NCBI GenBank assembly: GCA_947179485.1 | Contig: OX359246.1 | Coordinates: 3,286,001 to 3,350,000, forward strand | DNA: 64,000 nucleotides | From: Allacma fusca | Lineage: Eukaryota > Arthropoda > Collembola > Symphypleona > Sminthuridae | Direction: 5' to 3' | Part shown: in pieces, positions 1 through 64,000 of the stretch | Numbering within the stretch: position 1 is the first letter of the stretch | Layout: each line of letters begins with the position of its first letter | The notes under the pieces: generated by a model | Seen by the model: the letters and a program-made list of their open reading frames with translations, nothing else | Told to the model about the DNA's origin: nothing | The model's database searches: none | Program-made: the position numbers and the translations under genes

Positions 1-188
1 ATTTCGAGCTTCCCGACAGGAAGCATAAGTCAGTTCGCAGTAATTGTCATAAGTTTTCCCATCCGAGCCACAAACGGGCTGAACCACCGGGTCACACTTC
101 ATAGCACAAGTACACTGAGCGATGCCGAACCGATTTATGGCACAACTTTCGTATCCCCGGCAGGTCCGACTCTCACATGGATTCACGC
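1..188 (-). CDS. Agrin-like, follistatin module 4 exon (cut by window edge)
   Basis: Seen: acceptor TTTTTGTGCAG|GC at 189/188, phase 1, then 188 bases open to the window edge. With the G of the previous exon it reads GVNPCESRTC, then YESC, AQCTCAMKC and a Kazal core CGSDGKTYDNYC followed by ASC; nine of the expected ten cysteines are present and the last would lie just outside the window. The gene continues to the left: an agrin would still owe further follistatin modules, laminin EGF-like, SEA, EGF and laminin G domains. Follistatin module certain; agrin identity probable. Confidence 0.9.
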
Positions 189-3100
189 CTGCACAAAAAC
201 AACAACCACCTTGAAAATATTTTCTGTCAAAAATTATACACATTTGTATGAGACCCACGTCCCCACACAGTACGTATTTTCATTTTAGCTCAAATCACCC
301 GAGTCCAATGACCATACCATATTTTCTGCAAGATGAGGAAATTCTGCCAAAATTAGTTAATTCCCTGAGAATTGGGCAATATCAAATATTTTTGAAAACA
401 GCCTCCCCCAATAAATTGTATCATACCATCCCTTATTAAAAAACTTGCCCAATATAGTAAATCTCAAGTGTTACAATGTGCGTTTTCCGGAGAAACTAAT
501 TTTTCTGGACAATTTTCACAATCATTTAAAATTAGGCCCATCCAATAAAATTTTATGTAAAAACGAGCTTGCCCAATTAATTGCTTTGCTCAAAAATATT
601 CCTTTACACGGAAAATTTAGGGTGTGATTAAACGTTTTGATAAAAAACACAATTTTGTGTAAAATATCGCAAAAAATTTTATGGATGAAAAAAATTGATT
701 TTTCTTAAAACATATTACATTCGTTTCCGGAATTTGGTCTGTAAATGGGAATTTTTGCGAAACGAGTGAATTTGCGAAATATTTAGACAATTTTATGACG
801 CAAGGCAAAAAATATTTCAATTCAGAAAAAATTGATGAAAACTTATTTTCCAGTATTACAAAAGCAAATGTTTTAAAACTGCATGAAAACATTTGCGCAT
901 TTCCGGTGTTTCAACCGAAATTTTGCTGGAAACAACCGGGTTGATAGAGTAAAGTCCGATATTTGATACAAGCTCGAACCATGTCTCGGCAAATGCATGC
1001 GTGATTACATTCCCGCCCATAATAATTAGCGCAATTTGCATTTGAAGAGAAATTCGGGCTCCATAAAATGTACAAGTGGTGGATAAATAATAGTGCGAAT
1101 TTTGAAGGTTTTAATTACGCCAAATCTTGCAAAAGTAATTACGGAGAGGAGGAAATATTGTTAATTAAATTTCCGATGGGAGTTGCAATTGTCAAATATT
1201 TTTGAGTGGCATGAAACCCAGACGTTTTTTCCCTTCCCTCTTTTCCTCCTTTTGTTCCAATGCACGTATGGATGCATACTTTGGTACATGATCGATTTCC
1301 GAGCTGAAGCTCTCCCCAAAAGATTTCCAAGTTTTCACAGGGGAACGCAATGTATTCCCTGAATCGTTAGTACGGCCAAGGACATACAAGCGTTTGCATA
1401 TTTGCAGGAAGGGAATAAAATTCGAGCGCATTTTCACATGCATTTGCATAAGGAAATTTTATACGAGAAGTGCCATTCATGGGGACTGTGATTACAAGTT
1501 TTCTCTTTCCCAGCTTCGCCCTTATTACAAAAAATTCAATGTTGCAAGGATATGTTTTCATACTGGCATATGAAAACCAAATATTTCCTCAAATGAGATG
1601 GGTGGAATTCTTGAAATTGCTCACAAAATATTATTACGATTTGTCAATTATGTGGGAATGTTTTTCATCAACTGCTGAACAAATTCACGTCAAATTACTT
1701 TCAGTGATTCCCATATACTTGATCCACGTTATTAGTTTTGCTTTGCTTCCATAAGAGCTGGAGCAGCATAAGATCCAGTTATTAAAAATTATTTTAATGC
1801 TTTTTAAGTATTTTTACCATATTTTCCTTTTTCTGGTTTTTCATGTTTTCTTGCTAAACGGCGACAAAATGTTTCTAAAGAACGGTGAATTTTTTGCCCT
1901 CAAATTTTGTCTATTTTTAATTTAAAATTTTGCTAAATTTTGCCTACAAATTGTACACATTTATATCTTATTTGGCAAATTTTGTCCAAAAATTTGGAAA
2001 GATTTTGCACTGATTTTTTAACAATGCACAGAAACGTGGCAAATTCTCGTCCTTATTTCTGAGTAAATTTTGCACCAAACTTGTAATATTTTTTCAGTAA
2101 ATTTTCAATAGTTTTGACCTACTTTTAGGCAAACGTTTTCTCTAAATTCGGGGCAACTTCTATAAATTTTTTAAATTAATGTTGCAATTTTTTTCTCTAT
2201 TTTATAAATTTTGAACCACATTTTAGTAAATTTTTGAAGTAAATATGTCTGATTTTTGACGTCAATTTTAAAACGTTTTAACAATAATTTGTCTCTTAAA
2301 AAAATTTTTGGGACAAAATTATTTCACTGTTTTTATTCAAATTGTATTTGAGCATTCAGCGAAAATATTTTGACCCGCTTTAAAAATTTTACCCAGATAT
2401 TTATTCTATCTGTACCCTCGAATTTTACGAACTAATGTCACAAATTATGTTTTTTTCCCAAATTTTGCCATTTGTTGCACATTTCCGCCACAAGTTTTGA
2501 TAATGTCTTTAAAACAGTGCAATTTTGTCGTTTTGCCTCAAAAAATTTTAAAATGTTTAGGGTGAGCATTGCTTCATTTGTATGTAAACCTTGTTGTCTA
2601 CTAAACATCTTCTTACAAAGGTACGCCTCGAACACGAGTAAATTTTTCTACGATTCCTGGAAACAAAACAAAAATAAACTTGTTGTTTGCATCCCCGGTG
2701 CGTCTTGTTTTTCTCGAATTTGGTCTAAATTTGGGTTGATTTCATGTAAAAACAAGGGAACCTTTATTTGACTGTTTGTTTAAAGGAGCGGAAAGGAAAA
2801 GCTCATAAACAAAAACCCACGCATCCCTCAAAAATCTACATCACATCCCATTAAATTGAAGGTATGTTTTGATCCTATCTCATTGTTTGCGTCTGAAATG
2901 AATCCAGGAACTCGTTTTGAAGCCGCAGCCTCCAAACGAGCTTAACACAAGAGCTCTTGTAAATACGGGACGACGTAAAAGGGATAAAAACAAAAGGGAA
3001 ACATATATTTGTCATACGTTTTTCCCCACAAGCCCCTATAGTCAACCATTGCGCACACAAAAGGTAACATGATCCCATCATTCCTCCAAAAATTTCCATA

Positions 3101-3769
3101 AAGCACCCAAAAACCCGAAAATCAGGAGAGAGTCATCATTCTAATATCCAAAAGGGAAAATAAAAAAAAGTCATTCACTCCTCCTTCCCTCCAGCTGCAA
3201 GAAACCAAGTAAAATTTTCGGTTGGTTGATTCTTCAAGGGAGGAAAAAAATAGTTGCCTATTTTCCTATCTCCGAGCACTATTCATATGGTTTTATGTCT
3301 CCGAGCAAAATTTGAAATAATGAGCGTGACTGTATATAAATAAAAATAGAGGGAACGTATAGGGGGAGAAAACCTGGCTATAAAAACATATGTGGAGGGG
3401 AAAACCGTATAGGAAAACACACAAAAAAAGAAACTCATCAAATATCCTGGAAATGTATATTTGCATTATTTTCTGGTACATATTTTCCGGATGACTGTAT
3501 AAATATATGAAGAAGCCAAAATAGGAGAAAATTTTCACGCTGCAGCTCCAGCCCATAAAAATACTTGCAAGTGTCAAAACAATGTATACCATGTTTCTAC
3601 GCTAGGTTCAAAAAGTCCCAAAAAACTACATGACCGCCCATTTTTTGTCTCATAAGGTTGGGGAAATTTTTGCCTATATATTTACATGAAATTTTTCGCA
3701 CGTTTTTCTCATGATTTACTCATTTGTTAAAAAACGCAAAACAATTTTAAGAAAAATTTCAGGCAAAAT

Positions 3770-3966
3770 TTCGATAAAAACTTTTTGGCAAAATTTAAAG
3801 CAAAATTTTGATCAAAATTTCCGACAGAATTTGGGGCATGAATTGAAGCAAAATTTTGAGCAAAAATTGGGGCAAAATTTGGAACAATATTTCCGACAGA
3901 ATTTTTGGGCATATATTGAAGCAAAATTTTGAGCAAAAATTGGGGCAAAATTTGGAACAATATTTC
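3770..3966 (+). repeat. 73-bp tandem duplication with a third decayed copy
   Basis: The 52 bases from 3842 (ATTGAAGCAAAATTTTGAGC...) recur identically from 3915, a 73-bp period. An older copy before 3842 shares the CCGACAGAATTT and GGGCAT landmarks. Frames open across it in several phases are by-products. Confidence 0.85.
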
Positions 3967-4604
3967 GAAAAATCTTTTGAGCATCTAAGAGCTTTAAAAT
4001 TTGCAAAAAAATGGGTGTCATATCTTCTAGCCCAAATATATAGTAAATGTTTTGTAATCCCAAGCAGGTTAAATTTGTTTGAATTTTTGCAGTTGCAAAT
4101 GCAAAGAGCCCAAAATGTTTCGAAGAGGATTAGAATTTTGAGTACAGTGAGTTTGTGGGGGGCAGTACGTATAAGGACTTTGAGCTTGACATTATGAAAA
4201 CAGCCAGCGGAGATGTGAGGGAAAAAGGTAAGGAGTAGAGAAAGGAAGCGGAGGATGATGAGGAGAGGAAAGGGGAAAATTTGAGGGAGTGCTAGGAAAC
4301 GACGTTGTCATCTCACTCTGAATCTTTCCGGACTTGACAGTTCTCAAAAATTTTGAGGTTGTTCACTTTTACACACACACGGGTTTTCAAAGGGTTTCCT
4401 GACGTTTCCCCTAAAATTTCTACGCTCGAATATTTTTCTTGCAAATCTGTTCTCAGTGGTTTCAAATTGCCGCGATATTTCATGGTATATGGGTTACTAT
4501 TTGTTGGATTTTTTTGGTTTTAATTTTAAAAATTTGTAAAAATGTTTGAATATTAATTTGGGTAATTGATTCGGACGCACCTGTAGGAATGATAAAAAAT
4601 TAAA

Positions 4605-5170
4605 GCATGGTAACAAAAAAGGTTACAAATTTGGTAACAAAAGTGGTAACGAAAATTGAAGCAAATTTGGTAACAAAATTGGTAACGAAAATTGAAGCAA
4701 ATTTGGTAACAAAAGTGGACACGAAAATTGAAGCAAATTTGGTAACAAAAAAGGTAACGAAAATTGAAGCAAATTTGGTAACAAAATTGGTAACAACATT
4801 GGCAACAAAAATGGTAGCACAATTGGTAACGAACATGGTAACGAAAATGGTAACAAAACGGTGACAAATTTAGCAACGAAATTGTTAAAAAAATTATGAC
4901 AAATTTGGTAAGATAAATGGTAACTAAATTGACAACGAAACTGATAACGAAAGTGGTATCAAAATTGGTAACGAAAATGGTAACGAGCTTGTATCAATGC
5001 TGGTAACGAAATTGGTTGCAAATTTGTAAGAAAGGTGATAACGAATTTGTTAAAAAATTTGTGAAGTAATTGATAACGAAACTGGTAACAAAACTGGTAA
5101 CAAAACTGGCTAGGAAATTCGTTACGAAAATGGTAACAACGTTGGTAAAGAAGTTGGTAAGACAAATGGT
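4605..5170 (+). repeat. 12-bp / 36-bp nested array (GGTAACAAAATT type)
   Basis: Four 36-bp units in exact register start at 4633, 4669, 4705 and 4741. Each is built from 12-mers like GGTAACAAAATT plus a GAAGCAAATTT segment. Decayed 12-mers flank them on both sides to about 5170, close to the donor of the module-3 exon. Because 12 and 36 are multiples of three, several frames stay open (VTK repeats on +, FVTK-like on -); none is credible as protein. Confidence 0.9.
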
Positions 5171-5265
5171 GTTTATTGTTAGCACTTGAAATTTGCAAGA
5201 ACATCGAGTTGTTACATTGCTTTCAAACCTCAACAAAAAGTGTTGATGAATTAATGGAAGCTTAC

Positions 5266-5481
5266 CGGAGGAACATTTGCCTCTGTATATGATCCGGAGG
5301 TCTCTTTGAGTGCGACAAGCCTCAGTTCTCATGACACACTCGTTAGCGTAGGTTTTGCCGTCGGAGCCGCAAACCGGGTTAAAATCCATGGTACACACTT
5401 CCCCGCAGCGGCAAATAGGGCGTCGTTCCTCATCCAAATGACACACCTGCGGCGGGGTGCACAAAATGTCTTCACAGGGAT
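5266..5481 (-). CDS. Agrin-like, follistatin module 3 exon
   Basis: Seen: acceptor GGAATTGCAG|AT and donor TCCG|GTAAGC enclose 216 bases, 72 codons, phase 1 at both borders. Joined to the preceding G it opens DPCEDILC, with PPQVC, RPICRCGEVC and a textbook Kazal core CGSDGKTYANEC followed by TEAC and YRGKC; ten cysteines. It ends SSG across the junction with the next exon. No N-glycosylation sequon is present. The neighbouring intron on its 3' side carries the VTK-type 12/36-bp array within about 100 bases of the donor, which extends the open frame past the exon; that extension is intron, not protein. Confidence 0.92.
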
Positions 5482-5899
5482 CTGCAATTCCAACCACAAT
5501 CATTTAAAAACTCTCACTCCACATGGTTTACATGGCGCAATTTCCCACATGTTTTCCCCATTACATTTACAACCCACCCATAAACACATGAATAAATTCT
5601 CAGTCCCAATCCACCTTTCCATATTTTTGAAAGCAAAACAGACACTAGGAAAACTGACTATCTGTCTGACACACGTCACATTGGCAACAGTTTTGATTTC
5701 ATCTTCCAGCTGCTCCAAATTTTTAAAGGCAATTTTATACAGTCCAACCTCAATATTTTGGGGATTTCCGATGCAAAAATAACGTTCGAAATCTTCTAGG
5801 GATAAATATATATATATTCGAAAATTTACGGCGAAAATTTTCGATAAATTTATTATCGTAGAACAAATAACTAGGAATCTAAGATAAAGCTCAACATTG

Positions 5900-6560
5900 G
5901 GTCAAATTTAAAGGAAAGGTCATCAGGGGTCAAACAATTAAATGGTTATGTTACGGTCAATTTTTGAACTGATGAGTAATTACAAAAAAATGTAACTGGG
6001 GTGGCAAAAGGGTGGTTTTTTGTCGAAGGTCAACTAAGGGTCAATATTAGGTCAAGGTCAGTTATGGGTCAATTTTAATTTCAGGTCATTTCATTATCAA
6101 TATCAATGATTGGTCAACTGAACGCAACTGTATCCAAGGAATCTTCACATCAAAGATCTGCTAAAGCTTAAGAATTGAGGAAAGGTCAAAATAGGGTCAA
6201 TTGGAATTTAAGGTCAAAGATTCTGAAAGGTCATGGGAGGGTCAACTAAGGTTAATCTTAACCAAATCCCGAAGTTTGGGCGTAAAACATCGGCACAATT
6301 TTAAGAAAACAGCAATGAATTGACGAATTTCCTTTAAGGTCAACTAAAAGCCAATTTCTAGAGGTCAATTTCGGGTCAATTGTTGGCTCAAGTTAAAATC
6401 GATGCATTTAATCACATTTTTAAATTTAATGGCGTGTGTTTAAAAGCGGTCATAGTTAACATTAGGGGCAAAGGTTGGACGTTCAAGTGGTCAATCAAAG
6501 CAAGGTCAAAGGTCAAAATCAACTTAATATGTAATTCCGGCCAGCTGAACATATTTTATA
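5900..6560 (+). repeat. GGTCAA-rich degenerate block
   Basis: Words such as GGTCAATTT, AGGTCA and GGGTCAA recur every 10-30 bases without fixed period; AGGTCAAGGTCA occurs near 6050. Non-coding and intronic. Confidence 0.6.
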
Positions 6561-8079
6561 AATGGGACTAACTGTATAAACTATTTTCAATAGATACTAC
6601 CCCAAGGAATGCACCGATCAAATGAGTATGTTTGGATTCGTTTTAAAACAAAAATATTCGGCTTCATGTTTTTATAGCATTGCAATCAGAACTTGAAATG
6701 AAATTTCTGGGAACTTTGTAAAACCCAAATGTTGTTTCAGCTGTACGTTTCTGTCAAAACTTCCCTTTGAATTCGGTAAATATTAAGAGAACGGCAGGAT
6801 TCAATGGAAAAATAGAATGTCATTTTCAATTACTTAGACGCAAACATATTTGGAATGTCAGGGTTTTACATCATTCACAAAGCAGTGAGCTGTTCCCCTC
6901 CTTTTACTATTTTTCTCTTGGAAAAAATTTCCCGAAAATTTTCTCACCATTTTCCAAAAACATTCAAATTTTTGAACATCAATTAAATTGACCTACGTAA
7001 AACAAATTTTAGCCCCAGGGTCAAGAAAATTAAAAATGTTCTTTTCATGTAATTAACTCGGATTTGTGATTTTTTCTGAAAAAAGTCACAAATTTTCTTC
7101 GGTGGCCCAAATGTGTCAAAATTAATTGACTGCGCCTCCAAAAACAGAAAACATTTAGTTTCCTCCCAATTTTGCAACACGAAATTTGAATTAGACCGAA
7201 TTTTTTTGAAGTATGTCAAAGTTTAGGGTCAATTTTACCAAATAAGACGCAAATCCTGGACACAAAATTGGGACCTCTTTTCAAAAATTTTAAAAATTTT
7301 TATTGAAATTTAAAAAAAATATACCATTTAAATTTTTGCGAAAACGCTTGCAAAAACTAATCTTGCGTTTTACTTGAAAATATTTTCTGCCCTAATGAAA
7401 TTTTTGCGGGGGTTTTAATACGATGGAAGATTACAAAAAATTTGGATGTTCCAATTGAATGAGAGGAAAAATTAGGGCGGGAGAAAAATCTTCCAGAAAT
7501 GAGGAAGTGGAGATGAGAAAAAGAGAAAATTAAAAGTTGGGTCAATGGACCCATTTGAAAGGAAGCGGGTAAAAATGTAGGGAAGAGGGCCGGATTGCAA
7601 ACAACAGTATTAAAGGGTTTATGGGCCAGGGAGAAAATAGGGTAAAATGAGGACGGCAGACTACTCAAGTAGGGAAGAGAATAAAAGTCAAGGACGGAAA
7701 TGACAATGCGGGCTAAAATACGGGTGCGAGAAAAAAGGAAGGAAATGCGAACCATGTCTCACAACAACAACACCAACAACTACAACGTCCTATAAGTAAC
7801 AATAAACTTGGTCTTATTACGAGGACCCGCATTTGATCTTGCGATTCTCCCTTCCGAGAAAAAAACGGAATTTTTGGGGTATATGGGCTCCTCCTGGAAG
7901 TTGCTAGTTGTCAACGGTGGATGTTTACTCGCTCGTAAAACTGGGCTGATTGTGCTTCAAATATTCTAGCATCCGCGTATGAACATATGGTTCCTGCTAC
8001 TGCTCCGTCTTAGCATGGTCTTACATAAACGTCAACACAAATTGTTTTTTTAGGGATGCGTTCAAGCACTTCACCCTGA

Positions 8080-8675
8080 TTGAAATACAATTCGGGTCAA
8101 ATTTTGACCTGGTTTTTGGCCCGAAAATTTATTGACGGTTCATTTTAAATCAGGGCAAACATAATTTATACAGCGTTAAGAAAGTGGAATTCAGGCCAAA
8201 CATATTAGGTCATTTTAGGGTCAAAGTGCCCAGGTCAAAGTCCGTTAGCAAACGGTAATATTTTTTACTTCGGCGGGAACGACAATTGGGCAAATTTGCC
8301 CAAAATGTTTTTAAAACTACTGTAATTTTACAAGAAGGTCCCTAAAACCGGTCAGAATAAGACCAAAAAAGGGTCACACTAGGGAAAATATCGGGTCGAA
8401 CTTGTTGAACCCAGTCGTAAATTTTGTTGCTCATGCATTTCAACTGCTCATTGCTCAATCTTCTATTAATTTCAGACGAACAGTTCATTAGACTTATGAA
8501 TGTTCGAAGACCGAAGCGATTAATCAAAACTGGGTCACATCGATCAAGTTTTTCAGGTTCAATTTTAGGTCGGATTACATTCCAATTTGTGAGCATGGTA
8601 CACGTATTTGGAGCATTTGTGCAAAATTCAATGAAACTGTTGCGGACAAAGTGATCAGAGTTTGGTCAAAATCGG
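8080..8675 (+). repeat. Second GGTCAA-rich block
   Basis: Scattered GGGTCAAA, AGGTCA and GGTCAAAG words without strict period, similar to the block at 5.9-6.56 kb and in the same orientation. Confidence 0.5.
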
Positions 8676-8993
8676 GTCAAAAATGTGTCTTTAAAAAATT
8701 ACATGCAAAAACGCCGGTGATTTCGATTGTAACCGATGCGATTTGTGTATTTTATGGAAATGTATAAATTTTCGAGCTCGATGGAAGCCCTGTTAGTGAA
8801 ATAAAGTTGCACTGCTTTTATACAAGTGTCTATTGGGAAACCTTGCGTAGATTGGATGTTTGCATCGGAAAACATTACCATGGTGTGTCAAAACGTGGCA
8901 AAAACATGTTATGTTGTGTTTGCCAATGGGTTTGCAAAATGTTCCGAATGTTTTTACTGAGGAATGACGCAGAAAAAGATAGAAATAATTTAC

Positions 8994-9233
8994 CACATTT
9001 GCCGTAGTATCTGGCCGTGATGTTTCGCCTCAGTCGACACGCTTCCTTGTCCAGCTCGCATTTGTTCCTGTATAATTTCCCGTCCGATGCACAAACTGCC
9101 TGGGAATCCTCCCGATCTTGAGAATTTTCTGGACAGGAAGTGGGACAGTCGCAAATGGCGTAGCGCCCGTCCAATGTCGGGATACAGCGGGAGCCGTAGT
9201 GGCAAATTTTTGTGGCGCAAGGGTCAGGTGTAT
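8994..9233 (-). CDS. Agrin-like, follistatin module 2 exon
   Basis: Seen: acceptor GTGCTTTCAG|AT and donor TGTG|GTAAAT enclose 240 bases, 80 codons, phase 1 to phase 1. With the G of the previous exon it starts DTPDPCATKIC, followed by YGSRC, a CDCPTSC segment and a Kazal core CASDGKLYRNKC ending YYGKC; ten cysteines in total. Between the sixth and seventh cysteine the loop is long and acidic (ENSQDREDSQAV), which explains why this exon is 24-30 bases longer than its neighbours. NIT near the end is a possible N-glycosylation site. The DG-A-C-CP-C pattern resembles the second follistatin module of agrins. Role: one extracellular module in a rod of repeats; Kazal folds may inhibit serine proteases, but in agrin they mainly form the glycosaminoglycan-bearing N-terminal half. 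Confidence 0.9.
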
Positions 9234-10079
9234 CTGAAAGCACAAAATTTGGAAACATTTTCAAAATTTGTTAACTGTACCTAATTTTTCCTCAAATTTT
9301 TAAAAATCAACTGATTTTTAGCGTTTTCAACAATTTTGGGGAAACTCGAAAAAGAAATTTGTCTATTTTTTACAGGAACGTTTTTTGTGTGTTGCATAAA
9401 TAAATTAGTGGAAATTGAATCAAATACGGGTGCTCATGAAAAAGATACGGCTTTATAAAAATCCAAAGGGGGAAATTTAAATTGATCTATTGTTACAATG
9501 GGAAGAGTGCATTTTTAAAGAATTCATGAGGCAAAATAAAGGCTGCACGCTAAATCTGAATTCACATGAAGGGCGGGAATTTCCACTAGAAAACTTCCTT
9601 AGTTTCGGAAACGAATGCATTTGACTAAACCAAGTCCATTCTATGCCTCACAACTCATAAATTTTAGACAGCAATTTCCCATACAACAAGCCAGACTGGA
9701 TATTGCACAAAAACATTTGCTCCGTATGGGTTCTTCCAGTTTCTTTAACCGGTTCGTTTTTTATATAAAACCCCATTGGAACAAAACATATGCGGTCCGT
9801 TCGGGTATGGTCACACAAATGTACATACCACGTCTGCCAAAATCTTTTTGAATAACAATTTTGGGTCAATAAAATTCATGGCTCAATATAAAAATTTGCT
9901 GCACATTGTAATCTTTTATTAAATCGCAAAAAACCGGTTAAGTTAAAATTCTTGACAAATTTCAAATTACGAGTGCAAAACAATTGTGCTCCCTAATTTC
10001 AATATTGGAACGGAAAGGATAATGTTTGGTGCATTTTAAAATATGAACGCCAAAACCATTTATTTCAATTTACAATTTA

Positions 10080-10660
10080 AACGCCACGGAAAAATTTTGC
10101 ACTTTAAAATTTGTCAAATAAAATTTTTGCCTCATTTCAAAATTTGAGGGTCAAATAACATTTTTGCCCCATTTCAAAATTTGATAGCTAATGAATATTT
10201 TGCTTATTTCAAAATTTGTTTCCCAAAAAAAAATTACGACTTTTTGACATTACAGCGCAAAAGACAATTTTCAAAATTTGATCGACAAAAAGAAAATTTT
10301 CTGCCTCATTTCAAAATTTTGGATGAGGTAAAAAATGCATCCGATTTAACAATTTGAATGCCACATGAAATGTCGTTCGTTTTAAAATTTGAACGTCAAA
10401 GAGCCTTTGTAACAATTAAAAATTTGAACGAAATATAAAAACAAAATGTTCAATTTCAGCATTTAAATAATTACAAACTTGTGGCTTCATTTGAACACTT
10501 GTAGGCCAAATAAAATTGTACCTCATTTTAAAGTTTGAACGCGAATGAAAAATTCTGCCTCATTAAAATATTTCGACCCAGAAAATATTTGCCCCATTTC
10601 CAAATTTGAGAGCCAAATAAAATTTCCAATAGTTTAAATTACGAGCCCTAAAAATAGTTC
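10080..10660 (+). repeat. Degenerate array around ATTTCAAAATTTG
   Basis: The phrase CATTTCAAAATTTGA with variants, followed by a CCAAATAAAATTTTTGC-like stretch, recurs about every 50 bases with heavy divergence. Non-coding. Confidence 0.6.
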
Positions 10661-11639
10661 TCAATTTAAAATCTGTCGAAAACAAGGTTTGAGATTAAGT
10701 TATATTTTCTAATATCCACATCAATTCGCGTTGTAATAAAAAATAAAAATTGTGATGCAATCTCAAATGAACCATTTGAATTTAAGATTGGGATAAAAAG
10801 ACAATAAATTGCTTCCTGAATTATTAGATTTTAATCGCAAAAATATTTTCTCTCAACTTTAGAAAATTAAACAAATGTGGGTACGACATTTGATCAATTT
10901 AAAGTGAGCTGGAATAAATTTTGACTTGAGCGAAGCCCTATATGAATTTTCGTGTGCCTAACTGTAGTTAGCTCAAGTGTTTTGTGAAGAAGAGGAAGAA
11001 GCAGAATCAGGGAATAAAAAGGGAGCGGGAAGTTGAGCATGGAATCAATAATCAATACATAATCATTATTAATCGCTTTTGTTCGTGCAACAAAACGCTG
11101 AGACCTTTTAAAGAAAATCCGCTGCGTGTTTTACAATTCACTCCCTCACAATTCCACTCGACGACAAAAATACATTAATCATTAATGCAAGGGTCTGCTT
11201 CATTCACTTCCATACAATCTAACGCACACACACACATAATACCTATTCCCAAGCTCGATGCACAAAAATACTGGAAACAAATTTGAGTGAGCTTTACTTC
11301 AAGTCTCGAGATACATATGAGTGATAAACTGAATATTTTAACGGATGATTTTTCTCCAAACCGCTTGCTTTTCTAATTGCCGTCTTTTTCCAGGGAAACA
11401 TTTTAAGGTACATCTGGCTTATTTTCTTGCTTTCATTTAACAGTATTAATTATTTTCACTTCCGAAACTTTTTCCATATTTCGGGACATAATTTTTGAAT
11501 TTGGTAAAATAATATTGCACTCAAAATCTTTTCAGCTTAAAATATTTGATTTGAAATAAATAGAGAAGTCTTAAACAAAATTTCTGCAAATTTAAACTGA
11601 AATTCCATTTTATTTTACTCAAAGTTTCTGTAAAGTTTG

Positions 11640-12260
11640 ACTTAAATTCCCCTAAAGTTTAACGGAAACTTCCCTTAATTTTAACCGCCCCCCACAAAAA
11701 AAAATTATCAAAACTTACCCAAAATTTTAAGTGCAATTTCCCTAAATTTTTATAGAAATTCCCCCAAATTTTAACAAAAATTTTAAAAGAAATGTAAATA
11801 AATTTTAACAGAAATTCCCCTTGAATTGAGAAGAAATTTTAACAGAAATTCTCCTAAATTTTAACCGAAATGCCCCTAAAATTTTTTAACCGAAATTCAC
11901 CTAAATTTTAACCGAAATTCCCCTAAATTTTAACCGAGATTCCCCTAAAATTTAACCGAAATTCCCTTAAATTTTAACCGAAATTCCCCTGAAATTAACA
12001 AAAATACAAGAAATATCCATAAATTTGAACAGAAATTCCATTAGAATTCAACAGAAATTTTAACAGAAATATCCTTAAAATTTAGCAGAAATTCCCCTAA
12101 AATTTAACAGAAATTCCCCTTAAATTTAACAGGAATTCCCGTAACATTTAACAGAAATTCCCCTAAAATTTAACAGAAATTTCCCTAAAATTTAGCAAAA
12201 ATTGCAATAAATTTTTCTGAATTTCCCTTAAAATTTAATAAAAATTCCATTAAAATCAAA
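11640..12260 (+). repeat. 22-bp array (AACCGAAATTCCCCTAAA type)
   Basis: Units in exact register start at 11888, 11910, 11932, 11954 and 11976. Variants (AACAGAAATTCCCCTAAA) run from about 11640 to 12260, ending about 60 bases from the donor of the module-1 exon. Confidence 0.88.
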
Positions 12261-12322
12261 ACAAACCCAGATTTCAAAAAACAGTTGCGCTCATTTGTAA
12301 ATACATTAAATTTGAAACGTAC

Positions 12323-12532
12323 CGCATTCTCCTGAATGCCGAATCCTGACGGATTTCTGATTCTGACAGGAATACATTCGTAGAAGACACTCATTCGAAT
12401 AGGTAATGTCATCAGTGCCACAAAGTGGGTCATAATTTGCAGGGCAATTTTCTGGACAGTTACAAACTGCACGCCCATTCTCTACAGAACAAATGGCTCC
12501 AAAGGCACACGTCGTTTGCTCACAAGGCTCTT
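12323..12532 (-). CDS. Agrin-like, follistatin module 1 exon
   Basis: Seen: acceptor TTTTCAG|AA and donor TGCG|GTACGT enclose 210 bases, 70 codons, phase 1 at both ends. The translation starts EEPCEQTTCAFGAIC, continues CNCPENC, and has a Kazal core CGTDDITYSNEC ending SGEC: ten cysteines with follistatin-domain spacing (an EGF-like FOLN hairpin followed by a Kazal fold). Known: agrin carries about nine such modules; the FGA-C start and the TYSNEC core resemble its first one. The core has GTDD where GSDG is usual. Directly downstream in the intron lies a 22-bp repeat array that begins about 60 bases after the donor. The FOLN-Kazal assignment is firm; agrin rather than another follistatin-repeat protein rests on the serial modules and the membrane exon. 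Confidence 0.88.
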
Positions 12533-14299
12533 CTGAAAATCAACAAAAACAAAGTAAAATTAGTAAAAACTCAAAACAAATTTTGTTTACAAAACCACAA
12601 AAAAAACAATGCATAGTAAAATAAAATTTAAAAAAATTAGTGCAACTAAATTTTTGCAAAAAATAATTTAACCCACAAATATGTTTTTATTTACAATTCA
12701 CAAAAATAAATATATGAAATTTAAAACCCTAAATTTTTCCCTGAATGATGGTGCAACAAATAAATCGTAATCGTAGAAAATTTACTTTGGAAAAAAGTTA
12801 GGGCTGCGCATAGTTGTTAGAGGAGAATAAATTGGAAGGAAAATTCCAGGAGAGAAATATTTCAATGGGAGTTGTCAATTCCTTGGAGTTTTTTATTTTG
12901 ATGTAGTTTCCTTTTCTTCTGTTTGCTAGTAATACATACATAAGTATGACAGCGCCCATATCTAACAGGGTGTTTTTTCGAGTAAATAAAGCGCTCGGAG
13001 CAACCCATTTTTATCCGAAGCATCTCCTTATCCTTATCTATTTAAACATTTAGACTCACTCTGTATTCATTTCCTTTGAATTTTCCCTTTTATTTTCCAT
13101 CGCCTCACAAAACTCTTCCCACAAATTTACGGACCCTTCAAGTTCCAACACTTTACCAGGGTTGGGGAAAATTCAGAAAAAATAATTGAAAAAAAATCCA
13201 GTTAAAAAAATAACTAAACTTCGCGATCCAAAAAAATTTCTTTAAATTTTTTAAATTTATTTTCCAAAGTTTTATTTTTTTCAGAAATTTTATTTTAAAA
13301 AATTTTGCAAAAATTTCAACGGCAAATTTTAAACTTTTTCTAGAAAGTTAACATGTTTCGGGACACAAAATTACGGGCAAATTTTATAAAATTCGGAAAA
13401 ATTGGGTGATTACAAATTTTCCCCAAAATTTCGGATTTGCGCCATAAGTTCACATTTTTCCAACCAAGCACTTGAGCTTTTTCCTATTTGAGGGTGTAAC
13501 CTGGGGGAAAAGCGGGTATTTTTGGAGAGCTCCCCCAAAAGTCACATCTCCAGACCACAATCGCACGAACTGTCAATGTCTTGGGAGCGTGAGAGACGAC
13601 GCTCGTTTAGTACAAGGGGACAAGGCCGTTGAATAGAACGATACGTTGAATTTTTTTATTTATAAAATCCTACCCTCAGCCCTTTTCCCTATCTTGCGTC
13701 CTCCCGAAAAATTCCATTTCCTTTCCCCATAATGTTCGCACGCATTGGAAAACTCCTTCGTTTTTATCTCTCACTCAGCATCAAAATTTTCTATGCAATC
13801 TCTAGCAAAAAAAAATCCAAAAAACTGTTTTTACGATTGGAAGAATTTTTCAGAAAAAAATTTTTAAAAATTTTCTGCACTAAAAGTTGTAGCGTATTTT
13901 ATTTGGAAATTGAAAATTTTACACAATTCTGTTACGCACACCCGCAATTTTGAATTCCAGATACAATTTGGGCATTTTAGACCAGATTGTTTAGATTTCT
14001 CGCAAAACTGTTTGTCTAAATTAAAAAATCGCAGAAAATGCTTTGTAAAATTCGCACAAAATTTTACGCCCACAAAATTTGCGAAAAATTCAAACGCAGT
14101 AAAATCTTGGTTTGTTATGAAAGTTTGACTTTTGTAAACTTTTTCAGAAACTCTAATTTTTCATTAAATTTTTTAAAACTTAAAGGAGATGTTTTTAATG
14201 TTGAGTTTTTAAAAAACATTGCAGAAAACTTGCGTAATTTTTTGTAAAAATTGGGGTAATAAATCTGGCTTAAAATCTGTTGATGACATGACATTTGGG

Positions 14300-14465
14300 G
14301 ATGGTTGGACGCATTGGGAAAAAGGGAGAAGATAAGAGGAATGGGAGAAATAGAGGTTGTTGGGAAGGAGGAGGACAGGAGGAGAGAGAGGTAAAAATGG
14401 ATGTGGGGAAACGTATGGAATTTGAGGATGGGAGAGAGGGAGAGAGAATAATGAAGTGAGTTTAT
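14300..14465 (+). repeat. Purine-rich low-complexity tract
   Basis: Almost wholly A/G with GGAGGAGG and GAGAGAG runs on the + strand. Similar tracts lie at 4203-4300, 7424-7750, 49185-49340 and 51460-51660. Confidence 0.6.
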
Positions 14466-14980
14466 AGGGAAATGGTGTGGAACACTGGTGAAACTAACAT
14501 ATGAGGCTTCAATGCCTTCTCTACCATTCCTCTTCCTTTCTTCCTCCGTAACTTTTCAAGGGAAGGGATAAAAAACCAGGGTTTGCTTAGGTGTTGAGTT
14601 TGAACTCTTTTATCAACAGTCACATTCCCACAAGAGATACATTTTCAGACGTCAACAGGCTTCTATACACTCCAATACCTTTCTACAGTGCAAGCAGTGA
14701 ACTCACCGCAGAACAGTGATCCGGTCAGGTCAATCGAGTAATTTTTCTTGAAGTTGACCTTAATTTAAATAATTTGTTAAATCTAGAAAATCACTTCGAT
14801 TTTGGGATCATTCTAGGTCTGAATTCTACCATTATATCTTTCTGTGACCTAAACTTGACCTTGCTTAGATTTGAAAGCATCGTTGATCTGTTCATGTACA
14901 CTTGACCTTAATTTGACATATTTGTCACCCTGACCTGGGTAAGACAAATGTGTACACTTCAGCTGAGTTCAGCACATGAG

Positions 14981-15288
14981 CACACTTGACCCACGTTCCT
15001 TATATGACCACACCTGACCCAAGTTCCTTGTATGACCACACTTGACCCAAGTTCCTTGTATGAACACACTTGACCCAAGTTCCTTGTATGACCACACTTG
15101 ACCCAAGTTCCTTGTATGAGCACACTTGACTCAAGTTCCTTGCATGACCACACATGACCCAAGCTCCTTGTATGACCACACTTGACTCAAGTTCCTTGTA
15201 TGACCACACTTGACTCAAGTTCCTTGTATGACCACACTTGACCCAAGTTCCTTGTATGACCACACTTGACCCAAGTCCCAAGTAGGAC
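14981..15288 (+). repeat. 28-bp array, eleven units in perfect register
   Basis: Eleven 28-bp units, each CACACTTGACCCAAGTTCCT plus TGTATGAC with few substitutions, start exactly at 14981 and end at 15288; a twelfth breaks off after CACACTTGACCT. This is the best-preserved array in the window. There is no spacer between units. Confidence 0.95.
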
Positions 15289-15339
15289 CACACTTGACCT
15301 GCCCGATATAAGTGTACACTTGGAACTAGTTCGAAAATT

Positions 15340-15500
15340 TTGTCAAAATGAAGTGCTGGAAACACTGCACACTGAACCCGATTTTGGAAATATTGCACAC
15401 TTGAACTGATTTTGGAAACATTGCACACTTGACCCGGTTTTGGAGGCATTGCATGTTTGGCCCGATTTTGGAATCATTGCACACTTGACCCGACACACTT
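15340..15500 (+). repeat. Second 28-bp family (ATTGCACACTTGACCC type)
   Basis: ATTGCACAC-like starts at 15392, 15420, 15448 and 15476 give a 28-bp period. Each unit has GACCCGATTTTGG in place of the CAAGTTCCTTG half of the preceding array. It shares CACACTTGACCC with that array but is out of register with it. Confidence 0.85.
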
Positions 15501-15599
15501 GACATTTCAAACTGGAATTTGGAATCTGACCTGAGTAAGGATTCACTGTAAACCTGACCTGCATTTGACTGAAATGAGTTTCCCAGTCCTGTACAGTTG

Positions 15600-16020
15600 A
15601 CCAGAGTTTGACCTTAGATACAACTGTCATCTTCAAGTGCAACTCAGGTCAAGTTTCAGAATAGTGGGCCTTGATCCGAATTCGACATCATTAAGCATTT
15701 GACCTGAGTTGAGCATCACCGTACATTTTGGTCACCTTGAAGTCACTATCAGGTCAGGTTAAGCAAATTTTATATTTGACCTGTACGCTTCGTACAACGT
15801 ACATCGCTGTACGTTTGACCCGAGTTTAACATCGCTGTGCATACTGTCTGAGTTTGACATCACTGTACAATTCGGTCAACTTGAAGTCCAACTCGGTCAA
15901 GTTTAAGTGCAGTGACCACTTGACCTGCGTTTGACATCACTGTATATACACGGCCGAAATGAAGCAGCCAATAGTAGACGTCAAGTTGAAAATCTGGATC
16001 GGTCCGAAATGTGACCGACA
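15600..16020 (+). repeat. TTTGACCTGAGTTTGACATCACTGTAC-like degenerate block
   Basis: Variants of TTTGACCTGAG and GACATCACTGTAC alternate with decayed spacing through this stretch, in the same TGACC orientation as the 28-bp arrays before it. Confidence 0.6.
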
Positions 16021-16539
16021 AATCTGACCCTAACTTAGGCAGAGCTGGGGTTTAATTTCGGGAAAGTTTATGGGGAAGAGTAATTTTGTGTGTGAGTCCT
16101 CGCTGACTGAGTGACTACCGTCTCTTCTCGTTCGCTTCAAATACTCAATGGCTTTTCCCCCTTGTTTTCTATTATTCCCATGAACTTTCACTCAATGCGT
16201 GTCCTCTCGTTATTTGAGAACCGAACGAGAGAGAAAGGCTCAACTTTCGAGCTAGGCACTGACATTTTTGTCAATGCTAGAAAATACAGAGACGGCCTGT
16301 CGAACACAAAAAATAGACAAGGCAAACTAATTTCTCATCCTTTTTTCCGTCCCTCTAAATACAACCCACACAAAGACCATATGTACTGCAAAGGACTGAT
16401 ACCGCGGATCCACATCTGTACTATTCCACCAGTGGTTTTGCATTTCTGGCCTCCAAAACTTCTTTTTCATTACGCCCTAAATAGGAATCCTCAGTGAGAA
16501 AGCTAAAGGACTTTTAATACTAAACATGAGAGCAATTTA

Positions 16540-17760
16540 GACCTCTGAGGTCAAGGTCACTTTATTTAAGGGTCAATGTCAACTGCCTTCTGGGGGACAG
16601 TAGTTCGTTTTGTTCCCTGAAGCGGATTGAATTGAACCTGGAATCAAGCCAAGTCGTGCTCAAGTATAAATTGGACATAAGGAAAGTAGTTACAGGTCAA
16701 TGTCAGGTCAAGCTCAGGGCATGCGAAAATAAAATATTAAGCAAAGTTTGAAACTCCTGCAATGATCCTTTTAATAGTGACCTTTGGGTCGTACTTAAAC
16801 AGAACAAATTTTAATTTTTTTCAAATCAAGGTCAGAGTCGGGTCAAGTGTTCTACAGGTCGCGGTTTTAGGAAAACTTGATATGTGTATGTAATCCAGCG
16901 ATGATGGAATAGATACTGACGCTGCATTATATACAACGTTCTTTAGAATAATATTTTCGGTCAAGCTAAAGGTCAAGTTTAGGTCAGAATAATTATAGGG
17001 CTGAAACAAATTTCAAGTGAAGCTTGGGTCAAGCTTGAGTAGAGGCTTAAAGGATATTTGGATCAATTTTAAGACGATTTTACGCAATAAATGTAGTTAG
17101 GGCACACCTAAGTTAAGTTTATAGTTTAAAGTTATCATAGGTCAAGGTCTAGGTCAAGTGACGATAATAGGTGTAGAGTTAAGTATAGGTCATGGCGGTC
17201 AAGTTCAAGTTATATGATTAAGGTTGTGGTGGAGGGAATGACCGATGTTGATCAGATTAAGGTCAACTTAATGTCTAGTTAAGGTCAAATTAAGGTCAAG
17301 TCAACTTCAGGTTAAATTAAGGTGTTCTTAAGGTCAACATGGTCATTTAAAGGTAATTTGGTTAACTTAAAGTCATTTCAAGAACAACTTATTGTCAAGT
17401 TAAGGTCAAATTAAGTTTAAGTCAACTTCAGGTCAACTTCAGGTCAAATTAATGTTAAGTCAACTTTAGGTCAACTTCAGGTCAAATTATGGTTAAGTCA
17501 ACTTCAGGTCGACTTCAGGTCAACGTAAGGTGTTCTTAAGGTCAACATGGTCATTTCAAGGTATTTTAAAGGGCAACTTAAGTTCATTTCAAGGTCAACT
17601 TGAGGTCATTTTATGGCTTAGTGAACTTAGACATGTTTTTGTAACAAGAGCAGTTCAGACTAAGTTTAGGTCCTCTGGAGTTCAAGTTCATGTCAAGTTT
17701 GGAATAATTTTAGGAAGTGTACAGTCAAAGTTGGGTCAAGTGTGAAGGTCAAGTTGTGAC
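16540..17760 (+). repeat. GGTCAA block, opposite orientation
   Basis: AGGTCAAGTT, AAGGTCAACTT and CAGGTCAAATTA recur densely, best between 17270 and 17580 (AACTTCAGGTCAA repeats). The word orientation is inverted relative to 14.7-16.0 kb. Confidence 0.7.
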
Positions 17761-18559
17761 CTCTAAAAATGTAATAATTTAATTTGGGACACACCTTGAG
17801 TAAGATTTGATTAAAGTACCAGTGAAGTTATAAATAATTTGAGGTAAAAACAAAGTGTTTTGAAGAACCCGATTAATCAAGTTTTAGAGATTGGAACACA
17901 TGTTCTGTAAAAGCCGCAATCATTTGCACGCTTTTCCTTTGCTCGTCAATGGCCTGGTAAAGAGCGGTTGCCACGGAGCCTCATTTAATAACATGGGCTG
18001 GAGCTGAAGGAGTCACCGAAGCCTGGAAACCGCACAAGTGCAAATCCGAACTGAGGCAAAAGAAAACAAACGGATCTCCAGCCTCCGCAGCATCACTCAA
18101 ACGGAGATATACACTCCGAACATTTACATATACGGAATAACAAAGTGACACTGACGGAGGGAAGGACTCGACCGCAGTCTCTAAAACCCACAACTCTAGC
18201 AGCAGTCTCAGTTTCCTACACAAAGGAATCCCATTTCTTATGCTCACTCTTCCTATATCTATTTATCACTTCTCTTCGAGGCCCCTTTCCCCTCTTCCCC
18301 AATTTATGCCTGTGAATCAAAGGTGGGATTTCTTCAACCCCCCAATCTTCTGTCATCAATCGATAAGTGCATTCAGCTTGTGTTTACAATTCAACAGAAA
18401 TTAGCTGAAATTAAATTTTCTAATTCAAAATGTAAAGCAACGCTGAGGTCAAAGCAGGTCAAAAGTTATTAATTTCATTTTACTCTAGATGAGTCCAAAT
18501 TGGTTTAAGTTTGCTAAGTTTAAGTTAAACAGGTGGGTGTTTAGTTGAAGTCAACAAAG

Positions 18560-19320
18560 TTTCAAGTGGGGTTGGAGTTTGCGTCAGTTTGAGGTCAAGT
18601 CAGGGTCATGTAAATACCATTTCGAGTTTAAATACGTGCCAAGTAAATGTCAAGTAGAGGTCAATGGTACTGTTATGTCAAGGTCAAGCAAATGTCAAGT
18701 TGGAGTTAAACAAGTGTCAAGTAAAACTAAAGTCGAGGTCAACAGGTACTGTCATGTTAAGGTCAAACGCCGGACTGAGATTGGCTAAGGGTCGAATAAA
18801 TCTCAAGTAGAGGTCAAAGGTACATTTTACTCGCAAGTTGATATCAAGTAATTGTCAAGTTCACTTGAAGCCAGTGTCAAGTGAAGGTCAACGGTAGTGT
18901 CACGTAAATGTCAATAATTCTCATTGTCAGGTTCAGGTAAAGGAAGTGTAAAGTTAGGGTCCAGTAAATCTTAAGTTCACGATTGCAATTTTGATCTCAT
19001 GGTCTAGTATTTGTGACCCCGTGGTCAAGAATTTGCATCCTTGTGGTCAAGCAAACGGTTAAGTAAATTTTAAGTGAAGCTCATGTAGGTCAAGTAAATG
19101 TCAAGTTAATGTCAAATAAATGTCAAGTGAAGGTCAAATAAATGTCAAGTGAAGGTCGAATAAATGTCAAGTGAAGGTCAAATAAATGTCAAATAAATGG
19201 CAAGTCTAAGTCAAGTAAATTTCAAGTGAATGACAAGTGTAGCTCAAGTAAATGTCAAATAATTGGCAAGTTTAGGTCAAGTGTAGGTCAAGTGAAGGTC
19301 AATTTCTAGTTAATATTAAA
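18560..19320 (+). repeat. GTCAAGTAAATGTCAAGTGA-type array
   Basis: Words AGGTCAAGTAAATGTCAAGT and AAGTGAAGGTCAAATAAATG alternate with a loose 10-11 and 20-22 bp rhythm, densest at 19080-19310. Confidence 0.75.
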
Positions 19321-20329
19321 TTGTTCTCCACCCTCAGCTAAACGAAAATGAAATGTGGATTAAATCAATGTAACTTTAATGATCTTAAGCTTAAGTACAC
19401 CCTTCTAACGTTCTAAGGTCAAACTTAGGTCAAGTTAAGGTCATAGATTTGAAACACTCGCATACATCCCAAACAGTTTAAATTCCACATTTCTACTTCC
19501 CCTACGAAGCAAATCCTTAGAATTTGCATATGACAACGCACGTGAGAAACTAAGTGTTCCTGAAGGATAATTTCCAACGAATTTCCCCATGCTTATACAT
19601 GCAATGTACATACGCATATATGTACATACTAGTAAATTCGGGACTATGGAGAGTAACAGATTTGACACCGCCCATCCTCATTCTTAGGAATTAGAATGTT
19701 TCATCTGCCCCTCATTAATTTCAATGATACAGTAGTTAAGTCGGAGTTTAATTTACTGGGATTCCTATTCTTACAAATGGAGCTTTTCACCTGGAGCCGC
19801 AGGCTCTCAATTATTCCCATGTACAGATTCCCGTCCACAGGACTCCATGCCATGTATGTACATATGCATCCATTCATATACGTCCCACCGTTGGGAAGAC
19901 AAGAAGTCATTTAATTAAAAGTTGATTTCTCCTATTCATGGGAGGTGTGCATACATGAGGCTATGGGCCTAGCACCTGCATGTACATATATACAAGTATG
20001 TACGTACCATTGTGAAGATACACAGTCCCCTCTCCCACGCCCAGCATCCATAGCAACAAGCTGATTGTGGAAAGTTTTCAAACTAATTAATTGCAATGGG
20101 ACTTAGTCGCCCCTCCACCTCCCTTTTTAACTCCAGCCTTTCATTTCCCCAGAAATACACGAGTCAAAAATTAAACATGAGAATTATACACACATGCGTC
20201 TTTTCCACCAGATACTTCCCTCACAATGCATCAATTCCCAACTACTACTCACTCTCTCAAACCCAAATTTTAACATATTTCTGTCAAATATGAGTTTCTA
20301 ATCATTTACAATTAATTCCCAAATTCTTT

Positions 20330-20850
20330 GGGAAAAAAATTTTTTACAACGTAGTTATACAAATTTTGGGGTTGAATTTTTATTTTTTCCGGCCAAACTC
20401 TGTTTGCAGATCAAAATCCCACTTTTTACTTTTACGCACAATTTTTGCTTTAGTAAGACCATTTTGTTTTAAGATTATAAAAAAATTTTGGGCGCAAACC
20501 CAAGTAAAATTTTGAAACCCCCAAAAAGGCAATACCCCGATGTGTAAAAGTAAAACCCAAATTTTTAGGTTAAATACCATGTTTTTTAGTTAAGCCGAAA
20601 TATTTGTGTTAAAAACCAAATTTTTGAATATAATCATCCAAAGTTTTTAGTTACCACTGGCATTTTTGAGTGTAAACACAGCTTTTCAGGAAAAACCCAA
20701 ATTTTGTAATTCAAACAGAATTTTTAAGGTAAACACCAAATTTTTGAGTTAAAATACAAATATTTGAGTTAAAATACAAATATTTGAGTTAAAATACAAA
20801 TATTTGAGTTAAAATAAAATTTTTTGAGGTAAATTTGAAATTGTAAGGTT
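20330..20850 (+). repeat. 20-bp array AAATATTTGAGTTAAAATAC with decayed flanks
   Basis: Four near-perfect 20-bp units at about 20738-20817. Before them, units like CCAAATTTTTGAGTTAAA and AAACCCAAATTTTTAGGT have decayed beyond register. Confidence 0.8.
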
Positions 20851-21884
20851 ACCCGAAATTTTAAAGCAAAATTAAAGTTCTACCTTAAAAATCGTAATGT
20901 TTCAGGTAAACTGCACATTTTAGCTGAACGCCCGAATTGTTTATAGTAAAACCAAAATACGGGTGTCAAAACATGATGAGTGTAAATTTAATTTAATATT
21001 ATTTATAAAAAAAGTTTACTTCCAACAATAAATTTGCCTTAAAGAGGATGTTATTTTACAAAAACCGAAATATACTTTTGCAGTTAGAGGAAAATATGAA
21101 ACTAATGAAAAATGATTTGCAAATTTTAAACTGTTTGTGCATGGACATGTTGTTAAAGTATGTCCTGGTAAATAAAGAATTCCTAAAAACCAGAATTTAA
21201 CCCAGATAGATGATTATGAGAAAAAACTGAAATTTCTAATCGTTGAAAAAATAAAGTTGAAAAAAAAGTCGACAACTAAAATTTGTTGGAAAGCGGGTTT
21301 TAAAAATCAATAGTGGGTAATATGTTTGCAATTTAAATAACAATGCTTGTAAAATATTAACTTTATCTTTCCTTCCGTAAATTGATAAAATCGAAAATAA
21401 CATTCGGGTGACTATCGAAACATATGTGAATCTCTCAAAGGGATTGAGGGCTGGGTCAAAATTGTCTCTTAAAACTATCGTATTTGAAGAAGCTCATAAG
21501 TATATTTGAACCCACCAAAGTAAATATTTGGGCAAATTGCTCCGTCAATAGCTCTTGGTCTGAGGATGTAGCCACTCAAAGAAGTCACTACAGGAATTTT
21601 TGATACAGCCCACCCCATTTGTGCAAGTTCACCCCAAGATACATGTTTTCCACTCAAAAAATAAATAAGCAAGTGAACCTTCAAATGTGACAATTTTGTC
21701 AAAAAATGAAGCATTTATTTGTTAAAATTTGAAGAACAATTTTAAAATACTTTCCTAAATTTTGGCAAAAAAATGGATTGTGTTAAACCAAAATTGTATA
21801 AACATTTGGGCAAACGTTTTGCTAAAATTTTTCAAAAAATGATAAAATTTGGTTGCAAAAATTTTACTCCAAATGGGGCAATGT

Positions 21885-21985
21885 TTAAGAAAATTTTTAA
21901 GAAAATGTTTCAGAAAATTTTTAAGAAAATGTTTCAGAAATTTTTTAAGAAAATTTTTAAGAAAATTTTTAAGAAAATGAGATAT
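21885..21985 (+). repeat. TTTTTAAGAAAA / TGTTTCAGAAAA array
   Basis: Twelve-base units AAAATTTTTAAG and AAAATGTTTCAG alternate about eight times. The open frame across it (KKIFKKMFQK) is low-complexity. Confidence 0.8.
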
Positions 21986-24900
21986 TTTGTTATTAAACGT
22001 GTATAAAAATGTGTTAAATTTTATTACTCAAATTTGATGAAAACTTGAGGACGTTTTGTGTAAAATTCGTAGGAAATGCTTTGAGAATTTATTCTTCAAT
22101 CCGTATTGACCCTTTTGCGTAGAAGAAAATATGTTTGAGAGAAAGAGTCGGCCGTTACAAAAATTTTCGACCGTATATTGATTCAGTGGAACAAATTTTT
22201 TTATTTGGGGAAACCATAACAAGTGGGTAACTCAAGTTGTAAGATGCCTCCTTGAATTCTAATAGGGTTGGTTGGGGTTACTCCGTCTAAGATTTTTTCT
22301 CAGCCCTGCGACATCCATTGCATCATCAAGTTCCTATATTTCCCCTCAACATTGCTAAATCCAGCTCGGGAAGGTTTGGGAGAGGAAAAAGTTTAAAGAA
22401 AGTGGTTTCACTCCTTTCACAAGTCTAGCACACTAATTCATATTAGTCCCAAATATGTATCTCCATCCATCAAATATATGCCCTATAGCGGAAATTTCCC
22501 CCACAAAAATTGTCCGCCCACATGATATGGACATAGAAAGGTCTCAAGCAAATATATATATACAAAGGGTAAATATAACTATATTTGAGTTCCACAGAAA
22601 ACAAGTGGTAAATATCGTCTTTTTCCTTCTTCAAGTGTTTATCTTCACCTTGCAAAACCACAAGAAATCAGCAAAATTGCGAGCAGCAGGTTTCAAATTT
22701 TTTTAGATGAAAAGACCACTAAGACGCAAAACCAATCAAGTTTTAAAAACTTAACGTACAAAATTCATTTTCCACAAAAACGCACTTAGTAAAAGCTCGT
22801 TTCCACAAAAATCATGGCGCAAAAACGTTAAAAGCCAAATGTAAAGGCAAATTGTAAAACAAAATTCATAAAATTGCAAAACCTTTTATTAAAATTTTAA
22901 ATGAAAAAAAAAATTCTGGAAATTCGGCAACACTAAAGTGCTGCATTTATCTTGCCAAATGTACAAATGATTTTAAATGTTGACACTTGAATACTAAACC
23001 TGGTCACAGGTTAAAATTTTGCTATTAAATTTGTATCAAAATTTCATTAAGTTTTATACTTAAATATTAACCGTAATTTTTGTAAATGTTTCGCACAGAA
23101 ATGCTTCATAATTTTTACCCTTAGATTATAACACAGCGTTAAAATGTTTTTGCATCCAAATTGGTCTTTAGAATTTTGCCCCATATTTTGCCCCATATTT
23201 TTCAATTCAATTTTCTATAATTTTCTTCAAATCTTTTTCCTTAAGTTCTTATATAAATTTTTATGCTGAAATACCCTGCCAAATTTTAACCCCTAAATTG
23301 GAACCAAATTTTTATCAAATTTTTAACCCTTAATCATTAATCATTTAAACTTAGGTAAAATTACACTAAATAATTTATAAATATTCCAGCTTTAAAAATG
23401 CACCTAAATATATTTTTGAAAATTCGTCATAAACATCCAAAAAATTCAAAATGTTTAAAATTCTCTGAAAGTCCAAAATTGTGCCTGCGTCAAGCTAAAT
23501 AAGAAACCCCCAAAAATGTACTTTTATTTTAGCGGATTTTTCTCCAGGGTATCCCCCTCCAGTTGTTTGTAAAACGAATAAAACGTAACTAAGCATGTGG
23601 TAACCCTTTGTGTGGGGGAGGTTCGTCAATATAAGGAAGATTTTCCCTGGAACACTAACCCGTGCCATGAGAATCTATCGAATTTGAGCTCAATCCCATG
23701 AAAACATCCACTCCATTGTAACTCATACAATTTTTTTTGTTGGGCATGAAACCCAGTTTTTCTCCGTTTTCCCTCTTTTTGTTGGAAAAGCGTGTCCTTT
23801 ATTTGACGAGTGTATACCCACAATTGTTATTTATATTTCCCTCTTATGCTTTTTCCCAACCGGATCCCACTTCCCAGCAAATAACTTTTGTATTGCTATA
23901 GACTCAATGGCAAGGTCGTTTCCCCCCATCCTTTACCACTCGGTCCAGGAAAGTACATGCAGTGCATCCAAAATATCCTAGATGTTTTACGCCTCTGTCC
24001 TAAACAGCCGTATCAACCACCCAAATTTTTTTCCACAATTTTTCCATCAAAATTATTTTCCTTAAAAATCATATCTGCAACTATTTATGAGATAAAATTT
24101 TTACACAGTTAAAATTTTTGATTCAAAATAAGGGTAAAATTTCGGTAAAAATTTAATACTGAAAACATTTTGAAATTTATTGAATGTTTTTGCACAATTT
24201 GATTAAAATCTGGGAAATGCATGCTGTAAACAAATTTTTAGAAATTTGAAGGATTTTTGCACGAAATTATTGGCGTTTTTCCAGAAAACGTTCTTGCGGG
24301 GTGGATAAAAAAAATTCCCGAAAGGGGTTTCGGGATATCAAAATTTTCCTGTATGTTTTAGTGCTATCAGTTTGTGATATGGGCATTTGGGGAAATGTGT
24401 ACTTAAGATTTCGGGGACTTGCGGTTTGCGGGGAAGTTGTTAGAACGTAAAGTTGTTGGGAATGGAAACCTTTATTCTTTGAATGGGGAAAAATATGGAA
24501 TTTGGAGTACGTTTCTGGAGTCCCAGCTTTCCCTTACATTTATGGACATTGTTAGTACACTTTTCACTCAGTTTCGAGTTATTTGAAATGGGGCGAATAA
24601 ATTCAGGGAGTTGGAATCGATTTGAGGACACCCACAGTGCTGCTCAACCATTGCCCATATGTAAAACCATGCGTGAAAAAAAGGGGTTCCTTGGGAAAAA
24701 TTTTTTTTACAAAAATTCTTTTATCTATATGCGCCTTAGAATTTTCCTCTTTTCATACTTTCCCCCCAAAAATTTTTTCCCGTATATTTTCCTCCAAGCC
24801 CCATTTGATTCTTTTCTAAGAATCCCATTCGTCAATTTATTTCTCATGCTGTTACACAAACCTGGTTTATTTAGTACAGCGGGAGTCAAAAAGGGGATAT

Positions 24901-27581
24901 TTCTCCGAATGAAGCCCCATTTATTAAGCAAATGCTCCAGGTTTCCAAACAACCCTTTTAGGTTCCATGGGAAAACATTTTTGTGCAACATGTTGACACA
25001 TATATTCATTAATTAGCTCCGCAAACCTGTCCACCTGTTTTTTCCGCCTCTTGTTTGCGCAATTTTCAGGCGAAATTGCCATATTCCGGAAAATTGGAAC
25101 AGACGCTTGCGATTTTCATGAATTATTTTTGCGGGCTGGGTTTATTCTTGCAATAGCATTTTCGCACACCCCGAAAAAATGCCTGTCAACTTAGGTTGGC
25201 AAATTCATAGGAACAAGTTGTCAAAAAATGTAGCACATATTTTTTAAAGCAATTTAGTGTAAGTTTTATAAATTATTAATCCACATTTTCATGTCCTTTA
25301 TTTTTAAAATTTCAGCCCAATTTCGAAATATTTTTCAGAAATTTGAGCATTCTAATTTAGAATGTTTAACGTTTTGATTATTTTATTTTAGCATGTTTAA
25401 AAAAATTGTGGCGGGACTTTGAAAATTTTTGCAACTAGTTTGAAAATCTGTATAAAAAATATTTTGAACACACTACACAATTTTTTCCATGTAGAGTTAG
25501 CTCATATTTAAAAAAAAAATTAGTCAAACATTCTCAAAGTATTTGATTCCATTTAATCTATTCCCCCAAAATGTACCAATGCGCTTAAATCCCACAAAAT
25601 CAAAACATGTCATAGAATTTTGTCAACCCTAAAAATTCTCACTAGAAAATTCCCCCCGAGAATGTTTTACAAGCTGCGCCATGATAAAACCAGAGAACCG
25701 GGGAAAATATCCATGTCCCAAGTTGCAACAACCATGTCAACATGTGCATATAAAATTGAAGTGGTCGATCATCATTAATTATCCAAAGGTACGGTCCTAA
25801 AGCCTAAATGCAAACTATGAAGAAACACTCCGATTTTCAACCCTGTCACTGAGCAATTCTCATGTAATCAAGTATCCTCAAAAGCCCCATTACAAGTCTA
25901 GAAAGCAAGTGTTTTAACCAAAATCCACCCAAATATTGATACGTAGCAAGTGTGGGCCGAAACCGCAATACAAGAGAATGTTCATACAGTAAATTTTCCC
26001 TAATCGGGATCTGTACCTAAAATCCCGCCCGAATTTTATCCCTAAACCGAAATTTTGTGGAACCCCAAATTTCCTCGGAAAAATTTGATTAAAAACACCC
26101 TAAATGTCAGATACGTTTTCCTGAAAAAAAATTTCCTGCAGTTTGTATTGACAGTTTGATGGGAAAATTGAATAAAAATGTGGTTTTTCATGTGGCGCCG
26201 GTTGGTAAAAGTTTGACTGTACGTATTGGCATGTGAGGAAACTTGAGAGAATTTATACCCGCAATAAATTTTCATGAGCTGGCTAATGTTGTTTGGGAAA
26301 CGATTGGGGCTGTTGGAGCAAATACGGTGTATATGTTTTCACGTCGTTATGTACAGGGGTTTGGAGGATGTAGAGCACATTTGCTTAGAGGCGCTTATAA
26401 AGAAATTTTACTTCGGAGAGCCCCAATTGCCATTTCCTTGTCCATAACTCCCAGCACACAAATTATGGATAGGGTTTTAATTGCAGGGCTTACGTATTTG
26501 AGAGAAAAGAATAGCTATGTATTAGTGTGTTTTTAGGAGGGGAAACTCGCTTGCTGGGAAATGCCAGGCAGGGAAAGAGAAGAAATCACAAATCAGAGGA
26601 GCTTTAACGATACACAATTCTGAACCGTCGGGGTAATTAATAAATCATGAGTGAGTGACATTAATTTATTAAGCCTGTCTCTATTTGGCTTATTGGTGTC
26701 TGTCTACATGCTGGAGAGCAGACGAAGGATGGGGAAATGCGTCAACACATTCCTTACATGGTTGATACGTCATCCCTGTTAGTGGCTCTTTATGGGGTGC
26801 CAGGAACGCTGTAGTAATAATGGGGGGAAAAATTTACCGTAGCAAAAATATTTCTTCGACACTTGTTTTTCAAATATAATTTCTTTCCGCAAATAAAAAA
26901 AACATTGATATTTCAGAACATCGACTAAAAAATTTTAAAATGTTTAGAGAACGAAAATTTTCGGGTAAAAATTGTAGTAAAAATTTGGGTACGTTTTTTA
27001 GCAAACATTTGTTTGGCAAGTTTGAGTAAATTTGTTAGCAAACATTTGGGGACGATTTTGAATAAAAGTTTCGGAAAACATTTGGGTATGTTTTAAATAA
27101 AACCTTGGTGTAATTTTTGGTGACAATTCAGAATATTTTCAGTAAAGGCTTGAACAAAACTTTTGGTAAAATACAATTGAGTGTAGGTTTTTATATTATT
27201 TATATTAATTTGGACAGCGTTTTGTATTTTTTAAACCTATTTTGTTAAAGAGTAGGGTAGAAGTCTGGACAAATCAATTAAGTAAAATTTCAGGAATCGA
27301 TTTAGTAAATTTTAAAAATACATTTTACTCAATTTTGTTTGAAATATTTTTCAAAATATGTTTAAGGTTTTCGTAAGGGGTTTATAATAATAATGAAAAT
27401 AATATAATAAATATTATAATAATTTTGAAAATGTTTTGTGTAGTATGTTTAAAAAATTAGGGTAATATTTCAATAATAGTTGGGACAAAAATTGATTTCA
27501 TAATTTTGGTTTCATAAATGTGATAAAATTTGTTTTTATAATTTTGATAAAATTCGTTTTAGCAATTTTGTAATATTTATT

Positions 27582-27935
27582 TTGACATTTCGGATACAAT
27601 TTGTCTTGACAAAATTTGTTTTATTAATTTTTGTAAAATTTGCTTTATTAATTTTGGTAAAATTTGTTTTATTAATTTTGGTAAAATTAGTTTTATTAAT
27701 TTTGGTAAAATTTGTTTTATTAATTTTGGTAAAATTAGTTTTATTAATTTTGGTAAAATTTGTTTTATTAATTTTTGTAAAATTTGCTTTATTAATTTCG
27801 GTAATATTTTTTTTATTAAATTTGGTAAAACTTGCTTGGTTAATTTTTGTATTTTTTTTTCAATTTTGGTAAATTTTGTTTTATCAATTTTGGTAAATTT
27901 TGTTTTAATAATTTTGGCAAAATCTTATATAAATT
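27582..27935 (+). repeat. 24-bp array with 48-bp higher order
   Basis: About nine units of TTTTATTAATTTTGGTAAAA plus four bases run in 24-bp register from 27619. The last bases alternate TTTG and TTAG through the middle of the array, giving a 48-bp repeat; decayed units follow to about 27935. Confidence 0.9.
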
Positions 27936-30900
27936 TTGGTAAAATTTTGGGAACTACACTTGGTAAACGTTTAGAAAGTAATTTTGACACGATTTTGGGT
28001 AATAATCTTTGTAAACGTAGGGTTTTCTGCAATGTTTTGAAAGAATCTTGGATGTTTTCGTAGATGTGTTTCGATAAAACTTAAGGTAGTGTTTTTGGAA
28101 ACATTCGTAAACGTTTGCTTAATTTCGGGTAAACATTTGGATAATATTTTTACTATATCTTTTACAGAATTTTGACTAACGTTTCGTAAAAAAATGCAGT
28201 AAAAATTTGAGTAGCATTCTTGGTTAATTTTATGTACGCTTTTGACAAATATTTGGTGCAAACGTTTATGTCATATTTTATTTACAATTGCAAAATCATT
28301 CACGTATAACTTGCCCCTAATATAGCCCAAATGTAAATTTTCGGTACTAGTTGGCAGCGAATCATTAAATTTCCATTCGGTATTTTAAATACCATTGAAA
28401 TACTTGAACCGGTAAAGTATCAATCAGTGGTTTGCTTACCTACAAAATCTTTGCCCAATTAGTGCCTGGTTGACAATCCTATAATTGCTAGTATGATCCA
28501 TTTTGAAATCAACTTACCCTTTCCCCAAATGAACCTAACAACAGTTACCTAATAGAAATTATTTACCTTCATTTAATGTCAAATGAAAATAGGAAAAGGA
28601 ACGCATATTAACCCAATGATCCGGAATGTGTAATTATAAAACTGGATTGAACCCGATAGATTTCCTATTACAAAATTACAAGTTTCAAGAAAATCGGTTT
28701 TGCCCTTATATTTGCATATTATCCTTACACAAGTGAAGTAAGTATCAAATACGGGCTCCGTGAAACGTACTCGGATAAAATACAGTCTAAACTCCATTAC
28801 CCAGAAAATACCTCTAAAATCAACAAACTACCCAAAGTCTGGGCCCATTTACCCAAATGCCTTCCAGCAGGACCTACAAGGGATTCGTGTCCTCAGGAAA
28901 TTTGCAAGTGGAAATTTGCGACTTTCAATTAATTCCACCTGATTTTCTTCCGGGGAAACATATTGTGCGGAAAAACCAGAAACACTAGAAATTATCTCTG
29001 CACGAGGAATGTAATGGGGAAAACCAGCGCACATACCTCTTTATCCCCTAATCCGTATGCAAGAACTGAAAAAATTTCCGATGTAGAAAATATTTCGAAA
29101 ATTTTGCTCAATGTTGACAAAACCATTTCCACCTATATTTTAAAAAATCTCATAACTCCTGTAACTTACTGTTAAATTTTCAGAAAAAATAAGTAATTAC
29201 AAAATAAATTTGCATCATCATCAAATTTTTTCCCCAGATTTTGGGATTTTCTCAATTTTCATAAAATGTTTTGTGATACGCCAAAAATTTAAAAAGTTAT
29301 GGAAAAAATTCAAATTTTAGGAATGGCCCCAAAGTTTTGAGAAAATCGTATATATAAAAAATTGTGTAATAAAAATGTGCTGGCAAATTATACATTAAAA
29401 AATAATTTTTTTCTTGATAAAATTTGAAGACATTGTTTTACCGAAATTTAACTACCTGCCATTGAAAAATTTTGCAGTGGGTTGGAAATGTTTTTCAAAA
29501 TTCTGGAATTTTTTGAATGTGCTGGGAATTTCAAAATGTTTTCAAAATTTGGGGGAAATTGTTGAATCAAAATTGAGGGAATTTTTCACTTTTAGGGGCT
29601 AAATTGAAAACAAAAGGTTTTCGGTTCCAAATATGCACGCCTCACTTGTAAATAGGATTTTGCATGTTTGAGTGCGGGCGTTAAGACAGATAGTACCTGG
29701 CCTGGGAGCATGTTGGGGAGGAAATAGGGGAATAGGAATTTACCTGCTCTTCCTCGCAATTAAATTAACTACCCAAAAGAGGAGAGAACCCAATTTCCTT
29801 CGTCTTTCAATTTCCGCTAATTGCTTTCAGGCCGTTTATGAACTTTATGGCGGTTAAGGAGGAACGGGGCTCCTGAGAATTCCTAATCTCCTTGTTTACC
29901 ATCAAAAGGGCTCACCCGGAAATTTCAACCAAAATCCTCCCACAACCTTCCATGGCATGTGTTAGCACCAGGGTAAGAAAAAACATGTAAAATAACAATG
30001 CGCCAACATACCAGGGAAAATTAAACGTCACCCTTAAACATACTCCCGATCCGATTTTTTCGGAAAATTCTTACATGTTTTTGTATTTGAGATCATTAGG
30101 AAAGTTGGGCTTATCAACACAACAGCCTCAGGGTCCACATAAGCCTGAACGTTTTCATTCATCAAAAAATTCTTTGCAGGATAAGGCGTCAAATTGGGTA
30201 AAAACTGGAAACCAGTTTTTTAAAGCCAAAATTACGTTTTCAGGGGAAATTGTACCAAAATCTGTATTTTATTGAATTTGAATTTTTGCCCCTATTTTAT
30301 TTGAAAATTTGCTAAATAGCTTTAAATTTAACGAAGTAAATTTTTGGAATTTAGTCAAAAAAGTGGTACGGAAAATTTTGAATGGTTTTTAAAACCCTTA
30401 TTTTTATGGTGCTGAAATCAGGCTTGAAAATACTCTCACAAGAGAAGATAATGTTTCATGCGTGCGTTACAGCGTGTTGGAAGTAATAAAACTGAGGCAG
30501 TAATTTCCAGTGGGTCCATTCCGAGCTGGGTTGTTGTGGGTCTGGAACATAAATTCAAATTTGCCTCCTCCAGGCAGATTCAATTTACTCAATGGAAATA
30601 ATTATCTTGGGGAAAGCACCAATTTGCAATTCATAAGCAACTCTTCTCGAGACTAAATGACATTCCTATTTCATTCCTTACTCCTTAATTGTCTCAAGTC
30701 CTCACACAATTTCTGTCTCTTCCAAACTCCTAATAGGGAAATTTTCACAAGATGGCTTTTAAGCCAGACCTGAGTTCAAAATAATTGATGTATGTAGCAT
30801 GTAACAAATTTTGTTGTTACGATTTGAGTTGTACTGCTTCAAAAATAAGAATGGTTTTCCCGTTTATGTCTTAAAATTTTGGGGCCAAGTTTAATGTAAA

Positions 30901-31009
30901 AGTCGACTCTTCGCAAAAATACTATTCAGTCTTGTATGTCACGTTTTCAGGGTGAAAATTTCGGGAAAACTTGTTAAAGCGCTAAATAGGGGAAATATTT
31001 TGGGGGTGT

Positions 31010-31570
31010 AAAATTTATTCGTAAATATTTCACAATTTTACATTTTTAGGGCAAATATTTTACGCTCGATAATTATCGGAGCAAACATTTTACAGTAGTA
31101 AAATTATTACAGGCGTAAATATTTGATAAGTATACAATGTTTGAGCAAAATAATTTACAGATGTTAATTTTCTTAGTAAATATTTTACAGTGGTGTAAAT
31201 AAACAGTCGTAAAATTTTACAGGTGTCAAATTTTGGGTCATATATTATATACAAGTAAAATTTCTATGAAAAAAATTTACAGGTGGAAAATTTCGATGGA
31301 AATATTTTACGGTGTAAATTTTACTATGGAAATATTTCACGAATGTAAAATATTGACCTAAATTTATGTAATATATGTCCAAAATTAAAATTGTGCTAAA
31401 AATATTTTACGGCCGTACAATTTTTAGGTAAATATTTTAAAGGTGTAAAATTGTGTGTTAAAATTTTACAGATTTCAAATTTTGGGGGAAATATTTTAGA
31501 GTTGCAAAATTCAGTTTTTTGCAGTAAAAAATTTTTTATAATTTTACGGGAATTTTTGCTAGCGTACAAT
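31010..31570 (+). repeat. Degenerate GTAAATATTTTACAGGTGTAAAATTTT-type array
   Basis: TAAATATTTTACAG and GGTGTAAAATTTT alternate with variable spacing; the segments are partly self-complementary (AAATATTTTAC against GTAAAATATTT). Confidence 0.65.
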
Positions 31571-33169
31571 TTTCGGTGGTAAATACTTTCTAACCGTTTC
31601 TAAGAAGTTGAACCCCCATGATGTTTTTCCCTGCGGATGTTCCCATTGAAAATAAAGTGAAGGAAGGAATCGGCTGGGAAATTAAAAGGGAGGAGCAATT
31701 AAATACTATAAAACTTGACGTTCCACTTGACTGTTTTCTTTTAAGAGAATTTCCACCCCAAGATTTCCAGCGTGCATTTCCAGGAGAGACAGCGACAAGG
31801 TAAGGGGAAAGAGGTCCTTAAGATAACCGGTTACCGAGGACCAGGAGCAGGGGAAATTCTAGACAAAGAAAACTTGTGAGGAGATAACTTGTGTGTATGT
31901 GGAAGCAACTGCTCCCTCAACTTGTTTTCCATTAAAAAGTTAGATGCTCAAAGTCTGGAAGAATTCCGTATTTCACCCAACCACTCTCTGAACCCCTAAA
32001 TACGGGCTAGCCCATATAGTTGCATACGCATCTCCACTTCCCTCTGAATCAGGTCTACGTACACATTTACTTAAGTCCAAAGGAGCGGTTTAGACGGAGA
32101 TTACAATTGATTTTGGAACGTGATACGTCCTCCAAATACACACGCCAAAAACCTTCCCACAATAAGCAACAGTCTATTTTTTACCATTTTACAATCAGCC
32201 CGCAATCTCCTTCCATAAACGTCCCAAGACCAAATCTGGAAAATTTGGGAACTCTCATTCCTAAATTTTAAAACATTTCCCTCTGTCCAGAGCATTTTGA
32301 GTGACCAAATTCCTTGAAAATATGTATAAAAATTTGCCCCAATTATTATAAAACCCTAAATTTTTGCGCTCACGCTGGTGAAAATTTGTGTAAGATTTTT
32401 ACGACAAAGGGGGCAATGTTGCTCCCAATTGCAAAAACGGGTTCCTAAATTTACTTCAAAAATGCGTTTTTTAGACAAAATGCTTTGTCAACAAGTTTTT
32501 CTTCCTTATGTTGTTTAAAACCATGTAATTATGTGTTCTGCAAAATTATAAGGAAAATATTTTCACAAAAACACGATTTGCGTAAAAAATGGGTTTAAAA
32601 TTTCGAGACTTTGGTGGCAGCATTTGGGTCAGAATCAATAAAATATTATTTTAGATAATTTAATTACCATATTGTTTTTGGAGAATGAGAGGTTTTCCAA
32701 GTTTGGAAACATTTTGAAAGTTGGGATGATGTTGGGTCGGTTGGACTTGAAGAGGAGGGAAATGGTTTCTAAATTACATCCCGATTTGGACAAAGGCTGG
32801 TTTGGTGGAAGTTTTGCGGTGAGATAAGGCGGAATAGGATAGGACTATGGTGGGTATGAAAACCATTGAGTTCAAGCGTAATGTTTCCGTAATAAGCTTA
32901 ACTTTAGATTTGGGAGTGTAACTGTGAACTTGAAAAGGATTCCATAAACTGCGGGTTTCACAAGTTCCCTAATTATAATTGCACCTCAGAGTCCATGTCT
33001 ATATTGTCTAAATGTTACCAAAATCTGATGTTCCAAGGGCTGGGCAAAATTTTCAAATTTTCAGCAAGAATTTATTTTTATTTAGAAATTTTCGATTTCA
33101 GCTTTGTTCCTTAAGCACGAAGCTTTTCGGAAATCATCATTTCGCTTAAAACGTGCTAAAACAGTCGTA

Positions 33170-33440
33170 TTGCAGTAAAACTGTCAAAATGTAAAACGGT
33201 CAAAACAAAAAACGTTCAAAATGTTAAACAGTCCAATTGTAAATCGATCAAAATGTAAAACGGTCAAAATGTAAAACGGTCAAAATGTAAAACGGTCAAA
33301 ACGTAAAAAAGTCAAAATGTAAAACGGTCAAAATGTAAAACAGTCAAATTGTAAAGCAGTCCAAAATGAAAACCATCAAAACACATTAACGCGATAAAAA
33401 CAGCAAAGCAGCCAAAATGTTGTAAAATGGTCAAAAATCG
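33170..33440 (+). repeat. 16-bp array GTCAAAATGTAAAACG
   Basis: Units in exact register start at 33247, 33263, 33279, 33295, 33311, 33327 and 33343, with decayed units on both sides. Confidence 0.92.
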
Positions 33441-35339
33441 GTAAAGTCATAAACATTTTGAAAACTTCTCCAAAATAACATTTTAAAATGTTACCAAATC
33501 AATTTCTACAAAAATACAAAATTGTTAAAATCTAAAAAGTCCCTTTCAAAACATCCTTTCACTTTTTATCAATTTTGTAAATTTGTCACAAAACATTCCA
33601 TTTTCAGTTTAAAAATGTGCACTTCATTTTCTAAATGTTTCTTATATTTTTAACACAAAAATTTTTAAAAAAAGTTTCAAAATTTATAAAAATTTTATAC
33701 ATATTTTTATCATATATATTTTTATCACAAAATCATTTTTGGGGGTGTTAAAGCAAATTTACTATGATTTTGAGAGTTTGCCCAACCCTTGGAATGATGT
33801 TGGGGGGAAATGTGGAAATGTGGGAGAGGACACTTGGGGAAATAGCATAAGGTTAAAATATATGAAGAAAGTTCCGCGTGAGTTGGCCCACATTACAATA
33901 CAATTAATGGACGTGGTACTTCCCCAGAGGCCATCTTGACTTTCTCCGTAAGTCCTCACACCAGAGCTATAAGTGGGCTCAAGATTTCCAGAGAAATCCC
34001 ACATCTATATTAAGAGTCAAGTGTCTTCTATATTCATTGTCTCCGACAGTCTCTTATCCTCCCAGCCCCAAATTAGCTCTGAACGGAAAAACGGGCATTA
34101 ATAACCCAAGGACTTTACGGGCACTTCTCCCAAATACGTCCACATACGCAAATATCAGAGGGACAGATAAAAGGGAAAATGTATGTTTTCTCCTTTTGCG
34201 GTGGACGGGGGTCCCCAGGTGCCCCTTTTGTTTTATTCTGCCCGCATGTAGAAGGTTACGCCAAAGATAGAACCTATTGCTTTCAAAACTCCCTCCATTT
34301 ATTATCCTTAAGAACAAATCTCTTCCGAAGCGTTCAAAACCCCACAATCCCAACCCCCAATTTCTAACTCAACCACAAATACATACTTTTTTTCAAATTT
34401 CATCAAGTTTACCCCAAATTCCAAATTTCCCGTTGAAAATATTTGAGTAAGAATTTTATGAAATTTTGGATAAAAATTTTTAGAGAAATTTTACAAAAAC
34501 CTACCCTTAAATTTTGGCGCAAATTCCCAATAACAGGGTAAAAATTGTATTAAAAATTTTCAGGCACAAAATTACGGAAGCAGTTTTTGGGGAAATATTG
34601 AGGCGCAAACAATTAAGGGGCAGAATAAAATACGCCAATAAAAAAGTTTTTTGAATATGCACCCTAATATCTTATGCATATGGTAACTCTATAAAAGGGT
34701 AATGTAAAGCCTGGAAAAGTTTCTCCTGAGGGATTTTAGGGGAAAGTCTGGAATTAATAGGGAGTGTATACCTGTTGGGGAAATATGCAGAAAATGCTTA
34801 AGACAGGAATGTGCGGATTATTTGTGGCACTTGAGAGAGGCACTTTCCGCAAGCACTTAGCTCTCCCTTTTTTCAGGCTCTGTAACTTTGTTTCTATTTT
34901 AATTGTCCGCAACAGCCATGTCGCAGCATTTTAGGGAACGTAACCCGAATGTGCATCTGTACAAGGGGTTGCTTTGGATTTACCTCCCTTTAAGCCCATT
35001 ATGTAGAGAAAATCCTGACAGCATGTCTGCGCCTTTTTATCCCTACGGATTCTTATGGATTTCTTCAAAGTACGAACCATTGGTTCGAAATTTCTTCAAA
35101 ATATGGGTAAAATATGTTCAAAATAGGGATGAAGTATCTTGAAAATCGCAATAAACTTTCCTCAAAAGTGTTATTAAAATTCCTCAAAATTGATATTAAA
35201 TTTTCTCGCAATACCGGCCAAAATTAGAGAATGTTACAAAGTTTCAAAAGACTAAGGCAAAAAATGTGGGAAAAATGTCCTAAAAGTACAAGCAAAATTT
35301 CTAAATAACTTTAGAAAAAATTATTCAAGGAACCAGCAA

Positions 35340-35460
35340 AATTGGCTAAAATTTACACAAAATAAGGGCAAAATTCTATCAACATTCGGGTAAAATTTGT
35401 TAAAATTTACAAAATATAAGGGCAAAATGTTATCAGCATTCGGGTAAAATTTGTTCATAA
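35340..35460 (+). repeat. 54-bp duplication (CATTCGGGTAAAATTTGTT)
   Basis: The CATTCGGGTAAAATTTGTT landmark at 35383 recurs at 35437, with AAGGGCAAAAT before each copy. Confidence 0.75.
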
Positions 35461-37149
35461 TGCTGGGGAAAAATCCGCAAAATGTGCGTAGCATCTCGAT
35501 AATATGCAGATATTTTCCCCTAAAAACTTCATGAAAATATGCTTAAAATTTTAACAAAACGAAAGCAAAAATTTCATATAAGATCGTGCAAACATTTGCT
35601 AAAATTTTCTTAAAATTTTAGAAATACCCCTAAAAATGGAGAAAATTTTGCCCCATACCCAGGGAAGTTTAGTTCACTATGGGAACAGAATGTTTTTTCA
35701 AACGTGTCGATTTTGCATTGCAACCGGAGACAATTTTGTAACACCCCGTATGTTCTTGCATGTAATCAAATGGGCCTTCCCCATAAAGCTCACTCCCGGC
35801 GTGACTCTTGTTATGTAATAATAGCTAACGAGCCAGAAATTTTAGCCCCTTTAGGTAAGGTAAGTGTATAAGGACGGAGTGCATTATGGGCCGTATGCAC
35901 GTGAGTTGTAATATTAGGGCAAGCAGGGAGCGTGCGGGCTATAAAGTGACTTTATATGTCACATAAATTACACCGAGTGCTAAGGATAAGTCAGAGGAGT
36001 AAAATAAATCTGAGCCAAATCCCTCAAATGTAGCTCCTTCCGAGTTGTCTCTATTTCTTCCCTCTTCAGCCATAAGCATGTATTTTATGGGATAAAGCCC
36101 TTAAACTCCTCTTCAAGGCGTCAAAATTCCCAATGTCGTTTACATACACGAGAAAACTGTGATTTAAGATTTCCAGAAAACACTTCCTTTTAAATTGGTC
36201 AAAAATTTTGAACAAAAATTTTAAACCCACTTTCAGCAATTCGAAATTGTATTTATTTTCTATGCAGTAGCCTGGGAAATTATTACACGTAATATTGGGG
36301 CAAAATTTGATTCCCCAAATTTTAAATCTCAGCGCTAACAAAATGTTGAAATTCTACACTTTTAAATTTGTTTTTTAAAAACTTTCGTCACAACACCAAA
36401 TGTACATTTGACGTTTGTCCAAAAATCGGTTTTAGCCCATAAATTTTAGATTCTCGTGCGTCATCCTGTCCACTTTAAAAATTTTATGGCTGGAGAGGTT
36501 TTAAGAGACCAGTTGAAAACCCTGGAGTGAAGTAGCACTGTAGACTCCGGTCCAGTATAAAAATATTTATGAGCATTGAATATTCAAGTATTTTTGAGCC
36601 CGTGCATACATATGCATGCAAATATATGTTTTCACAATATTTCGTGTGCACAAAAGCGGGCAGCAAAGCTTGGATTTCTTAGTATCCTTGGGGATTTTAA
36701 GAGCCATCAAAATGACCCTGAATCTTCTCTTGTTTGCTATAATATGGTTTGTATGGACGTTCTTTGAGCTATGCAAAAATTTCTGTTCAGGGCTTAGGAA
36801 CAGCTCAAAGCGATGGTCACGATTGCTGTAAAAATTTTAGGGATCTGGTTAAGAGGTTCGGTAAGGCAGTAACTTAAACAACCTACATTCAAATTTTTAT
36901 ACATAAATTGCTAGCATTTTTAATAGTAAAATCTCCAAACATTTTGATAATAAAATGTACACACTTTATACAGTAAACATGCAAAAGTCTCATACACCAG
37001 AGGTGCTAAAACTTTCCAAAAATATCTTATAATTTGTGGCATAAAGTTTGGACACATTTCATTTTCCAATTTTCCCTACAAAACATGCAAACGTTTGCTT
37101 CAAAATAAGCAGTTTTCGTTCAAAAAATATATACTAATTTTGGGCAAAT

Positions 37150-37905
37150 ATTAATTGCCACAAAATGTGCACACATGTTGAACACAAAACGTGAACCAAT
37201 TTTGGCAACAAAAGGTGAACAAGTTTTGGCAACAAATTGTGCACGAATTTTGGCCACAAAATGTGAACTAATTTTGGCCACAAATGTGCACAAATTTTGT
37301 CCACAAATGTGCACAAATTTTGTCCACAAAATGTGCACAAATTTTGATCGCAAACTGTGCACAAATTTTGATCACAAACTGTGCACAAATTTTGATCACA
37401 AACTGTGCACAAATTTTGCGGAAAACGTGGTAACAACATTTGGCCAAAAAATGCGAACAAATTGTGATCATAACTGTGATCAAATTTTGATCACAACATG
37501 TGCATAAATTTTGATCACAAAATGTGCATAAATTTTGATCACAAAATGGGCATAAATTTTGATCGCAAAATGTGCGTAAATTTTGATCACAAAATGTGCA
37601 TAAATTTTGATCACAAAATGGGCGTAAATTTTGATCCCAAAATGTGCATAAATTTTGATCACAAAATGTGCATAAATTTTGATCACAAAATGTGCATAAA
37701 TTTTGATCACAAAATGTGCATAAATTTTGATCATAAATGTGCATAAATTTGATAACAAAATGTGCATAAATTTTGATCACAAAATGTGCATAAATTTTGA
37801 TCCCAAAATGAACATAAATTTTTATCACAAAATATGCATAAATTTTTATCCCAAAATGAACATAAATTTTTATCACAAAATATGCATAAATTTTTATCAA
37901 AACAT
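37150..37905 (+). repeat. Long 24-bp array, two sub-families
   Basis: About 31 units. To about 37440 the units read CAAATTTTGGCCACAAAATG or CAAATTTTGATCACAAACTG plus four bases. From about 37490 they read CATAAATTTTGATCACAAAA plus TGTG, in exact 24-bp register. The last units change to TTTTTATC. Long frames on both strands (up to 210 codons) come from the period being a multiple of three. Confidence 0.95.
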
Positions 37906-40526
37906 AAAATTTTGCCTATAAATGGTCAAGAATAGTACACACAAAATTTACATATATTTCTGTTGCAAAATAATTACGCAAAAACTTTAGAATATACTTT
38001 AGAAAATGAGTTAACCATTTTCCCTCAAAATGCGCAAAACGTTTGCACAAAAAATGAGCTCAAAATGTACGCACAAAATCTATGTAAATCTAATCTGCAA
38101 AATGTACCCAAGCATTACCCCCTTATTATAAACTCTTAAGGTACTATGCTCGAAAACTTGTTACTGAAAATAGCAACGCGAATCAATCATTTTAAGTTTG
38201 ATGCAAAACCACCAGAAACCCTTAAATGTGACTCAAAGATATACCCAACACAATTAAAATTATTTTACCCCACGAAACGTTTACGACCGATAACAACGCA
38301 AAAGCACGTTTACAACATACATAAATTTATACTCAAGAACCCGATTACCCTGTCTCCTAATTATGCCACCTGGACTCTCCCAAAATACCCGAACTGGACC
38401 CCAGCCCTAATGCAGTACTGAAGAGCCAGTCCTCCTAAGTCTAATATTCCTGGGAAAGTTTAGGGGAAATGATTAATGAATTTTGCATTTAGTTTGCATT
38501 TCCTTCCTTTTGTCCCTATACACCATTTTGTATGCACACTTGCACTCACCCACTTGACAGAGCTATTTTACTTTGGGGAACTCTTCAATGACTTATTTGG
38601 ATTTAAAATGAATTTACTTTCTCTCCGGACTTTTACACTTTCCTTCCGGCCTCATCAATTCCCAGAACAAAAGCGTCCTAATATCAGGGCCTCCTTCAAA
38701 ATTCATAAGTCCATTGTCTCTACTAATGAGTCTGGAAAGTCGTTTCAAGTCAATATTTAAAACAACCATGTTTTCAAAAAATCCTAACAAAAAATACTTC
38801 ATTTCCTGGAAATTTTCCTTCAATTTCGTTATTTTCATAAAATTCTGCAAATGTTTTCAAAATTTTATTTCAAACCATTAAAAATATATGCAATTTATGT
38901 CAAACATTCTTAAAATACGGGTGAACTTTTTTAAAAAAATTTAATAGCATTGAAAAAAAATTTGCCCGCAAAAATACGAAAATGTTTCACGAAATTTGGG
39001 GCAAAAATTTCCGAAGAAAAAGTTTAGGGATTTTTCTTAATTGAGAAAACATGGTATTTTGCAACAATGTCTGGATGTCAAAAAGATTAAACTTGTATTT
39101 TTTTTATTTGAGAGGAGATTCTCACGTTTCACGGGAAAATGCGCCAAGAATTTTAAGCACATTTCCCAAGGAGCCAGATGACTGGATTTAAGCCCATATA
39201 CTTGCATATGTCCGTTCATATAATTATAAGGCCAGTGCATAAGAAATACTCAAATGTTTTCCCCCGAATAAACTTTCTATAAAACGACTCAACGCCAAAA
39301 TCAAAACAAAGTCAAGACAGAGAGGAATTTTTCTGAGGAAAACCCTCCGTTGTGTGTCTAACTTTGAGAAAACAATTTCGGAGGAAGCTCCTTTCAAATG
39401 GAAAGTTTTTTTCTTATAAAAACTCCCAAGGACTTTTCAAAGCTTCCCTCTTTTATATCAAAGTAATAAAACATTTTTCCAAAGAAGAAATACAACACCA
39501 GTCTTTGTACCCTTTCAAATTTTAATTTCCGGGTTTTTAAAACCCGGACAAAAAAATTGAAAATTCTCTAAGTGGATTGAATCCTTCAAATAAAGCTCTG
39601 GACAGGTTCTTAGTCTCTAATTAATTTTAACAATTGGACGAAATTACAAGAAACACTCCTGTTGCCCCCTAACCCTCAGAAAACGTCATAAGAATCAAAT
39701 TTTCTCGGAAAATCTGAACTTGCCCCAAAATCAGATTCCAGTAGTTTTTACAATCCTAAATTAGAAACAAATTTCGAAAAAAATATTTTCGAAAAGTGGT
39801 CTCAATTTTCAGAAAATTTGCTGAAATTACAAAAATCCGTTTGCAAAGCCTATGTAACAGTAAATATTCCCCAAAATTTAGTGGTTTTGGGTCAGGGATG
39901 ATATTTTTTTAAAAAAGTTTTTTTAAATTTTGTTTTTAATTTTTCAGATTTTTTGTATTCCACGGAACTATTTCAATCTCATTCTTTATGAAAATAAGTT
40001 GTGAGATGTTCCAGGATTTTAGAATTGTAGGATGAAAGTAAATAAAACGTCTCCATGCGGGCTGCGTTATTGCTCACTCTTCCGCCCGCATAAGAGAAAG
40101 TGCTATCATTAGCATGGAATTACTTCGGAGCGGAAGAAAATTTGCGAAAGAAAGTGCCCGATCTTTGGAAATTTCTCCTTCGTTATCTTTCCCTAACGGT
40201 GCCTACGCCTCACGGACTCCCCATTAGAAATGAAGGTCAGTAATTAGAATCCTTCCGGATTTCACAAAGGATGCTTTTTCAAAATGACACTAAGGAATGA
40301 AACTAGTGTTTATTAACACACTGTAATACATATGTGCAAACTTGGAGGTTACTTAATACCTGCAAACGGCTATGAGCGTTTTCAAAGAAATTTTGGCAAA
40401 ATGCGTTAAAATTATAAAATTACTAATTTTTGAACAAATTAAGAATAATTAAGCCAAGTTAATTGTGATTTGAATTTTAGCGCCTTGTTTAAAAATCAAG
40501 CGTAAAACCTGAAAATGTAAAATTAC

Positions 40527-40559
40527 CTTCATAGCCGAATCCGGTTTTGTAAGGATTGT
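40527..40559 (-). CDS. 33-nt microexon encoding the extracellular juxtamembrane linker
   Basis: Seen on the minus strand: acceptor TTTCATTTGTAG, then 33 bases, then donor G|GTAATT. With the T from the membrane exon it reads YNPYKTGFGYE and leaves G for the next exon, where G+AA gives Glu. Both borders are phase 1. The peptide is aromatic-rich, has no cysteine, and would sit just outside the membrane before the first follistatin module. It is required: the T that ends the membrane exon joined directly to the AA that opens the 12532 exon would give TAA. The match of splice sites, phase and open frame in so short a segment is unlikely by chance, but no cDNA is available to prove it. Confidence 0.72.
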
Positions 40560-40633
40560 CTACAAATGAAAGGAAACCCGATATAGAAAGCATTAGTTTT
40601 AAGATTTGGGTTAAGAAATATTAGAGCGCTTAC
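40560..40633 (-). other. 74-bp intron between membrane exon and microexon
   Basis: Begins GTAAGC and ends TTTCATTTGTAG on the minus strand. At 74 bp it is tiny beside the other introns of this gene (3-28 kb). Retention would end the protein seven residues after the helix, at TAA 40613-40611. The borders rest on two good consensus sites and matching phase. Confidence 0.72.
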
Positions 40634-41885
40634 ATTTAAAATAGATGAGGGCTCCGGAGAAAAGAAAAATTATTAAGAGGGTGGAGACGAGTAAAATTAG
40701 TAGCGGAAGACGGCAATGGATCCAGAGGGATTTTAAATAGTCGCTGTTGCTAATTGCCCCACCATCCCGCCCAGTAAACCCACTTGTACCCCCGTTGACC
40801 CGCTGACCCACCGGGTCATCATTTTCCCGGTCAAAATTTTCCCGGTCACCGTGACAGCAAAAAAATGCTTCTATTAATGCACAGTTGTCCTGCATGTCGC
40901 TATTGCTGTCCTGGTCACTTAACTGGGCGGGGATCAAATTTGGGGGCGGGCTGGTCAAAACCCCGTGACCGTTCGTATGCGCTTGGTAAAACGAACCCTT
41001 TTGACCGTTTTTTGGCCCGGACCCGTTCCCGGTAAAATTTGCTGGCCCATTTCCGTTAGCCGTAAAATTGCATGTGGCTGATCCTGCACTTGTGAAGTTC
41101 TGGCCTGACCCGTTAACAGAAAAATGAATTGGGCCTGACCCATTGGCCATGTAGTCGTTTGACCCATTCTGCGTGGTAAATTTTCCGTTCATTTTTTCTT
41201 GAAGTTCCCGAACTAAGACCGGGCAATTCCCGACGATTTCATCGTAGCCCAAGGGGTTGTGTGTAATGTTTAGACCCCCATTTTGGTAATAAGTGATATG
41301 GTCGTATTTGAGCATCGGGTCACTGTTGTTCCCATGGGGCTCTGTAATATTGTAGGGTACAAAGGGGCGGCTTATAATAGGATAGCCCCAGTCCTGGTCG
41401 TTCCCTTGGTAAAATTCTCTCTGCGGAGGAGACCGTTGGGGACCGATTTGACCCACTGGGTCAAACCCTTGTTGGGGTATTTGGTGCCCGTTTTGGGTCA
41501 ACGCGGGGTCCAAATTATGATTCGGCCTTTCATGCCTGTTTCTGGACATTGAGCCGTAACTCAGCTGAGGGTCTAATTGTTGGGGGTTTTGGGTCATCGG
41601 GCCAAATGAATCTTGAGGGTCTATTTGATGACCGTTTTGGGTCAATCTGGCAAATGGCTGCTGAGGATCCATTTGGTGTCCAGTTGGCGACATTGGGTCA
41701 AATTCGAGATGATGATCGATATGGTCTCCGTTCTGGGCACTTTGACCAACATTTCTTGACGAGTGGATTGAGCGGGGGTTGTTTGACCCATTTTGGGTCA
41801 ATGACCCCTGGGAATGCAATGGGGCAATGTAAGATTCGTGGATGTAGCCCACGTCTCCAGAGTAATGCTCCCGGTATTTTTCCAT
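40634..41885 (-). CDS. Agrin-like protein, N-terminal coding part: long Asn/Gln-rich domain plus signal-anchor helix
   Basis: Seen: an open frame from ATG at 41885-41883 to a donor T|GTAAGC at 40634/40633, 417 codons plus one base (phase 1). An in-frame TGA at 41915-41913 shuts the frame upstream, and the ATG has G at -3 and +4. Roughly residues 20-170 hold degenerate repeats around TQNG, GHQIDPQ and DPM; residues 225-300 hold repeats of NGSGP and NFT. An acidic Ser/Asp stretch follows, then one hydrophobic helix at about 393-416 with Lys, His and Arg just before it. There is no N-terminal signal peptide, so the helix should act as a type II signal anchor. Known: TM-agrin is type II with follistatin modules outside. 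Inferred: this is the N-terminus of that protein, joined through the microexon. Odd: the pre-membrane domain is very long and rich in N-glycosylation sequons. Without splicing, the frame adds seven codons (CKRSNIS) and stops at 40613-40611. A separate single-pass protein remains possible. Confidence 0.72.
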
Positions 41886-42044
41886 CACGGATTTAAATTT
41901 CCAGCTCACAATTCACTTTGGAACTAAGTCACATCCATTTTGAAAAATCGGTCTGCCACCACGTGGTATGCGTCCGGTAAATTTTCTCGTCAATGTTTTT
42001 CAAAAGTCAGGAACAATCTAAAGGGGTTTTTGTTGAGGACAGTT
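41886..42044 (-). other. 5' UTR part of the membrane exon
   Basis: A convincing 3' splice site ends at 42045: TTTCATGCTTGCAG, with a branch-point-like ACTAAC at 42075-42070, 25-30 nt before the AG. I therefore place the exon border at 42044 and infer at least one further upstream non-coding exon, which I could not locate. The leader holds a five-codon upstream frame, ATG at 41938 to TAG at 41924 (MDVT). An in-frame TGA at 41915-41913 lies before the main start. If transcription instead starts inside this exon, the splice site would be spurious. Confidence 0.55.
41924..41938 (-). promoter_or_regulatory. Short upstream open reading frame (MDVT-stop)
   Basis: ATG GAT GTG ACT TAG lies 39 bases before the main ATG, inside the inferred leader. 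It is the kind of minimal upstream frame that can lower translation of the main frame. The reading is direct; any regulatory effect is inference. Confidence 0.35.
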
Positions 42045-42763
42045 CTGCAAGCATGAAAGACAGAAAATTGTTAGTAATGTTATTTAGACAGATAGAGCAA
42101 AATTAGAGCCAGGAATTTTTCGGGGCAGTTTGAAAGTTTCCTAAAAAATATCTGAAAAATGTTTTCAGCAATTTTATGCAAATGGTTTTCTTCGAATATA
42201 TTTTTAAACCAAATTATTTTGTGAAATTAATGTTTTCACGTTTTTGTGCAAAATACCTGGTTTTGTGAAAAAATTCTGAAAATTTTTGTGCAATTGCTTT
42301 CAAACGCTCGACATTGATGTTTTCAGATTTAAATCGGGCAAAAATTTACCCTGATTTTCTTTTCGCTCCTGAATTTTAAATAATTAGCAAACTGGAAGGT
42401 CAATGTCCTGGGACTCCTAATAATGGGAGAAAACCGAACTGCTTCCATAGGCATTGAGCAATTGTGTTTTGAATGGAGGTGAACGTGCATAAGAAATGGG
42501 TTTTTTCCCTCGGCGTAAACGGGGAACTAAAGGACGGGAAAGTACAGTGTTAAAAAGATAAAGTCAGCGTTGTTCATCCGTCCGTTCGCTCAAGACAAAA
42601 GATAAAGAAAGCAATGTGAAAAGGAATTGGGCGAAGTGTATGTAAAAAATTGTGAGGAGTCCCCACGAGGCAGGCAAAAGTCCTTCCACGAAGGAATACA
42701 ACGCTCCTTCAGAATACTAATAAGCTCTCGCTCCCTCAAAATTCCCCTAGTTTTCTTATGGGA

Positions 42764-42790
42764 GCAGGAGAGAGAGAGAGAGAAAAGGGA
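42764..42790 (+). repeat. GA microsatellite
   Basis: A run of about seven GA dinucleotides within a purine tract, upstream of the membrane exon. Confidence 0.7.
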
Positions 42791-45700
42791 AAAAATCCAG
42801 AAAATATCCCAGCCCCTTTACTTCCATGTAAATTGCGAATACGCCAACTAGACACTGTACAACTAAAGAGCAAGTACATTGTCCCATACAAAATTTTACA
42901 CCCTCTTTTGCAAAAACATGGACACATTTTTATTTGAAATGTTCCCCAAAATATTTTCCGCCCCAATTTTTATTTACAGCGATTTTTTTCAAAAATCGTG
43001 GAAATCTGAAAAAAAACAAATATTCGAAACAGACTCAAAATATCTCGTAAATATCATGACCTTCGAAAAAAAATTGGGGTGGACCTAAAATTGCTACCAG
43101 GACAATTTGCAGCAATTTTTTGCTCAAAATATTTTAGGGCGGAAAACATTTTCGGTTATAAAATTTGCTACCCAATGTGAAAACATGCATTTGTAATTTT
43201 GGTAACTTTTTAAAACGGTTGTTTAAGACCCGCATTATTAAACGTTTGGGTTTAAAATTGCATACAAATTCTGATAGTGTTGTGAAAAAATAGGAAATCA
43301 GGCGTAATTTTTTTTCTTTAGTAGCAATGTTTAAGGGAAATTTTACGCATCCCTGTATGTACCGAAAGCGTCCGGAGGTTTTCCACTTTTGGGAGTTTTG
43401 ACTGACAATAACCCGTAAAACTGAGGTAGACCTTCCGAATTTATGACTTTTACTTGCTTTCGCCCCTAAAAACGACTCTTTGATTATGGGCTGTGTAGTT
43501 AGATCAAACCAAGTTTTCTCAAGGAGTAACATCATCTGGGTAGTCATCTGTGTAATGACTCAGGGAATTTCCATAACCCTCCATTTCTTTACATGTGCTT
43601 CTCCAGCGTTCTATTAAATACTCTTGAGTTCCAACTTTTTAAAATATCCGAAAAGGGGGGAAATTTATCCGAAATTTTCGTATAAATTACTCATGTTTTT
43701 AAAACATTTCATTAAATTTGTCGTAAATAACCAAAATTTGCAAAAAATGAGACAAATTGGGAAAAAATAACTTGTGCAAAAAAATTAAACCATGTGTGCA
43801 GACCTTCAAATTTACGGGAAAATATTTTCCGATTAAGCGCCACACAAATTTTGAAAACCATGCAAAAAAGATAAAAAATTGGGGGAAATATTTAATTGTT
43901 TAAAGTTTTGGGAAGCAAATGGATAAGTCAGAAATTTGAGATATTTGGGCAAAAATTTGCAAAATTTCTAAAAACATTTCAAAGCAACAATTTGTTTGCA
44001 CAGTTAGGATTTTCCCTTGTTGAACTTTGATGCAAAAATGTTAGGGATAAAGTGAAAGGATATTTGACAAAATCCGTACAAAAGGAATTGGAAAACATTT
44101 CCAAGTGCTTTTGCGTGCATGAGAAATGCTTTAAAATTTAAGGGGTTAGTAATGGTGAAACTATGTTTCCTTCATATATCATGTTTTCACATGAAAATTG
44201 GATTTGCATGGGTCTTGTGCAAATTTCTTGGGATGTTTTCACCTGCCCATAATTTCTTGAGAGTTGTCCCAACTCTAAGTATGTCGCAAGATTTTAAATA
44301 TACATGTTTTCCCGAAAGTTGGCACACACTTCCAAATACGCATTTTAATAATTTTTTTGCATAAAAACCTGAGAGCATTGAAAGCTGAGAGAAGTGTGTT
44401 TTGTCTCCTAATTTCCTGGATCTAGTGTGCCTGGGTGAGATCTGTGAGAACTGATCTCTGTCTCGACAAACTTCAAAGTGAAGTGGAATAAAATCTGGCA
44501 GTATGAATGCATAAAATAGAAGCTGCTCTTCCGAAAGACGCCTCATTTGCACATTTTACAATTTGACAGAAAATCCAACAGAAAATTTAAGGTCCTTGGT
44601 TTATCAGAAAATTCCAGGGATTGATAAAAACCATCAAACGAATGTCAAAAATCTATTTCACTCGCCCAAATATTTGTCCAATTTTCGTAAAATATGGGTG
44701 TTTTCAAAAACTAAAGTTTTCCACAAAAATTCCTTAAAAACCCATAAATCGTAATATTATTGCAAATTAATATAACATTAAAATTAACCCAATTTCTTGA
44801 AAATCTGAATAAAACCAACATTTTAATGCGCAACCCCCAAATGCCTTTAAATTTAGAAAAAATTGACCGAAATTGCTCAAAATACAGTTTTTAAAGCAGT
44901 AAAAACATTTTTTTCACAAATTTTCACAATAAAATTTACCACAAAAACGTTTTCCGCAAAAACAAATCCCCCAAAAAAATTTCCAATACAATTTCTCTGA
45001 TATAATTTGGAACACGTGTTTTTCAAATGTTACCTGGAACTTAAATTTTTGGGGCAAGTTTTCAAGAAAATACGTTTTCTATTGGAAGGATTGGGGGAAA
45101 AATCTTTCAAATATGAAACCCTCTTTCCGCCCATAAAATTGGGTTCCGAAATTAGTAAAGTGCACAAATTCGTGGAAATAAGTCATTTGGCTTTACACGC
45201 CAGCGATAATTAATTTTCCTAGTGTATGCTCTCACAAAGAGGAAAAATTAGATGGATGGGAAAATTTTCGTGGGTAAAATCATCATCATATTTGACAAGT
45301 TATATTTGGGTGACAGGGCTTAGTGCTCAAATCCAATTATGAGAAAATTATCTTGACCACGGGGTTTCAAGGAAATTACATCCCAGCATTGGTCCAGCCT
45401 TGTCATATTAGCTTTTTCAGGCTGACAGTATTTTACTAATGTTTATTTGTGTGTGTGTAAGTGTGCGGGAGATATACACGTAAATACCATGTTTAATTTT
45501 TCTGCCCCGAAATATTCCCAAGAATCAATATTCCCTCGTTATTTAAATACGGGCTCATAAATACGCACCAGGAAAAAAAATCATTAGCGTCATTGATTTC
45601 CCTAATTAGTATCATTTTCCCCTGAATATTTTTGGGTTTTGTGGGTGACAATATTTTTACGGTTTTTGACGCCACCTGCATTTTGTTTCTTTTGAAAAAA

Positions 45701-48700
45701 TTTCATCCGGAAAGTAGCAGCTGGTAAAAATTCAAGGAATTGCGTTAAAGCTGAGAAAATTTGGGCAACACAGCGTCCCTTTGAATATTTGATAGGAAAA
45801 TGTTTTCCCTAAATTTTTTATAGGAAAATTATTTCTGGTACATGAAAAATACGATTCGAAAATTGAGGCAGACAATAATCACGTCCAGAAAACAATATTA
45901 ACAATTTTTCCAATGTGCGTCCCAAACGGCCAGATACGGAAGGGCCCGTAAATATTTAGCAATTTTGCTTCCGTGAAAAGGTGTTTTTCCAATATGCTCA
46001 AGCCCTGGACCAAAATTTGGGCTTTAATATTCCAGGAAATTTAGCGGAATTTCTCCATTTACATGCTGCAAGAATTGGGGAATTAAATTGAATTAAGTAA
46101 TTCATATTAATTGTTACAACGTAATAAGGGCGTTTAATTGTGAGACAGGAATAGGGCTGTAAACATGCAAATGAGAAAATTATGGGACAAGATTTTAACC
46201 CGCGAAAATACATGGGCAGAAAATATGTAAAATGTGTTCCTTCAGCTCGGATTTTTTACGCTGCACAGATTGCTTTAAGACTTGTACAATGAAAATTTTT
46301 CCCAGGGATTTTTTGGGGTGGTTTTGTTTTATCCCGGAAAAATCGCACAAGGCTGTATAGTACATATGGGCGCAATTTTCTGGAGAAAAATGTCGTTTGA
46401 CATATCATTCCTGACATGTGAATTAATATTTTCCTTTTTGGGGGAAATGACACATGCCAACTCAATGAACATGTTCCAAGAAAAAAATCCTATCATGTTT
46501 CCTATTTGAACCTTGAACCCTTGTTGCATGAAACTGGGGATTTGTTTAATCGACACGGGAAAATTAGTGCCCAATTTTGTGTTCAAATATTTTTTCATAA
46601 TGTTTTCCATTTTACTACCGGCAAAATTTACATAATTTTGAAAAATACGCAATTAAATCAGGTGAAAATTATGTTGCTGGAAATTTTTGGGAATATTGGC
46701 AAAATTTGCTGAAAATATGTAACAAATTTGGCAATACGCAAACAGTTTTGCGACATTTAAAAACACAATACAATTGTATAAATACGAGCAAAAAATGTAG
46801 CAAAATCAGCAAAAATAATGTCAGCCTTTTAGAAATATAAACAATATTTTGTCTGTGTTTGTGACCAAATGTAAACATGGTAAAATTGTGAGCAGAATTT
46901 GTTAAAATAATGACGAACATAAACAAATACTGGAAAAATGTGAAAAAATTTTGTTTAAAATATGGGCAAAAGCTGTTGTAAAAATAAGCAATATTAGAAC
47001 TATTATTTACAAATTATATACAATTTATAGGCAAAATATGTAACCAATTGGGCAAAATTTGGTTAAAAAATTTGTAAAATGTTCTCTTTGTTCATGTAAC
47101 ATAAAAAACAACTATATTTAAAAAATGCTGCAGGAAAATTTCATTTGGCGCAAATTTAGCAATATTGGATAAAAACGTGGAAAAATATTTTGGGGAAACT
47201 TTTCAAATTCGGTTGTAAATTTTAAATTCCCATCACCTTTCAAAGTTTAAATATTAGCCTTATTTTGCAATTCAAGGAGCACAAAACCATACAGAAATAT
47301 AGCCCCTTATGGAATTTTAATGCCACCTGCCTCAATTTTCCCCGGAACTCGCAAGTGTCATTTTAATCAAAGAAAACTTAAGTCAAAACTCACCCCGTCT
47401 GATTATTCCTCAACTGTGAAACAACACTTTGATGGTAGTGTAGGAAACACGTCCGAACAACTTTCCCGCAAAGTCAAAGGCTTGTCACAAAATTTTAACG
47501 CACAAGGGGTTTGCAAATGAGTTTCCACAAAAACAAATTTTTTTTCAAGGGAAAGAGATCACTTGCTTTGAATCCCTTTTTGAGTCAGTTCACCTCGTCG
47601 GTAACTTTTATCTTATTTGCTCATTTCCCCTGTCAAATTTCACACGTGTGCCTTTGATGCCTATCTTTTCCTCTTGTCACAAGTTTCAAAATTCACAATG
47701 TTTTGATCTTTTTAAATTGTTTTCTAGCTGAGTTTAATTACATTTTGCGTTTTGTGTTTTCATCAGGTGTCATTCACAGGCCTTGTTATTCTACATTTGT
47801 TATTGTATTTTTCACTCTATTTGGAAATTTGTGTAAATTTATATAGCAGAAAATTTAAGGGCAAAAGATATTCTCAATTTGCACTAATTATTTGGTATTT
47901 ATTAAAATTTACCTTTAAATGACACATAGATTACACAAATCTGGGAGTTTTTACAGATTTGTAAAAAATTCTGAGAACCGGTCAGATTTATCTGCGGATA
48001 TTTGTACCCACAAACAAGTCCACAATTTGTTTTTATAATTGATATGTTTTGCGAAATGATTTTCAAAATTTGCGAAATTTGTTTTACTGGATTCGTGTCT
48101 AAAATTCGTTTTCAATAAATATTTGATGTGTTCCAACCTGGTTTTTATTACTCGCATTTGAAGGAATTCCCTTAAATTTTATTATTTTATCGCTACCATG
48201 ATTTCAACACTTACTAATATTCAAAATTCTTCCATAAAAATCGGCTATAATCATCCACGCTTCCACGTTTCAAAATATTTTACACTTCCGGTCCATGGTT
48301 TTTACCCCCAACTCCTTTTGTATGAGTTACAAAATTTAACGTAATACGGTCTAAAATTTTCACGCATAACAATTAAACCATGTTTTCGGAATGCATTTTT
48401 TTTATTCCTGAAAAACTCAAATTTTTTACAAGCACATTTGATACCTGGCCGAAAATTAAAACAGATATTTTGTCGAGATTAACCTCCGCTGTACAATTTT
48501 TACCCTCAAACCTTTAGTTCACAAACGTTTCCTGCCAAAATGTTTACAATTTTTGCCCGTAAAATTTGCTTGAAACTTTCCTCTACAAAACGTTTCAGCT
48601 TGTTTCGATAATTTGTTCAAGATTTGATGGAAATATTCCCGAAAATTGTATACACTTGAGGCTTTAAAATCGTTCCAAATTTTCTCCCGTAAAAGCACCT

Positions 48701-51700
48701 GAAACGTTCGCACAGGAAATTTCTCAAAATTTGACCCATAAAATGTTTCTATTGTTTTTGCCTGTTTTGTGGTATTTTTTCCCGAAAACTCACTTGGAAA
48801 TTTTGTACCGTTAACAATTTGTGTCTGTAAACACGTCTGGAATGTTCACACGTAGAATGTTGCGTATTTTTGGGCTGTAAAATCCATATGAAACTTTTCC
48901 CGTAGTCTGACCCTTTTTGACCGTAAACTCACTAAAATTTAACACGGTCGAAAAAAAAATTTCCGTAAGTGTTTTCCTCCAACTTTTTAAAATAATAGTG
49001 AAAATAAGTGGAATTCACAAATGACGCATTTTTGTGAAATATTTTGGGTTGCGGGCAAAATCGTTCAAATTTTCTGTAAAATCTGGGAGTATGTACAATT
49101 GATATGCAGTTTTGGTTTCAAGCTTGTGAACTTGATATGTTTTGATAGTGAGCTCCAGCCCGCGTGGGTTTCTTCACGGAATGTTTTGGAGAAACTGAGA
49201 GAAAAACGGGAAATGTTCCCTCCAACAGGGAACCCAGCAAGAGGAGAAGAAAAGTCCAGCTTGCGCACAGCTTTAGAAATTCTCCTGGCTTTCCCTCACA
49301 TTAGGTAGTTTCGGAGAAGGGAGAGAATTTCCGAGCTCTGGGTATGTCAAGAGTATGTTATTATGGGCCAGGTCCGGTGTGTGCGACCGTAATGGGAAAA
49401 GATACCAGGTCTCGGGAACATCCCTCTCATTTTCTTGTTACATGATACCATTACCAGCGTATGTGCCAAATTACATGTGTATTTCCAGGCCCCAATAAAC
49501 CCACGTAGGATTTCCCAGCGAATAAAGCGAATTCAAAATTTTCTCTCCAAAATCTTCCAAAAAATTATAAAATCATCCAAAAAAACGCTTTTAATAATCA
49601 GGATAAAAATTTGCCCTTAATTTTCTGCACAAAAACGTTAATTTTTTTTTACAAAATGCTAAAATTATCCTGCAATAAAATATTTCAAAAACATCACTCA
49701 GATATTGGGTTTTAACAAATTTGGGAGGAATTTGCAAGTAAAATTGTCAAACATTTGGGGTTTTTCAATTTTATTCTGAACTGCAATAGAAAATAAGTTT
49801 GAATTTTTTATTTTCGAAGGTTTAGCCCCAAATGTTTTCAAATTAAAAAATTTACCAGAGGAAAATTTCCCTCTTTAGAGACGCGAAAATGTTTTTTGAT
49901 GAAATTGCCCTCAATTTTCAGTCTCCTCCACTTGCCACTGCATGAGTGAGTACGTGACGGTGCAGTTGCTGTATATAGCACGGAAAAATTGTATGGCATG
50001 GAAGCACTAATGAGACCAAGATAAAGACGGTCCACTGTATAATTATACATGGGGAAGGATATAATGCAGGCTTGGGTTAATCCTTTAATTATGCATGGTA
50101 CGGTAAGTGGGCGCCTAATGCAGTGCCAGACCTTTTAATAATGAATATCTGAAATGCGTATGTTCTCCCATGTGGGGATCCATGCTGGGCTTGTAGATGA
50201 AATGCATTTTCTATGTAAATAACAGTCAAAGGAAATACAAAGACTGGCATGGATGTGTTTTTAGAGGGAATGCCTTTGGCATGATTTCTGTGGCGAAAGA
50301 GCCCTAAACCTTGCCTCGATGCACTCCCCAAATAATTACTTCCGTTAATGGGACAGTGCGTGGGGACGGCTCACGTGGATTTTTGTATACAGTCCAACCC
50401 CAAAATTATATTTCAAGTTTCGGGTCGAAAGACCCCCTTGCCAAAAGTATGCTCTCCAGAAGGGTCAAAAATGTTTCGCAAATTTGCACACGCAGGGTTC
50501 AAAATTTCTTTGAATTTACGAGGTTCCGTTTGTTCGTCAACGTTTTCTAGTTTTATGGGTCACAGGTATTGCAATGCAAAATTTTGGATCAGTTTTCCGG
50601 TCACGTCTAGCTTACTTAAAGTTTGGAATGATTTTTGAACCAAGTTTTTAATTAAACATTTGGGGTTGGAGGTATTTGGGATTCAACAAGGTAAAAAAAT
50701 CCGGTCAAAATTGGTCAATGCTTAGTAAAACCAGATTAACATACACAAGTCCTTATAATGCTGGTAACTGTCAAGGCGGAAGCAAATTATAGCAATGTGT
50801 AAAATAGGTCAAACGGATCGACCAAACAAATTAGAAAATAGGGTCAAAATTGACCCAATAAAATACGGTCAATTTTAATGACACTTTAAAAGTGCAGAAA
50901 ATCGACTATCAAGAAGGAATGACATTAATAAATAAAAAAGGTCATCTGTTGCTCTGGCGAACAAATTTTAATTGTAAAAAACCAAGTCGAACAGCTAAAT
51001 CGGGTCAAAAATGTAGGTCAGTGTTGTCACTTGAACTGCAGTTTAATTGTGGTAACTTTCAGTAAAAGGTGCGACCAAATATGTAATCTTACAAATGGTT
51101 GTAATGTCAAATGTTCCGGCGTTCGATTTCTGTGACCCATGTTGACCCAGTTGGGTCAAAAACATGGGTCACATTTAGCAATAATTTTTTGACATTCTTA
51201 CGAACTTCAAAATTTATAATGACAGCGCAGAACCCCCTGAACCAGGCGTCAATTTAAAAGTAAAATGTTTTTACAGCCGCCTATTTACAGTAATACAGTA
51301 CAAAGATCCTGGTACTAATGAGATGCGTTGGTTGGGAAAAATCAGGCCAATTGAACCAACAAAAATTGGTAAAAAATTTAGCTTTGAAGTGTCAAAGCCT
51401 TGCTTTGGGAATGGGAGAGGTTTGGAATGACTGAGTGGTTGCACTTTCTTTATTTTTGGGCCAAGGAAGCGGAGGATTAAGTATTGGGCCAGAAATATAG
51501 GAAAAGGAAGGAGAAAGGTAGGAAATTTGCATACAAATGAATAATTCACACGCACCTGTTCTCTCGAAAGGGAGAAGAAAGAGTGGTGGTGGAAAAGTTG
51601 GGAAAAGGAGGAAATGTAGAGAAAATGTGAAAGTAAATTGCGGAATAAAATGATCCGCTCAACTTTCGGCTCCTTCCTTTTCCCTTCGTACAAGTAATTA

Positions 51701-52061
51701 ATTATAGTTAGTATTTTCCAACCATTATATGTATTTTCAATGCTTGTTCTCATAACAGGTTTCGTATAACTGGACCACTGATTTTCACCCGCTAAATAGC
51801 ACTTGAGCCTTTTTAAAGGACCATATGGTCCATACAAATTATGTACAGGGTCCAGTAAATACATTTTTGGGGTTCTTCTAGCAGGAATTTGATGCACACG
51901 TGGTTGTAAAATTTGTGGTAAATTGTTTTGTTTAGTTAATATCAATATGAGTTTTCAAATGTGTTTCGCAAGTTTGTAGGGATTTATTTAGTAAAATTTA
52001 AGGAGAAAGTTTGGGCAAGGTTCGATGAAACTTGTGTTGCAAATTTAGGTAGAAACTGGAA

Positions 52062-52400
52062 TGTAAAATTTGAGGTACATTGTTCTACAAAATTTGAGGT
52101 AAATTGTTCTGCAAAATTTGAGGTAAATTGTTCTGCAAAATTTGAGGTAAATTGTTCTGCAAAATTTGAGGTAAATTGTTCTGCAAAATTTGAGGGAAAT
52201 TTTTTTTTTGCAAAAGTAGCCAGAAATTCTTCTGCTAAATTTGAGGAAAATTGTTTTACAAAATTAGGCGGAAACTGGGATGTAAATTTTTCGATAAATT
52301 GTACTGCAAATTTTGAGGGATATTGTTATGTAAAATTTGAGGGCAATTGTGTTGCAAAACTTGTGGATTTTGTTGCAAATTTTCCTGTAAGAACGCATAC
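52062..52400 (+). repeat. 24-bp array (AAATTGTTCTGCAAAATTTG type)
   Basis: TGTTCT landmarks at 52081, 52105, 52129, 52153 and 52177 give exact 24-bp units; decayed units continue to about 52400. The open frame (VNCSAKFE repeats) is a by-product of the period. Confidence 0.92.
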
Positions 52401-54190
52401 AGTTTAACTATTACGTTTGCCGTAAATTTTGTTGTAAATTTACAAAATGTAAATTTGTAAGTTATTCTTGTAGTTATTTTGAAAAAAAGTTAGGTTGTTT
52501 CAGGAATATTTGCTTTTGTGACAAATTTGTTTAGCATAAAAAAAGTTCTGATCAATTTACAAAACTCATTTCTTGTCAATTGTTTACATAGTTTTTGTAG
52601 TTTATTTTGCTAAATTGTTTAATTGCTTGTAGAATCGGTGATTAAATGTTAAATAGTAGTCTGTATTTGCAATAAAAGCTAAGCGGCTATTTATTTTATA
52701 GATAGTGCAATCCAGAGAAAAAATTTGGAGGGGCCTTGGAGACCCAAACAAATTTGATGGGGATGGATTTTGTTCTTTGTAGAATTTCGGGGACCTTTTG
52801 GCCGGAACTGTATTATTTCCTATGATTTTGTACACGCAGTGAAGTTATTAGGCATTTGGGGTAAAATGGAGAGGGGAGGAAATGGAAAATAGCCTTGTTA
52901 CATTAACATGAATGCCTTTTCCCATATACTTTGCAAAACCAGAGACCTGGCATTTTTAACCAGACCCTATTCATTACACACATTTTCCGAGTTATCAAAT
53001 TCCCCATGAAAAAGATTGGAAAGGAAACGCCAGATATTTTTTGGACAGTTCAATTTATTTAATATTATCATGATTTTTCCGTGTCACAGGTATTTCCCAT
53101 ATTTGATCCTATACCCCCAAATACGCCTATGCTCCAACGTTCTTATAATTGGGCAAGTCCATTCAGAGGGTCTAAATTGCCCGAAAAAATGGTTATTTAG
53201 GAAACACATGCAATCTTACATCTTAAACTTGTAATTAATTTTGCCGGACTTTCCGCACAGCAGACCCCGTTTCAAATACCCACTTATTTTACTGTCAAAA
53301 CCCACACTACTTCCCGGTAAATACGACTCTCTTTCAAAATTGCCATTTACGCAAAATTTTGGGAACCCACAAAGCAGAAATTGTAAATTGAAGCGCGCTT
53401 TTGAAAACCCTCAGAGGATCTTGCAGCTCTAGCATTACAGTTTACACAAAAATTTAAACAGCTTTCAAAAAATTACCAGGGAAATTTTACACAATTCTTT
53501 AAAATTTTATCCACCAGTTTTTCATTCAGGTGAAAATTTAGAGGTAAATTTTAGCTTATGGGCTGAAATTTTAATCTCTAAAAGTTCTCATATAAAATTT
53601 CGCCCTTAAATTTTACAGCTGGAACCAATTTTTCCCTGGAACTTTTATGTTTAATTTTAATCTTTAAAATTTTTTCAGCAATTTTTGCATCGTGACAGAA
53701 AATTAATAGCTAAATGTTTGTCTGCGTAAGTAAAATTGTGTCTCAAAATTTACTCCCGACTAGAATTCGATGTAAAAACATTCACTTCAGAAGTAAAATT
53801 CATTTGCAAATTTATTGCAAATGTTTAAAATTGCGCCCAAAATTTTCACTTCGGGGTTAAAATACTTTTGCGTAATTCATTTGGCGTTTTCATTTGGCGT
53901 AAAACGCTTTTGCAAAATTCAATCTTGAGCATAAGATTTTAGGGGCAATTTTGCTTTAGCTGCAAAATTCAAGAGCAAATTTGGCACAAATGATTAAAAT
54001 TTTAACATGCGGGTGAAAAACATTACAAAGACAAAACATTCGTTGGCGTCATGTTTTTTACGTTTTTTAAAATTTCCGAGGAATATTTCCTCAGTAATTA
54101 AATTTATGGTTATTTTCCACAGTTGTATACAATTGTAATGGTAACATTACATGGGATTCTAAAATTTCAACGAAAATTTATGAAGCTAAT

Positions 54191-54290
54191 AGAAAATTTG
54201 AGAACATTTGAGAACATTTGAGAACATTTGAGAAAATTTGAGAAAATTTGAGAAAATTTGAGAAAATGTGAAAAAATTTGAGAAAATTTG
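54191..54290 (+). repeat. 10-bp array AGAAAATTTG / AGAACATTTG
   Basis: Ten units of exactly 10 bp in unbroken register. The AAAATTT tracts sit once per helical turn. Confidence 0.95.
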
Positions 54291-55929
54291 AAAAAACATT
54301 TACCTGGAATTGCAGGAAAATTAAACTAAAATTGCTTAAGGGATTTTTACGCGAATGTATAAATTTTCCGGGATTCATGTACATTTGCGGTAAAAAATAT
54401 GTAATTGGACACGTGGGCGAGTTGAGTAAAATAGGGGAATTTGTTGTGTGTCGGAAGAGAAAGACGGGACTTTTGTGTATGGGATTTTGTACCAGGACTT
54501 GTTTTGGGTTTGGGTTTTTGGGAGAGACGGAATCGATGAACGATTAGTTTGCATGTCCTTTCGTTGTATTTTCTACTCATTATGAGCGCTAACCTTTTCA
54601 AACGGGAATTAATCGAATGTAACTTGTGCAGGAGTGGAATTGTCTCAACATTCGTCCACGGCTGAGTTCAGGGTTTCCTCATGTCACAGACCTTTGTACC
54701 AAACGTCAACTTACATAGGTACATCAGCTACCTTGAATTAACTCCCGTATGCCTTCCATGTGTATTAATTAGTGTGTCCAGGAACGGGTTCCCGTAGTTA
54801 CTTGAGCACTTTTGCCCACATTATAGCTCCCCATATAATTACAGTACATGTGCATAATCAAAGACCTCTACCCCTTTCCCCGCACGCTTTCCACATTCCT
54901 CATTTCCTGTTTCCCCATTTACTCCTGCTAAGAGGCAGAAAACCTGAAAACATTTTTTAATTCAGTGACTCAATCAGCAAAAATCCTCTTCAAAATCATT
55001 TATTTTTTAGTTTTCAAAAACTTTATGAAACTAAAATTTTTTTCAAAAATTTCACCCGAAAATTTTCTTCAACCCAAAAAATTTATGTTTTCTCACATTC
55101 AGGGCTTTTCACCCACAAATTGTATTATATTTTATGGCGATACATGTCAAATCGTTTTTTTAAACAAGGTTAAGCAAATTTTTTTAAAAAGATACATTTT
55201 GAATACAAATTTAGTAAAATTTTGAGGTATTTCTGGAAAATGTGCTTGGTCTAAAATTGCCAATTTTACGTTAGTTGCTTAAAAACATTTACAACCGAAA
55301 TTGATTTTGTTGCAATGCTTTTAGATGTTTCGAATGCTTCTGTCTAATGCAGGATTCTAGGAAACGCATTTCACCTTTTGTCGCTTTGTCCGGGGAAAAT
55401 ATTTTCTGGCTTAAAATATGGGCTTCCAGGAAAGTATGAAAAGGTTTATGGTCATTATTTTAATAGTAATGTGGGAATTAATGAGCGCCTGGTCAATAAC
55501 CCGTTTTATCCTACATGGGCCTAGGTATAATTAATATGTTGAGATGAGCACATGGAAAATATGGGCGGGAGCAAATATGCACATGAATTTACTCGTATAT
55601 CCTCATATAAGGGCAAAAAGTACCTTCTTAATGGAATGTCAACCGTGAAACTTCAGGACGCAAGGTAAGATTCATTTGGGGGTTTAAAATTTACGGGCAT
55701 CAAATATGTTTTAAGAAAGAAAATTTTGGAAATTGTTTTATTTCTTACGCCAAAATGTTTATCTCTAAATTTTGCTAACTTGTAAAAAAAAAATTTGACT
55801 GCCCGATTTTATTTGTACGATGTTTTTCAGGCGTAAGCTGCTAAAATCGGTTTGAATCTTTAACCATGAGCATTTTGGCAGGAATTGGGGAACATTTCCA
55901 CTAAATCCGAAGAAAATTATTTGATAAAA

Positions 55930-56150
55930 ATTTTAGCCCAATATATTGTTCAGATAAACGTTGATTAAAAATTTTTGCCCAATACGTTTTGCACACAAAC
56001 GTTGAATAAAAATTTTAGCCCAATATATTTTTCAGGAAGAATTTTAATCACATTTTACAGATCAAACTTTGCATAAAATTTTAGTGCAATATTTTTTTCA
56101 GATAAAAATTTAATTGAAATTTAAGTGCAATATATTTTTCAGATAAAATT
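55930..56150 (+). repeat. 41-bp array (TTTTAGCCCAATATATT type)
   Basis: GCCCAATA landmarks at 55936, 55977 and 56018 give a 41-bp period; two or three more copies (TTTAGTGCAATAT, TTAAGTGCAATATA) have decayed. CAGATAAA follows most copies. Confidence 0.8.
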
Positions 56151-58059
56151 TTGCGCCACATCTGATTTTGAAAACACTCGATAATTTAAGTCGTCTTTTG
56201 ACATTGTACATGGAACCCTATTGAGTAAAAATCACAATAGGACTTGAGAGTTGTTTTGTCTGGAGTTACCATTCCGTAAACAATTGGCCCATTGTGGGGA
56301 AAGCACGAGTAAAAAATACAGAATTCTCACGAATGCTTCATTTTACCCAAAAAAATTTTTTCTTAAGAACCCATTTGTTCCCGTATTTTTTCATGTAAAA
56401 AAATCCTTAGACAAAAGTGGGGGAAAGCTTTTATGATGGGGCTTTGTATATGGAGTGAAGGTAAAAACAGGTGCATTGGATTGATGATCATCTCTGACAC
56501 AAGAGCATCATCAGCGCTTATTCTTATTCCCTTTTTGACGATAACTCCTGCCTAGCCATCATTTTTACACAGCCCATATCCTTATCCCCGTATTTCTAAA
56601 GCCTCTCTAACAAGCCCCAATTCTCTCCAAAAGGGCACTTATTAGTAAATTAAACAAGACGGATTTCTATTATTGCCCTATTCAAAGGCAATTATCAGCG
56701 AAACATCTCAAACCTTGTCTACCATGTTTTTACAGGATCCCCTTAAAAATTTCCTCCAAGTATACCAACACATGAGACACACACAGCTTTAGCATATTTG
56801 AATCTCGCCCTAAAATTTTTCTTAAAGAAAAAAAAATTGAGCCAAACTTGTGGTTGCAAATGTTTATCTGACAATTATTCGTACAAGTATGTTTTTTGTG
56901 CACAATTTCTGAAGTCTAAATTTATAGGTAAATTTTTTACCAGTGAATCGTCTACGAAGTATCTTTTTTGAAAAATGTTTTAAAAACATTTTTCTGAGTC
57001 AATTTCCATGATTATTTGGAGGAATTCCAGTTTTTCTTCTTTCAAGCAAATTTTTTTCTGTGCAAATTTACGTATTGCAAAGTTTTCGGGCAAAATTTGT
57101 TCCAAGAAAATATTTTTGGGGCAATTATTTTTATTACAAATTTTTACAGCCCAGATGTTTTGAATGCATATTTTTAAGGGCAAATTTTTGAGGGCAAACA
57201 TTTTGCGCTACAATTTTTTAAGGTCAACTTAAAATTATCTTCAGAAAATGATTTTCCTTAAAATGTTTTGTGGTAACTTTGGAATCAAATTGTTTACACA
57301 ATTTTTGAATCAACTTCAATTTGTTTTTTAGACAAATTTGGTCTTGAAATTTCATTTAAAAACGTAATTTTAAATGTGAAAAATGTTTTCACGACAAAAT
57401 TTTTGAAAGTAAATTTTAGCGGACACTAGGTTTTTGTGCAATATGTTTTGGTGCGAGTGGTTCCGCAAAAAAAATTTGGAAAATTTTTATCGAATTTTTC
57501 TGGGCATTTTTGTTGTTTTTTAAGGGCAAATTTATTAACCATCCTCGTATTTCCCATGTCGAGCACACCCATTGTGTACCAGTTTGAGAAACAAACCTGG
57601 GAGTTAGGGAAAGTATGAAAGTTAAGTGTGATATAGCCCTAGATATGCAGAAGAATTGACAGGCCCGGACTAAGATTTAGGATTTGTTGTAAGGAAAAGA
57701 GAGAAATAGACTGGAGGGTTGTTGTTAAGTAAATTAGCGTTTGCTATGAATTGCTACACTGAAGAGTCGTGGGATGAATGGCTGTCATTAGGAGTTTGTT
57801 ACAAGTCCTGTATCTATTGCCCGTACAGAGTGTTCCGAGCTCCCTGAGTACACGCAACTCCGAAGTAACTGTCGCTAATTCAATAACTACTTGTAAAAGT
57901 ATAATTTGTGATGATGGAAACCAATTCTTCTCCATTTTTTCCAATTACTCCACTTCCCTTCCAAATTCCGACCCATTTTCTCCAGCCCATATTATTTCCC
58001 AGCCCCAGAAATATGCATATGTCCCCCAAGGACATTTATTTTCTCATACATATCCCAAC

Positions 58060-58310
58060 CCAAGCTCTGGTCAGGCAATTTCCAACATCGGGTCAATATT
58101 GACCCGAATCGGGTCACACAAAAATTTCAGGTCAAAAATAACACCCGAATAGATTTCCATAAAATAAACATTATAATCGGGTCGAATAAAAATTCCGGTC
58201 AAATATCGGGTCAACATTGACCCGATTTGGATTATTTTTGCGAAAACGGCTGAGACAAAGGCAGTTAAAGAAGTTGACCCGAATTTCGGTCAAGTTAAGA
58301 TCGATTTTTG
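58060..58310 (+). repeat. GGGTCAA / TTGACCCGA block
   Basis: Alternating CGGGTCAA and TTGACCCGA words on both strands form small inverted repeats, for example GGGTCAATATTGACCC at 58090-58105. Confidence 0.65.
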
Positions 58311-59099
58311 TCGATTTTTTTTGGGGATTTCGGTATTTTATGGGAAAAGAAAAAAATTGCCTGAACGTATCTCTATAATTGGAAGAAAAGAGCTTGCCCT
58401 GCCAGCTTTGCTTATTGTTCCGGTTGAAAGGATGTCAAGTCTAAGGAGAAGCTGAATTAGGAAAATATTTTCTTTCCCATTCACTCCATGTTTTGTTTAC
58501 ACTCATAATTCTGGAGTTGCTAAGAACTATAGTCAAATCCTATATCCATTGCTGGGGACAGTGGAGTTTGGATTTAAAAATTTTCTGTTTTTTCCCGGCC
58601 CTATACTCTCTATTGTATTAGCTGTAGCTGGCAATTTAGACCTTACTTAAGGGACAGCATGGCCTATTTTCCTAATGTCAAACTCCGAGTCAGATGGAAT
58701 GGAAAGGCTGGAATTCAGGGAATTTATAAAATATTAGCGTCCGGGGCTTTCCCCAAAACCTTCCAACTGAGCATCTTTTTTCTGTCTCTTTATGTCCCTT
58801 TTAGAACGGATGCCAAAATTTTCCTCACATCTCACAACATAGGCAGCCCACTCGCTCTATGTATGCTCAATTGCTATGGGGATTAAATCCCCTTGCAGGG
58901 AGACACGAACTGTTTTCAGTGAAAGCAGAATCTTGCTTTCTCATCAGAAATCAATTTTCCAAAAATATTTCGAAAAAAATACTTGGGTCAAATTTTGGGT
59001 CAAAGGTCATGTAAATATTTATTCTGATCCCTTCATAATTTTACTGAGTTCTGTATAATTCCTTTAATCCTTTCTTCAGTGATAATCGCATACTTAACT

Positions 59100-59760
59100 T
59101 TTTATATCCTTTGATCCACGGGTCACCGGGTCACTAAATTAAGTTTGACCGGATTTGACCTCTAATATTAGGGTCTAGTGCTTCTTAAACACACTTTTGA
59201 ATTTGACCTCATGGGTCTCTGCGTCACATCACTGTTTAACCAATTGATCTCATTTGACATCATGGGTCACTGGATCACACCCCGTTTAATATTTGACCCG
59301 AATTGACCTCTTGTATGACCAGGTCAAAAATCAATACACTAATGCTTCATTGACCTTCGGAGCACCTGTGTCCCATCCATTTACATTGCAACGTAAATGG
59401 CATTTCAGTGACCATAGTCTAATATCCTTCAATAAATGGACGAATTTGACCTCTTGGGTCAACCGCTGGGTCACGACAGTAAATAAATCAAAAAATTTCA
59501 ATATTACAGCTCTACCTTTACCAAAGATTTGGGGGGTTGTACGGAAGTTGACATTACAGCTCAATTATATATTCCTGTGACCGTTTGGAGTGTTTGACCT
59601 GAATTGACCTCATATATGACCCGGAAGAGCATAGGGTCATAATTACTTGAATTCGGCTGAAAATTAAGCAGGTTTAAGGGAGATTTAAGTGAAGTTGTCA
59701 TTTGAGAATATTTAGTACGGATTGACCCGGTTGACCCTAATTTGACCCGAGGGTTAGGGT
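59100..59760 (+). repeat. TTTGACCTC / GGGTCAC block
   Basis: TTTGACCTC, GGGTCACTGG and TTGACCCGA recur with irregular spacing. Confidence 0.55.
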
Positions 59761-60909
59761 GTAAGATTTTTTGGGGGAAATTTGAGCTACTCCGTATGGT
59801 TCTGTGTGGCTGTAGCAACAGTTCTAAAATGATGGAGTAAAAGGAGGGAAAGGATTCGCACTTGGTGCTGGGAGTGGAACATGGGACTTGAGATAGAGAC
59901 GGGAGTAGTTTATTTATTATGCAATAATTTCATTGGACGAAGAGACAGGTTTGATTTATGGGCGCGTAAATCTGGCTCCTGCTCGACAACATTTTATTTA
60001 AATATACACCGGAACGGAGCACCCAGGGAAAGTGACATACTTAAGTGCACTGATATTTGCTGGGAGGGAAAAGTTGGAAGCGAAAAGAGAGCGTGGAGAG
60101 GGAAAAGAAAGATTTCACAGGAAAGTTCACTTATCACATTGAAACAAAGCAGGAGACAGTTCGGACTTCCAAGCCTTTGTTATAATGAGCATAATAACAT
60201 GAACACGGGAGCCAACAGCGAGGCTTATGTATTACATAACGATACATACAGCCCCATCCCCAAATGCATCATAAATCCCAAACACTGCCCAAACGTCTCC
60301 ACAAACGCTTTCTTTATCTCCACTATTTTTCCTATACCCACATTTCCCCTTTATTTCATATCCCTTCGACGGAGCACTCTGTAGGTGGTCTTATGATACT
60401 CACTGCTAACGTTGGCGAGGATCATTTTAATTATTCCAGCCTTTGACCCGGTTCTTGACCTTTGACCTGACTTTAACAGCCCCAGTTTTTAATTTCCTGG
60501 AGTCAATGTGATTTACATGACTTTAGCTTGAGGGACGCCTAAGTTTCAATGGAAATGCTTTTCATACAATATGTGACACCATGTTGACCTGAAATTGACC
60601 CAGGGTCAATATTTGACCGCACAAAGATATGCGATTGGAATTTAGATATTTTCCGTTCCTGTGAACGCATTGACAGAAACTATAAAGCTGGCTGTCCAAA
60701 ATAATGACGGTGTTTGACCCAATATTGACCTGTTACTGCTTGACCGATGTTTGACCTGAGGATCAAACTTTACTCTTTATACTTTATTTAATGGTCTATG
60801 TTTTTTACATATTGCTCGCGAAACGTGGTTTGTAAATACCAGAATTTAATTTGCCATTTAGCAATTATAAGCTGCATGCGAGCACTGGACCGTTAAATGT
60901 TGGATAGTA

Positions 60910-61575
60910 CAATGCTCTGTTTGACCCAAACTTGACCTTGACCCCAAAGCAGCTGTTCTAGTTTGTTGATCCCACCCGTGTGGTTTGATTGAATTTACGA
61001 TAATCTCGCACAAACATTGACTTGACCCCAGCATTACCTTACAGAAACTTGATCTTCACCGAAACTTGACATTGAACAAAACTTGAAATTGTACAAAACT
61101 TGACCTGGGATAAAACTTGACCTTGAATAAAACTTGACTGCGCTTAATGGAAGCTTGACCGTCATAGAGAATCGACCCATGCCAAAACTTGACCCTTACA
61201 AACCTTGATCCGCACAAAAACTTGACCTGCACAGAAACTTAACCTTCACAGAAACATGACGCTTCCAAAACTTGACCCTCACAGAAACTTGACCCTTGCA
61301 AAATTTGGCCTTCACAGAAACTTGGCCCTTACAAAACCTGACCTTCACAGAAACTTGACCCTTACAAAACCTGACCTTCAAAGAAAGTTGGCCCTTACAT
61401 AACTTGACCCTTATAAAAACTTGACATTCACAGAAACTTGACCCATATCAAAACTTGACAGTCATAAAACCTGACATTCCCAAAAATGTTTCCCTTACAA
61501 AAACTTGACCTCCACGGAAACTGGCCTCTACAGAAACTTGGTTTTCATCGAAACTTGACCTTGAAGGTTTATACA
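60910..61575 (+). repeat. AAACTTGACC array, about 33-bp in its best part
   Basis: CAGAAACTTG-type landmarks at 61282, 61315 and 61348, with a variant at 61381, give a 33-bp period made of two 16-17 bp half-units (CTTGACCCTTACAAAA and CTGACCTTCACAGAAA). Decayed half-units fill the rest. Confidence 0.85.
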
Positions 61576-64000
61576 AACCCTCTTAAAATTTCCAGGAACT
61601 ATGCACTCATATTGCAGCAATTTAAAAATTGACCACTACCTGAATCATTTGACCCCAAATTTAAAATTATTACCTGGACTTGATCCCACCCCTGCCTGTT
61701 GAACCAACCGGATTGAACCAGTACCTTCCCATCAATTTCGTCTATTGATATGAGGAAAGTGTGTATGCATTTGACATTATAAATCTTATATTTACAATTT
61801 GCATACTTTCACTCAATGAAATTGGGATGGAGGGAAGCGATATATTTTTATTTTGGGGCTTGTCACTTGTTTGGATTAAAAGACAGGCTGAGGATCGATT
61901 CCTTTGGATTTTAGGTGTGGTCACTTTTCCCCATGTTTTAATGCATTTGGATCCACCCCGTCCATTACAATTATTATTGTCTACGTACAAAAGTCCTCTT
62001 AACAATGCATATCGCCCTCTAATGGATTATTCCCATGTAAAAGGTGCGGATGATAGGTCTCGTTCTGTCAATGTGCATAAAAGGCCTTTGAACTTGACTC
62101 GTTTCAAATCCTGTTCCATTCACATTACGTCACTTTGTAGTCTTAACATCCCCTGTCAAATCAAACGCTCTTCATTTTCCTCGCCCTTTTGTCACAGAAC
62201 ATTTCCCTTCACACTCAATACACTGTATAATGTTTTTTCACAATTCCTTTTTTCATGCATTCTTGCCTCTTAACTGCTTAAAAAAAATTTCCCCGAAAAT
62301 TAAATTATTGAAAATCTATTTTGTATCTGGGCACTTCCTTAAAATTTATATTTTTTCAAATTGATTGCATAGGATCCCTTTATGCACGTGCTCACTCCAA
62401 TGCTAAAGAATACGCTTTTGCCCAATTAGAAGGAGCCGTCAATCAAATATGCCCAGAAGTTCCTCCCATAATTGAAAAACTTGTTTTCTCTCGAGCCAGA
62501 AATCCTAACAATTTAATCAGACCTATTGCAGCCCCTTTGTAATTGGAATGCACTCGATAATTCCTAATAGCTCCCGGAAATGAAAAATTCCAAGTGAATA
62601 AATTAATGCCTTCAAAAATTTTATTCAAGCGTTAAAACCCATTAATTTTCCTTCATTGTGCTGGAAAAATTTTCCTTTCAAAACCAACATTTTTAGAAAC
62701 TGTAAATAAAAAATATAAATCGCATTAAATCACATTTCATAAAACATTAAACATTTTCATAAAAGCGTAAAATATGCACTTTTTTAAAAATATATAAAAA
62801 ATCAAAAATTTCATAAAATTTTCTTGAAATCCTTAAGAAAATTGAAAACATTTCTAAAGTTTTCCAAAATTTTTGATGCAGAATTGTTTTAATGAAATTT
62901 TAAAGAATATGAAATGAAACCCTCAATTTGCTTCAGAACAATTTACCTTAAAACATTTTCCAAAAAACTACAAAATATCAGCAAATTGTTTCACTGCTAA
63001 CATAAACCTCGAAAAAAAATTTGGGCTTTCATAAAATTCGTAAATTTGATGTAAATTTTAATATTTTCCCGAGAACCGACCATTTTTTAACAAATCCAAT
63101 GAATTTGGCAAAATTTCCGAAGTATTTTGCATAAATTCTCAAATTTTGTCAATTTAACAAAATTTCTGAAACTGAATTATACTGCAACCGGTACGTTTTG
63201 CAATCCAGTTTTTGCGTCTAAGTTTGCAATATGTTAGCCCTCAATTTTAAAAAAATTTCCAGCCCAAAATTTGTCAAAGTTTTGAAAAATAGTGTTAATG
63301 TTTCCAACCGTTTCAAAAAATGGCCTGGTTTATGAAATCTGAGTGGTTTGTTTGGAAATGTCTTAATTAAATTTTCACCCGTAATTTGCGCCAGTGCCCA
63401 TTTAACCTGGCCATAATGTGGTTGAGACAGCGTATCGTTAGTGGATGTCTGTGTGTGGACACCCGAGGCATTCGGAGGAATTGACAATGTAAAGTTGAGT
63501 GGATTGTCTGCGGAAGAGAGACATGAGAGAAAAGGAGATGAATCTTGGGAGCAGAAAAGTCAATTATTTGGATGGACAGTTTGTCGTGAACGCCTCCTGA
63601 AAATTTACTCGAGGCGAGGCTTAAATTCTTGTTGAGATTTTCTTAATCGTTTCCTAATGGTCAGAGCACCTCGCGTTTTTACTCTCTTCCCTCAGCCCCC
63701 AAATATGCATCAAATATCCAGAGACACATGGTCTTTTGACTGTCCATTAAAACCCATGAACTGGCACCAGGAATTTCTCCTGTTTTTAGTGCGCCTTTCG
63801 GATCAGCTGCAATCCTTGGCCGTCCAATGCGTTTTTATGTTTTGTGGGGAAAACAAGGGAATTAGGGGAGTGCGCCTGCATTTGCGTTTTTATACTTGAA
63901 AAATCCACGCACTACTGCACATGGACGGGGCAGGCAATTAAAATGAAATGGAATGACATAAATTTGCCAGGACGCACCCGCCCTTTTCCACGCTCTCCAT

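Follow-up and report, generated by a model that had tools for sequence, protein, structure and literature searches.

A 33-nt exon that probably links the membrane helix to the follistatin domains of a springtail agrin

A 33-nt stretch on the minus strand of the springtail DNA that we analyzed (a window of 64,000 nt, C8:3286001-3350000, where C8 denotes contig coordinates and unprefixed positions count from the first letter of the window) is probably a real agrin exon, included constitutively, that encodes the linker of a type II transmembrane agrin. A sequence-only reading had presented it as a microexon whose splicing decides between a full-length protein and termination at the membrane. The anatomical half of that interpretation held up, in that an in-frame exon can join the membrane helix to the agrin follistatin array and that its loss stops the protein of this gene (gene A); the proposed switch did not. 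The features on which the argument rests are as follows, with a slash marking a splice boundary.

40634..41885, minus strand: first coding exon (coding part), an open frame that ends T/gtaagc
40560..40633, minus strand: intron 1, 74 nt, gt..ag
40527..40559, minus strand: 33-nt microexon, phase 1-1, YNPYKTGFGY + G/AA, placed by its splice signals and its gene B counterpart
12533..40526, minus strand: intron 2, 27,994 nt
12323..12532, minus strand: follistatin domain 1 exon, 210 nt, beginning AA, with the tandem acceptor CAG/AAG/AG
8994..9234, minus strand: follistatin domain 2 exon, its 5' end placed approximately
5266..5481, minus strand: follistatin domain 3 exon, 216 nt
1..188, minus strand: follistatin domain 4 exon, extending past the window start
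C8:3462832-3462867, in the sister gene B: 36-nt candidate exon after a 621-nt intron, at the matching place and in the matching phase

The helix exon of gene A ends in phase 1 at 40634 (TTT AAA T/gtaagc), the microexon donor is AAG/gtaatt, and the acceptor that follows is ttttcag/AAGAGCC at 12532. Reading the bases of the minus strand, we confirmed the claim that inclusion of the microexon gives T+AC = Tyr and G+AA = Glu and leaves the frame open from the helix into follistatin 1 (...ALIYFK-YNPYKTGFGYE-EEPCEQTT...). The two stops that had been described are also there: skipping joins the final T of the helix exon to the AA that opens follistatin 1, giving TAA right after the helix, and a retained 74-nt intron adds the seven residues CKRSNIS and then a stop. 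The microexon donor of gene A (AAGgtaatt) is off consensus at +5 and weaker than that of gene B (ACGgtaaga), so some skipping would be possible.

Several other signals lie close to these junctions. A second in-frame GT is found 18 nt past the microexon donor (40526-40509); its use would extend the exon to 51 nt, still open and with EGNFTFS as its last residues. The tandem acceptor of gene A follistatin 1 (12532-12530) could add or drop one Glu, with a stop on skipping under either choice (TAA or TAG); a similar CAGAAGCAG is found at the follistatin 5 exon of this gene. Upstream in the intron an in-frame ATG reads into the small exon (40593-40527, MLSISGFLSFVDNPYKT...), with a counterpart in gene B (C8:3462807-3462867, MGVFLQISDVPYKT..). 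These ATGs are probably due to chance; otherwise they would be an alternative start. UGC occurs once per gene in the 60 nt that precede the small exon, a count that is uninformative.

The first coding exon of gene A holds 417 codons from its first ATG, helix included, followed by the single base T. It encodes an N-terminal region that is hydrophilic, and a single hydrophobic helix (LILLVSTLLIIFLFSGALI); the Kyte-Doolittle mean is 1.6 or less in all 19-residue windows outside this helix and 2.82 within it, compared with 3.08 for the helix of gene B, which is likewise single. The homologous helix exon of gene B (C8:3461292-3462210, 306 codons including the helix) ends at C8:3462210. The two N-terminal regions resemble each other little beyond the helix (YLKSxWIHCRLPLLIL) and one short motif, LQEK, and Pfam returned no family match for either of them. 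The predicted type II topology is favoured by the presence of only one helix, by the hydrophilic character of the N-terminal region and by the many cysteines of the C-terminal part. Net charge over the 15 residues on the N and C sides of the helix is +1 and 0 in gene A and +3 and +2 in gene B, a difference that weakly favours an N-terminus inside.

By its domain content, gene A is agrin. Its exons go on outside the window (follistatin, laminin-EGF, laminin-G) to a stop at about C8:3242913, and a Pfam search of five joined pieces of the gene returned Kazal, EGF_laminin, Laminin_G, EGF and EB domains. Tandem follistatin/Kazal domains are present (Kazal_2, E 3.9e-33, with the first three follistatin exons joined), as is a laminin-EGF pair (EGF_laminin, E 1.5e-21, 2 stretches), and Laminin_G_1 matched two of the pieces at E 1.7e-23 and 9.7e-26. 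The assembly that we searched comprises 392,743,791 bases in 91 contigs; of its 42 Laminin_G_1 matches, five fall in gene A and four in gene B. The best PDB match of the laminin-G part is agrin (8s9p, E 3.8e-79). According to the excerpted text of PMC3927612, agrin is set apart from perlecan and pikachurin by NtA, SEA and tandem follistatin domains. A search of the whole genome for NtA gave no match at E <= 10, which is a weak negative, 14 controls being silent as well; SEA gave four genome matches at E <= 1 and none at C8:3.24-3.55 Mb, in an exon-wise search that may miss this domain.

A second agrin gene, gene B (C8:3461292-3545010), lies on the opposite strand, head-to-head with gene A (C8:3242913-3327885), with the membrane-exon donors 135.6 kb and the first ATGs 133 kb apart. 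The two are colinear from the helix exon through follistatin and laminin-EGF to the last laminin-G exon and have 29 colinear blocks in common at E < 1e-3, among which a block at C8:3297781 is of low complexity and probably spurious. Of the 1896 residues aligned in the 27 blocks with E < 1e-10, 1235 are identical. Because fourfold-degenerate sites in the same blocks agree at only 196 of 494 positions, the duplication is old, with silent sites near saturation.

Between the helix exon of gene B and its follistatin 1 exon, which starts at C8:3483620, we spotted the 36-nt candidate exon by eye and scored it afterwards. Its peptide, YVPYKTHGSSID, has YxPYKT in common with the YNPYKTGFGYE of gene A. 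With the window exon as a fixed query, this counterpart came out on top of the 237 open phase-1 cassette candidates in the intron (BLOSUM62 local score 28; runner-up 23), and a score of 28 was reached by none of 3945 control candidates from five stretches, the highest being 27. In an all-against-all comparison with stricter splice signals the microexon pair was third of 510 (score 27), and the opposite-strand control reached 31. When 1-kb windows were paired at random, 30 of the 382 pairings contained some pair that scored at least 28. Over the first 1000 nt past the helix exons (14 and 8 candidates) the microexon pair was the best, tied with the 51-nt version of the gene A microexon, which scores equal to the 33-nt version against gene B; extending the range to 2000 nt brings in an unrelated pair with a higher score (34). 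The similarity of the 11- and 12-residue linker peptides is modest. We regard the small exon as real in both genes because this likeness comes with equal position and equal phase.

The introns that flank the microexon are unlike between the two genes (20 of 60 and 23 of 60 bases identical, ungapped), which would be expected anyway of copies so diverged. To look for another linking exon, or for a first exon with a signal peptide, in the stretch from the helix to follistatin 1, we also compared the sense frames of gene A with gene B by tblastn and found no shared block at E < 1e-4 from C8:3326623 to 3298539, in a search that is weak for very short exons and did not recover the 33-nt exon itself. 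A run on both strands returned a few intron matches at E of about 0.001 to 0.01, mostly outside the matching intron of gene B, and we judged these to be chance. The same judgement was made of the top first-exon pair (score 38; highest control 33), which is non-hydrophobic and lies at differing places in the introns.

It is highly improbable, on these comparisons, that a different exon links the helix to follistatin 1 or that the 33 nt are the first exon of another transcript. The latter could draw on the in-frame ATG upstream of the small exon, which is followed by a stop-free frame in both genes (MLSISGFLSFVDNPYKT... in A), but the leaders so produced would be very short, and polypyrimidine tracts encode F, L and S anyway. 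Against a different linking exon stands the lack of any other shared sense-strand block at E < 1e-4, in a search that has little power for short exons.

The stop on skipping is where the two genes part. The sequence-only reading had built its switch partly on this stop, which is absent from gene B, the only homologue examined: follistatin 1 of gene B opens with AT, skipping gives T+AT = Tyr, and the protein remains open. Stopping on skipping is therefore not a conserved property, and in gene B the small exon, if used there, would be retained for the residues that it encodes and not for a stop. The seam residue is acidic in both genes, Glu (GAA) in A and Asp (GAT) in B. At a T seam the Glu codons yield a stop on skipping and the Asp codons do not; since two acidic codons make a stop and two are harmless, such a stop is expected by chance in about half of cases, and the T+AA stop of gene A is no more than chance would give. 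Of eight other exons that we inspected, six (follistatin 1-4, follistatin 8 and laminin-EGF 2 in our numbering; the other two are follistatin 5 and 7) could be assigned a plausible donor that follows G in A as well as in B. After such a donor, skipping of the next exon cannot create a seam stop. If intron 1 is retained, translation runs into a stop in either gene, 7 residues on in A and 47 residues on in B, whose intron 1 has 621 nt.

A message with a stop upstream of many exon junctions is a likely target of nonsense-mediated decay (NMD). Because the stop here precedes many exon junctions, NMD of a skipped or retained message is a more probable outcome than a short protein that persists. A regulated switch, in which tissue-dependent skipping or retention would leave a short membrane protein with a cytosolic N-terminal region and no ectodomain, thus seems unlikely. 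Its appeal lies in the TAA on skipping and the stop seven residues into the retained intron, in the small exon with its sub-optimal donor and 28-kb downstream intron, and in the neuron-specific seven-residue N-terminal insert that is reported for chick agrin in the excerpted text of PMC4210653. However, the copy that stays open on skipping shows that the arrangement is not conserved, the messages would probably be decayed, and the flanking introns differ between the copies. No signs of regulation were found in the little that was examined, namely the flanking introns of A against those of B. The idea of a switch would matter only if RNA shows skipping.

Two further proposals confine the effect to gene A. 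It is quite unlikely that this gene alone diverts skipped or retained messages to NMD and so tunes the amount of agrin A, even though it has two non-productive outcomes at one site and gene B is without skip-to-stop; a retained 621-nt intron of gene B leads to a stop as well. We also hold it to be very unlikely that, after the duplication, copy A alone gained a seam that ends the protein at the helix while copy B stayed tolerant of skipping, which would make one of the two genes switchable. If true, a switch in one copy would yield a protein anchored by its tail, with about 400 residues in the cytosol and no ectodomain.

The explanation that we prefer is the constitutive linker. The exon would normally be spliced in, and YNPYKTGFGYE would serve as a juxtamembrane linker, supplying the stalk residues between the single membrane helix and follistatin domain 1, with the N-terminus predicted inside and the follistatin/laminin-EGF/laminin-G ectodomain outside. 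The TAA on skipping would be a by-product of the final T of the helix exon, the AA of the follistatin exon and the Glu codon where they meet. Degradation, and not translation into a working short protein, would be the usual fate of mis-spliced messages, and any skip product that survived would be tail-anchored.

Should the exon be no more than a linker, interest shifts to the gene itself, as an arthropod would have two head-to-head agrins. Perhaps more notable is that both appear to be membrane-anchored at the N-terminal end and that the part predicted to lie in the cytoplasm is long in each (417 and 306 codons, counting the helix). Retention of both the anchor and the YxPYKT linker by two diverged copies would point to membrane anchoring as a main form in this lineage. 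Minisatellite arrays with units of 24-28 nt occupy introns and flanks elsewhere in the window (37159-37899, 27611-27947, 14976-15299 and 52065-52363), and some of them are open in several frames. Rfam and tRNA scans of the whole window gave no match.

Vertebrate type II transmembrane agrin, a subject of Neumann et al. in 2001, reportedly arises from an alternative first exon. As in the springtail genes, its helix stands directly before the follistatin array and its N-terminus is predicted inside; unlike it, the springtail genes encode the linker in a 33- or 36-nt exon, and no NtA alternative was detected in them, itself a weak negative. In excerpts of PMC2874008, PMC1939731 and PMC4210653, two forms of vertebrate agrin are described, one secreted and bearing NtA, the other type II transmembrane, each with its own first exon. 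The "short intracellular region" of the vertebrate transmembrane form in the excerpt of PMC2874008 compares with 417 (A) and 306 (B) codons here. Judged by title or the start of the abstract, our literature search found nothing on agrin in springtails. The term "transmembrane agrin" was absent among the matches listed for the exon structure of that form, and no arthropod transmembrane agrin was among the matches listed for invertebrate agrin N-termini (including PMC3927612).

At an N-terminal splice site, the chick NtA form carries an insert of seven residues that seems to be neuron-specific (Denzer et al. 1995, as relayed in the excerpt of PMC4210653), so small exons near the N-terminal end of agrin can be alternative. 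Like the springtail exon, the insert is a very small in-frame piece near that end and is set by splicing. It belongs, however, to the NtA-bearing secreted form, where it is present or absent, whereas the springtail exon follows the helix, adds 11 residues and stops the protein when lost. Neural microexons, which are SRRM4-dependent and 3-27 nt long in the excerpted PMC7935315, resemble the springtail exon in being short and in-frame, in a gene of synaptic interest. The size limits given in excerpts vary (3-27 nt in PMC7935315, <=30 nt in PMC7821500, <=51 nt in PMC12064062), and 33 and 36 nt exceed the first two and lie within the third.

Among invertebrates, the one isoform found of C. elegans agrin has a signal sequence and is without NtA, as excerpted from PMC1939731. 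The legend of the NtA alignment in the excerpt of PMC2874008 nevertheless lists C. elegans. It lists no arthropod, and this absence agrees with our own negative, itself weak, search for NtA. For Apis agrin, legends in the same excerpt (Banyai et al. 2010, on bee and beetle agrins) list follistatin domains, a pair of laminin-EGF domains and three laminin-G domains. As far as that excerpt goes, the agrin of Apis is like those of the springtail in its follistatin, laminin-EGF and laminin-G domains, and the springtail differs in having two head-to-head genes.
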